DNA of 64,000 bases. It comes from Sclerodactyla briareus. Its lineage: Eukaryota; Echinodermata; Holothuroidea; Dendrochirotida; Sclerodactylidae. The notes under the pieces are model-generated. The model saw only the letters and a program-made list of their open reading frames with translations. It searched no databases and had not been told where the DNA came from. Positions 1 to 64,000 of the stretch are shown here, one piece after another. The stretch lies in the NCBI GenBank assembly GCA_026419785.1, contig JAODTK010002588.1:186001-250000 (forward strand). Direction: 5' to 3'. The position numbers and the translations under genes were made by a program. Numbering within the stretch: position 1 is the stretch's first letter; the number at the start of each line of letters is the position of its first letter.

Positions 1-575
1 GTCAATGTGACTAATCAGTTTGTTTCTACCCTGCTGCCTTTTCGCTAGTTACAAATAGCAAATTTATCAAATAAGTCTGGAAACTCGCTGTTTTCCCCAA
101 AAATATTCATATTCATGAAATTTCAGTAAATTTACAGCATAAATGTTGGCAACTCTTTGTTTTGATACCCGGTACCTTGTTTCAAAATTTTGGGATCATC
201 AGACCTCCCAATCACTGAATATACTGAAAACAGAACGGTATGTTCAAAAATTCCCAAATTTGGCCAAAATCCTTTTCGCCCTACAATCCACATTTTTGAA
301 TTGGCTAATTGCATTGGAAAAGTTGTAATTTGTGCCTTTTTACTTGCTACAAAGTTTGAAATCATTCGGCCCTCGAAATCAGCGAATATCTTGGAAAATA
401 ATGAAAAGTTCGTACACTGAGAAACGCCCCAGATTTGTTTTTGCCCGCTAATTCCCAATTTGATAGTTTTCCCACCTGATTCTGAGAACAAAGATGTGTT
501 TTTCGACTTATCAAGTTGTGTGCAAAATTTGACTTTGTTCAGCCATCCAAAATGGAGATATTTGGAAAAACCATA
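1..575. repeat. Diverged ~170-bp tandem repeat
   Basis: A unit with the pattern CAAA-TTTG ... CCNTCC/CCTCC ... GAATAT/GATAT-TTGG recurs near 182, 350 and 522, a spacing of about 170 bases, and a weaker copy lies near 50. Units are strongly diverged. The array starts at or before the window edge. No coding signal is seen in it. Confidence 0.5.
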
Positions 576-597
576 AAATCTACGGACACGCAAACCA

Positions 598-632
598 CAC
601 CACACACACACACACCCACCACCACACAAACG
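598..632. repeat. CA-rich simple sequence
   Basis: Cytosine-adenine dinucleotide tract with CCA interruptions, directly after the ~170-bp repeat. Confidence 0.75.
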
Positions 633-1345
633 GACACTTCCGCAATGCACCTCATTGCGGAATCACCCAGCACCCACGGTACCCCATCATGGGTCCCCTC
701 AGTAGATAGTACCTAACCACTCACTATGGTTACCATAGCCTGTTGTCTAAAAATGGCACCAGCAAACAGTAAAATATCGGGTGAAAATGGCAAATTGACA
801 CAAATCTCATCTGGCCCTTCAGTACCGATGAGATAAAAATGTCTATCTGTGACGGTCAGTATTGTATCATATTATGGTCGGTTTTGTGTAACTGGTAAAA
901 ACCATCAGATGCAAATATGCGTGAGGAATTCGTGATGATTTTTTCCTTAGAATCCATTTTGAGGTCACCAATTAAATTGGCAAACGTGGATGCAGTAATT
1001 GAAGTTCTCGAGGGTATGATATTACTGCGGGTCTGTTAGTAACGCAATAAAATTTAAATTTCGGCCTATATCTGGGTCTACGGAACCCTCTAATTATCAA
1101 ATATCCAACCTTGTCTCAGGTAATCAAAATTGTTTTTCTCATAGAAATGTTCGATTTTATGTCATGTAAAAACCATAATTGGATCACCGAATTCAAGGCT
1201 GCCTTCTTCAGACACGTATAGCTGTACCTACAAGTCTCGTTCAACACTAGTAACGCTAAGTCATTCAATCTCACGCAATGCGCAGCCGTATGAACAGGGC
1301 CAACTCATAGCCGTCTGCGATGCACCCATTCTACAGTCATTCGGC
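633..1345. other. No gene recognised
   Basis: I see no coding or RNA signal here. The first base aligning with the second large copy is near 838. The alignable part contains phrases shared with 29,743-30,258. Confidence 0.5.
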
Positions 1346-1365
1346 TAGTTAGTTGTGAGTGAGTG

Positions 1366-1398
<33 letters not shown>

Positions 1399-1406
1399 TT
1401 AGTTAG
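1346..1406. repeat. (GTTA)n / (TTAG)n microsatellite
   Basis: About 12 tandem TTAG-type tetranucleotides with a short GAGT-type prefix. It lies at the same relative place as the shorter, more mixed tract at 30,259 in copy 2. It is internal and short, so it is not evidence of a telomere. Confidence 0.9.
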
Positions 1407-4400
1407 CTGCACGAGGCCAAAGGCCAAGTCCGGCGTTTCAGCACACCTGTTTGTCTGAAAGTGAGTTATATGTAAAGAAATACCATACTTTTTTCGGGAG
1501 TGGTATATGATACATGTCGTTATTTTATATTTACATAGTCTCGGATCTCCGGACTTCATTATTCCTTCAGAAACAAAGTAATGAAATTGACGAGCTTTTC
1601 GCAATGTTAGATGAAGATATTGAATGCAGTCCTTTGTTCCATGATGGATCCGGATAAGTATCAGCTATTATCTAAAAGTACAAAACTTTTGACACCACAG
1701 TTTCTCGTTGATGAAATATTTCAGGATATCCGCGATTTTCAATACTTTTTCTTTAATCGTTTCCACGATTTTATCGACACTGGAAACAATGTCTAATTCA
1801 AACAGTTGTAAACAATCGTTTTGACAAGTACCTTTGGAACATGTTTAAATGCAAAACACGTTGTACTATTTCCCGCACGTCCTGGTTTATCACAGTATTC
1901 TATCTCCACCTTTATCCTCCGTACAGTGTGGCCCTGGATTTAGACTATAACGTCGAATCTGTTCTTTTGATACACTATTGACCATCGGGGCAGTGAATAC
2001 AATTGCTAATATAAACCCCAAAACTACATTGTTGTACGTCGAATCAAGTTATTCATCAACTTGATGAGGACTCAAGGTAGGATTCTATAATTGCGGATGC
2101 GAGGTACAGTATAACTCCATAAATGTCAAATTAACGTGAGCATGGTCGGTGGGGGCCGAGGTGTTCTCATATGGCGGTAGATGGCCGATTTATCCGAATA
2201 GGAATGGAACGAGACTGTGTTGATGCCGCACTGCGAATTAATTTGATGGATTATCTTCCTAAAGGATCCAATTAACGTCCGTATAATGAGCTGTTGCATT
2301 TCAAATAGTCTTTCATCATAAATACACACGGTACTTACTTGACTTTATTCGCTTCTACAATTCGAATTTTCCATTCATCCGCACCCTGCTCCGCCTTATG
2401 GAATTATTCCTCAGTGAGTGAAATCTATTCCCCCAGAACCCCGGGGAAAAGGGAGGAGAACGGGAACCCAAGGGGCCCTGGTCAGGGCGGGGACGGGAGT
2501 GGTAGATTGGGCCCTCGGAAGGAACCCAAAAAAGACCATAACTCGCGCGGTCGAAACGCAGGCCACTACCGCGGGAGTGTAGGCTAGCTGTCAGCACGGA
2601 AACACTACAGCTCCAGGGAACGGCGGTATAGAGGGTAGAAAGAAAACCTTTCAAACTCACGCAGTCCAAAGGAGACTTGAACGAAAGGTGTCGAAAAAAA
2701 AACGCTGACAATACTAGCGAATGTGTCGAATGTATGGTGCATGGCAAGAAAGCCCTTCCGGAACGATGTTTTGCAACCAACTATCTTAGAGCCCAAAACT
2801 CAACGACTAGGCGGACTACAGGGCAAAAGCAAAAAGAGAGGCGATGGGATGGGCAACCCGATTGTGAAATTGCCAAACTCTAGGTGCAAAGTGAGGTTGG
2901 TGCATAGTCCATTCTGGGTAAGTTTCACCATTCACCGCTTCCCAAACTGTTCTGATTTGGTGATTGAGGCTGTATGCGAGTGGCGGTATGAATGTGAAAA
3001 ATCAAATGGTCACTTTGAAAAATGAGTGGATAAACTAACATGACCGCTCTTATCCCCCCCCCCCCCCACACTTTTTGAAAGTCATTATCTGACATACTTG
3101 TATTAAATATCACGAGCATTGATTCCACATTGGCCTTCGCTGTGGGAACATACAATGGCGTTTTGAGAGCATTGGTGATTGGCTACGCCTCTGCCTCGAT
3201 ATCATCTGAGCATTAGTCGAGTAGATATGCGAGGTTCCCGATGCTGAGTCTGCAGCGCCCGTCTCTTGCAACCAACCATATATATACTGGGCAATCTGAA
3301 CCAACACACCGCATACATCGATGGCATTACTTATGGTGACTTAATACGCCTAATCCGCTTGAGCCATTGGTGTAGGTATTGTTGGAAAGACCCAATCGAG
3401 CTTTGCACGCCTGAACTGCGATGCGGGAGTTGAAAATATAGAACTAATGCAACAGGAGTACAGCGAAAAATTAGATGAGAAGTAACCGCGGAAGGTTCGT
3501 TATCAGCCACGGGGCACCGGCCGCGAAATTGTGTCGAATAAACCGTGTTCATTGAAGCAATACAAACGTTGTACTTATTCACTCACGAACCTCCGCCTTC
3601 TCCTCACACATTATTTGTAATTTACGTTGATCTTGTTAGTTATATATTTACCAGGTCATTATTTGTTCCGTCGACAGGAACTCATGACTGGGAAATCCCT
3701 CGAGTCCTTCGTACTATTATTACTAATTGGGACTGGGTGGCGAGGCGGCGGCAGATATAATAAAAGTTACCGACAGGGACGCGTCTTCTTTCTTTCCCGA
3801 GTTTTCCTCCTCTGCAAGTTTGACAGGCAGGTGTGTCTGTGGTAAACTCCGTCATATTTCTTATGGACTTACGCACATCAAACCAATAGTTTATCCTTCT
3901 AACAATTTAACATATAAACACCCATAATCATAAATGGTAAACTTCTCAACGAATAACGCCAATCGGTTCCGATTTTGAAGAATCGGTGCTGTAACTTTGA
4001 GTGAAAACGGTAAAAGCAATTCTTCGAGTTACGTGGATATTCTATGTGGTCCCCTTCCAGGTATGTGTACAACCATACCTGTAAACTTGGTTATCATACG
4101 ATTTTCCATGACAACAACCTCAGTGTTTTCTTGTACACCAGGGAGTGTTCCGTGTCAGCAAGCTATTCCTCGGAGCAGGAGTGGTTATTCCTGCATTGGA
4201 ACGTACAAATCTGACGAAGTCATCGCGCATCCATTTTCACACTCTTCCTCCGTCGTTCCTGCAGTTTTTACTGGCGATATCACCGAGATTGGAAGCGAAA
4301 GATAGTATTATTAATATTTATTCACTGAATAACATTCGCAATTCGCTATTTCTTCGATCATTTTTCCCATATCTTCGCAAGAGTTATCCACTATTCTTGA

Positions 4401-4773
4401 TCATTGATGACAAGTGTTATATTAAAACAAAAGTTCTTTTTTTTTTTTTTTTTATGACAGCAGTTGAAGCGCACTTTGAAAAACGTGTTCCCTAATTGCT
4501 GGATAGGGTTTTCTTTTTTACCGGCATGGAACAACAACGGGTAAACAGAATCATCATATAATCTTAGAGGAATAGACTGCGCTACAAATTGGTTATGCTC
4601 TATGTGAATACGAACCGGTTTCCATTTTCACCAAAAACTTCTTCAACTCTCCCAAAAACTACAGTTGTACTCAGTTGGTAAACATACCTATAAAATTGAC
4701 AATTATTCGACCGGCCTGTATAGGTGAGCCTCGATTACAAAACTATGCCTACCAAAATGCTGGTGAAATTATC
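1407..4773. other. Intergenic or intronic DNA, no gene recognised
   Basis: No exon passes comparison of both copies. The stretch holds a run of 14 C at 3,054-3,067 and, near 2,322, the site that is empty here but carries a 3.4-kb block in copy 2. Open frames up to 141 codons (e.g. 2,355-2,780, minus) are not kept in the other copy. Confidence 0.5.
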
Positions 4774-4836
4774 AGACGCTGACACATCTACGCACACGCA
4801 CACAGGTACGCACACACGTACACAAACACTGACTTT
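4774..4836. repeat. 63-base block identical in both large copies, CA/GT-rich
   Basis: A CACACG/GTACAC-rich block matches 37,133-37,195 base for base over 63 positions, while the flanks differ every few bases. It shows that the divergence between the copies is patchy. Confidence 0.85.
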
Positions 4837-7800
4837 TGTGGTCACCATTGATGACAATTTTTTCCGTGCTGACCAGAACCTTGTCATTGTTCGCACAATG
4901 GCAAATTGTTGTCAGTAGGATTGGCCCATATTTCTGACAACCGACAGATTAGATTACAGTCGATGCTTTACTTCTTTCACATAATTTGTCAGTCTGTCAG
5001 TATTTTTCGTGCCAATATTGATTGAGTGGAATACTTTGTCCGTGGAGATACCTTAGTTTGCGCGCAGCCATCTTTAAAGTACGTGTTCAAGATTCATACT
5101 TTTAAATATGCCGACGAAGGCTTACCATCGATCCGTAATTTGTACAATCGCACAGGGGGGGGGGGGGGTGTGTTATCACTATGCGGTGTGAAATGATCAA
5201 ATGGATATTTGATGAGGCAATAAAAATTCCCGCTCGTATGAATGGCACGGGAACCTTGCACGATTCACTTAAGTGGTTACATGAACTGCAACCAGTTTTC
5301 CTCGTCAAATACAACATTTATGTTAGTTCCGGATCATGGTGATACAAATAAAATCTGACTATCTCCTATAAGTCGGATGTCTCGGCGGGTCAGGAATGAT
5401 TTTTGAGTACTCCAGATCGTGGTGAGTTGCTTAGTGTCACACTGCTTCCAATTATTGAGGGAATGTGGGCTTCGGGAAGAATCGTGGATATTCTTATAAC
5501 TCGCAATTTTCGCAACAGTGGATTTCACGTATCGACATCGCCATGCTGCAATGCCAGATTTCGCGATTCGCACCTGAAGAATGAAATGAGCATTCGATGT
5601 ACTCCTCCCGTATTGTGCCGCAATTAAGCACCACTCTATTCGGGAATTTTCGGCTATCCTTTTGGTTTAACTGCTCCCGCTGTTTCCATGATTGCCGGAG
5701 CTCCCGCAAGAAGGTCTGTCCGAATGTCCTCTCTCCACATTCGAAGAGATATTGTTTCGGTTGCGATAAAAGGTCGTTCTTTTGTCACCTTAACCCTAAC
5801 CTAATTATACTGGAGAGTAGCACTATGTAGATCCTGCTGACGAACACGCTCTATATAATCGTTTCAGAGACTTCCAATATCCAGACGATGGGGCAATATC
5901 CTACATAGGAATCTTCGCATTGCCATACAACCAAACTCGGTTTCAAACCTCATGCTTAGTACATAGGAATAACCGTAGCGCTGAATGTGCAAGTTACCCC
6001 CGTTATTATCGTGGTAACTATTCGAAGGGGAAAATAATGTGTCATGCATACCAAGTAATTTCCATCGTCTTCACTGTAGGATGTACCAAATATCTGACTT
6101 ACCTTATGCTATGTGTTCCTCTGGCCATCTTCTCTAAGTGCCTGCCCCCGGGGTCTGGGGGGCGCTACTAGCATCGATGGAGAATTGTAAGGCCCCTGCG
6201 AATAAATGGAGGAACACTACATGTCCTACGGGCGAAAATTACGCTACCAAAATATATATATACATAAACACCTTCTAAATACTATTTGACATCACTCTTT
6301 GGAACGCGTCGATCTCACGTTTGACATTCTTCATACAAGTGAACACTACACGCTTAACACTCGAACACATTAGGCTACCCTCATTATTTGACACAGGTTG
6401 AGCAATTATGTGAGTCTTCAACAAAAACAGAAACTTGATAGCACTTATCCTCTCACTTGACGCAAGCTCGAAGCTTGCAGAGGTTGAGGGTCCTACACAA
6501 CAAATCTGTGCGAGGAGCTCAGCTATACGGCGGGAATACGGCTACACCTCGTCGACGTGGACAACTTAATTCTCAAGGGCATCGAGGGGCACATTCACTG
6601 ATGATGTGGGTGGACGACATAAACGTAGAAAAAAGACGACCGTTGTGGTGGCCTATTTTCGTAAACTTGACGGATGTACCTTTTGGATAATATGACTGAA
6701 AAAGCATAGGCCTGCAATGTCGTTTGGGGATTATAGTAAATGTTCGCATAATTGAACCCACCAACAACACTAACTCCTCTTTCTATCTATTACTGTTCCC
6801 ATCGACATTGAATATATGTCAGAAAGAGTGGCTTCATAACGTAGACTTACCTGTCATACACTCCCATATGACTACAGCCATAGACCAGGCACTAGCCGAT
6901 GATATTCCATTGCCTAGAATCGCCTCAGGAGCTAATTGGGTTTCGAGAACACGTCATCTGTAAAAACAAAAATAATAATTTGGTTAACATACCCGAATCA
7001 ATATTTAGTTCACTTGACACTATATTGGCATATTGACATGCTATTCCCAACGAAAATCTTTTGATTGCATTACACAATTAAGTTAGGCGTTTGTAACTGA
7101 ATTTACCAACCGAGCACACAGGCAACGGAGAACCTTATCACATTCTACCTCCGGAAATCTTTATTGGTTATAAAATATATGCCTACTGAGATATCCACGG
7201 CCGCCAACCATTATTCCCCCTTGTTCCCTCGTCCCTTAGTTTAGTTTAGTTTTAGTTTAGTTCGAAAGGGTCAGGAAGACTGATCCCTCATTAACGACCC
7301 GAAACTCACAAAACCCAAGAGAAGTACAAACAGAGCTCAAGAAATCGCCCCCAATGTCCTTTAATCACACTGTTTCTTGAGGCAATAAAACTATTAGAAT
7401 AACCACATCTGCGGGAGGTTATTCCACCATTAATCACGTTTGATGACAGACCAGTGGCTCCGGTCTTGGTGAGGGCATTTACAAATTTACGCAAATTCGT
7501 ATGAAATTATAACCTACCTTCTCTTCATCATCATCACTTTACGAGGAGCATCCTCTGAGAGGCAGAAGTCGTAGAGCTTTGGTGTTCTGTCACCGTAAAC
7601 AAATCTTCTTGGATGATAAACATGGTGTACAAGCTAGTGGTAGTAAAATGACATAATGTATTTCTATTGTCAAAATTCCACAATAATGTATTATCATCAC
7701 TGGGAACATGCGACATAGGGGCCACACCCATACCTTCACACAACTGTTAGAAAAGTTTTTGTTCAGAGCTCAATCGTGTATAAAAGCATCGATCTGGGAT

Positions 7801-8204
7801 TCAAAAAGTACATTTGTATATAATTGTCTGACCGTTTTCTTATTGATTACACGCGGAACAAAGTCCGGGAGGCAACGCTGCTTACTAGCTTAAGACGGCC
7901 TGTATTGCCGCATAACTGACCTTCCGAAAACCCCCCCACCCCCCCCAAGCCCGCATTACTTCACGACGAGGCAATCCATACTGTGTCACACGGAGTTCAC
8001 TCTCGTGCAGACATTTTTTCCCTCGGTGACAATGACTGCAATTATTAGCCTTCTTCTTGAAATGTCCACCGATATGAATCCACGAATTCCCTAATGGAAA
8101 AAATGCATCTTTCTTGTAGTGTACTGCCACTACACCACCACCACCGGTCAATAGTTGACAGGATTTTATTGGCATTATGTTGAACACTTGTGTCCGTAAC
8201 CTAC
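4837..8204. other. No gene firmly recognised
   Basis: This aligns with about 37,196-40,691. It holds a run of G near 5,155-5,168 and a TTTAG-type repeat at 7,238-7,262. A stretch near 5,573 on the minus strand has a CTTCAG acceptor kept in copy 2 (37,957), but I found no donor and no shared frame, so I do not call an exon. Confidence 0.45.
7238..7262. repeat. TTTAG-type short tandem repeat
   Basis: Five or so AGTTT/AGTTTT units. The matching tract in copy 2 at 39,759-39,795 is longer, so the unit number differs between copies. Confidence 0.8.
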
Positions 8205-8354
8205 CCCGTAAGGTGGACGACTTCCATTCCTTTCAGCAATCCCCAAGTAATCCCGTTCCGCAGGTAAGTCTTGAGTGTTGGTGGCGCTCCTGGGGCGTTT
8301 CTCTGTACGATTCGCTTGAATGTGGCTCTCCATGGTAACACACGTCAGGTACTC
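8205..8354 (-). CDS. Candidate internal coding exon (copy 1), product unrecognised
   Basis: On the minus strand a GTTAGTGCAG acceptor is followed by about 150 bases ending at a GTAGGT donor. The second copy (40,842-40,692) has 151 bases between a pyrimidine-rich TTTTGCAG acceptor and GTAGTT, and there the frame is open throughout as 50 codons starting EYLKSPGVHG and ending near IAERNGSRPLLRG. In copy 1 single-base indels break the first half, but the IAERNGSRP part is intact. Nearly equal length, a shared frame and splice-like edges support a real phase 0-0 exon. I do not recognise the protein family. It lies on the same strand as the IgSF receptor and about 7 kb downstream of its transmembrane exon, so it could be a cytoplasmic exon of that gene, or belong to another gene. 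The donor is weak. Confidence 0.42.
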
Positions 8355-10778
8355 CTGCACTAACATCATTTCACTGTGCCGATATAGTTTAGATATTGAG
8401 TCATGATATTGATATATAATGCTAGATGTTAGATTAGTGCCGTGAGGAAAGACTATAAACTAAATCCATCCAAAGTGGCTTCGTGTACTGGTCGACGATG
8501 CAACACCGAAGAAATGACTTTTCATCTTAAATATGCTCTTTTTTCTGCTGATCTCATAGATTGAATGAACAAACAGTACCAAAGATACAGTCAGATTCCA
8601 AAACAGAATAGAGCAAGTTACCGCTCGTTTGAAGCTTGGTAGAATCCTCTGCTCGACACTCCCGTAGTTCATCAACATACTTGCTTTTTTTTTCATTATT
8701 CACATGATCACTCTGATTGATTACCATACTCTGACAAGGCTTTATTTCATTCGCGAAACTGGAGTCACCCCTGTTTGTCTCTCATCTAGCGATTGACACT
8801 ACTGTAACATTCCGAAAGATATGTGTTCTGAAGGTTTCGGTATTGCTACTACGACATGGCCTCTATGCTGCCTCCTCACTACGCACAAAATCGGGAAGGT
8901 GGTTATTTTTTGTTTCGACTTCCAATAACTTACAGGACGTTTGACAAACCGGCGGTCACAGTGATATCACTTGCTTCAACAATTTAAGAAACGTCGGTCT
9001 GAACCATGGGACTTCGTTTGTCATGACCGTAGAACGGTTAATTAGAAGACGATGGATATTATACACGAACCTCCATCTATGCCGATTGCTTTGTCTTAGT
9101 AATTCCCTCGACCTCAGGTAACTCAAGGACTCGCTTCACGTAGATATCCCACTTGTTATTCTCGCTTCGCAATATTTGTTCTGTGGAAAAGTTGGAGACA
9201 TTGTCATTACTCTCGCTTTGGGTTGAAGGTGCTTTTTAAAGGCCGAAACAATTACCTTAACTTTACTGGAATCGGATAGGAGAATACAATGGGTTAACAA
9301 AGTATAATTTAATATTGATCGCATATATTTTTAGACGGGCAGAATTATAATTCCAATATAATAGGATGCGGTAGGGGAGGCGGGGTAAAACAGAACAGAG
9401 TGACTGCAATGTGGTGGAAAAAATTGGTTTGCACAAACCTGGACGGCCGAACGACGACGCATTTACTGGCTTGTTCGGGATAGCGATACTTCCCATCCAT
9501 CGGTTGTGGATTCTTCCCACCTTCATGCTCATCAGAATACACATGCTCGTGAGAGTGAAACAGTCGGCAGAGGCAACGTTGTCTTTCGAAGTCAGAGTAG
9601 TAACTATGAAACACGAACGAAGGAATATTGTCGTTGTACGGAAAATTCGAGATATTTAAATGTGCCCCATATGTGTCCGTCGGTCGTATCGTGCCTTACT
9701 TTTGTAAAACGGCTGTCTGAAGGCTTCGCTGGGTGGCGTCCACAGGCAACGTCTGGGCAGATTCATTTGCCATGGACATTGGTTGGCAGATTCCCCATTG
9801 TTTATTGCAGTGCAGTGTAGTGCTGACGCTAACTTTGTGCCGGAATGTGGGCGTCACTTCGGACATACTTGGTCGCGTGTGAGAGGTCTGGTTTTATGAA
9901 CTTGAAACTGATATAGTTCAGTGTCAGGCGTTACTGTGGTCTCGCAGTATTCTTTGTCGCCACCGGCCTACGTGGTAGTAGCTGGGCGGGTCGGGCGTCG
10001 AGGGTCTTTCTGAAGCATTCGGATCTTGGACAGGACGCTGCGGTGCCATCCTGGTTGATTGAGGGTCTGCACTTACATAATTCAGCCGGGCCAGACGTCG
10101 TTGGGGATGTTACCGTCTCGTGGTATTGGTGGTTGCTACGACGGCTCGAACCTCTCTTGGTCGTCTGGAGTCAATTTTCGCGGAGTGCGGGGTTTGAAGT
10201 GGGCATGCCTTCTTGGAGTGCGCGTGGCGTTACGTACATTGGGCCTATACTCCGGCGTCTGTGAGGTTTACAGTAGAAGGTATTAGGGGTTTAGGTTGAA
10301 ACATCGTGGGGTTATTTCTACTATTGGTAAGAATATATTTGTATTAAGGGTGACAATATAGTGGAAGGGCTTTCAGGTAGTACTTTAGGTAAGGCTCTAT
10401 TTTTGTGAGGGCTGTGAGGTTAAGTCATTCGGTTTGGGATTAGGTAATCAACCCATTACCATAAAATTGAGTATTCAGTGGTATCACTCTTAATGATTTC
10501 AAAAGGGAAACATGAGGCTATTTGAGATTTCAAGATGTTACGCGTGATCTGGCCATGTCCACCTGGTGTATGAGGGATGGGTGACCAGCATCACCTACTT
10601 TTCGGCACTTGGCTTGGAGGCCAATGGTCATTAAATATGAATATCTTTTGGTACTATTTCACATCAGGGAAGCCAGAACTCCACACCGAATGTCAGCCGA
10701 ACTCGAGTGTACCGAAAGGTCATCAGCTGGTGCGAAATTTTTGGCCTTGTGACACGCACAGGGTAACCGCAGATCCCC
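8355..10778. other. No gene recognised
   Basis: Alignable to 40,843-43,370. Around 9,420-9,700 an antisense frame is fairly long in both copies, but the residues do not agree between them, so I leave it uncalled. Confidence 0.45.
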
Positions 10779-10816
10779 AAAAAAAAAAAAACAAAAAAAA
10801 AAAAAAAAAAAAAAAA

Positions 10817-10849
<33 letters not shown>
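10779..10849. repeat. Poly-A tract (~70 bases) present only in copy 1
   Basis: About 70 bases of A interrupted by one C and a TT. At the same place in copy 2 (about 43,385) CAGATCCC runs straight into ATATACC with no A tract. It could be the tail of a lost retroposed sequence or slippage. No retrotransposon body adjoins it. Confidence 0.85.
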
Positions 10850-10851
<2 letters not shown>

Positions 10852-10951
10852 CTATACCAAACAAACTTACAGATGGGATCAGAAAATGGTTTGCAAATTC
10901 AAAGATAATCCCACTAATTGTAAGTTGATTATTGTCTGGTACATGGATGCA

Positions 10952-11136
10952 AAGGACATGGGCGTCTGATGCGGGGTGTGGGGGCAAGCCACCCCCCCCC
11001 CCCAGCCAATATTCCAAAAAAAATCGTGCAATGCGCTGATAGTTTTTCGGGCACCGACTGAATTAACAGTATTTTTCTTCGGGCAAATCACTACAGCCCC
11101 CCTAGATAATCATCGGGCCCCTACGCCCATGTGGCA
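10952..11136. mobile_element. 185-bp non-autonomous DNA transposon (MITE), hAT-like
   Basis: The ends are inverted: ACATGGGCGT at 10,956 and ACGCCCATGT ending at 11,132. The near-identical octamers GGATGCAA (10,944-10,951 area) and GGATGCAG (11,137-11,144) flank it, as expected of an 8-bp target duplication. Copy 2 near 43,480-43,495 has a single GGTGCAGG-like octamer and no insert, an empty site. There is no room for a transposase. The interior contains a run of C. Family placement in hAT rests only on the 8-bp duplication and is inferred. Confidence 0.65.
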
Positions 11137-13216
11137 GGATGCAGCATTTTAACTGTAGTGAGTTTACTGGGCAGCCTATGCATCGTTCCCCCGTTATGTA
11201 TAGATTCCTCGATATTCTCAAAAGTAAATTGAAATATCTCTCACAAGAGACAAACGACATGCTGAAACCTCAGAATTTGGGGTTGGGGGAGTTTTGAATG
11301 TCCCTCTTTTTCACATGTGCTATTTTAAAAGCAGATCTGCTTGAGCGTTACATGACTATGCCTCACGCCTTATCCGTACGTTACAGACTATGACCTTTAA
11401 TAAACGCCTTATACTCGGTCGTCAGTGTTAGACTAAAGACTGCAGTGTCTTCGTGATTTTCCCTAGTGTATGATCTCCGCTACCCATCAGCTCTTACTAT
11501 TCACTTTTCTCTCAACTTTTTCACGTTGTTTTTCATTGGTGTTTTCGTTCAGGCCTATTCGTTATTCTCAAACTGACTTGTTCTATAGGTTTTTTATGTG
11601 TTATATGTGCTTCTGTGCTAGGCCCTAGTACTCGTTAAAAATTTCCCTAGTCACTTGAATTTATCTTTTGAAAAATAGACCTAATAAGATATTCATTCAT
11701 TCAATTTACGGCGTCTCCATTCCGATTTCATCAATAATATATTCTATCTCTTCGTTGAGGGGGGGATTTGTACATCACTTCCAACCTCCGATTGCGACTG
11801 ACATAATCATCTGATACTGGAATAGGCTCAGGGCGTTATTTCGGAAGATCCATCCATAGACAGAGGAGATTAGTGATAGAGTCTAAGCTCACATCCATTA
11901 ATGTACATGTCCGAGGCTCCGCGGTAAATTAGTTAGTAACAAGAAAATACCACATAAAATAGAGCCTCTGGAAGAACACTACAAAGTTACAATAATTTGA
12001 AATATGTCATATTAATGAGGTATTAACAAGTTTTACATTTTTGTTCATTTATTTATTCTGTATTATCATATAATTATATTTACAATGAGATTATTTTGAT
12101 ATTCTTTTACTCACATATGCGGATTGGTACAGTTCTCGGTTAACGGGAGGAGAAAAAAGAGGTGGTTTTGTCAAGAGTTCTCGCATTGAGCTGCATCATT
12201 AAGTAGGTGCAATGTGCATCAAATTGCAGACAGCCAATTTGTCTCATATGATTTTGGATTATTTAATCATTCATAAGGAAACATGACGCGTGATATTTCT
12301 CTGCTTCTGCGTGTTTCCTTGCAAAGAATTTCAATGAAAATTTATGGTCATATTCCTTATCCAGTGACAATATAACTAATACCTGAACCATATGCGGGCA
12401 TGAACTATAATAACTGGTTTTCTTTTTTCACACTCTTGGTGGTTTGACGAGGTACAACGTGTTGATTGGTCACGCACACCTCGCCCAATTTACGACGAAA
12501 CATCATGGTCTATTCGACCATGATGAGTTAGACTTCCAACTTCGACTGACTTTTTACTAGTTCTTGCAAAGGTGTGGAAGAAGCAACGCAGAATAAGGAT
12601 TTGACGGTATAACACAACCGGTTGATGGACATATTATATATGTGCCTTTCGTAGGATTTTCATTATCCAAATTCTCTCTCTCGCATGCACATCTTCCTTT
12701 ACATAGATGGAAACGTCATCTCATTATGTAATAACACAAACCCTCTCCGTAACGACCTAACCGTTTTCAGAGTCTTCTACTCCAAGAACCGGTCTTGAAA
12801 GCGAAAATTTGTAACTTGACGATGCTGCATCTAGGGAACTAAGGGAGGAAAATCTTGAATTAAGGACAGTGCAGACATAATCAGGCTATTCATAAGTCCG
12901 ATTTAATTATAAAAAAACGTGTAGTCTATGATGTGAGCATTGTTTCACTCCCAGTCCGGAACGAGGCAATGACGACTTAGAACTTTTTTTTTCGCAAACC
13001 ACGCCTTATCTGAGATAAGTGTGCATTTCATGCAGATTTTTCTCTTGTCTTTGGTTCTTCAGTCTTCATATTTATTTGGAGCAGATTTGTATTATCAATC
13101 TTACTGTTTTTTCTTCCGGCAACTTTTTTCAAGGTACAATCGGTTATTTTTCGCTTACCTAATCAAGAATTCACGTCGAAACAAACCCCGCCCAGAAAAT
13201 AAACTACAGAACTCAC
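11137..13216. other. No gene recognised; contains a conserved hairpin
   Basis: Alignable to about 43,500-45,579. AT-rich around 11,990-12,120. No exon passed the two-copy test apart from the small candidate at 13,217. Confidence 0.45.
12501..12525. repeat. Perfect 10-bp inverted repeat, 5-base loop
   Basis: CATCATGGTC and GACCATGATG flank TATTC, so the arms pair fully. Copy 2 at about 44,862-44,886 keeps eight paired bases with a longer loop, so the dyad is shared. No T-run or gene end adjoins it. Confidence 0.75.
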
Positions 13217-13247
13217 TTCGGCGAAACAGCGCTTCCTGGATCGGATT
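13217..13247 (-). CDS. Candidate micro-exon (copy 1)
   Basis: On the minus strand a TATCACTACAG acceptor precedes 31 bases ending ...GCCGAA, then a strong GTGAGT donor. Copy 2 has the same acceptor, 32 bases and the same donor at 45,611-45,580. If it starts in phase 0, as the upstream transmembrane exon would require, it reads NPSPGGLPSP. It is too short for family assignment and could be chance conservation of an intron. Confidence 0.25.
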
Positions 13248-13689
13248 CTGTAGTGATACGGATACAACGATTTTGTCCCAAAATGAGATGCGTATTTTCC
13301 TTAACATGTGAAAGTAAGTGAGATATTAAAAATGTATATTTTCTCAATGTTGTGCATGCTGTGCCTTGCTAGCCTTGCTAGTTTTTTGGTGTCTGTATAT
13401 GGTAACGAACAAGACGGATAACCCAGGGGGTGTTTTAGAGGGGCTATTGCCTAGCGAGTACAAGGTGCTGTTATTCATCATGTATAACTGTCGGTCAGTC
13501 CGACCAGCTTCGATATCACTGAAGTTGCAGAGGAAATAAGCAATTACATAGGGTAACTTACAAGGTTAGACCTGTATTTACAACTTAACAATCGAACAAG
13601 CCAGAAAAGGTGGCTGTAAGGATTGAGTGTTCCACATCTCAAATCCTACCTGTGGTCCATTCTTCTCTTCTATTCAATTTGTGACTCTC

Positions 13690-15220
13690 TCATGTCCGCA
13701 GACCCCTTCTGAGACTTGCTGTCTCATGGGGTCTCCCAGTGGTGTTGAGGATAGAGACAGTGAAACCAAAATCCGTTGGCAGTTATGATACTGTGTTTTA
13801 ATGCTCACAGAAAGCGACTGCTCGTTATTCCTACCACTGTAGTGCTCCAAAAGTCTCTTTCCCTAGGACCTGGAGTTCTCTATGTCGTAAATCCCCTTCC
13901 CTTTCCTCACATGCAATGCTGTACACCACTCCGCGGTCTTGCATAGATCTTTCTTAATGCGCACAGTTTACACGAGCTATCAGCAGGTAATCACCGCTAA
14001 GCGGGTTACATTTACACAATAGGTCTTTCAGTTTTGTACCTGCACTTTCCACAACATGGACTTTGAGATCCGCCCGCTTTCTTTTACCACACTGCTCCCC
14101 TACTCTTCTGCAACACTAAGGACAAAGAGGCCCGGCTTCAGCTCACCTCTTTTGGACGCATGTTGTATTTTGTGTCATTCGTTTCTTCGGCACGTTTTCC
14201 CTTCTCCCATGATTTTGGCCTAAGCATGGGTTTCTATACCCATTGCGTCATTGTGACCAATTCTAACCAATCTTGTCCTTAGCCCTAGGTATACCCGAAC
14301 CTATCATATTTCGAAACAACTGCACTGCATCCTGTTCATGAGGTTTATACAGCGACTATTCTTTCTCCATCTGGTAGGTAGGGGATACATTTCCATCACC
14401 TCCGCCAGTCATTGGTTGTAGGCACTTGCATGGTGGTTTTCATATTCATACCCCCTTTTTCTGTGGGTTACTCATAGTTGTGTCTAGTGTGTGTGCTGAA
14501 AATGGTGCATCTCGTTATCTGTTGCCTACTTCCATTCCACAATTTAAGATCTAACATCCTGCCATCAAAATTCAGGCTAGGGCAGTCATATTTAACCTGG
14601 ATGCTGGGTGAATATTGTTGGCCAGCGCACTGAGTTTGCCCATAGTTGTAGCATCTGTCTCATCCATACCACCTAACCCATGCCCGGAATATTTCAATTT
14701 GACATATCTAGAATAGATAGTACAACTTATGTCATCAGGCTCCATGCTTCTCTTTTTTTTTGAAGTTCTCCTTATCTCACCAAAGCATAACAACACCTAT
14801 TCCCCTCCATCCCTGTTTGTACAGCTGCTATTGAATTGGCAAACGTGGTTTTTCAATATTTGTCTAATTGTTGATTGAGCCCATAATACCATTTTACGCC
14901 ATTACTGCCCTTTTATCCTCTCCACTCTTTTGTCTTGTTTGGACTGGATGCGTTTCCCGCCAGGGTGGAATCTTGATGGACAGAAGTTCTTGAAGTCCTC
15001 CGGTAACTCCTTGCCAGTTTCACTTTCAATGAGTTCAGGAAAAGGCCATGCTTATGTGGGTGCGCCCCTTAAACGTGATGTCATTTTTCTCCCAAGGGAG
15101 GGAGGAAAGTTTCGTTGCTGATCCTTTCAACTGCGGCAAGTTGCTTTCTCGGTCCTGAACAAATGTCAACTCTGCGTACTTCATTCCATGGACGAGTTGG
15201 ATCTCGCTGCCAAGCAATTG
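13690..15220 (-). mobile_element. Penelope-like retroelement, reverse transcriptase plus GIY-YIG endonuclease, frame-broken (copy 1)
   Basis: Read on the minus strand with frame changes. Near 15,035-14,940 comes a stretch with PELIESETGKELP and CPSRF-GGKR, resembling the CPTR...GRRP segment of Penelope-like reverse transcriptases. Then follow a GxAIGVALA-like motif (clear in copy 2), RYV-DIF at 14,706 (the YxDD box, here D-I), LANNIHP at about 14,605, LDLKLW, MNRMQCS, GTKLKDLL at 14,042-14,019, RGVVYSIAC at 13,937-13,910 and LEHYSGRNNEQSL at about 13,853. The last part matches the linker and GIY-YIG nuclease typical of the superfamily. The element would copy itself by target-primed reverse transcription. 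Here it is broken by many indels, though comparison with copy 2 restores most frames, so part of the damage may be sequencing error. It lies in the intron directly after the receptor's transmembrane exon, same strand. Confidence 0.7.
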
Positions 15221-15409
15221 AAAGCTTTGTTACTCGAACTACCATGCAGCCTATTTAATTCTTCCCGCCCATAGATAAACCAACTCGCCTCCTCTGAGAC
15301 TGTGGGTTCCAAGCACAACACCCGACCACTAGACCCATACCGACGTTATCGAAGAGGCGGAGTGAATCATGAGATGTAAAAGGCGTGTAAATTCATACAA
15401 ACAGCTCAC

Positions 15410-15533
15410 CTGTTTTTCTCCAGACGATAACGCCACCGCTGCAGCAGCTAGCACTATAAGGATAATCCGCACTACCACAGAAGATACTATAATGATGGTG
15501 AAATCCTCGTCATGTTTTTCGGGAATCAATAAT
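15410..15533 (-). CDS. Transmembrane exon of IgSF receptor (copy 1)
   Basis: The minus strand shows acceptor CTCTGTTGTAAACAG, a 124-base exon, then the donor in CAG|GTGAGC. It enters in phase 2 and leaves in phase 0. It encodes a short acidic stem (IPEKHDEDF), then about 25 hydrophobic residues (TIIIVSSVVVRIILIVLAAA and AVAL), then SSGEKQ: one membrane span with one arginine inside. The donor is kept in copy 2 as GTGAGT (47,775), with the same hydrophobic run. The preceding Ig3 exon ends in phase 2 by length, so the junction is in register. It anchors the receptor in the plasma membrane with the Ig domains outside. The first tail exon was not found with certainty; a Penelope-like element fills the following intron. 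Confidence 0.68.
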
Positions 15534-15817
15534 CTGTTTACAACAGAGAAATGTAAAAAACATTCGAACCAAATATTATTCGCGTACTCTAGCTATCCAG
15601 TTTAATTAGAGATGCGAAGAACTCTCGGATAACTCTTGCCGGGTAACACTGTTACAGTGTTGGGCGATACAGCATATCTATGGGGACAGGACCCAACCCA
15701 AACGAGAATCGCCCAAGAAACATCGGGGTCTAGTCCTAATTCCAGGACTCACTAGGAGTGAGCCTACAGGCCTTCGTACATCGAAAAATGAAGAATTGAC
15801 TCATTGTTCCTACATAC
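15534..15817 (-). other. Intron between Ig3 and transmembrane exons
   Basis: Bounded by GTATGT at 15,817 and the acceptor CAG at 15,534-15,536 on the minus strand. Nothing else recognised. Confidence 0.5.
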
Positions 15818-16226
15818 CTCAGTCTCCGATTCCTCCCCACCAAAAGATTCAACGCTCTTTACTATTGACCGCGTCACGGGTCGCCTCACTGACGTCGAGA
15901 CTATCCTTTCGATGCTATACTCTCTCTTCATTTTGTTTTCGTGATAGCCAATGGTATGTCACTTATAGTAAACGTGCCCTCGTTTGATGTGTGGATGCCG
16001 TGGCGTCTAGCGTCATACGTCAACACACTCGATGGCCCGTCTTGCGGTGACATCAACCCTACCACTCGATGTCGGTGAGGCGATTTCCGTCATATACTAC
16101 AGCTAGATTCACTGGCGTCTTGCAGCTCGACCAGACATGTCAATGCGTGGTCTTCTGTATCTCTGACGATCAGGATTTCCGTGTTTACGATTTGGTCGTC
16201 AAAGAACATCAGCATTATCGGTGAAA
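15818..16226 (-). CDS. Third Ig-like domain exon of IgSF receptor (copy 1)
   Basis: Acceptor CCACTTTTAG (CCACTTTTCAG in copy 2), a 409-base exon, donor GAG|GTATGT. Copy 2 is 410 bases between matching edges (49,111-48,702). Entering in phase 1 it reads V-SPTMLMFF, then IVNTEILIVRDTEDHALTCL, a typical Ig A/B-strand with its first cysteine, then KTPVN-AVVYDG, then (frame change) NEGTFTISDI, the usual E-strand wording of Ig folds, and further residues to the donor. The second disulfide cysteine cannot be placed with certainty because of indels. By length the exon ends in phase 2, which the transmembrane exon needs. It is expected to be extracellular and ligand-facing. Frames break at different points in the two copies, so I treat the breaks as likely read errors. 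Confidence 0.65.
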
Positions 16227-18059
16227 CTAAAAGTGGATTCAGCAATGTAGGAAAAGCAATATCACAAAGTAAAGCATCGAGGAAATTTGTATGACGAGTA
16301 TGACTATATTTAAATTGTGAGTTTTGTATATAGTCAGCTAAGGTCCTTCATCGTTGAACTCGTGTAAAAGCCATATGAGAACTTATTGTTTTTAGCATTC
16401 AGTGCTAACACAGTCGACCTCAAACAGAATTGCAAACAAGAAGGCGCAGTAAGAAAATGGATTGTATTCAGAACATTACTGGAAGTAGAAATGGCATTAC
16501 TAAGGTACATTTGTCATCTATACCTCAACATAACCGAGATGTTGGGATAATAGTGAGCTCGCCTTCAATGTAGGCCTGTTTTCATGAGACGATCTCCATT
16601 GTTTAATCATCCTGCCCATGCAAACATCAATTTAATTCACCATATGGCCGAGCCGTCGCTGTTCAGTACGCGTGCTTTCAGTCAACAAAGTGGAAGGAGA
16701 AAATCCGAGATAATTGGCCATTCCAGAATGTCGCTCGTTCGACCTCCCTAGGCTACACACGGCTTGGATAGAGCTCAAATCACCCGGGAGTAAGTCTGAC
16801 AACAGATCACTACAATACATTCATTCGAGAAGAAACAACTACTTATGAAAATGGAGGTAAAATGTCGCACTCTCCCATCTGGCTCCGCCATGTGGTACTA
16901 TGGAAATTTCTAGCTCGAACCTGGACTCTATTGCTACAGCTTTGTTTTACGTCTTGATCTGAGCTGAGTTGGAATCGGACATTATTGACATTGCTAAATG
17001 TGCTTCTCAGAAACGTGGCTTTCTCTCCCTCTCGTAGCTGACTTGAGCCCATTATTTGGTGCGACTCTACAAGATCAATTCGTTCACAGCTTGGGTATTG
17101 TTAACACGTTTGGGGAGGCGCTTCTCGGTATTGGTATCCTCGACAATATCCAGTCTAAGGCCCTTATACTCATCAGAGATGTTTCCCTCAGTGCTGCACT
17201 TCAACCTCTAGGGCATTTCAGATGTGTTGCTGCGTCTAGCTTCCTCCCCCCCCCCTCTCTCTCTCTCTCTTGTCTAACAGTTACTTCCTTAAGCCTGCTC
17301 TCTCAGGTAATATCTATCATGCTGCTCACCTTCCGCCAGATCGTGTGAGTATTTCGTGTGCATCATGAACCGCTATGCTCTTTGCTGTAACCTGCAGCCA
17401 CACGGTCTCTCGCTTTTCCACTTTCGTTGCAAGAGCTCTACCTCTAAATGCCTTGCCTTCTCATCCTCCAAAACCTCCAGGTTTTCAAGTCTAGTGTTAC
17501 AATCCTCATCTCACTCTCTTCATTCCTACCTTTTTTAATACCGGGCCTCGTTATAGGTTTGTCTTTGGCTCTTCTTTTTTTCATAAGAGAAGTGGCTTGT
17601 AGGATATTATGAGCGAAACGTGCTCGTCGGTTTGGTGGCAAAACGAAAAGCACATTCCCATTTTCCCCCCCCCCCCCCCCCAATCCCCCCCTGCCAACTT
17701 CGGGTTGATTTAGAAGGATCCCTGGTCTTCAGGAACAGTGCGCAAACCAGGTCTCTTACCTAGAGGTTCTACCCATGGGCTATTCTCGAGATCTGCAGGC
17801 TGCTTGCAAGGGGGGGGGGCAATTAGAAATTGGCTTCTGATATTTTCATATGCGTTGACTCTTGAACGGACAGGCTTCGTTCCTCAGTTGCGCATGTTAA
17901 ATCGAACAAGTGACCGGGTCGGTTGTAGGTATTGAAAAGATAAGTGACTCATCAAACAATTTGAAGCACAAGCACAAGATTACACTGTGCGCCCCTGTGA
18001 GGCATCTTCAACAAATGCACCAAATGACTTTATATTATCTTCGCGCTTAGTGACGCTAC
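16227..18059. other. Intron between Ig2 and Ig3 exons
   Basis: It holds an antisense LINE 3' fragment (16,830-17,560), a CT repeat with C-run at 17,245-17,273, and a long C-run at 17,665-17,682 that is missing in copy 2. The rest shows no recognised content. Confidence 0.5.
16830..17560 (+). mobile_element. LINE (Jockey/CR1-like) 3' fragment, frame-broken (copy 1)
   Basis: Plus-strand frames read DIIDIAKCASQKRGFLS near 16,980, then ILDNIQSKALILI and DVSLSAALQPLGH near 17,140-17,215, then a serine-rich end containing STSKCLAFSSSKTSR near 17,440-17,500. This wording (ASQKLGFL..., LLD-IQ-KA-RLI, SLQPL-HRR, then RTSRLWNSLP) is the C-terminal end of LINE reverse transcriptase polyproteins. The catalytic FADD and PQGS boxes are absent, so it is a 5'-truncated dead copy. 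It sits in the Ig2-Ig3 intron, opposite to the receptor gene. Copy 2 has lost about 355 bases of it. Confidence 0.68.
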
Positions 18060-18384
18060 CATAAGTGGAAATCGACATCCGGACGGAGGCTTCTCTCTCA
18101 TCTTTTTGAACCACCGGTTTGGCAGGTGATGTTGTTGCCAATCTTCTCTTCGGCCACCCGGGGCAAAGCACGACTTTTATGGACTTTTTCGTGTCGACCG
18201 GTTCCATCATGCCGGCGCCAATACCTAAACACGGTGTGTACATATCTGGTAGTGGGTAACCTGATCACCGTCGACTGTCCCTTCCAACTGTGAGTCAGTA
18301 TTGTCACTTCATGCAAGAACGCGTGAAGGGTACGGCATCTGTGAACCGGTTTCAATAAGGATTTTCTTCCGTGGACACCATCCA
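18060..18384 (-). CDS. Second Ig-like domain exon of IgSF receptor (copy 1)
   Basis: On the minus strand an acceptor GGATTTATCAG at 18,385 starts an exon of about 325 bases ending TATG|GT. Copy 2 has the full GTGAGC donor there. Entering in phase 1 it reads VDGVHGRKSLL, then with frame changes an AVTLRC-like B-strand (clearest in copy 2), LEWTVDG (C-strand tryptophan), PTTEIY, DGTVDTKKSIKVVL, and ends with a KKIGNNITCQT F-strand. The cysteines near 18,314 and 18,123 are about 65 codons apart, the normal Ig spacing. The exon ends phase 1, as is usual for Ig-domain exons. Role: extracellular module of the same receptor. Boundaries rest on agreement of both copies. Confidence 0.6.
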
Positions 18385-19609
18385 CTGATAAATCCCGAAC
18401 TGGAGGAATTACTATTAAAAAGTAGAGTGTGATTTTTTTTTCATATAACCAAACAGCAGAAACGGTCATGGGCTGAAACAACTTTTTCTGTTTCCGCTCA
18501 CCTATTATCATGAAGCTGCCAAGGAGAGTGGGGATTACTACCACTCTCCACACAGTTCGATTGTGTTGATAATATTATCGACGTCGTTGAACTTATGGAC
18601 ACTAATAACCGAAGTTGTTTGCACGAAATTATTAAACCAAAAAAACGCTATCAATTGAATACATCATTCACCATGAATATAACGGTTTTACGTGATCGAG
18701 TTGCGTGCCGGATTGTATGTGGAATGATGTCAAAGTATAAGGTCAAAAGATTGTAAGGAAGCATCATTGGCATGTCCACGTATGTATAGTCCACATGCTT
18801 ACGATTGAGGTCCAGGCACATTTTGCCAGAACTATCACTGAGTCCTGGAGGCAGTGAAACGTCTAGCAGTGTAATCACCAAGAGTAGTGAAGGGTAAAAT
18901 GGATCGTAATTGGTTCATCGTTGAGCTTGTGTAATCCGATAAGCTACGAAAAGCGACGGGCAGCAAGTCATGTGTAGGCTATATAAATTATATATATATA
19001 ACTATATAAGTATATAAAGTCCCCCTATGGTAGGTATACTTCTTTAGTTTTGGTATTTTGATATTACCTATTAACATGATGCCGGAAATGGAGTATCAAT
19101 TATTTTTTGAGGAACAGTCCTAAATGAGCGACCCTGTTATTAGGCAGAAAGTTGTAGGCCGCGACATTTTGGACGATTGGATTGACTTCGATAGACCTCA
19201 TTTAACATTTTCACACGTGTATATCTTAAAGTATTGTATATTATTGTCGGTTCGACAAGGAGAAGTTCCCTAAACTCGTTAGATGAAGAACGGGCCTTTC
19301 AGATAATACTCTTAAACAAAATACTCGTATCTGTTGCGTCCTCGCTGATCGCTCAGGAACAAGAATTGGAGCAGGAAAACGAGGGGGTAGCAATTGGAAA
19401 GTTTACGTATGATACCCCAACCCCAAACTCAAGGTACCTCCAAAGAGGCACTTTGTCTAATTCCGTGACCTGGTGAAGGATAGCCGCAGCTGACAATAAG
19501 GTCCAGTTTCCAGGTCTGCACCCTGCTTGGCCTGATTGGACCAATCCTCTAGCTCGACACTAATAATAAAAAACAATGTAGTAAGGTTATTAGCAGCAGC
19601 TCTACTTAC
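18385..19609 (-). other. Intron between Ig1 and Ig2 exons
   Basis: Starts at the GTAAGT donor on the minus strand (19,609). It contains an AT dinucleotide tract near 18,985-19,015. Copy 2 carries about 390 extra bases in this intron. An open stretch near 18,651-18,881 (minus) is not kept in copy 2 and is not called. Confidence 0.5.
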
Positions 19610-19928
19610 CGTTAACTTCCACGCAGAAGTGTTAACACGTACCGTTCGAAATAACGCGTATATATTCCTAATGATGGGGATTCGTTACGGCTATGTACGG
19701 GTGTAATTCTCCTCTCGAGATCAATACCGGCCCCATCGATGAAATTTGTTCCTAGGAAGACCGATGTTGGTGTACACTCTTGTCTCTGCTACACCCAAGC
19801 TGTAGCGGCCGGTACGTCACAGTTGAGCGCAAAGGATCACCTCCTACTGCTTCTACTCGGGTACAATTAGCTTGCAGACCCTCGGCAGATATCGCTACTA
19901 CCAACAGCATCGATAATAATTTGAACAT
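19610..19928 (-). CDS. First Ig domain (V-like) exon of IgSF receptor, with possible start (copy 1)
   Basis: Comparison of both copies gives one open frame from an ATG at 19,928: a short hydrophobic lead (MFKIIIDAVGVAIS, a weak signal-peptide candidate), then CTRVDAVEGDPLRLNCDV, a classic Ig B-strand. The exon closes with Y-CVEVN at 19,625 and a strong GTAAGT donor, phase 1. The cysteines at about 19,820 and 19,624 lie about 65 codons apart, fitting an Ig V-type domain. The matching exon in copy 2 is 52,791-52,483. The start is uncertain: an aspartate interrupts the hydrophobic lead, and a TTCTGCAG acceptor-like string also occurs just before NCTR in copy 2. The family (immune-type receptor, adhesion protein or receptor kinase) cannot be told from the ectodomain. 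Confidence 0.62.
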
Positions 19929-20720
19929 GCATGATGGGAGTAACGTTTTTCAATATCCGAATAGTTGTAGACTTCCTACTCGTTAGAGCATCCCTTCACA
20001 CTGAGAGCTGAGCGAAATTGTTCGTGAAACCAGATAATACGGAATTATACAACTGACGGTGAAGTTTACTTTCCATCGCTGTCTTGGTAATATGGACCAT
20101 GCATATCGAAAAGTGGCACATGCCGTACTCAGGAAGCAGTATACGTTTTGTTAAACAGTTTTACAACATATATCACAGATGATACGAAATTGAAGCTTCA
20201 ATGTAGGTCAATGAAGGCCCGCAGAGACAATCGAACTTGCCTTACGGGAGCATAGCTTAAGTAAGCATGAGGGTAACAAGTACAACGGGTTCCGTTAATA
20301 CAATTGATACTCGCCACCACCCAACGGGATATACTTTAGCTTAGGTCTTTGTCGAGTGCCTGACTCATATTGGGAAAAACGAATGACGACAAACCTCAAA
20401 CTTGTAGTAGTTGTCTTTGAGAAAATCCATCCCATATTTTTGGCAAAGGTGAAGAAATTTTAGCCGATCGTCGTTTTTTAGTGGGATATAACATCTGCGA
20501 ATGCCGAATTCACTCCATTCAGGTGCTTGTCATGACAATTTTCTGGCGATTTTGAATCGGAAATTGGTCAATGCACATCCCTTCAAATCAACATACTGAA
20601 CTGTGTGGCCACTACTAAGTAATGTTGCCACTGCTAATGTCTAGGAAAGACGGGAAAAGCTTGACATTTCTGGAGGAAATCTCGAACTCTCGGTTTTCAT
20701 CATAATCATTCCGGACACCC
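19929..20720. other. Upstream of the first Ig exon, no promoter recognised
   Basis: Alignable to 52,792-53,560. I see no clear TATA box or further exon. A signal-peptide exon may lie here or further up. Confidence 0.35.
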
Positions 20721-20962
20721 TATATTGTGACATTTGTCTGGCTGGGAGTTACCTGAGAGGTCTTAACATATTAACAGCTGCAGCACAGTCGTTTCAACAA
20801 CCGCGAAACATATAGGGTTTCGAGTCTTAGGCCTAACCCATATAGTTTGGACCTGTGGCTGGCTTGGGAGTTACCGAGAGGTCAACATATTTAACTAGGT
20901 CTGCCGCACAGTCGTTTCAACAACCTGCGAAACAATATAGGGTTTCGAGTATTAGGCTAACC
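20721..20962 (+). repeat. Two tandem ~121-bp units (one unit in copy 2)
   Basis: Unit 1 is 20,721-20,839 and unit 2 is 20,840-20,962. Both carry GGCT-GGGAGTTACC-GAGAGGTC and then CACAGTCGTTTCAACAACC and GGGTTTCGAGT-TTAGGC. Copy 2 has a single unit at about 53,570-53,698. Confidence 0.85.
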
Positions 20963-23594
20963 TGTCAGAATAACTGAATTTGCGACGGTTCAGAATTCAT
21001 TAAAGATACCCAGCCCTAAAGCTTCGACGTACGAATGGAGCTTACCTAGGCCTACTTGACCTTCGCATAATATCGCCTGGCTACCAATTCCACGGACTCC
21101 GGAGTGGGAAAAAACAATAGCATGCGCACAGGCTGTAGTGTTTTTACAACGTAATTGCATATAGGCCTAACAGGCGCAGTTCCAAATTACCCGCGGCAAA
21201 CCGCTGGCAACAGATGCAGGCTACAAGTCACAACGCTGTTGGGGCGCGAGTTTATGTTGCAGGGTTGATTGAGTACAATTAAAACTACTGGCCGGGATCT
21301 GAAACGATCAGTACTGTTTAAAAACAAGACAATAATTAGACGGGAATTTGTCTTCCTAAATCTTCGTTCTTGTTTGGGGCAGCGGGCTGTATAGAATTAC
21401 TGATCATTTCAAATAATTGTTGTCAATGTTCTTCTTTGCTAGCAATGACATGTCGACCTCATGAATAATATTTATTCACTACTCGGGGGAAAATTGGCTT
21501 CCACCTGTTCCTGACCCAGCCCCGCACTGTTTGTCCAGCAAGTTTATGGCTGATATGTTTTCTTTCATCGTTTCTCAGGCTGTTCATCGCATTGAGCTCT
21601 GGGATTATGCGCTTTATAAGAACCGACGATATCAGACGAGGGAAGCGCGATGCTAGATTGTCCGACGGCGTATGGGGGTGGGTGTTACATAATATGGACT
21701 ACTGGGGTATTTGTGAAGTGCGGCTAAATTCCGTTGCATCCCTCCCTGCACGGTCTCCTTCTGCGCGATCACCGGTTTAGGTGGTGCTATATTGTACAGA
21801 TTGCATAGAGTTACCAACCAAGGAAACCAAATAATTTCCAAAACGGAATAGGTGTTTGAGGTGTGTCTATATTGGACCAACTCACTGTAAAGCCACCACG
21901 AAATTCACGATTCTCCAAAGAAGAGACGGATCCCCCCTCTCTTAACCTCCACTGGATTCGAAGCAGCGCATATCCAGTTTAGACGAAAACGCCATACGAA
22001 GTGAAAATATTTTGGGGAGTTAAATGCTTCAGCCCCATCAGACATACTTTTCTACGCCACTGATCCGAAGCAGCGAATATCGAGTGCCGATCGAAACTCG
22101 AAACACATGAGTGGACCATATTTTGGGTCAAGCCACTAGAAGAATTTTTTTTTTTTTTCCCCGAAAGCAAAGGGGTAAAGCAAAATTTGGTGAAATGATT
22201 ACCCCACATATTTACCGAGTACCCAATGTTTTGTTAGTTGCCCGCAAATAGTTGTTCCGTCGTTTCGCAATGCCTACTGGGGCATGAACTTACAAGGAAA
22301 TTTGACTTTAGGCAACGTTGAGATGTGGCTATTCTAACCTTAAGCATGACATGGAACACGCCCGTCCATTTTCTGTTCGAAACTTGGCTACACTGCTACT
22401 ACTCAGTTCCGTACTAGGTCAGGAATGTGTCATTTTCTGCTATTGCGTGGCTCAGTTTCGAATTTCCTTGCCATTCGCGCCAACCGCGATGGCGCTACGC
22501 TTATAACGTGACATGACTACCACTAGAATTGATTGAGGCCCTTCCAGCACCCGCTAACGCTCAAAACCTCCTGCCTACGACAAGATTTTTCTTGAAACGA
22601 AATGGTTTTCAGGTGTGCTATCATATAGCCCCAAATTGCATTAAAAAAAAAGTCAACGTTACCGGAATTGCAATACCTTTCGAGAATACTTGAGATAATT
22701 GAATTGCGCAGGATAAAGCAAAGTGAGAGTATTTAACTCAAATATTCAATGTTATGATAGCCTTCATTTTTAATATAGAAGAACTGTGGCCTTGCTACGG
22801 CATCAGCTCTTTACTAACCATATGATCAGGGATGGCCATTTCCTGCCATCTGGAAGCCTCTTTCGCTCAAAAAAAATCCTCGTATGCTAAACGGCGTCAC
22901 CGATAGTGGTGCTCCCTCATTAGACAGTGACCAACGCCCTCTCGGGAATGGTAAGTACCCGCCCACGACCCCCGGCTGTTTCAGGTAATTCAGGCTTAAT
23001 TATATATCATTGGAATTGTATACATCATAGTGGCGATGTCCCTCTATATGGAATTGCACTGCGTCGTTTAAATTGACGCTGTCATTCTTATGTTATTTTG
23101 TTCAAATTCATCCACATGTAGCTGCCTTAGACACGACGTGCTCCATTCGGTGGTCTAAGTGAGTTGTTTTGCCGAAATTCCACAAGTTCTGGCTTATGTG
23201 GTTATTTGATGACAAGGTTGAGACGGGAAGGCCTGAATGTCAATGACAGTTGGGGACAAATTGGTAGGTGTCACAATAACGGGTTGTGACCATCAAATCC
23301 TGATATTTTTTCTTGGTGAATTTGCGAAATATTGCTAAGATTTCCGGGTCGATCATGAATCTGGTATCAATTGAAACATCTTCGCAACCACTACTGTACC
23401 AAAGGGCCCCCAAGAAATTACCCAGGAATTCTCTGCTGGAAACGCTTAGGCTACAGGTTATAGGAATTTTGGACTGAAATGTATTTGGCTCCATAGTTAT
23501 ATTCCATGATTGGTTTATACGACACAATTAACACGTGTGAACTTAGCATATCCATAATAAACAAAATATCCAGCCTGAGTGGTTCATTCTAAGG
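20963..23594. other. No gene recognised; second half absent from copy 2
   Basis: 20,963-22,144 aligns with 53,699-54,925. From about 22,145 to 23,575 there is no counterpart: copy 2 has only about 45 AT-rich bases there. The extra 1.4 kb starts with a T/C homopolymer. I see no terminal repeats and no coding signal. Confidence 0.55.
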
Positions 23595-24010
23595 TTTATC
23601 ATCATTCATTATCATCTCATCATTCGCCGTCACATAAATACTTATCATCATATCATCATTGGGCCGTCGCATGAACTTTATCATCATCTCATCATTTTAC
23701 CGTCCACATAAATAGTTATCACATCTCATTATAACCTCATCCCTTGCCGTCAGTCATAACCACTGATCCCATCTCATCATTTGCCGTCCTACCATCCGTC
23801 ATACCTCATCACTTACCGTCGTTGCATAACCACTTTTATAACCCTCTCATTATTCTTCCGTCACATTTTGTTTATCATGATCTCATTATACGTCTTCACA
23901 TAACCGTTTCAGTCATCACCCCGTCGTTTGGCTGTCAGGTCACCAAGGTAGTCATTATCCCCTCATAATTTGCTGCACATAATCATTCCTAATCATGTAT
24001 CGTCATGTCA
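23595..24010 (+). repeat. ~36-bp minisatellite (TCATCATCTCATCATTTGCCG type), copy 1
   Basis: About a dozen imperfect units of the form ATCATCTCATCATT-GCCGTCACATAA. The spacers are as degenerate as the units, which argues against CRISPR. Copy 2 has fewer units (54,962-55,300). Confidence 0.8.
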
Positions 24011-24174
24011 GCACCATGTACCGTACCACCACTAGTTGTCATACTCGTTATCGTTCTCGCTTCCACACGTCGTTAATGAATTATGGTTCATCTATGATCC
24101 TTTTCACAGTTAAAGTTGATGAGTTACATCATATGTGTCATAGGTCATACGGTTAAATGGCAGTTTTGACGTGT

Positions 24175-24905
24175 GCACGAATGTTTACATAACTTCCAGA
24201 TCACTGATGCCTTCTTCATAGCTTCTGTCATCTCATCCGGCTGCATTGGCAGCAGCAGTGGCCAGAATTGTCACCGCACATACTGGGGAATTGGCAAGAA
24301 AATCCTTTGCACGACTCGTGCAAGGTTTTGGTCATCTCGACTCCTGATGCTTGAAGCTGCATGACCTGCTATATGTCAAGAACCATCCATGGCAGTCATT
24401 ACAGAAAGTAGTCATGCGGCGACTTTTCTTCAGGTGGCCGTCCGACATGCGATCAGTGTCCCCTTGTCCCATTTCTAGCACATTATAGATTGTTCCCTGC
24501 CTCCTTGTTTCCACGAGTAGCTTGGCAGACCTCTCCTCATCGCAAACCTTATATACCCTTATTGGCGGAACAGCTTCTCCCAACTTCAAGATCAGCTGAT
24601 CCTTCTCCCCGTTGTTTTCATCATCTGGCTTTATCATGCATCACAGTGCCAGAACTTGCCACGACATACTTGTGAATTGCAAAAAACCGTGCACTACACT
24701 GACAAGGTTTTGTCAAGAGAACATCCCATTGCAGCCATTACAGAACAATAGTCATGCGTGACTTTTTCTCAGGTTTGATGTCCGACATGCTATCAGTGTC
24801 CTCCTTGCCTGTTCCTACACATTGTAGTTTTGTGCCCTGGTTTCTCTCTTGTTCACGAGTAGCTTGAACAAACTCTCCTCATTGCAGATCCCTTACTGTG
24901 CATAA
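24175..24905 (+). repeat. Two tandem ~365-bp units
   Basis: Strings such as GACAAGGTTTTG, AGTCATGCG-GACTTTT-CTCAGG, CGACATGC-ATCAGTGTC and CGAGTAGCTTG occur once near 24,330-24,530 and again near 24,700-24,870. Antisense reading contains CNDC-GMFL and RSCSFKHQ fragments in both large copies, so a decayed coding sequence is possible, but no family was recognised. Confidence 0.6.
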
Positions 24906-26609
24906 GGACAGCAGCAACTTCAGATTCATCAGCGTGCCTTAATCCTAAGATGACAGGCAATGTGTGAATGAGCCATGGTGCAGTAGACACGCACAAATTC
25001 ACTTTTTCATGCACTCGCTTGCCTCTCTTCGTTGCTGAACGCTTGACCACAGTTTTAATCTTTTGACCCCCCTCTGACGAACTTCACATCTACCAGCACA
25101 AAACGTTACATCCCCCCTCCCCCTCATACTGATTAACAAATAACTGCACCCGAAAAGATGGAGTGAATTGGTTGCATTTCCAACAGAATGCTGACAGTTT
25201 GAAAAACAAGCCGTACTGATAGAGCTGTGAGGAGTCTGACCCAGGGCTGGTGAGTGGTTATGCATGGGCAGTTGCTTATATAGTGTAACAAAGGCCTCTG
25301 TACAACATCATTGGAAAGTACATCGCCGAAACGAAAACATCCTTATGATCACCTGACGTCTGATCAACCACTTTCTGTTTTGAAAGCTCAACTCACACAC
25401 CGACACGTATGATTCATCATATATCGGCGCTTAACTTGTGCTGCAGTCGGCTAATTAAAATGCACGCGGTTTCACTGTGAGCCTATAGTAGACAGACCGT
25501 ACTACCCAGCAATATCAAAGCAGTGTGATAAGCATTGTTGTTGATAACTTTCTCATTTGAACCAGCCAATCAGCATTTATGCCGCGTTTCCCTCATAATC
25601 AAGAGCCTGTTGTTCATTTCGCGCCGTTTTGCTAGTCCTCGCATATACTTACTACAGTGTGTCGATCTATACTATCGATATGTGGATTACGTAATTATCG
25701 ACCTTCCCCTACTTCCATAATCGAGGGAAGCGAACAGGGGTCTTGAAAACTGCACAGATTGATTGGGAGGCTTGGAAGTAAGTAACATTTTCTATTAGAC
25801 TTCACTGTGAGCATTGGCCAATCATTATAGTATTAGCTACAAGTACAAGTATCGTAATGGTCGTATCTTCCCAGTTCCTATTAGCCTCATCAGGGCGCAG
25901 CTTCATGTATTCCGGACTTGGTTCGAACCGACTACACATAGTCCTACCCTTCATCCCCAAATCCCGCAAACGTTTGTGTACAACAACGTAACCATCTCTC
26001 GATGAAACACGAGTCTTATTCACGCCAGTTTGTCGTTTTCGGCGCTAACTCATTTCTTTGGCTCGTCCGTTAAATAAAAATTACTAAACACGCGTAACGT
26101 ACTGTATATCCAGATCTGAAATTTATTTCTAACTGCACTGTACATTCTCACGTTTTCATTTGAAGGCTGATCATTCAACTTCGACCACTGACCCCAGCAG
26201 CGGAGAGACTGAACCGCCTAACTGACTTTTGACGACTGCTAGTACTACCAACCGGAGACTCAGCATCTCAATTCACGGATAGGAAGGTTGCGTTCTTCTG
26301 AAACATTGACTTTAACCCCCTATCGAACATTATGTCTCGCTTTGGCCGAAATTATACCAGCCAGATCAATTCTCGGTATAAGTGTAGTGGCAGTGGCAGA
26401 ACGACCGAGGCCTTTATGGTGACTACACGTGTATTCAACACAGTGCTTCCCATTTTTTTCCACAAAATTAAAAACGTGTCTAAGCGCCATTCAAACTTGC
26501 CAAATTCCTACTCAATCTAAATTAAACGATTGTGTTCAGACATCATGCTGACATGTGTGAAGGAAAAAAAAAAACGTTCAAACGTGTGTCAAAATTTTTT
26601 TATACCTTG
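24906..26609. other. End of copy 1 and start of spacer, no gene recognised
   Basis: Similarity to copy 2 (57,300-58,225) fades near 25,915. The remaining bases are single-copy in this window. Open frames on both strands are short and unsupported. Confidence 0.45.
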
Positions 26610-27640
26610 ACTCATTCAGAGGAATCTATGCAGTTCATGACAGTTTGGGTATTGTGTGTGAGTTCCCCGTGATGAATGCATGACCCTATTGTTTTGGGGC
26701 CAGGTCACAGGGTTCTCTGAGATGAACAGTGTTCCAAATCTGAACAACCTTGTCAAGCACGATAAGTCCAGGATGTAGTCAAATCATTTTATTTCGGTGT
26801 AGTATAGCTTTCTGATGGAGGAGTACAGGACCCTATTGCTTTTGGTTTAGGTCGTGTGAATTTTGGTCCAAACTAGAAAATTTGTGAAAATTCGATATTT
26901 GGGCAAGTTTTTGGCTTGTAAACCATACGAGACTCGACTCCACCTAGAGGGATGGGGGTTATTCTTTATGTGTGTTCCCCATGATAAGTACACATGACCT
27001 ATGTGTTTTGGATTAGATTCAGGAGCATCTGAAATCACCAGAGTCAAAGTCTGAATGCTTGTAAACACAATAAGTCAAGAATGGTGGGTCAGATCAAATT
27101 GACATTTGGTACAAGGCTTTCCTTATTGGGGATCTGAACCCTGGTTCTGGTCGGAGGTGAAATTTGGTCAAAATGGAAAATTGAGAGGTCGATAATTGGC
27201 TATTTCGGGCTTGGTACGATAACGCGACCCCCCACCTGGATGGATGAAGCTCAAACCTGGTATTAACATTGTCATGATAGTACAAGAACCTTACTGTTTC
27301 GGTCGGGGTCACGTCAAGGTCATCTGAGGTCAACAGAGGTCAAAGTCTGAGTATCCTTGTGAACACGATAAGTGCAGAATGGCGGTTGGTATATTCAGGT
27401 TGGAATTTAGTGTATAGCTTCCTTATGAGAGTATATGACCCTTGTGTTGTTGGTTAGGAAGGTCAGTGTGAATTTTGGTCGAAATAGACAATTTGAGAGA
27501 TTCTATACTCCTGCAAATTTCAGCTTGTAAGCACAATAACTCACCAGATGGGATGAAGCCTCATACGAACTGTCTGTTCCCCATATGAACACATTACCCC
27601 TGTTTGTTTGTGGTCAGGATAACCACCTGACGTCAACGTA
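26610..27640 (+). repeat. Diverged ~150-bp satellite with ~300-bp alternation
   Basis: A landmark ACACGATAAGT/ACACAATAAGTC-like string recurs near 26,756, 26,917, 27,062, 27,213, 27,360 and 27,528. Alternate units resemble each other more closely, giving a ~300-bp dimer. The units are rich in GGTCA: three AGGTCA with 4-base gaps lie at 27,316-27,341. The antisense open frames inside are satellite reading frames. Confidence 0.75.
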
Positions 27641-29740
27641 GGCCAAGGCAGGAATCAGTGTGGGGCTTCCTCATCATAGGCAAAGTACTCTGTGTTGGGC
27701 AGCTGAGAAAGAGTGATATTCTGGCCATTAGCCATGTACACGTGATGAATTGCGCGTTCTTATCAAGGGCACAGAGACCCTATCCGGTTGATCAAGATCG
27801 GAATGAGTCAAGGAATCACCCAGCCTTTTTGCTCTCTGGCTCCCTAAACAGTGTTTCTTAGACTATAAATGTAATCATTCATGTTACATTCTTCACTTCC
27901 TATGTAATGTATATATAATATTTACATTATACAGTTATCATTACTTAATCTTGTAAAAAGCAATTGAAGTGAAAGGAAGTCTTCGAGTAGCCCCCTCCTT
28001 GGAGTAAAGGAGTGCAAGTTATCAGTGTAAATACAACTCAGTCCAATACCCCCCCCCCCCCCTCCCACCTGGCTTCCTTCTTCCCAATACAGGAAACCCA
28101 ACAAATACACTCCACATCCCTCAACATTCCATCGGTGCAATCTCACTCCCTCAGAAGTTAATTGCAAGTGCTTGGTCCTACTGTTTTCTGAAAGTGACAT
28201 CTGTATCGCAGGATTTTATTTTATCGTTGGACTTTTCAAATTTGAGCAGATCTATATTACGGATGTATGTATCTTCTGTCTTTCTCACATTGCAAATCGT
28301 ATGTCTGTTGCATGGCGTGTGTTGTAGCTTGAACAGACTGATTGTGATACGTAAAACTCCACGAAGCAGAGATGGTCTAAGACTGTTTTTGATAGCGTTA
28401 GGTAAATGTGGCAATATTTATCGATATGTCGTTCTGTTTTAGAGGCGAAAATATGTGATGTTGCAGAACGAGAATTTGCCATAGCAATAGTACAACACGT
28501 TTTTAGTGAAACCTGAAGACTGCTCATATTCTTCTCTATAGTTATTCCCGACCAAATAGTTGAGCAGTTTGTCAAATATGATTATACCCAAACTCGAATA
28601 AATATTCTCATTATATTCTGCATGAATTTCATTTTTTGGTCATGATACCGATACCCTCTGATACCTGGAAACATAATGGATATTTTCATTCCAGGTTCGA
28701 CATAATTACGTAAACCCCTGGGAATTTGGTACGTCGACTTCTATTTAATAAATAACTACGGAACCATGGAAAATGATCTTCATCGTATACCGTAATGTGA
28801 TAGTTTAGAATAATATATATCATGATCCATGTGTCAGAATCTTTGGATAGATCCAAAAAACACCAATGGAATGACAATCTTCCTCGATTGCGCTGTGAAG
28901 TGGAGCAGTTACATTTGCGAGGCCATTCTGTTGAGTGGTCATGCCGGAAATCATATTGACATTCGCGTCTAAATATTAATGAGAGTCGAGAATGGTTATC
29001 AAGCGAATTGAATCCGAGCCTTTGTAGTATCTTCGATAAACATGAAAATAGGGAAATTTACGGTAACACCGGTCGTCATCTCCTGTTCTGTGGATGGGAA
29101 TAACCTTAGCATCTTTAGTTGGTCTGGATTCACTTAACTTTTCAACCGTCCATCAAGATGAAATGTAGCTATAAACGTTTCGCTTTCCCTTTCCTGATCA
29201 TATCATTTCTAACTCTCAACGTGCCTCCAATATCCTTCCTGTTATCAATAAACTTATCAGATAATACTTCGTTTTTGTAATACTGTAACATATACGTTCG
29301 TTTCTCAAATTCGAATAGGTTGACTTGTCCCAATTGTGGGGATTCTGAGATCTTCTATAACAACTTGTTTTTCGTTTTAATTGATCCTAAATTGCTGGAG
29401 TATCAAGCTGATGCATTCGCTTTCTGTATTTCCAAAAAAATCTTATTGTACTATAAGGAGATTCCTTCATTTATACATATCACTTAATCTGTAATTAAAT
29501 TATGTAGATCACTTGGTATCACTTCCTTGGCAGATGTTCCTGTTCCTGAGATTGTTGGACTAACGATTTATATCACTCTCAAAAGTTTCGTGTCAGCCGA
29601 CTTGTTGTGCTGCTCTCCTCGCTGGAAAATGACCTGTTTAGAATAAAGAAACATGATCATGTGATCTGTTGTGAGCAACCCTGAATCGGTAATCTGCATT
29701 ACCCGAATCGAAGACATTGCATTTTGTAAAAAAAAAAAAA
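27641..29740. other. Single-copy spacer between the large copies, no gene recognised
   Basis: It contains a C-run near 28,050-28,064 and AT-rich stretches near 27,905-27,930. Frames up to 96 codons overlap each other on both strands and show no family wording. It ends in a run of A just before copy 2 begins. Confidence 0.45.
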
Positions 29741-30258
29741 AAATGTCTATCTGTGAAGCTTATTGTTCGATATTATGGTAGTTTTGGGATAACTGGGTAC
29801 AAACCATTAGATGCAAACTATCTAGGAATTCTAATGATTTTTTCCTAGAATATCCATTTTGAAGTCACCAATTAATAGCAACACGTGGATGCATGAATTG
29901 ATTCTTCGAGGGTTAGATATATTTACTAGTGTGTCCTGGTAGTACAATAACATTTAAATTTCGGCCTATTCTGAGTCTACTGTAACCCTCTATTATCATA
30001 TCCACATTGTCTCAGGTAATCAAAATTGTTTTCCTCGTAGAAATGTCTATCCTGTCAAATATATTTCCGTATGTTATAGTCATGTGGAATACCCATAATT
30101 GGATACACCGAATTTACAAGGCTGCCTTCTTCAGACCAGATAGCTTGTACATACAAGTCTCGTTAACAACTAGTAACATAAGTCCACTTCCCCTCACACA
30201 TAGCACAGCCGTAAAAAATGAACGGCCACTCATAGCCGTCCTGCGATGCACCATTATT

Positions 30259-30316
30259 CAGTCAGTCAGTCAGTTTATAAGTTAGTTAGTTGGTTTAGTT
30301 TGGTTCGTTAGTGAGT
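30259..30316. repeat. TCAG/TTAG tetranucleotide tract (copy 2)
   Basis: Counterpart of the tract at 1,346, here with CAGT units first and fewer TTAG units. Confidence 0.8.
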
Positions 30317-32740
30317 TACCTAACTATCTGGTCTGCAGAGGCTAAGTCGAACGTTCAGGCAACACAGTTGCCTGAAACTGGTTATTTGAAGAATACCATC
30401 GTTCGGGGAGTGGGTAATAATGATACAACGCCGTTATTTATTACATAGTCTCGAAACTTCATTAATCCTAACAAAACAAAGTCATTAATTTGACGAGCTT
30501 TTCCGAATGTGGGATGAAGATCTGAATCAGTCTTTCCAGATGGATACGAATATGTTATCAGTTATTATTAAAGTACAAAAATCTTTGAAACCACAGTTCT
30601 CGTTGTGATAGTATTCAGGAATCACGCATTCCAATTTTTCTTTATTGTTCCCAAAAATTTATCGACACTGAAAACAATGTCTAGATTAAAACGTTTGGTA
30701 AAACATCGTTTGGACAATACCTTGGGGAACATGCTTAAAGCAGAACACGTATGATTCCCGAACGTCCTGTGTATTGTCACAGTAGTTATAAGCTCCACAA
30801 TATTTATCTCCGTACAGTGTGGCTCTGGAGGAGACTTACGTCAAATATTTTTTATGATGAACCACTATTGATCATCGGGAGGGTATATACAATTGCTAAG
30901 ATAGAAAACCAAAACTACATTGTACGTCTAATAAGTATTCAACCTAATGAGGACCTAAGGTTTAGGATTCCATATGGCGGAGGCGGGTACGTATACACCA
31001 AAAATGGCAAATTAACGTGAGCATGGTCAGTGAAAAAAGGTTCTCAATGCGGTATACGATTTAGTCAGAATGGAAAGGAACGAGAACTGTGTTTGATGCC
31101 GCAATCGCGAATAAATTTAAGATGTCTTCCTAAATAGGCCAATTGACGTCGATACATTGAATGTGCTCTATGGTCTTCCGGCATCATAACAGGCGGCGAT
31201 GCAGGACGTTTGTCAACCCGGGGGGCGCGGGTCAGTACTACGCGGGCGCACTATCAGCTGGCCCAGAGGGTTAAAACGAAAAATTTTGATGTTTTGACAC
31301 CCACATGATCGCCGGACGGAAAATGCCCCTCGGGAGCACGAGAGAGGCCGTTTTAATATACTCACACTATCGCTAAAAACAAAGTGCCTTTCTTGTCGTG
31401 GAATTACACTGAGAACAAAAAATGGATCTTTGCACTCATACTGAATACCTATTTAACTCAAATATAGGGGTGTTTTCCTTCCCACATACATATCACCATA
31501 TTATACCCAACCCATACGAGTGTTCAGCATTGATTCCCTCCTCTGCCCGTCAGCCCTACATTATATGCCCGACACTAAACGAACCTCTCATTTATGGTCA
31601 CTGATATGATTACAGTTTTTTTTTGCAGTTAATTACCCATTGTTTAACCTATGAGAACCATTCTGGAAAAAATGAACTTGAAAAGCGTTCATGTATGAAT
31701 AACTGATTGGTAATTGTATGTTAAATGCATCCTTCTCCTTCATAACACGAGCCTATCCATGCTTTTCATGCAAAGAGATCACTGACTGCACATTCAAACC
31801 GGCTCCTTATTCCTATCCGGGAATTAGGCAAAAACTGCAATCGGGCTTTTGGCGGCTGCAACTGAGCTTGGAACTGCTCTCACCGCTGCATGAAACGAAC
31901 CAATCGCCTAGGAAACATCATCCCTGATTCCATCCATGAGACAAGTGGCACCTTTCGCAAACGCCCCCACCCCCATGCTTCGATTTAAAAGGGGTTATAC
32001 TTGGCGCTCGCTGTGGCGTTCCCTTTTGTGAGAAAATTTCCAATACTGTGGTTAGCCCTCATTCTCTCTGTCGTTTCTTCCTCACAGTCTCTGGAGGCCA
32101 AATCGGGGCGTCAATCCGTTTCGAAAAGTGAGGGGGGGGGGGGATTTTGTGGACTGCAACTACTATCTGATTCGGAGCGCCACTATTGGTTGGCACGTAA
32201 TCCGCGCACCCAGAAAATTTTGCTTTTTTCCCTCCAAGATCGCCGGAAATGACACTCGCCGGGCCTAATTGCAAAAATCTGGATGTGCAATTTCAGTAAG
32301 AAAAGAATGTTGAAGAATTTTCACTCTGCAGAATATCGGCAGATAAATATAGCAACACGATATCTACGGCCTCTCTATGTTTTTTATGAAAGAATACGCC
32401 AGCAACTGAATTCGAAACAAATACCAACCCCAAACCTACTACTGCAAATTTCAATTTACGTAGAACAGGTGGAACTAGGATTAAGGCCAAACCCCCTTCA
32501 GTTTAGCCATGAATTTCGATCAGCAGTGACAATATGTGAATTACCGTAATGTACACACCGATTGATTTTGCCGGCTATCTAAACGGGGCCCAATCATTGC
32601 TTGGCACGAATCGTGAGGACGTTCAAGAGCAACAGATCACTCCTAATTGTCAGGGATATAGCCCACTTCCCGACTTGACTCAGTGGCGCAGCAAGATTTT
32701 TGACAGGGGAGCCGCTGTAGGATGGGGGTGGGAGCTAGAG

Positions 32741-33764
32741 CAGTGGCGGCGCTGCCAGACTTTTGTCGTCTTGGATTGTGCACGGGGAACGAGAATAACT
32801 CTGAAGCGGATCCGCTACCATGTTTTTGGCGCGGACCGCACACGAAATTCTTTTAATTGTGCAGCCCCCCAGATGGCCGGGAAATGGCCTTTCTTCGAAG
32901 CGTTTTATGAACATTTCATGATCACAATTTGTATTCGGCGGGAAATTTTGACATTATGCAGAACCCTCGGTCCTATCGTTGCCAGCGTGCCTCCGACTTT
33001 AAAACTTCCAGCATAATGTTTCAACAATTGCCTGGCGCCATATATCCACCAGTGGCGCCGCGAAGTGTGCATTTTTTTCTCAAGATTTTTCCGTGCACAT
33101 TGAGGAAACATCATAATCCCAGCAAAATTTCAGGATATTTAGCCAACTTCAGCTTCTCCGTCTCCATCATGATATAAACGTTTTTGCCATAGACAGCTTG
33201 CAAACTTCCGAGTATTAGTTCCATGGAGAAAACACGTCGTTGAAATCCAAGCAGTCTGAATAGCCAAGGATATGCAGTTTAAAATTGCACGTGGTGAGAT
33301 AAGAACAAACGGACAAGAGGCTAAAGGTTTAGTAATCCAAAAGAGGTTGATTGTAGTTGTCAAGTTCAATGAGGATGTTTGCTGTTATCTTTCACTTCAC
33401 AAAGGGTGTATAAGCTAGGCGGGGGGGGGGGGGGGGCCAATAGGAAGAATTTTCCCATATAGAGCTTGCAGAGATGTCCGGGAGAGGGGAGAGCAACGGG
33501 ACGAAATTCACCCCCCTCGTACCACGCGCGAAACACGAACGTAGTACACTTTTTAGTGCATTGAGGCAAATTTGGCCCAATTAGGCTACTGCCTTTCTTG
33601 TCATGAAAACAACAAATTAGCCAGTCTATATCGAACTGGTCGTCGAATACTGACTACAGAATCTTTCTTTGGAAATTACGAATTTCGGGGGCACGGCCGG
33701 TCAAAGGGGCACATGTTTTCAAGAGGGGCTCGTGACCCCCCCCCCAACCCTTGGCCCGCTACTG
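32741..33764. mobile_element. Nested 1,024-bp hAT-like element with target duplication
   Basis: It starts CAGTGGCGGCG and ends CCCGCTACTG, whose complement is CAGTAGCGGG. The flanking octamers AGCTAGAG (32,733-32,740) and GGCTAGAG (33,765-33,772) agree at 7 of 8 bases, which is the hAT signature. No transposase is encoded, so it would depend on an enzyme supplied elsewhere. Confidence 0.65.
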
Positions 33765-33967
33765 GGCTAGAGTACTTCATATGGGGATATGAGGCCTCCC
33801 AGATGTTAGAAAAAGGCACTCCATTCTTCCCTGATCTTTTCACAGCCTCAGTTTATGTAGGGGCGCTAGACATTGAAATGGTGAGCTGTCTGATCGTCCG
33901 AATACACTTACGCAAATCTAAATAGGGTTGCCTATATTCGCATTGAAATTGACGAAGAAACCACCAT

Positions 33968-33987
33968 TTTGTTGTTGTTGTTGTTCT
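33968..33987. repeat. (GTT)n trinucleotide repeat
   Basis: About six GTT units within the hAT-like block. Confidence 0.9.
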
Positions 33988-34398
33988 AATTTTAGCTGAT
34001 TCTGCAGGCTCGGTGACTTTCATGAGAGCAGATTTTGGTCAATATTTCGACAAATTTAGGCTATGTCGAAATTGAGTTTGACTCGTGCCTTATAATCGGT
34101 ATGTGGCGGACCAGTGAAATCATTGTTAACCCCATATCGTTTTCCCCTGATAGCCTGTAGTAGATGGGGGGGGGGGGGGAGGGGGCTTCCGGCCCGGATC
34201 CGAATATTTTATCATCCGGCCGAGATACCGAAGCTGTGATGTAGGCCCGAACAACTGATTAGACCGCGAGGAGGGGGGGGGGGGCTAGTGCTAAAGTCGT
34301 GAGAACATTCTTCGACACGGTTTATATGACTCACAATTAAAAGCCTACGTCACTTTTCAGTTTTTGGTTTCTTTCGTATTCTTTCACCACCCCTTCAA

Positions 34399-34523
34399 TT
34401 TCTCTTATTCCTCTTCCTCTCCCCTTTCTCTCTTCCTTCTCCCTTCTCCATTCCCCTCTTTTTCTTCTTCTCCTCTTCTTTTTCTTCTTCTCCTCCTCCC
34501 TTTTTTTTCTCCTCCTCTTACCC
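34399..34523 (+). repeat. ~125-base polypyrimidine tract
   Basis: C and T only, except a few A, ending in T8 and CTCCTCCTCTTA just before a GGGG/CCCC stretch. Such tracts can form triplex DNA. It lies within the copy-2-only block. Confidence 0.9.
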
Positions 34524-34567
34524 GGGGGCCGCGCGCCCCAAGCCCCCCCCCCCGGATACGCCGCCTG

Positions 34568-37500
34568 TTCACGTTATGCGACTTATATTCGCTCATAACA
34601 ATTCGAATTTTCCATTCATACTAGCATCCGTCACTTATGGTATTCCTTCAAGGTGAAATCTAGTTCCCCAAACCACGGGGAAGGGAGGGGGGACAGGAAA
34701 GCAAGGGGCTGGGCCAGGGCTGGACGGGAAGGGGTAAAGGGGAGGGCCTCGGGAAGAAACTCGCAAAGACGATAACCCGCGCGGTAAAAGCGCCTATGCC
34801 GTACCGCGGAAATGTTAGGCTAGCTGCAGCACGAAAAACACTACTGCGATGGACGGAGTTGGCACGCCACCTCAGGGAACGAGGTAGAGAGCGAATAAAA
34901 CCTTTCAAAACTCACAAAGTCAAGGATACTTAAACGAAAGGTTTCGGAAACGCTGACAATACCGGGATGTTATAACAATGTTGGTAGATGCAAGAAAGCC
35001 CTTCTATGAACGATTTTTTGGACGAAATATCCAGAGCCACAACTCGACGACTAGCAGGGCAAAAAGTGAAGGCGATGTGATGGCGCACCCGAAATCGTGA
35101 ATTTGCTCGACGTGGCCTTGGGGTGGTATATAGTCTATGATGGGGTAAGTTTCATAATTTACAGCTTCCCAAATCTGTCTGTTTCAATTTTGAGTGCGGA
35201 TGCATTGTGCGGTTATGAATGTGAAAATCAAATGGTCCTTTGATAAGGATGGATAGCTAACCTAACCGCTCCTCTCCCCTCCCCACATCGAAAAGGTCAT
35301 ATATCTGATCACCGTTGTTATTAATATCAATGTCAATCGATTCCTCCATCGGCTATCCGATGGGACATCCATTGGCGTTTCGAGAGCAGTTTGTGATTGG
35401 CTACGCCTCTGCCTCGATATCCGCTAAGCACTAGTCGAGTAGATAAGGGAGGTTTCTCAGAATGTCTGTCTGGAGTCCGTCCTCTTGCCAACAGCCATAT
35501 ATTATAATACTACTGGGCAATCTGAACTACCGTCAACAATGGTATTAGATATGGTTACTTAATACGCCTAAATCCATCTTCATCCATTGGTGTAGGTATT
35601 GTTACAAACGTTCAATCGAGCTTTGCACGCCTACTGCACTGCGTGTTTATAGAAATTAGAAAATATAGAACTATGCAACAGGAGCACACGAAAATTAGAC
35701 AAGAAGTAACTGCGCAAAGGTACGTTTTCAAGCCACGGGGCACCTGTTTTGTAGCATACAGAATTGTGCTTGTTTCACCCACGACCTCCGTCGTTTGCTC
35801 GCCTTCTACTCATCACTTCACATTCGTAATGTATCGTTTGATCTTGTAGTTACATACATCTTACGTCATGATTTGTTTCCGCGACAGGACTTTTTGCTGG
35901 GAAATGCGTCTATCATTCGTACTAATTATACTAAATTGTGACAGTTTGGCGAGCGGCGGGGCGGATCTAGTATAACAGTTAATCGACTTGGACGCGTCTC
36001 CTTTCATTCTTCGATTTTTTTTTTTTTTGGCAAGTTGCAAGCAGCCGGTTGTCTGTTTTGGACTTCCGTCATGAATCATATAGGATATTACGCACATCAA
36101 GCCAATTGGTTTATCCTTCGAACGAGTCATCTTTGGGTTACATATAAACACCCTAAATCATACATGGTAAACTTATCAACGAATAACGCGAATCGTTTCA
36201 GATTTTGAAGAAGCGTGCTGTACACTTTAAGTAAAACGGTAAAGCACTCTTCGAGTTATCTTAATCTCTATTATGTGTTTCCAAAAACTTCGAGGTATGT
36301 GTACAGCAATAGGTGTAACACTTGTTATCATGCCTATCATGACAATGACCAAACACACACTTCATGTGTTTCTTGTACATCCGAGAGGTGTTTTCCGTTC
36401 AGCATAGCTATTCCCGGGGTCAGTAATCGGTTTATTCCTGGCATTGGAACGTAACAAATCTGACGAGTCATCGCGCCGTCCATTTTTCATCAACTCTTCC
36501 TCCGTCATTCCCCTGCGTTTCCTGGCGTATCAACTGAGATTGGAAGTCAAAAGATAATTTATTTATAATTATTTCATAAATGCCATTCGCAATTTGTTTT
36601 CCTTCAATCATTTTCATGAACTTTCCAGATTAATACACTATGCAATAAACCTGAACTGTCGTAATAAACACACTACTTCCTACTCCTGTGAACTCACTAT
36701 GAAAAGCATTGATGAAAGTGTTATAATAACCAAAGTATTCATGACAGCATGTTGAAGCGCACTTTGAAAACGTGTTTCCTAATTGGTGAATAGTTTTTTC
36801 CTTTCTTGATCTTCCCTTTTCGACCAGCATGACAACAACGGGTAACAGAATTCATCTATATTCTTAGAGGGAAAGACTGGCCCACAAATTGTTATCGCTA
36901 TGGAAGACGAACGGTTAGGGTAGGAAAATCCACAAATATACAAATAAGTTTTCCTTTTTTTTTTGTTACAACGCTTCATAGTTTCCATTTGTCCCCCAAA
37001 AATCTCAACTCATCCCAAAAACAGTGTACTCAGTATGGTAACATCCTATAAAATTGAAAATTATTCGCCCGGGCCGGTATAGGTGAGCCCGATTACAAGC
37101 TATGCATACCAAAATGCTGGGGAAATTCTCAAAGACGCTGACACATCTACGCACACGCACACAGGTACGCACACACGTACACAAACACTGACTTTGTTGG
37201 TCCCAATTGATGACAATTTTTCCGTGCTGACCAAAACCTTGTCATGTTCGCACACTTGCAACTTGTTGTCAGTAGGGTTTGCCCATAGTCCTGACAACCG
37301 ATGGATTAGATAGCTTTCGATGCTATACTTCGTCACGTATTGTTGTCAGTCTGTCATTTTTTCGTGAACACTATTAATTGAGTGGAATCTACTTCGCCGC
37401 GTGGAATAACCTTATTTGCGCGAAAGCCATCTTTAAAGACAGTGTTTAGCAAGATTCAGTGGGCTTTTTACACATGCACGAGGCTTACCATCGATCAGTT

Positions 37501-40500
37501 AGTTTGTACAAAGCACTGTTTATCACATATGCGGTGTGAATATGAATAGAATGGATTATTTGGAGGGCACTACATTAGTCCGCCTCGTATTAAGGCACGG
37601 GAAGCTTGCAAACGATTCACATAATGTGGTTACAGTGCAACGCCAAACCATTTTTTTTTCCCGTCAAATACAACATTTATGTTTAGTTTTTCCTCCTGAT
37701 CAATATTGATACACTAACTCTGCTATCTCCTATAAGTCGTATGTTCTCAGCGGTCAGTAATGATTTGTGAGTACTAGGGAGGGAGAGGCACGTGGTGAGT
37801 TTTTAGTGTCCCCCGGCTTCCCATTATGAGGGAATTGGTTTGGGCTTCGGGAAAGAATCTCGTGCATATTGCTTATATATCGCATCTCGCAACATGGATT
37901 TCAACTACGCCGATCGCTCATGCTTGCTGCAAGGCAATATCGCCCCCGATTTCGCACCTGAAGATGAATGAGTAAGGCAGAGCGCGATGGTACTACTCCA
38001 AGTAGTGTGCCGCATGTAAAACAACCACGCCTATTCGGGAATATTCCGAGCATAGCGTTTCGGTTTTAAACAACACGCTTCACCTGTTCAAATGATTGCC
38101 GGAGCTCCCTCAAGAAGGTCTGTCCCGAATAGTCCTCTCTCCAACATTCGAAGAAGATAGTGTTTCTGTTGAGAATAAAAGGTACGTTCCTTGTCACCAT
38201 TCATACCCTAGAACTTGATTATACTGGGAGAGTGCACTATTCTAGAGCCTGAAAGAACACCTCTAATAAATCGTTTCAGGAACTTCAATACCAGACATGG
38301 CCAATCATCATACAATACGGAATCTTCGCATGCCATACGAACCCAAACGTCGTTCAAGAACCATCCATCTTAGTATTATGGAAAATAAAACCGAGCGAGC
38401 GGCCGAATTGCAACTTACCCTCCGTTGAGTATCGTGGTACTATTCGAAGGAGGAATTTTCTATGGTGATGTCACTGATAGCTCCAAAAGAATAATGTGTC
38501 CATATATGCCAGGCAATTTCCATCGTCTTCACTGTTAGATGTACCAAATAGTCTGACGTTTACCTAATAGCTATGTGTTTCCTTTGGCCATCTATCTCTT
38601 CGTGCCGCCCGGATTTCTGGTGCGCTACTAGCATCAGGAGAAGGGTAAAGGCCCCTGCGAATAAATGGGAGTGCACAGTAACATGCCATAACGGGCCGGA
38701 ATTACGCTTCCCAAAAATATATATATCACAAACCACCTTCTAATACTATTTGACAATCACTCTTTGGAACGCGGTCGATACTCACGTTTAACTTCTCGTA
38801 CAAGTGAACACTACACGCTTAACACTCGAACACATTAGGCTAACGCCTCAGGTATTTTGACATCAGGTTGAGCCATTCTGTGTAGTCTTCAAACAACAAC
38901 AGAAACTTGACACACTCATTTCTCTCACTTGACGCAAGCTCGAAGCTTGCAGAGGTTGAGGGTCCCAAACACAAATGATACGTGCGAGGACGCAGCGAGA
39001 CCGGGAATAGCGGCTATACCTCGGCTGACGTGGACACTGATTCTCAGGGCACAAGGGCACATTCACTGATGTATGTGTGTGAGACATACATAACGTAGAA
39101 AAGACCGACCGTTGTGGTTGCCTGTTGTTCGTAAACTGACGGAATAGTACATTTTGGATATTGATCTGAAAAGAGGGCCTTCAATGTCGTGTGGGGATTA
39201 TAGTCTGTGAATAACTAAACCCCCAATCAACACTAAGAACTCTCTTTATATTATACATGTTCTTCCCAATCGACATTGAAATATATGTAAGCAAGAGTGG
39301 CGTTTAATACGTAGACTTACCTGTCATACACTCCCATATGACTACAGCCAATAGACGGCCGGCATCACTATCCGATGAATATTCATTGCGTAGAATCGCC
39401 TCAGAGCTAAGATTGGTTCGAGAACACGTCATCGTAAAAAACAAAAATACTAATTGGGTCCCATACCCACCAGAATGCATATTTCGTTCCCATTGACACT
39501 CTATTTGCATATGACTGATATTCCCGACTAAAATCTTTTGATTAGCATTGTTACAAGTGTAATGTGTTTTGTAACTGAATATAACCAACCCTACCACAAC
39601 AGGGCAACGCTGAGAACCTTGATCACATTTCCTTCAGTCCAGGAAATCGAGTTGAATATGAATTTAGATTTCTCTCTTTGTTGGTTATAAATATCTGTCT
39701 ACTGAGTATCCACGGCTGCAACCAGTTTTTCCCTTTTTCCCTATTCCCAGTGCCTATTTAGTTTAGTTTAGCTTATTTAGTTTAGTTTAGTTTGGAAGGA
39801 AAAAACTGAGTCCTCATTAAGAACCCTAAACACAACAACCCAAGAAGAAGGACAACATATCTACAATGGAAATCCCCACCAAGTCACAACTGTTCTTGAA
39901 GGCAATAAAACATAGAAGAAACCACATCTGCCGGGAGTGTAGTCACCTTACTCACGTTTGATGACAACGTGTCTAGAGTCTGGGGTAAGGCAATTTACAA
40001 ATTTACGCAAATTCGTATGAACATATAACCTACCCTTCTCCTTTCAGCATCATCACTTACAGGACAATCCTCTTCAAGACAGAAGTCGTAGAGCTTGGGT
40101 TTCTTGGTCAGCTGTAACAGGATTATAAACCAGGTGTAACAAGCTAGGGTATTAAAAATTACATGAGGCAATTCATTGTCAAATGTACACAATAATTATC
40201 ATTCTCCCTGGAACATGCGACATATGGGCCACGATCATACCTTTCAACACAAACCTGGTAAGAAGGTTTGGTTCAGAATCCATTGTGTATAAAAGCAGTC
40301 GATCCATGGAAGTCAAAGGTACATTTTGGATATTTATTGTCTCCGTTTCTTATGCTATACACGCGGGAAAGACCGGCGGGCACGCTGTCTTAGCGACTTA
40401 ACGAGGCCTGTATGCTCATATGACTTTACGAAACAAACCGCATCTATTCCACGACGTTGCATGCCATAACTTTGTCCACGTGAGTTCACTCTCGTGCAGA

Positions 40501-40691
40501 CAGTTTTTCTCTCGTGACAATGACTGCAAATTATTAGCCTTTCTTCTTAAACTGTCCGATATGAATCCATAATTCCCTCCAATGACAAGAGGCATCTTTC
40601 TTGTATGTCACATCCACCTAACCACCACCACCACCGGTCATCGTGTTACAGAAGTTATTGCATGATTTGAACACTATGTTAACCGAACTAC
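34568..40691. other. Copy 2 counterpart of 2,330-8,204, no gene recognised
   Basis: Same content as copy 1, including the identical 63-base block at 37,133-37,195 and a longer TTTAG tract at 39,759-39,795. Confidence 0.45.
39759..39795. repeat. TTTAG-type short tandem repeat (copy 2)
   Basis: About seven AGTTT-type units with one ACTTATTT-like interruption; longer than its counterpart at 7,238. Confidence 0.8.
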
Positions 40692-40842
40692 CCCGTAAGA
40701 GTGGACGACTTCCATTCCTTTCAGCAATCCCGTAGATCCCGTCGCAGGTCCGAATCTTGATGTTGTCGCGCTCCTGGGGCGTTCTCTGGACGATCGGCTT
40801 GAAGTGGCTTCTCCCATGTACACCGGGGGACTTCAGGTACTC
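40692..40842 (-). CDS. Candidate internal coding exon (copy 2), product unrecognised
   Basis: The cleaner of the two versions. A TGTTAGTTTTGCAG acceptor, then an open frame of 50 codons (EYLKSPGVHG, FKPIVQRTPQERD, IKIRTCDGIYG, IAERNGSRPLLRG), then a weak GTAGTT donor. It matches 8,354-8,205 in length and wording. No domain family was recognised. The strand agrees with the IgSF receptor, so a cytoplasmic exon is possible but unproven. Confidence 0.45.
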
Positions 40843-43800
40843 CTGCAAAACTAACATCAGTTTCACTGGTGGGCCCGATTATAGTTTTAGATATTGATTT
40901 AATGGAATATTGTAATTAATGAAGATGAAGATGTTTATATATAAGTGCCGGGTTAAAGAAAAGAACTAAATTGCACTTAGAAGCCCATCCAAAGTGGCTG
41001 ATGTTACTGGTCCGTACAATGGCCAACCGAAGAAAATTTAAACTTACTTTTTTTTTCCATCTGAAAGATGCTTCTTCTTCTGCTGAAGGTCCCATAAGAT
41101 TGAATGAACAGACATGTTACAGAAAATACAGTCCCAGATTCCAAAACTAGAATATAGCCAGTTTTACTGGCTCGTTTGGAGCTGGCATAAATCTGCTCAA
41201 TATTTCAGTAGTTTTCATAACAATAATGTTGAATTTTTGTTATGTATTCACAGGTGATCACTCCTGAATAATTACAAAACTCCGGACAAGGCTTATGTTT
41301 ATCGCGAAACTGGAGTCCAACCCCTGTTTCGTCTCTTCAGGCTCAGGCGATTTGACAACTACTGTAGACTTTCGAGAGATACTGTGATTCTGAAGGGTTC
41401 GTAATTGCTACTAACGACATAGCCTCTATTGCTGCCTCTCACTAACGCAATCAAATCGAAGTTGGTGTAATTTTTTGCATCGACTTGTTGCTTGTCCATA
41501 AACTAAACAGGACGGTTGTGACAACCGCGGTCATTGTAATATTCAACGTGCTTCAACCAATTTAGAAAACGTCGGTGTCTGAACCATGGGACTTTCGGTT
41601 GTCAGACCGTAAAACGGTTTTTTGCAAAACTAAAATACTATGATATATTGACAGACGAACCGTACGTCGATGCCGAGGCCGCCCTGTCTTAGTAAAGTCC
41701 CTCGACCTCAGGTGACCCAATGACTCGCTTCACGTAGATATCCCATTGTATTTCTCTCTCTCGTCCGCAATATTTGTCTCTGGGAAAAGTTGGAGATATT
41801 GTCCAATTACTCTACGCTTTGGTTGGGACAGGTTGCTTTAAAGCGAAACACTTAAAGCTTTACTGAAATCCGGGAAGGAGAATACCATTGGTTAGAACAA
41901 AGGTATATTTGATGTTAGATTAGACGGGGCAGAATTAATTAATAAAATAGGAAATACTGTAGGGTAAGGCCGGTGTAAAACACGATGGTGAAATGCATGT
42001 GGTGGATTGGTTTGCACCACAACCTGTTGACGCAAAAGCGACGGACGCATTACTAGTCTGGTGTGTCGGGAAAGCTGATACTTCCATCCATCTGTTGTTG
42101 ATTCTTCCCAACCTTCAGGCTCATCAGCATACACAGTCGTGAGTGTGAAACAGTCGGCCCAGAGGCACGTGCTTCGAAGCAGAGTAGTAGACTATGAAAC
42201 AGAAAGATGGCATATTGTCGATGTACGGAAAATCGAGATATTTAAATGTGCCATATGTGTCGTCAGTCGTATCGGCTTACTATTTGTAGAAGAAACGGCT
42301 GTCGGCAAGGTTACGCTGCGGTGGTGGAGCACAGGCAAACGTTCTTGGGCTGATCTCAGTGCCATGGATTGGGTTTGCAGGATCCCCATGTTTATTTTGC
42401 AGTGCAAGTGGAGTGCAGCACGCTATATCTTGTGCCGGGATGTGGGCGTCACTTCGACATACTTGGTCGCAGTGTGAGAATGATGGGGGTTGTATGACTT
42501 GAAACTGATATTAGTCCAGGTCAGCGGACGGTGGTCTCGCAGTATTCCTTTGTCTCCACCGTGCCTACGTGGTTAGTAGATGGGCGGGTCGGGCCGGTCG
42601 AGGGTCCTTTCGGAGCTTATCGTAGCTGGGACGGACGTGCGGGTTGCTGTAACATTCATGTCAGCCGGAGCCGCGTGTCGATGGGGGGATTGTTATACCC
42701 GTCTTCCTGGTATGTGGTTGAGTCGACGGCTCGAACACTCTCTTGGTCGTCTGGAGGTCCATTTTCGCGGTATTGCGGGGTTTGCAGTGGGGCATGCTCT
42801 AGGAGTGGCGTGGCTGTTACAGTTCCACTGGGCCTAGATCCGGCGTCTGCTGAGGTTTACAGTAGAGCAGTATTAAGGGGTTTTACGTTTGAAACATCGT
42901 GGGTTATTTTTACTATTGGGTAGATGATATATTGGATTAAGGGTGACAATTTGTGACGGGCTTTCAGGAGTACTTTAGTGTAAGGCTCGTAGTTTTTTGT
43001 GAGGCTATGAGGTTTAAGTCACTTAGTTGGGCTTAGTGTATCACCCTGACTTGAATTGGAGTATCAGTGGTAATCACTCGTATTGATTTCACAAGGAACA
43101 TGAGGCTATTGAATATTTCAAGATTGTTACGCGTGATCTCATTGGTGGGGGGTCTATCCTGGGTGTATGAGGGATGGGTGAACCAGCCACCCTCCTTTTT
43201 GGTTGGCAACTTGCCTGAGGCCATGGTTTCTGTGAATATGAATGGACTTTGGTACTATTTGCCACATAAATGGAAGCCAGAACTCCATCACGAATTTCGG
43301 CGAATCGAGTGTACCGATAAGGTCAAATCAGCTGTCGAAATTTTTGCCTTTTGACCCCATCCCACAGGGGATCTGCAGATCCCATATACCAACAAACTAC
43401 TGATTGATCCAAAACTAGTTCACAAAAATCCAGAATAATCCCCACTTAATTGCAGGAATATATTCTGTCCTGTTAATCATGGTGCAGGGATGGTTAGCTT
43501 TTATTACTGTTATTGAGTTTAACGGGCAGCCTAATTCCTCGTTCCCACCTGAATTCATAGATTCCTCAATATTCTCAAAAGTGAATTGAAATATCTCCAT
43601 AAGTGGGGGAGTTTCGGAATGTCTCTTTCCATGTGCTATTTTAAAGCAGATCTGTCGTTACCTGACATTGGCCTCAACGCCTTCCGTACGTTACGTGACT
43701 ATTGACCTTTAACGGGGCCTTATCCGGCGCAGTGTTAGATTAAACTGCAGTGGTCTCGTAGATTTTCCCTGAGGTGTAAGTTACTCCCTACCTCAGCTCT

Positions 43801-45579
43801 TACCACTTTCGCTCAACTTTTTCACGTTTTTTTTTATATTTGTGTCGTTCAGCCTATTCTTATATTTCCAACTGACTTGTTCTCATAATGTTTTTTATTT
43901 TTATAGTGCCTTCTGTGCTAAGCCTAGAATCGTTTTAAAAATTTCTCTAGTCACTTGTAATGTATCTCTTGAAAGATCCAATAGCTATGAAGATATTCAT
44001 TCTTCAATTTACGCGCCCCTTCACTTACTCATCAATGCTATATTCTATTCTATCGGTTGATAGGGGGGGAAGTGTACATCACTTACCACCCTCCGATTTC
44101 GACTGAATAATCATCTGAATTGGAATTGGCTAAGGAGGTATTTCTGGAAGATCCATCCTAGACAGAGGAAGAATTTAAGTGATCGATTCCTAAGCTCACA
44201 TCCATGTAAGTTACCTGTCGATGCTCGTAAATTATTAGTACAGAAAATAACTACATAAATAAGACTCCTGGGAGAACATACAAAGTTACAATATGGGTGA
44301 AATATGTCATATTAGGAGTATACAAGTTTTACATCATTTGTTTCATTCAGTTTTCTTATCATCATATAATTATATTGTACAATGATATTTTTAATATGCT
44401 TTACTCACATAGGCGGATTGGGGACAGTTCTCGTTGAACTGGGAGGATGAAAAAGATGTGGGTTTGACAAGAGTTCTCCATTGATAAAATATATTTCTAC
44501 CAATTTTTGATGAAGAAAATAATTAAACACGTTTGCCTATGATGTCATGAATCACTTTTGAGTCCATCAGAAGTAGCAAGGTGCATCAAAATTGGCCGAC
44601 AGCAATGTGTCTCATAGGATTGATTATTTAGATCTTCATAATGAGACCATGAACGTGATATTTCTGGTCGCGGTTTCCTTTCCAAAATTTTCAATGAAAG
44701 ATTTTGTCTTCCTATCCAGTGACAATATAACTAATAACCTGAACCATAGGCGAGCTGACCGATCCTGGTTTTTCTTTTTTCAACACATTCTTGGGTGGTT
44801 TACGAGGTACACGTGTTAATTTATCTTACCGCACACCACTCGCCCAATTTACGACGAAACAATCATGGTTCTATTCGACCATGATAGTTAGACTTCCAAC
44901 TTCCGCTACTTTTTAATATTTCTTGCCAAGGGGTGGAAGAAGCAAACCAAATACGGAATTTGAAAGGTACACAAAACCGGTTTGATGGAACATATATATA
45001 GTGTGCCTCTCGTTAGGATTTTCAATAATCCACATCGCCACACATCTTTCCTTCACATAATGGAAAGTCTCAGTATTAGAACCCAACACCTTCCGTACCG
45101 ACCTACCGTTTTTCAGAGTCTTCTACCAAGAACGGTCTTGAAAGCGAACATTTGTAAATTGAAGATGCTGCTCTGAGGAACTAAGTGAGGAGAATTCTAA
45201 AATCATCGAATTAAAGGACGTGAAGACATAATCAAGGCTAATCAATTCCGGTTTTAAGATTAATTATTGAAAAACGTGTAGTCTAATGATGTGAGCATTG
45301 TTTTCACTCCCCCCTGAATGAGGCCTGACAGACTTTAGAACTCTTTTTTTTTCCAAACCACGCATTATTGAAATAGTATGCTTTCCATGCAGATTTTCCT
45401 TTTGTCTGGTTCTTCAGTCTTCAGTATTCATTTAGAGCACATTTGTTTTCAAATCTTACTCCTTTACGTTTGTTTTCCCACCTTTTTTCAAGTGACATTG
45501 GGTTATTTTTGTCCTTCCCTAATTGGACTTCCCGTCGACCAAACCCCTCGCCCAGAAAGATATTACTACATAAACTCAC
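40843..45579. other. Copy 2 counterpart of 8,355-13,216, no gene recognised
   Basis: It lacks the poly-A tract and the MITE of copy 1. It has about 75 extra AT-rich bases near 44,480-44,570. The hairpin of copy 1 is kept at about 44,862. Confidence 0.45.
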
Positions 45580-45611
45580 TTCGGCGAAGGCAGGCCTCCT
45601 GGACTCGGATT
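45580..45611 (-). CDS. Candidate micro-exon (copy 2)
   Basis: The same acceptor (CACTACAG), 32 bases and GTGAGT donor as 13,247-13,217. The same reservations apply. Confidence 0.25.
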
Positions 45612-46039
45612 CTGTAGTGATAGGATATTAAACTATATTATGGCCCAAAAAAATGGAGATTTCGTAGTTTTCCTTATAACATGTGAAAAGTTAATGAGAT
45701 TAAAAAATGTATATTTCTCAATGTTGTGCATGCTGTGCCTTGCTAGCCTTGCTAGTTGGTGTCTGTATATATAACAACAAGAGCAGGATAACCCCCCGGG
45801 GGTGTTTAGGAGCTATTGCTAGCGAGACAAGGTGCCCTGGTTATTCCCTCCTTTAACTGTTGGTCAGTCCCGGACCATCTTTTCCGATATAACTGCAACT
45901 TGCAAAGGAAAACGCACTTCAAGGGTAACTTACAAGGTAGACCTTTATTTACAACTTAACAATCGAACAGCCGAAACGGTGCTGAATAATCCACCTGTGG
46001 TCCACTCTCTTTTCTATTCATTTGTTGGGACTCGTCTCC

Positions 46040-47640
46040 ATTCACGCAGACCCCTTCTGCTGAGCCTTGCCGTCTCTGGGGTCTCCAGGTGGGTGTTGAG
46101 GATATAGACAGTGAAACCAAAATCGTTTCAGTTTGTGATACTGTGTTTTACGTCACAAGCATCTGCTCGTTATTCCTACCACTGTAGTGCTCCAAAAATC
46201 GCTTCTACCCTAGGTTCCTGAAAGTGTCTCTATGTACGTAAAATCTCCTTCACTTTTCTCACAGGCATGCTGTAGCACCACTTCTCGTTTCTGCATAGAT
46301 CTTCTTAAAGTCGGCACATTTTACAACGACTACTCATATCATGTTCCCGCTAAAACGGGTTCATTACACAATAGGTCTTTCAGTTTTGTGCCTGACCTTT
46401 CCACGACAATGACTTTGAGATCCGCCCGCTCATTTTACCACACTGCTCACCACTCTTCAATGACCAAGATGACCTTCAGCTTCACCCTTCAGCTTCAGCT
46501 GGATCATGGTATTTTTTTCATGTCGTCTCTTCGCAACGTTTTCCCCTGTTTCCATGATTTGGCCTAAGCATGGGTTCTATACCATGCGTCATTGTGAACA
46601 ATTCTACCAAATCTTGTCTGTAAAGCCCTAGCTATACCTCTCACCTATCATATTTCCGGAAACCACTGCAGCACTGCTCTTGTCATGAAGGTTTATACAG
46701 CGACTATTCTTTCTCCATCTGGTGGTTAGAGATACCAGTTCTCATCACCCTCGCCAGGTCATTTGTTTAGGCACTTGCTGGTGGTTCTCTAGTCATACCC
46801 CTTGTTGCGTGTAGGGTTATCATAGGTTGTGTTTGATAGTTGGTGATTGAATATGGTGACATCTCCGTTTATGTTGCCCTCCTTCATGACAAAATTTAAG
46901 ATCGAAGATCCTGCCATCAAAATTCAGGCTAGGGCAAATATGTCACCTGGGGGTGCTTGGTGTGAATACTGTGGCAAGGCAATGAGTTTGCCATAGTAGT
47001 TAGCATCTGTCTCATCCATACCACCTCTAACCCATGCAAGGAATATGTCATTGACATGTATAGAATAGATCGTACAACTTATCCATCAGCTACCATGCTT
47101 CTCTTAAGTGTCCCTCATCCCACCAATTCATAAAGGCCGGACAAAAGGCCATAGCTAAAGCAACACCTATTGCCCTCCATCCCTTCTGTTCGTACGCTTC
47201 TATGAATTGGCAAACGGGGTTGTCTATTTGTTTCAATGGTGTGATTGAGGCCATAAAAATAATCATTTACCCATTATGCCCTGTTATCTCTCCATCTTTT
47301 TGTCTCGTATGGAATGGATTCGTTTCACGTCATCGCCAGTCTTCTGCCACGGGTGGAGATTCTTAATGGAAGAAAGTGCTTGAACTCCGCCGGTATTTCC
47401 TTGCCAGTTCACTTTCAATGATTTTCAGGAAGAGGCCAAGCTCATGTGGTGCGCCCCTTTAACTGATGTCATTTTCTCCAACAAGGGAGGAGGGAGAAAA
47501 AGTTCGTTGCTGTCCTTCACCTGCGGCAAGATGGGCTGTTTCGGTCATAAAATTGTCAACTCGTGGGTGACTTCTGCGTTCTTTCAGTCCCATGTGAGAG
47601 TTGGATCATCGCTGCCATAGTTAATTGAAAGCTTTGTTAC
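46040..47640 (-). mobile_element. Penelope-like retroelement, frame-broken (copy 2)
   Basis: Minus strand. GWRAIGVALAMAFCPAFMNW at about 47,185-47,119 fits the G-AMG-xx-AP-xAN box of these reverse transcriptases. YV/HVNDIF lies at about 47,059-47,042 (YxDD box), VERSGTKLKDLL at about 46,405-46,371, EKSEGDFTYIET in the GIY-YIG region near 46,230, and the EHYSGRNNEQ counterpart near 46,170. A terminal YILNTHLETPETARLSRRGL stretch ends near 46,040. Frame breaks fall at different places from copy 1. It has the same location relative to the receptor's transmembrane exon, so the insertion predates the split of the two copies. Confidence 0.7.
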
Positions 47641-47774
47641 TCGAACACCAGGGCAGCCCGATTTTAACTCTTCCGGCCCCCATAGAATAAACAAAACCGC
47701 CTCCTTGAGAACTTGGGGTTCACAAGCACCAATCACCCGAACCACTAGGACCCAGGTTCTACAGAACAACTCAC

Positions 47775-47902
47775 CCGGTTTCTCTCCGGACAATAACTCA
47801 CCACCGCTGCAACAGCTAGCATATAAGGATGAATCCCACTACCACAGAAGATACTATAATGATTGTGGAAATCTCTTCATTGTTGTCAGGGAGGAAATCA
47901 TA
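47775..47902 (-). CDS. Transmembrane exon of IgSF receptor (copy 2)
   Basis: It reads TIIIVSSVVVGFILI and a leucine/serine continuation broken by an indel, then a GTGAGT donor at 47,774. The acceptor CAG seen in copy 1 is blurred here, so the left edge is approximate. It matches 15,533-15,410. Confidence 0.6.
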
Positions 47903-48701
47903 AATAGGGTAGACGAGAGATGTAAATGACAGTTGTAGTGCGTATGGTCGGAAGTTTGGGTTGCAGTCACACACGCCGGGCGGGAGATTTCGCGCGATTA
48001 ATATTTAACGAAAGTGTGGTGAAGTGAATGCGTAAGCAGACAACCTATACATGTCAGCCTTCTCACAGCCTACTGAGTGGAATTTGAAATTCATGGAACA
48101 TCCTCAACATTGTGGGATTGGACATCGCGACCTTTCCTAAGGTTGGACGCGCTTGCAATTTTGGTCGCCATGAAGAAAGATAGATCTCTGTTTTCAAAAA
48201 TAATACTATCCCTACACAACAGAAGGGTTTACAATATGGAAAAAACGTCACTATTGCCCTAAATCATGGGTCCAAAGAATTTGGTACAGCGCGTTAGTTT
48301 TGTTACCATGCCTGACGTATTCCTATTGAAGATTTACAAATAGACTAGACGATATTAAGCTACACCACTTGATATTAAGAAAACAGGCGTCAGTCCAGGT
48401 GAGAGGTTCTGATATAACCAAACACTACATCCCAAAAGAGACAGTGCGAGGGGCATTCGACAAGAATTATTCGGCTTTGCTATCCAGTTAATAAGAATCG
48501 AAAAAAACTCTCGGAATAACTCTAGCCTAAGCATGTTAAAGTGTGGAGCCGATACAGCATATCTTGGACAGGACACAACACAAATGAGATAGCGCCAAGA
48601 AACATCGGGGAGTCTAGTTCATTATTCCAAGACCACTAGGGAGAAAGGTGTGCCTCCAATCATTCGTACACGGGAAAATGAAGAATTACCATGGTTCCAC
48701 C

Positions 48702-49111
48702 CTCAGTCCCGAATCCTTCTCCAACGAAGAGTCAACGCTCAACTATTGACGCGGAATAAGGTAGCCTCGGACGTAGAGACAATCCTGTCGATGCAAATAC
48801 TCCTCATTCATTTTGTGTTCGTGAAGCCAATGGTGATGACGTATAGAACCGTTGCCCTCGTTCGATGTTGGTACTGTGGCGCTAGCGTATACGCAACAGG
48901 AATTGATGGACCCGTCTGCGGTGACTCAACCATCACACCCGATGTCGCGTGGGGGGGAACCCAGCCGATTTCCGTCATATACTACGGCTATATTCACTGG
49001 CGTCTTGCAGCTTGTGCAGACCATGTCAACGCCTGGTCTTCGGTATCTATGACGATCAGAATTCAGTGTTTCCGATTGGACGTCAAAAGAACATCAGCAT
49101 TGTTGGTGAAA
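48702..49111 (-). CDS. Third Ig-like domain exon of IgSF receptor (copy 2)
   Basis: Acceptor CCACTTTTCAG, 410 bases, ending GACTGAG where copy 1 has the GTATGT donor (here GGTGGA, a probable base error). It reads CKTPVNIAVVYDGNRLG, DGSINSCCVYASATVPTSN-EG, then HEHKMNEEYLH with frame changes. Combined with copy 1 this gives a continuous Ig-like reading. The 161-codon plus-strand frame over this exon is its antisense shadow. Confidence 0.6.
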
Positions 49112-49779
49112 CTGAAAAGTGGATTCATCAAGTAGGAAAAAAAAAGATATCCCAAAGTGAAAGCATCGAGGGAAATTTGTACCTCTATTGGAGTATGACG
49201 ATATATAAAATTGTGAGTGTGTATATAGCAGCTAAGGTCTCCTGTTGAACTCGTGTCAACGACATATGAGGACGCGAGTGTTTAGCGTACATGGCTAACC
49301 AGTAGACTAAACCGACTGAAAACAAAAGGCGCAGTAAAAAAAAAATTGATCGTATTAGAACATTAATGGTAGTAGAAATGGCATTGCTAAGGGTAGATTT
49401 GGTCATGTATTACCTCAACATAAACAGAGATGTTGGGAGAATCGAAGGAAGCGTCATTCCTAGTCAGCGCGCCTCTCAATTAGGCCTGGTTCTTAGACGC
49501 GCCTGCATTGTTTAATTATCCTGCCCCCGTGCAACATCATTTTAATTCACCAATGGCCGAGCCGTCGCTGTTCATTACGTTCAACGAGGTGAAGGAGAAT
49601 ACCAATATAATTGGCCATGCCAGAACCGCTACTATCCGACCTCCGCCATGCATTGTCGGCATGTCGATTGTTCCGCCGCCCTCCCCTAGGATACACACGA
49701 CTTGTAATAGAGCTCCAATCCACCCGGGAGTAATTCAACAGATCACATACGTTCATTTCGAGAAAAAAAAAAAAAAACC

Positions 49780-50135
49780 AAACAAAAGATTTAAAATGTC
49801 GCCTCTCCTCTGGCTCTCCTATGTACTATGCAAAGTTCTCAGCTCGAACTCTCAACTCTATTGTTACACTTGGGTTACGTCTGAATCTGGATCTGAGTGG
49901 AAGTTCGCATATTGACATTGCTACATGTGTTTCTCAGAAACAGTAGCTTTCCCTCCCTCCACTCTCGTAGCTGATTTAAGGCCCAGTGTTTGTTTGCGAC
50001 TTACAAAGATCAAATCCGTTCACAGCACAGCTAATCCTTAGAATGCCTTGCTTCTCCTACCCTTTCAAACCTCCAGGTTTTTTTGAGTCTAGTGTTAACA
50101 AGCCTCTCCTCTTTCTCCTATTCCTCCCTTTTTTT
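49780..50135 (+). mobile_element. LINE 3' fragment with internal deletion (copy 2)
   Basis: It matches 16,830-17,092 and then jumps at about 50,028-50,040 to the counterpart of 17,449. About 355 bases carrying the IQSKALILI and SLSAALQPL wording are missing. Bases around the join show no terminal repeat. It is a dead fragment, plus strand, in the receptor's Ig2-Ig3 intron. Confidence 0.62.
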
Positions 50136-50658
50136 CCATACCGGGGGCCTCGTATAGGTGTGTCCTTGGCTCTTTTTCTCATAAAATTTTGTTTGTAGGA
50201 GCATTATGAGCGAAAACCTGCTCGTCGTTTTGGTGGCAAAAACAGAAACGCACATTTGCCATTTCATCCTGCCCACTTCGGTTAGATTAGCAGAACCCTG
50301 GTCGTCAGGACGTCGCTCGTAACCAGGTCTCTTCCCTATAGGGACACTGGGCTATTCTCGAGATCTGCCAGTTTCTTGCAAGAGGGGGGGGGGGGGGGGG
50401 CATGAGAGAATTGGCTTCTGACGTTATCTATCGTTGACTTCTGGACGACCGTCTTCATTTCCTCCATGCGCCATGTTTAAATCGAACAAGTGGAACTGTT
50501 TGGTTGAGGTATGAAAAATGTAACTAAACGATAAGTGATCATCAACAATTTGACACAAGATTTTACACTGCGCACTGTGAGCAATCATGAAACATGAATG
50601 ATTTATATATCTTCGCTTGGAAAATTCTTTCAGGTTTCTGTCTATTAGTGACGCTCAC

Positions 50659-50941
50659 CATAAGTGGAATCGACCTCCGACTGCGTCCTTCTTTCTTTCT
50701 TATCATTGATGTGTTGCCATCTTCTTTCGGGCCACCCAGGGCAGCACCGACCTCATGTCGACAGTTCCATCGGACGCAAGTACTCGAAACACGGTGGTAC
50801 CATATCTCGGTAGGGGGGTAACGTCCACCGTCGACTGTCCATTCTAACTTGAGTCGGCTATGGCCACTTCATGCAAGAACAGCGAAAGGGTAACGGCATT
50901 GTGACGGTTTCAATAAGATTTCACTTCCGTGAAACCATCCA
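50659..50941 (-). CDS. Second Ig-like domain exon of IgSF receptor (copy 2)
   Basis: Acceptor GGATTTATACAG, then VDGFTEVKS, VTMPLPFRCSCMK (B-strand cysteine), KLEWTVDGGRYPPTEIWYH (C-strand tryptophan), ending CACTTATG|GTGAGC. It is shorter than copy 1 by about 40 bases, and the NNITC strand is damaged. Phase 1 at both ends. An extra ~35 bases follow the donor compared with copy 1. Confidence 0.58.
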
Positions 50942-51396
50942 CTGTATAAATCCAGCTGGAGGAACTATTAAAAGTAGAGTGTGATTTTTTCTTCATATAA
51001 CGAAAAACGGGTAAGGGGCTGAAATACTTTTTTCTGTCCGCCTCACCTGTTTCATGGAGCTGCCGAGGAGAGTGTGGGACTACTACACTCTCCACACAGT
51101 TCGATTGTGGTGATAAATAATTCCGACGTCGTTGAACATGGTAAACTGAGAAACCGAAGTGTTGAGGAATCATTCACGCATCAAATGAATACAATAAATC
51201 ACCATGAAGGTTCACGTTTTAATGATCGAGTTGCGTGCAGGTTGACATGTGGTCAAATGCAGTCAAAGATAAGCGTCAAAAAGAGTATAGGAAGCATAAT
51301 TGGCATGTACAGGTATGTAAAGTCCACAAGCTTATGATTGAGGTCCAGGTCACATTTTGCCAGACCTATCAACTGAGTCATGGAGGCAGTGTTCCG

Positions 51397-51790
51397 TCTG
51401 AGCATGGTAGGTTATTGGTGGATGCATTTAGTTACCGTTCTCACATCAGTATAATACGATATGTGTGTAGATTACTTTTCGAAAAATGTGAATATGATTG
51501 GGACCGTGCAAAATGTGCATGGTTCACACAATTGTTCGGTCGGAGAAATTCGGAAACGTTCGTTCTACAAAGGATGATCAACAAGAAGGAAGTCCTTTAA
51601 AAAATTGCGGGACGAATTCTATTCGTTCTGAGGTATCCATACTTCTTTAAATGTGTGGCTGGTGGTCGTTCATGGATATGAACAGTTCTCTAAACTAGTT
51701 CTCGATAGGCTAAATATTATATCGCTCGTGTAAGAACAAACAAAAAAAAAAACCATCGGCAATGACCAAGGAAAAGAGCGCAAAAGTAAT
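51397..51790. other. ~390-bp block in the Ig1-Ig2 intron, only in copy 2
   Basis: Copy 1 near 18,860-18,880 passes directly from GGCAGTG to AGTAGTGAA-GGTAAAATG. The inserted bases end in an A-run and AAAAGTAGTGAAAGG. An open plus-strand frame (51,235-51,600, 121 codons) partly covers it but has no family wording. I see no clear terminal repeats. Confidence 0.55.
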
Positions 51791-52482
51791 CCCAAAAGTA
51801 GTGAAAGGTAAAATGTATTAAAAATGGTTCCATTGTGAGCTGGTTAAACCCGATAGCACGAAAGGCGACGGGCAGCACGTTCATGTGTAGGCTACATAGA
51901 GGCCGCAGTGGGCAAGTCCCCTATGGTATGTATATCGATATCTTTAGTTAGGTATCTGATTTACCTACTGACAGGATGCCGCAGAATGGAGTAATCTATT
52001 ATTTTTCGAGGAAACAGTTTAATGAGAGACCATGTATAAGGCGAAAAGTTGTAGGCTGCGACATTTCGACGATGGGATTGACTTTCGTTAGACTTCATTA
52101 CCATTTCAGTGTATAGCTAAACGTATTGTCTATATGGTCTGTTCGCACAAGTGAAAAAATCCCTAAACTCGTTAGATGGAGAAGAGGGCCTGGTCAGATG
52201 AGTACTCGTTAAAAAAAAATACTCGTAACCTGCTGCCGTCTCGCTGATCGCTCAGGACAAGGACTTGGAGCAGGGACAAACGAGGGGCAATTCGAAAGTG
52301 GTATGATGACCCACACCGCCAAAGAGGATTGGTCTGATCCGTGTACCAGTGAGGGATTAGCAGCTGGCAATAGGTGTAGTATGCAGGTCTGCACCTGCTT
52401 GGCCTTGATAGGACCAATTCTCTTGCTCTACACATATATATTATACAATGTAGTTAATGTTATTAGCAGACAGCTCTTTTAC

Positions 52483-52791
52483 GGAACTTCCACGAGTAGT
52501 GTTAATCGGTACTTCGAAATACATGCGTATATTCATAATGTGGGGATTTGCGTTACGGCTATGTACAGGGGTAATTTTACTCTGCGAGATCAAAACCCGC
52601 CCACGAGGAAAATGACAGGAAGACCGATGGTGGTGTATCACTCTTGTCTGTGCATACACCCAGCGGTAGCGGCTGTACGTCACAGTGGAGGCGCAAAGGA
52701 TCACCCTCTACTGCGTCTACTCGAGTACAATTCTGCAGAACCCATCGGCAGATATCGCTACACCAACCGCATCGATAATTATTTTTAACAT
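52483..52791 (-). CDS. First Ig domain (V-like) exon of IgSF receptor (copy 2)
   Basis: From ATG at 52,791: MLKIIIDAVGVAISADGF, then NCTRVDAVEGDPLRLHCDVQ with the B-strand cysteine at 52,684, then DKSDTPPSVFL, a frame change, and the counterpart of Y-CVEVN near 52,497. The donor reads GTAAAA here against GTAAGT in copy 1. The long plus-strand frame 52,303-52,788 is the antisense shadow. Confidence 0.6.
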
Positions 52792-54961
52792 GGTCATGAT
52801 AGGAGTCAAGTTTTTCAATATCGAATGGTTCAGACTCCTACGTCGTTTAGAGAATCCCTTACACTGGGAGCTGACGAAATTGTTCGTTGGAAACCAGCTA
52901 ATACGGAAATTATACAAACGAAGTGAAACTTACTTTCATCGTCTTGGATATGTTCCAATGCAGATGAAAAAGTGCACCATGCGTACCAGGCCGCTAATGT
53001 CGTGTGTTCAAACAGTTTACAAATATAGCAGAGATGAGACGAATGAAAGCTTCAATTAGGTCAATGAGGCCGCAGAGACGACGAAAACTGCCTTTATACG
53101 GGAGCATGGCTTAGTAACATAAGATAACAAGTAAACGGGTTCCGTATATTTTTTTTTTTTCCAATTTTGATACCCACCCCCAACGGGGAATAACTTGCTT
53201 AGCTTTTATCGTGTTGACTGACTCATAGTGACGAATGACGAACAAACCTCAAAACTTGTAATAATCCACCATTATAGAAAAACCATCACCATATTTTTGC
53301 AAAGGTGACAGAAAATTTTACCGATCGTCTTGTTTAGGAGATAGAAACCATCTGCGAATCCGACTTCAACTCCATCAGGTGCGTGTCATGACAAGTTTCT
53401 GGCAGATTTTGAATCGTGAAATTGGTCATCACAAGTCACGTCAAATCAACATACTTAACTGTGTGTGCACTATACGTAATGTTGCCACGGCTAAATGTCT
53501 AGAAAGACTGGAAAAGCTTTGACATTTCTTGAGGAACTCTAGGTTTCATCATAATCAGTCCGGACACCATATGAGTTTGTGACATGTTGCTTGCTGGGGA
53601 GTCAGCGAGAGTCTAACAATATTAACTCGCTGCGCAGCACAGGTCCCGTTTCAACAACCTGCGAAACAATATGGGTTTCGAGTATTAAGGCCTAACCTGT
53701 CGAATAACTGAATTTGCGACGGTTCAGAATTCAGTAAAAGATACCCCGCCCGAAAGCTTCGAACAGTCGAATAAAGCTTACCTAGGCCTACGTGGACTTT
53801 CGCGTATATCGCCTGGCACCAATTCACGACCCCCGAGTGAGAAAACAATAGCATGCCCAGGACTGTAAGTTTTTATTTACCACGTATTGCATATAGGCCT
53901 ACAGGCGCAGTTCAATTCCCACGTGGCAAACCGCTGTCACAATTGTAGGCTACAGGTCAAACGCTATGTGTGTCGCGATTTATGTTGCAGGGTATGATTA
54001 AGTACAATGAAAACGACTTGCCGGTTCTTGCTCTTCGGTCGGGGAATCATTTGAATTGCAAAAATCTCGACAACGAATCAGTGATTTGTTTAAAAAGCAC
54101 GAAATATGAGATTGGAATGTTTTCTTTCAAATATTCAGTTCTTGTTTGGTGCAGCGGGCTGTATAGAATTCCTGACCGATTTCAAATAATTGACTGAAAA
54201 AAATTGCTAGAAATGAAGATGGCGACTCATGAATAATATTTATAACTACTCGGGGAAAAAATGGGCTTCACCCGTTCTGACCAAGCCCCGCACTGTTTGT
54301 TAAGAAACGTATTTCTGCCAGCAAGTTCAGGGCTGATTAGTTTGTATTTCCATCTTTCAAGGCTGTTTAGCGCATTGAGATCCGGGAGTATGCGCTTTAT
54401 AAAAAAGAAGATACAGACAAAACCGCGAACAATTTCCGAAAAGGAGTGGGTGTACATAATATGGACTACTGGGGTATTTGTGAAGTGCGGGACTAACTCC
54501 CGTTGCCCAACTCCCTGCACGGTCCTCCTGGTTGCGCGATCACCGGTTAGTTGTGCTATATTGTACAGATTGACTTGAAGTTACCAGGCCCAAAGGAAAA
54601 CGCAAATTAAATTTCCAAAACGGAATAGGTGTTGAGGTTGTGTTTATTGGACCAACTCACATGTACGCCACCACGAAATTCAAGATAATCCCAAAGGAGA
54701 GACGGATACCCCTTTCTAAACTCATTGATTCGAAAGAGCGACAGATTCAAAGTTTAGAACGAAAACCGAACAGCAGAAGTGAAATATTTTGGGGAGTAAA
54801 ATGCTTCAGGCCCACCAGAAATAATTCTCTATGCCACTGATCCGAAGCAGCGAATATCGAGTTCAGATCGGAAACTCGACACAGCAGGAGTTGACCATAG
54901 TTTGGGCAGGCAATTGAAGAAATTTCATTACTTATATTATTTATTTATTATTTGTTATTAA
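52792..54961. other. Copy 2 upstream of the receptor, no gene recognised
   Basis: Counterpart of 19,929-22,144, with only one of the ~121-bp units (53,570-53,698). It ends in AT-rich sequence at 54,925-54,970. Confidence 0.45.
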
Positions 54962-55300
54962 CATGTATCATCATCTCATCATGACCGTCAATAAAAGGTA
55001 TCATAAACTCATTAAAAAATCATCACGTGCGTCAGTCACAACCACTGATAACCATCTCATCATTAGCCGCCATTACCATCCGTCATAACCTCATCACTTT
55101 ACCGTCGGTTGCATAACCACTTTAACAATCGCCTTATTGCGTCACATTTTTGGTTTATTCATGATCTCATTTATCTATCGTCACATAACCGTTTCAGTCA
55201 TCACCCCGTCGTTTGCTGTCACACAGATATTCATTATCCCCTCATAATTTGCCGCAACATAATCATCATCATCATATATCGTCATGTTGCATCACCGTAC
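54962..55300 (+). repeat. ~36-bp minisatellite, copy 2
   Basis: Same unit as 23,595-24,010 but fewer repeats; the beginning is more degraded. Confidence 0.75.
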
Positions 55301-55904
55301 CATACAACCACTAGTTGTCATGACATCGTTACCCGTTCTCGCTTTCCACACGTTCTTTAATGAATTTTGGTTCATCTATGATCCTTCCCACAGTTTACAA
55401 TAATACAATATATTGTGTCAGGTCAGACGGGTACATGGAAGTTTGCACGTGGACGAATGTGTAGATTAAACTTCAAGATCAGTGATGCCTTCTTCATAGC
55501 TTCTGTCATCTCATCCGGCTGCATTTGGCATGCTGGGGAATTGGCACGGAAAACCTTGCACTACTCTGACAAGGTTTTGTCATCTCAGGATCCTGATGCT
55601 TGAAGCTGCATGACCTGCTAAGATGCCTAAGAAACATCCCATTGCAGTCATTACAGGAATAGTCATGCGTGACTTTTTCTCAGGTGGCTGTCGACATGCG
55701 ATCAGTTCCCTTGCCTATTTCTAGCACATTATAGTTGTGTGCCCTGTCCCTCTGACACGAGTACTTGAAACAGACCTCTCCTCATTGCAAATCTCTTATT
55801 TTGGGAAAAGCGGCCTTCAAGATCAGCGATCCTCTTCCCCGCTTGTGTATATCATTGGCTTCATTTGGCCACAGCAGTGGCCAGAAATTCCTACTGAAAA
55901 ACTT

Positions 55905-57130
55905 GTGAATTTTGTGGCGTTCCACTTCCCTGGCCGATCTTCGATGGCTATTTATGGGGGGCATCACCCGCCACCGTGTGCCTGACCCTTGTATGTGCAC
56001 CGTGCTCTCACCCAATTTTCAACAAGTGGTCGCACAAAATAAATTGATTGCCGAAAATAATATTTTAGATTTGCAAATGGACCAAGTCTTGGCCATAACA
56101 AAATCACAGGTCCCGCCCCAGGTGGTAGACTTACTTCCGTCACCTCAACCGCCTCCCCTGCAAAGACAACAAAGTTTACACTTTTGGGGATCCATCGAAA
56201 AATACATGGAATGACATTGACAAGCAGAATTGGGGGCCTCCTGGCTTGCAGTAACGATGCCACAAACCGTGTGCATCCATACAGTATAGTGATGTATGTG
56301 CACCCAACTTTCAACAAGTGGTCGCACAAAATAAATTGATTGCGAAAATTTTTAGATTTGCAAATGGACCAAATTTGCCATCAAAAAAATCACAGTCCCG
56401 CCAGGTGGTAGACTTACTTCCGTCACCTCAACCGCCTCCCCTGCAAAGACAACAAAGTTTACACTTTTGGGCATTCCCATCGAAAAATACATGGCATGAC
56501 TTGACAAAGCAATTTGTGGCCTTCCCTGGCGCATATCCGATGCCACAACCCCGTGGCATCATACAGTTATATTATAGTATGTGCACCCAACTTTCAACAA
56601 GTGGTCGCACCACAAAGAAAAAAAAAATACAGATCCCGCAGGTGGTAGACCTCAACCCCCGCGGCCTCAATCTCCACATTCACCCTCAAGATAGCGATTG
56701 TATGTAGTTCCGATGAAGGAGCGACCACCAAGCTGTAAGCCAGTCTCATGCAAACGATAGGATTGAAGGAAACCCTCTTTACTTGATAATTTCGGGCATT
56801 TTTTTTTTTGTTTGTTAAGGAACATCATCAGTGTCCTCATCAAGGCCCATCATATGCTGAACACTACCGACATAAATACCGCCGCTCGTAGCGCGCAAAA
56901 AAATTGAAAATGGACCAGCAGAATTCACTACTGATCATTTTACTTCCATCATGCCTTTGTTTTAAAACCGGTTTGCTGCTGGATATGTCGGATACGTGTC
57001 AGCGAAATAGCATTGTCGGGGGCTCAATATTGGGGGGGGGGGATGCATGGCGTCCCTCTTAAAACAAAATATTTGGGGTACCCGTCCCCCCACCCCCCCC
57101 CCTCCCCTCTCCCCCATGATCGCCGCCCTT
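55905..57130. other. 1.2-kb block only in copy 2, with a ~287-bp tandem repeat
   Basis: Copy 1 (24,600-24,740) has no counterpart. CAAGTGGTCGCAC recurs at 56,023, 56,315 and 56,598 (periods 292 and 283). 56,118-56,188 and 56,401-56,471 are identical over 71 bases. After 56,700 the block holds a T-run, a G-run and C-runs. Frames over the repeat (e.g. 56,318-56,707) show no family wording. Confidence 0.75.
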
Positions 57131-58225
57131 GTCATGCGTTGACTTTTCTTCTCAGGTGGCTGTCGACATGGATCAGTGTCTCCTTTCCTGATCTAGTCAC
57201 ATTATGGTGGTAGCCCCCCCCCCCCCCCCTTGTTCCACGGTAGGCTTGAACAGACCTCTCCTCCCTTGCAAATCCCGTACTGTGCATAAGGACAGCCAGC
57301 AACTGTCAGATTCATCAGCGTGCTTAATCCTAAGACGGCAATGTGAATGAGCCATGTCGCAGTAGACGGGCACAATGCTTTTTTCAATGCAATCGCTTTC
57401 CCTTTTTTCTTTGTTAAACGTTTGACCTCTCTCAGTTTAATTTTTTAAAACCCTCTGCGGAACTACATCCTACCAGCACAAAACGTTACACTCCCCCTCC
57501 CCCTCATACTGATTCACAAATAACATGCAGCCCGAAAAATATGGAGTGAATGGTTGCATTTCCAAAGAGTGCTGCCAGTTTGTAAAAAAACCAAGCCGTA
57601 ATGATATGTGAGCGTTGAGGAGTCCCCACCCGAGTGTTTATGGTTAGAATGGGCCAGATGGCTTATATCTGTAAAAAGGCCTCTGTACACATCTTGCCGT
57701 ACATTGCGGAAACGAAACATCATTGATCAAACTGACGTGGATCAAAACACTTTTGTTTTGAAACTCAATCACAAACCGACAAGTTGATTCATCATTCATA
57801 GGGCGCTTAGGCCGTATGGCTAATTAAATGCACGCAGTTTCACCGTGAGCCTATAGTAGAGAGACCTATATCCAGCAATATCAAGCAGTGTTGATGAACA
57901 TTGTTCGGTTTAGAACTTCTCATTTGAACAAAGCCATTCAGCAATGATGCTCTAGCGCTCTCAGTAATCACAGAGCCTGTTGCTAGTCCTCGCATACGAC
58001 GTACTGCAGTGGGTCGAAACCTACCATACTACCATAAAAACGAAAAAGCAAGAACAGGGGGTCTAAAAAATGCAACCGATTGATTGGGAGCTGGAAGTAA
58101 GTGACATTTTCATCAGGACGTTCCACTGTGAGATATAGGCACAATCATTATAGTATTGCTACAGTACAAGTAGCGTAATGATGTATCTCCAGTTCAGACT
58201 ACTATGGCGCAGCCCCATGTTTATT
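57131..58225. other. End of copy 2, no gene recognised
   Basis: Counterpart of 24,740-25,915, with a C-run at about 57,216-57,229. Similarity ends near CATGT at 58,217. Confidence 0.45.
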
Positions 58226-60309
58226 CGACTAATTTTGCCGGTTTGTTATAAGTATTACCAGGCGTGAACGCCGTCTCACAGAATCCCCACGAACGGTGAC
58301 CTGGGCCCCCACCCCTATAAGAATAGGTGGTTTTTACGAAGTGTTTTGTAGATGAAGTATTACACTATCAGCATGATCATATACGTGTTTTGTAGAACGA
58401 AAAAAAAAGTATTATGTCTCTATTTTGCACGAACGCCCCAAAAAGTGTAGAGCACTTGGGGCTTTGCGCGCTATGTTATTCCTAAGTCTAACTGATCTCA
58501 ATGACCTGCATGGACAATCGAACGATCTTTTCAGTTCCAGCCAATAGATCCTGCTCTACACTTGTCCCTGTGCCATGTCAAGGAAACCCTTTATATACAT
58601 CGTGAGTTAATGTGTCCAGCGTTAATAATTAATGGGGAAGAAAATTATTTAGTGGGGGACTTTTGGTTACGATGAAACGGTCTTTATGATGTTTGCTAAA
58701 ATGAACCGAGAGGGAAATCAGCCACGTATCAATTTACAATGCTTGCTTGAGTACCGATCATGAAAAAAAAGCATATCAGTGAGCTAAATATGCATTCCAT
58801 TTATCATTACTCGGTATCAACGAAAACTGTAGCATTTTCTGACCTAATCAAGCTCGACGTCACGTGTGCATTCGTTTAATTCCGGAACTTTCTTGGCTCG
58901 TTTTTCCAGATCGTTTTCAGCCTCATGATCAGTTTGTGAAATGCTGTCAGATCGTTTTTAATGCCCATTGTCATTATCTTTCCGTCTCGTTAAGAGCGAC
59001 CCACGAAGATAACATGGCATAACATTTCCCGGTAAATTTACGTTAGTAGTAAGTTTATACTATCTGTTTCGCTGCGGAGACATTATTAGGACGATATTAT
59101 ATTCGAGGGTGAACATCTCGAACCCCCCGCTAAAACTCTATGAATATTATTGCTAGACCTAATGATGGTGAATGATTTATCGGTGTATTCTCCATACCAT
59201 CAAATCCCGTAAACATATTTGAATTTTGAGTGGGTTTATACCATTATATTCACATATTTGTACGAACATCAACTCCTACCACCGTCATTACTTCACATTC
59301 GTCCAAGCCTGGAAAAAAGGAAACTCGTTGAAAGAAACATCGATTAACCCATGCGTCTTCGAGGGCTGATGTTGGGTCGTATTAAAATCTTATCCCAATG
59401 CAATCGGCAACGAGTTTATAAGATGTTGTCCAACATGTGTCTATTTTGGTCTGAAATGGACCTCACTCCTGGCAATGTAGTGTGTGCCAAACAACTCAGG
59501 TCAATTATTCATGCGGTCTTCTTTTACAACATGGGGAGAACGTGAGTTTATTAAAATTTGTTGATCTTCTTTCATATTTGCCCCACAAACTAGTGTTCCC
59601 AAGTCTCATTTTCCAAGTGGCTGTCGCTTCTCTTGAATCTCACTAGTGAGTAACTAACATCTTCCTGTTGGAAAGCATGTTTCGATGGTTTTTTATTGTT
59701 AAACAATTTATGAATGATGGGTGCTATATACACAGGTTTTTTCGAATCTATCAACCTATTCATCACACATTGTATTGCTTATTATTGACTTGAGAGTCTA
59801 ATAATTATTGACCCAAACCGGACCTATCTGACAGAGAATCAATATTGTAGCTGGTATGATTATTCAACGCGAGTCAGATCTTTTCTGAACAACCGTTTAC
59901 CTAGTTCCACGTCCGTTCGACATCATTGATTGTTCCTTTCACTAAAAAAACTGGACCCTTGAGTTCGCGTGTTGCAACATGGATCATTCAGTTTGCCTGC
60001 AGTTATGGTTCATTGTGATGGTATTCACCAGAATCGGTAGTGAGCCTTACATTGCGTAACCCAAGGAACTCAACTGGAATCGGAGGCCTATATTAGTGTT
60101 CTTCCTACTGTACGGATCCCCAAAACAAACCTCCGATGAAATTCCAGGGTGTTAATCTTTGTTGGTGTTTTCCATGGACTTCGCTGCTCCCGAATATCTT
60201 GACCTGATAATCAATGAGGGGCACAGCCGGAAGGATATCACATAGTTTGAAAAATTGATGCCAATCTCAGACCGTCGAGTTATCAGCCATCCAGACCACC
60301 AAAGAATCC
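58226..60309. other. Single-copy flank, no gene recognised
   Basis: AT-rich, with short frames only. The 5' part of the LINE that follows may begin before 60,310, but I could not read domain wording there. Confidence 0.4.
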
Positions 60310-61411
60310 AATGGTCCTGACATTCTTCCTGCTAGTGCTATTCAAGCGCTGTGCTCCTATTTATAACAAGCTCTAACCTTCTCTAATCTTCTTGAATCTT
60401 TCTTCCATCCGGAAGCTCGCCCCATGAAGTTCCAGTCCCAGAAGGCGACAAATCTATCCCTAAACGAAAGCTATCGGCCAAAAGAATGGGACTTCTCAGT
60501 TCTCAAGGTCGTGATCTATATCACTTGGACTAACGTCTGCCCTACGTAGAAATTTAAATAGGGCCTTGATCATCAGAATGATTTCCGCCAGCCAGGTCAC
60601 CAGGTGCCCCTCTGACCTTCGCCACCTATATCTGGTCAACGTTCTTGGACCCGGCTGGTGAACGTCGAGTGATTGCTCTGGGTCACACATTTCTTAGGTT
60701 TTGACGGGTCTGGCCAGGGGATTCATGGCCAAGCTCTCTATATGTTCGGTTCCATCCTTATCTGGTCAGCTAGATTCCTTTGCGACGGTCAATAAGCTGT
60801 CCGTGTTGAGGGTTCCATTCTTCAGTAATCATCCTAGCAGATATGCCCAGGCTCTGTGATCTCACCCTACTTGTATCTTCATTTCATCGATGACATTCTT
60901 GATCTGTCTCTTGCCCGTGTCTCCTTCGCTGATGACAAGGCTTTGATTCAGTTTCACCACCTCGTAATTAAGCGTCAGCTCACTGCTAATTTTAATGGAA
61001 ACCTCCCAACGGTAACGAACTGAGATGAGAGACATTGCATTCAATTCCCTGAAAACTGAGCAAGCCCATCATCACTCGCAAGCGTGGACAAGGTCTCCAA
61101 CTCGACCTCGACTCCATGTTCAGCTGTGGGTTTACGTCTTGAATTTGATCCGAGCTGAAGTAGTGCCTCTCAGAAACTCAAATTCGCCGACGGACTTGAG
61201 TATACTCCCACGTGTGGGAGGCGCCTCGGTACAAATTATTGGTAACCTCGACGAGCTCCAGATTGAGGCGTTAGAATCATGGGGAGATGTTTCTATCAAG
61301 CTATACTTTAATCTCTTGAGAATCGTTACTGTTAATGCTCTCCCCCCCCCCTCCTCTTCCCCACCCACACCCCTCTTCTCTCTCTTTCTCATTTTGGACA
61401 CTGCTCTCTAG
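60310..61411 (+). mobile_element. LINE (Jockey/CR1-like) reverse transcriptase, frame-broken
   Basis: Plus strand with several frame changes: DGPDILPASAIQALCS (60,313), APIYNKL (60,352), LNESYRP (about 60,455), ARSPGAPLTFATYIWSTFLD (60,591), FGSILIWS-ARFL (about 60,745), PGSVISPYLYLHFIDDILDL (60,847; the PQGSVLSP-LF--FINDL box), RVSFADDKALIQFHH (FADD catalytic box, about 60,913), FNGNLPTVTN (60,990), CASQKL-like at about 61,155, HVWEA and LQIEALE near 61,210-61,290. The order is canonical for LINE reverse transcriptase from mid-fingers to C-terminus. No endonuclease domain was seen upstream, so it looks 5'-truncated. It ends in a C-run and CT-rich DNA, followed by AATATCAAAG-type repeats (61,480-61,610). 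Confidence 0.78.
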
Positions 61412-63388
61412 AGGGAAGAACTACCATGCTACACTCTTCGCTAGCTCGTGTACGGAATGACAATGGTTCATGAATAGTCGAACAAAAATATCAAGGTATC
61501 TGAACTCAATATCAAAGTGTTTTAATATCAGACAGTCAAATCAGAAACAAGAAAAATCAAACATGTCAAAAAGTTACATCAGCATATCAAAGAAATATCG
61601 GAGTGTTAGGAAATAATAACGCACCTCAAAAATTTGGTGATTAGGAGGCAAACGCCAAGAATTTTAACGAAGCTGATATTCGATTGTTTTAATCATTGCA
61701 CAAGCGGTTCATGCAAGTATCGTAATATCAAGCGACCGGTTTGTATTTGCACACGTTCATATTTTGCACACGGCACCAGCGGGCAAAAAGTTTACTTCCG
61801 CGCGTACGTACCTTCGTACACACATGAATACGGATTGGCATCAACAATACCAGCAAGCATGGACCGTACGCGCATACGGGTCAGTTACAGCACGATAACC
61901 CAAGTGAATGAGTCACTGGATAAAAATTAGAATATTTTGTATGCAATTCTGTACCTCTGCCGGTTGTCAGAGGCGTCGTTATTATAGAAGGAAAAGCTCC
62001 CATCGACAACACTAGATGTGGGTGATTCCTCCCCATGTCGGCGAACCCTTCACACTCGTTTAGCAGGGTTCGATTTTCCAGGAAGGGTTTGAATTCCACA
62101 AAAAAACATAAAATTAAAAAAAGGGAGGCTCGATTGCCAGGGGTTCAGACGTACAAAGAACCCCTCCCCCTGCATACGGGCCTGACTGTTGGCAGTTGTA
62201 TGGTTAGTAAGGATTGTGAGAGAATATAAAAGTTAGGGACCCTAGAAGTCGATGGCCTTGCAATCAGTTGCGATCTCGTTCGAAAGGGGACAGAATCTCC
62301 TATGTCGCGTAACGCTTTCACTTGGGAACATTCGCCACGAGGTAGTCAAGTTTCTACAACCCCTGACCGACGTCACCCAGGCCCAGCGAAAAGGGGGGGG
62401 GGGACTTCTTTCGAGATCAGCGGTTTCCACAAGTGTCGGTTGTGTAGATGGTAGTTTGTGGGATACACGGGTGTAACTTCGGCCCGAACGGGTATGGTAG
62501 GGGAGTAGGAAGCGAGGACATGCAGTGAACGTCCACCTGATATGGTTTGGTTGCCACAACCATCAAAATTGATCAGATCTCTAAAGGCAACTGCAGATGA
62601 ATTTTTAAAGGTGCGAACATAAAAACTGAATAAAAGCTGAATGCGTCGGTCCAAAAGTAAGTTCATAGGACTGTTCCGTACGGAGTTATACTTATAGTCC
62701 TTTGAAGTTTGTATGTAACGTTATCCAGCCAAAGCAAGGATTCTTGTCGGAAAGCGGTAGCTTTTTATGACCGGAAAAAACCCTTTGCAATCCCGCAGGT
62801 GGGGGGTCGTTGAGAAAGTTTTGGGGGAGTTGACCCCCTCGTCCCCCAGCGGTTGCCCCACCCTCAGTTCCTTGCGATCCGCGAGAGTGATTGAAGACCG
62901 CTGATGATGAGGGCATGCTTGAGTGCTGGATGATGTCATCAGAAGACTAAACACGCCCTCGCCCACCGAAACATGAGATATAGGACAATTTTCAATAAAC
63001 GAGGATGCTCACTTTGGCCACCGTGCCTCATAAGTCATATATTGAGCCTATCGCGGCCGCTACACAATACGCAAGTTACTGGTACCGACCACTAGGCTAG
63101 TAATCAGAAATGATCATTATATACAGACAATGTCCCGGTTAATGGGACTAGGCTAGTGGTGACTTCGATGCATGATTATGCTATCATTCTGACCTCAGAA
63201 TGACCTCTGGTTACCCTGAGGAGGACCTTCATGAGTTTCATTAGTCGAACCACACACCAAATACCACAAATGACGTCACACACGTATGAGTCAATAACCA
63301 GGGACCATACGTCCCCCCCCCCCCTCTGTACACAGTGGTTATTGAGGGCACTAAGAAAAGCCAAATCAGCACTTTTAAAAACAAGTGG
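61412..63388. other. Post-LINE flank, no gene recognised
   Basis: 61,480-61,610 carries irregular ATATCAAA/ATCAAA phrases, perhaps the LINE 3' end. A G-run lies near 62,393-62,402 and a C-run near 63,314-63,323. Frames up to 105 codons overlap on both strands without family wording. Confidence 0.4.
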
Positions 63389-63418
63389 AGGACGTCTGCG
63401 TTCTGTTTCAGACGTCCT
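63389..63418. repeat. Perfect 10-bp inverted repeat, 10-base loop
   Basis: AGGACGTCTG and CAGACGTCCT flank a 10-base loop. No T-run follows and no known gene adjoins it. Confidence 0.8.
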
Positions 63419-63598
63419 GTGTTGGACAGTGTTTTTACAAAGAGAGATGTCCCAAGCGAATGCGAATATGAATGCACCACGACACACCCACACACCAATT
63501 ACGCCCCCGTATATCCCAGACTTTTGATCAATCATGGGAGAAGTATCTAACACCCATAAGATCCCCCATTTTGGTCGGAAACCAGATAAAACTATATC

Positions 63599-64000
63599 CA
63601 CCAAGTTTTTGTTGTTAATCCATGGGAAGTAAATAGCACATGGATGATGCAAAGTTGACCTGATGGCTTTGAAATGACTTCTAACTTTGGTGAGGAACAT
63701 GTAACTCCCATCCACCAAGTTTCGTTCAAATATGAACAAAGTTTGGAAATCGCATTAATTTCGCAAATTGACCTCTGATGACGTTGGAATGACCTTCCAC
63801 ATTTTTCGGGATCAACTCTAGTCCCAAACCACCAAGTTGTCCAAATTTGACGAAGTTCGAAAAACCGCATAATTCGCCCAAATTTGACCTTCGATGCTTG
63901 TGAAAGGGACCTCCACATTTAACGGGATCAACTATAGTCCCTACCCTCAAAGTTTCGTTCAAATTTCCGACTTAACTTGAAAATTCCATAAAAAATAAAA
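63599..64000 (+). repeat. ~117-bp satellite, runs off the window
   Basis: Units start at CCACCAAGTTT near 63,599, 63,715 and 63,830, and at CTCAAAGTTTCG near 63,946. Each continues TCAAAT-TGA, then TTTGGAAAT-CGCAT, TTGACCT--GATG, GACCTCCACAT and GGGATCAACT-TAGTCCC. The long antisense frames here (to 187 codons) repeat the same peptide per unit and are satellite translations. Confidence 0.85.

Follow-up and report, generated by a model that had tools for sequence, protein, structure and literature searches.

A probable multigene family of Ig-like transmembrane receptors with a tyrosine pseudokinase domain in Sclerodactyla briareus

PTK7 carries seven Ig domains and is generally encoded by one gene. 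Like the receptor family proposed here, PTK7/CCK4 joins an Ig ectodomain and a single transmembrane (TM) segment to a tyrosine-kinase fold without the usual catalysis; unlike it, the present family has two or three divergent Ig-like exons, HPG and DFC motifs, and several loci. An identity as PTK7/CCK4 was considered and rejected, given the two or three Ig-like exons and a separate PTK7-like gene on contig C3080. The latter, which we take to be PTK7, reads VHADLAARN in the catalytic loop and reaches only E 0.0036 with our kinase query. Receptors of the FGFR family are built from three Ig-like domains, a TM segment and a kinase, an arrangement resembling the one proposed here, and FGFR3 tops the PDB ranking for a relative on contig C2987, though not for the unit named c3 below. 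In contrast to FGFR, the present family has kinase-dead motifs, Ig domains below the Pfam cut-offs, and members at 11 or more other sites of the genome. Pseudokinase receptors of the ErbB3, ROR, RYK and EphB6 type likely share its mode, non-catalytic signalling through partners, and their ectodomains are built differently. Hydractinia Alr-type IgSF receptors also form clusters of divergent Ig transmembrane receptors, a likeness seen from sequence alone; they have short cytoplasmic tails and no kinase fold, whereas the present family has one.

Here we analyzed a stretch of 64,000 nucleotides (the window) on contig C2074 of S. briareus. In our reading, to which we give a probability of about 0.7, the window holds two near-identical units of a multigene family of Ig-TM-tyrosine pseudokinase receptors.

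Units and receptor exons

The two units, c1 (about 1-26 kb) and c2 (about 30-58 kb), lie on the minus strand. The first-pass annotation had described an error-ridden TM receptor gene with Ig-like exons, present in two copies. The gene is supported; the count of two is incomplete, as DNA similarity and searches place four units (c1-c4) on the contig, the third, c3, lying outside the window. In agreement with the first-pass annotation, neither c1 nor c2 has an open receptor frame. The four proposed exons could be followed in the expected order on the minus strand of c1, and the same exons were recovered by DNA similarity in c2 and also in c3. In c1, GT donors stand after 19610 (GTAAGT), 18060 (GTAGCG), 15818 (GTATGT) and 15410 (GTGAGC), and AG acceptors before 18384, 16226 and 15533; the donor matching 18060 reads GTGAGC in c2, and the Ig2 exon of c1 has a second candidate acceptor about 15 bases upstream. 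The receptor exons are as follows.

19610..19928, minus: c1 signal-peptide-like start and Ig-like domain 1 exon; 82.5% to c2, 74% to c3; GT donor
18060..18384, minus: c1 Ig-like domain 2 exon; 75.5% to c2, 77.6% to c3; splice sites, acceptor uncertain by about 15 bases
15818..16226, minus: c1 Ig-like domain 3 exon; 78.7% to c3 over a stretch including the exon
15410..15533, minus: c1 transmembrane exon; hydrophobic stretch readable in c1, c2 and c3; splice sites
52464..52830, minus: c2 Ig-like domain 1 exon; 82.5% to c1
50645..50982, minus: c2 Ig-like domain 2 exon; 75.5% to c1
48757..49128, minus: c2 Ig-like domain 3 exon, matched part; E 1.9e-15 when the genome was searched with a composite reading of the window
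47816..47899, minus: c2 transmembrane exon, matched part; protein E 0.53; DNA 86% to c1 at 47778-47880

Aligning the copies with one another in a frame-tolerant way was dropped as a means of choosing frames, for near-identical DNA aligns in every frame and none was singled out; instead, guides were taken from cleaner relatives and from c4, the diverged unit. The c4 Ig3 guide, partly chosen and read with the help of window readings, scored 114 at c1 15818..16226 versus 58 on the other strand. The c4 alignment to the c1 Ig1 exon at 19610..19928 was weak (68, with 61 on the opposite strand). Searches of c4 yielded no significant counterpart of Ig2 (63; shuffles up to 69), Ig1 (58; shuffles up to 68) or the TM exon (43; shuffles up to 53). 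With the Ig-exon guides from C2987, no Ig1 or Ig2 could be placed in the C2074 units, no TM exon placement was convincing, and c3 was the one unit in which Ig3 was placed (62, against 59 on the opposite strand).

Of the peptides quoted in the first-pass annotation, HALTCLV and GTFTISDI can be read directly in c1 and LEWTVDG in c2; GDPLRLNCDV is a composite, its c2 counterpart reading GDPLRLHCDV. As an Ig3 peptide, GTFTISDI is probably in the wrong frame: an alternative Ig3 reading with an F-strand Y-x-C motif scored 120 against c4, compared with 91 for the earlier reading (maxima of 25 shuffles each, 73 and 88, respectively). The Y-x-C reading was itself partly prompted by c4, so that its score is not independent. 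Since a control stretch of the contig (163.5-163.8 kb) reached 81 with the earlier Ig3 reading, scores of about 80-90 with that reading are unsafe.

The Ig assignment is the weak part of our reading. Pfam gave nothing significant for the Ig exons, no Ig model exceeding its cut-off with the by-eye readings from the window, which is one half of the outcome that the first-pass annotation had said would speak against its gene. The window has 15 ORFs of at least 120 aa, and the 10 that were scanned had no Pfam match at E 0.01. On C2987, exon A matched no Ig model in Pfam, and exon B, which needed a frame switch, reached Ig_3 and C2-set_2 at 0.14-0.21, below the cut-off. What points to Ig domains is the cysteine pattern, weak PDB matches and the exon order of the cleaner relative. 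In by-eye readings with inferred window frames, Ig1 and Ig3 have a cysteine pair about 55-75 residues apart (B and F strands), a pattern shared by exon A of C2987, and seven of the nine PDB matches listed were Ig proteins, among them hemolin (E 0.015) and SYG-2 (0.066).

Sequencing error and the origin of the units

The c1-c2 mismatch is 7.3% in 10 exons and 7.7% in eight intron stretches, and three pairs of unrelated tandem repeats on the same contig differ by 7.3-7.6%. Indels amount to 15.5% in exons and 17.8% in introns between c1 and c2, and to 15.4-19.4% in the unrelated tandem repeats. Because the indel load is alike in all three, the broken frames are attributed to sequencing error. The same figures leave a little less than an even chance that the c1/c2 pair is an assembly product, with two haplotypes placed end to end, and not a true tandem duplication: small-scale divergence between the copies does not exceed sequencing error, and the contig is unpolished where this is testable. 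The copies do differ by insertions of about 0.3 to 1.1 kb, which speak for duplication, though haplotypes can also show such differences. Since c3 and c4 have diverged on this contig, an array exists there whatever c1 and c2 are, and a haplotype origin of the pair is compatible with the pseudokinase receptor family.

The tyrosine-kinase exons and their motifs

The gene delimited by the first-pass annotation covers half of the locus and seems to run on into tyrosine-kinase exons, which in c1 lie inside the window on the minus strand, six to ten kb downstream of the Ig/TM exons. Guides from the C2987 relative were aligned to the units, and their scores were compared with those elsewhere or on the other strand; the exons below also draw on the other guides and searches named with them.

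9453..9544, minus: c1 kinase N-lobe exon (glycine loop to beta-3), degenerate; C2987 guide 75 versus at most 48 elsewhere
9069..9181, minus: c1 kinase alpha-C region exon; C2987 guide 81 versus at most 51 elsewhere
8205..8363, minus: c1 alpha-D/alpha-E exon; 52 versus at most 44; start of the PF07714 match in the c1 read-through
7515..7632, minus: c1 catalytic-loop and DFC exon; 77 versus at most 44; matched by the c3 reading in a search of the genome at E 1.7e-8
6849..6956, minus: c1 APE to alpha-F exon; matched by the c3 reading in a search of the genome at E 1.9e-6; C2987 guide marginal, 43 versus 40
5698..5752, minus: c1 alpha-H/alpha-I exon (W-R-E-D..D-R-P-S); generic guide 45 versus 43 on the plus strand
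42030..42136, minus: c2 kinase N-lobe exon; 54, below a chance 59 on the plus strand; position taken from colinearity with c1
41659..41766, minus: c2 alpha-C exon; 57 versus at most 53
40689..40886, minus: c2 alpha-D/E exon; aligned with c1 and c3, missed by the C2987 guide
40042..40158, minus: c2 catalytic-loop and DFC exon; 54 versus 40
39316..39416, minus: c2 APE to alpha-F exon; 55 versus at most 42; genome search E 2.8e-4
38081..38263, minus: c2 alpha-H/I exon; two guides, 53 each, versus 38 and 48 on the plus strand

The alpha-H/alpha-I guides are weak in c1, where the best score of the PTK7-like guide (50) falls off this exon, at window positions 4225-4304; the exon was therefore placed by colinearity with c2 and c3, in which both guides beat the control. 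In c4, a search for the alpha-H/I exon found no D-R-P-S signature.

By sequence comparison, the downstream exons encode a tyrosine-kinase fold. In scans of c1, c3, c4 and the C2987 relative, the gathering score of PF07714 (23.1 bits) was passed by read-through pieces of c3 (E 7.7e-21, 75 bits), c4 (E 5.9e-12, 45.9 bits) and c1 (E 1.1e-9, 38.4 bits, with the N-lobe exon outside the match), as well as by the joined exons of the C2987 relative (E 2.8e-13, 50.2 bits). The single-frame peptide of the c3 APE to alpha-F exon alone matched at 2.5e-6. The best PDB matches were EGFR, CSK and PDGFRA for the c3 kinase, and FGFR3 (E 1.2e-9), CSK and MET for that of C2987.

The Ig, TM and kinase exons are colinear on one strand in c1, c2 and c3, and c4 has the same Ig-to-kinase order, shown with Ig3 at least. 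This shared order, together with the TM exon that precedes the kinase exons on C2987, argues against two neighbouring genes on the same strand, one for an Ig transmembrane receptor without a kinase and, after it, a separate kinase-like gene. We consider such a pair distinctly unlikely, even though the TM exon (15.4 kb) and the N-lobe exon (9.5 kb) of c1 lie about 5.9 kb apart, and the 5 kb searched upstream of a relative on C2995 yielded no Ig or TM exon, the scores being at noise.

The catalytic loop lacks the HRD aspartate in all five readable members (HPG in c3, c4, L040 and L043; IPG in L042), and its asparagine is also absent from all five; the loops of c1 and c2 are too noisy to count. 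At the DFG site, all seven members read are altered, with DFC in c1, c2, c3, c4, L042 and L043 and EFC in L040. The beta-3 lysine is not at its expected place in L045, L046, c1 and c3, where the N-lobe was placed by order only; as the N-lobe lies outside the Pfam match, this loss is inferred by position. With the HRD aspartate, the catalytic-loop asparagine and the DFG glycine apparently lost, the kinase domain most likely lacks phosphate transfer. The possibility that errors disguise an active receptor tyrosine kinase of FGFR or Tie type appears highly improbable: its best PDB neighbours are indeed active tyrosine kinases, and APE and D-x-W-S are retained in the window family, but HPG/IPG and DFC/EFC also stand in open exons on three contigs other than the noisy C2074. 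The kinase exons and the HRD/DFG losses together make an Ig-TM-tyrosine pseudokinase receptor family most likely, which partly answers whether the gene is an immune-type receptor or a receptor kinase, as the first-pass annotation had asked: its downstream exons have a tyrosine-kinase fold, apparently kinase-dead.

Degenerate kinase motifs in four units without an intact frame could also indicate a decayed pseudogene array, with frames broken in the animal too. This seems quite improbable, given that noise alone accounts for the indel load, alike in exons, introns and unrelated repeats, that the motif changes are common to open exons on C2995, C2987 and C3134, and that c4 keeps 71% identity to the kinase guides, which come from c3 except for one exon taken from c1 (135/189 residues, a figure biased upward by guided alignment and guides touched by eye).

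Relatives and the proposed receptor

Relatives of the family were found at E ≤1e-3 in at least 11 places on six other contigs, among 20 matches listed (the query's own exon included); one of these relatives carries a stop. The sequence was read on three of the six contigs (C2995, C2987 and C3134); the other three are C1657, C2299 and C1227. On C2987, an Ig-like exon, a second Ig-like exon, a TM exon and then kinase exons follow one another over 13 kb. A composite Ig3 and TM query matched only C2074 (8 of 8 places), whereas a kinase query of similar noise gave 28 listed places, including C2995 at 2.9e-4 and, more weakly, seven further contigs. The composite readings were made by eye from several copies, so matches among the copies are favoured. 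Between c3 and c4, Ig3 is 36% identical (39/107), compared with 71% for the kinase pieces, one of them set against c1. Among the titles listed in open-access PMC literature, none concerned such a family. The genome gave no match to COX1, to an exact 18S motif or to the arthropod cuticle domain PF00379, the last in a search run without a positive control.

The product would be a single-pass receptor with a signal peptide, three Ig-like domains, a TM segment and, in the cytoplasm, a tyrosine-kinase fold encoded by about six exons. The Ig and kinase exons would form one transcript, and the genes would be intact and expressed in the animal. Its Ig ectodomain may bind a ligand or the surface of a neighbouring cell, and the kinase-dead domain may signal as a scaffold or allosteric partner, either paired with an active tyrosine kinase or through adaptors that dock on it. 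PTK7, ErbB3 and ROR are examples of such non-catalytic signalling through partners. A recognition role of the family is possible; that this large, tandemly renewed kinase-dead Ig receptor family, conserved inside and diversified outside, supplies the cell-recognition or immune receptors of the animal, as a receptor class signalling solely through a pseudokinase, is a speculative and rather unlikely extension.

Comparison of its own copies with cleaner relatives makes a noisy contig readable. Pseudokinase receptors are usually conserved single genes. A multigene pseudokinase receptor family, partly tandem and with Ig ectodomains that change fast, would be an unusual build for recognition receptors. 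Such a family would offer a natural test of non-catalytic kinase signalling.

Receptor units on contig C2074

The first-pass annotation proposed an Ig-type receptor gene (Ig1, Ig2, Ig3 and transmembrane (TM) exons, minus strand) in two copies. These exons, with their splice dinucleotides, were recovered in both copies (c1 and c2), the Ig2 acceptor having a second candidate. The number of copies was revised, as C2074, the whole contig, carries four units:

Window (C2074 186001-250000): c1 and c2
C2074 110-147 kb: c3, colinear with c1 and c2, with all four Ig/TM exons present
C2074 ~55.6-73.9 kb: c4, more diverged

Other features were observed within and around these units:

Window 1076-2032 and 29975-30930, C2074 110.1-111.3 kb: conserved stretches common to units, 3'-ward past the kinase exons
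Window 56009-56610: internal duplication of ~300 bases in c2, 88% alike overall and 99% in a 74-base part
Window 26650-27620, C2074 18.0-19.7, 79.7-80.4, 99.0-99.6, 165.0-165.7 and 181.3-181.7 kb: scattered tandem repeat between receptor units
C2074 43.5-50.6 kb: tandem repeat, ~2.7 kb period, lying in a G+C-rich stretch (up to 62%); error yardstick
C2074 22.6-26.2 kb: tandem repeat, ~0.9 kb period; error yardstick

C2074 is noisy wherever testable: in three pairs of unrelated tandem repeats, mismatches amount to 7.3-7.6% and indels to 15.4-19.4%. Between c1 and c2, exons (n = 10) show 7.3% mismatch and 15.5% indel, and introns (8 stretches) 7.7% and 17.8%. Because exon, intron and unrelated-repeat differences are alike, the simplest reading is that c1 and c2 are two nearly identical true sequences viewed through sequencing error. 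They are set apart by insertions of ~0.3 to 1.1 kb, which makes them either tandem copies of recent origin or two haplotypes.

Kinase exons and catalytic residues

Past the TM exon, c3 and the window share conserved islands that gave kinase pieces when read on the minus strand. The receptor-kinase identity, initially left open, is narrowed by kinase-fold exons matching PF07714 on the same strand as the TM exon. One single-frame c3 peptide alone matched PF07714 at E 2.5e-6, and read-through pieces reached 1.1e-9 (c1), 7.7e-21 (c3) and 5.9e-12 (c4).

Exons of the C2987 and C2995 relatives were used as guides for five kinase exon types in frame-tolerant alignment, the controls being the best scores at other places on the same strand and on the opposite one. 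All five types beat both controls in c1, the APE exon barely (43 vs 40), as did the alpha-C, catalytic and APE exons in c2, where the N-lobe guide failed its control (54 vs 59 on the opposite strand). For c3, scores were clearly over controls at the N-lobe, catalytic and APE exons and one point over at alpha-C (50 vs 49). The alpha-D/E guide landed elsewhere in both c2 and c3 and did not locate that exon. With c3 and c1 guides, five kinase exon types were located in c4. In c2 and c3, both guides placed the alpha-H/I exon over the control score. For c1, one of the two scored 45 vs 43 and the other had its best hit elsewhere; this exon was not found by guide in c4.

Catalytic exon readings (relatives: open exons on the contigs C2995, C2987 and C3134)
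L040 (relative), open exon: FLHPGLSTRKVLL..KLYEFC
L042 (relative), open exon: FIPGLSTRKVLI..KLYDFC
L043 (relative), open exon: FLHPGFGLSRVRM..KLYDFC
c3: LVHPG in one frame, LSSKKILF..KLYDFC in the next
c4: LHPGLCSRKALF..KVYDFC
c1 and c2: KLYDFC readable, catalytic loop too noisy

The HRD aspartate and loop asparagine are absent in 5/5 readable members (the c1 and c2 loops not being countable) and the DFG glycine in 7/7 members read, counts that leave out members on C1657, C2299 and C1227. Both c1 and c3 keep APE; the C2987 relative has a degenerate form (PSE).

Ig-like domains

Within 13 kb, the C2987 relative carries, all on a single strand, two successive Ig-like exons (the second readable with one frame switch), then a TM exon and kinase exons. 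Pfam Ig models reached only E 0.14-0.21 with the second Ig-like exon, short of their cut-offs, and gave nothing for the first. A PDB search with the second returned hemolin (0.015) and SYG-2 (0.066), Ig proteins making up seven of nine rows.

The c4 Ig3 guide scored 114 on c1 Ig3 (58 on the other strand), 142 on c3 (62) and just 67 on c2 (64), and c4 Ig3 scored 71 vs 51 to the C2987 relative. This chain of scores, from window Ig3 through c4 Ig3 to C2987, supports homology of the three, the c4 guide itself having been read with the aid of window readings. In c4, the Ig3 frame favored at first pass (containing GTFTISDI) scored 91 (maximum of 25 shuffles 88), and an alternative frame that has an F-strand cysteine scored 120 (maximum of 25 shuffles 73); the latter appears preferable, as judged with a c4 guide not independent of window readings. 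The highest control, 81 with the GTFTISDI frame, fell at C2074 163491-163837 (minus strand), which overlaps stretches like window 59.0-59.2 kb; this score reflects either chance or an Ig relic. Ig1 scored weakly against c4 (68 vs 61), and Ig2, looked for in c4, had no support outside the three close units c1, c2 and c3.

The family in the genome and its possible role

Searching the assembly (319 Mb, 3171 contigs) with the kinase readings gave 28 places, nine at E <= 1e-3 (eight on C2074 and one on C2995); weaker places include C3134, C2987, C3080, C1227, C1657, C2299 and C1697. With the C2995 catalytic exon, at least 20 places were found, 11 of them at E <= 1e-3 on six contigs besides C2074, the query's own included. 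Long Ig arrays and kinase exons on other contigs presumably belong to titin-like and PTK7-like genes, which marks the source as an animal. A search for arthropod cuticle domains, run with no positive control, found none. One gene that we take to be PTK7-like (L044 at C3080:39434-42700, L006 and L007) also has kinase and Ig exons, but is separate from the receptor family treated here.

Known pseudokinase receptors sense with their ectodomain, and their inactive kinase engages partners; by analogy, the C2074 receptors would act likewise. In guided alignments, c4 and c3 are identical at 135/189 positions in kinase pieces (one piece compared with c1) and at 39/107 in Ig3. A conserved kinase and a diverged Ig3 would fit a recognition role, and relaxed constraint fits this contrast as well.

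A title-level search of the open-access literature found no report of such a family among the listed titles, which is weak evidence. Since a study of the holozoan tyrosine kinome already notes organism-specific tyrosine kinase families and CCK4 pseudokinases (PMC8662651), the probable pseudokinase receptor family described here is a variation on a known theme and no new category.
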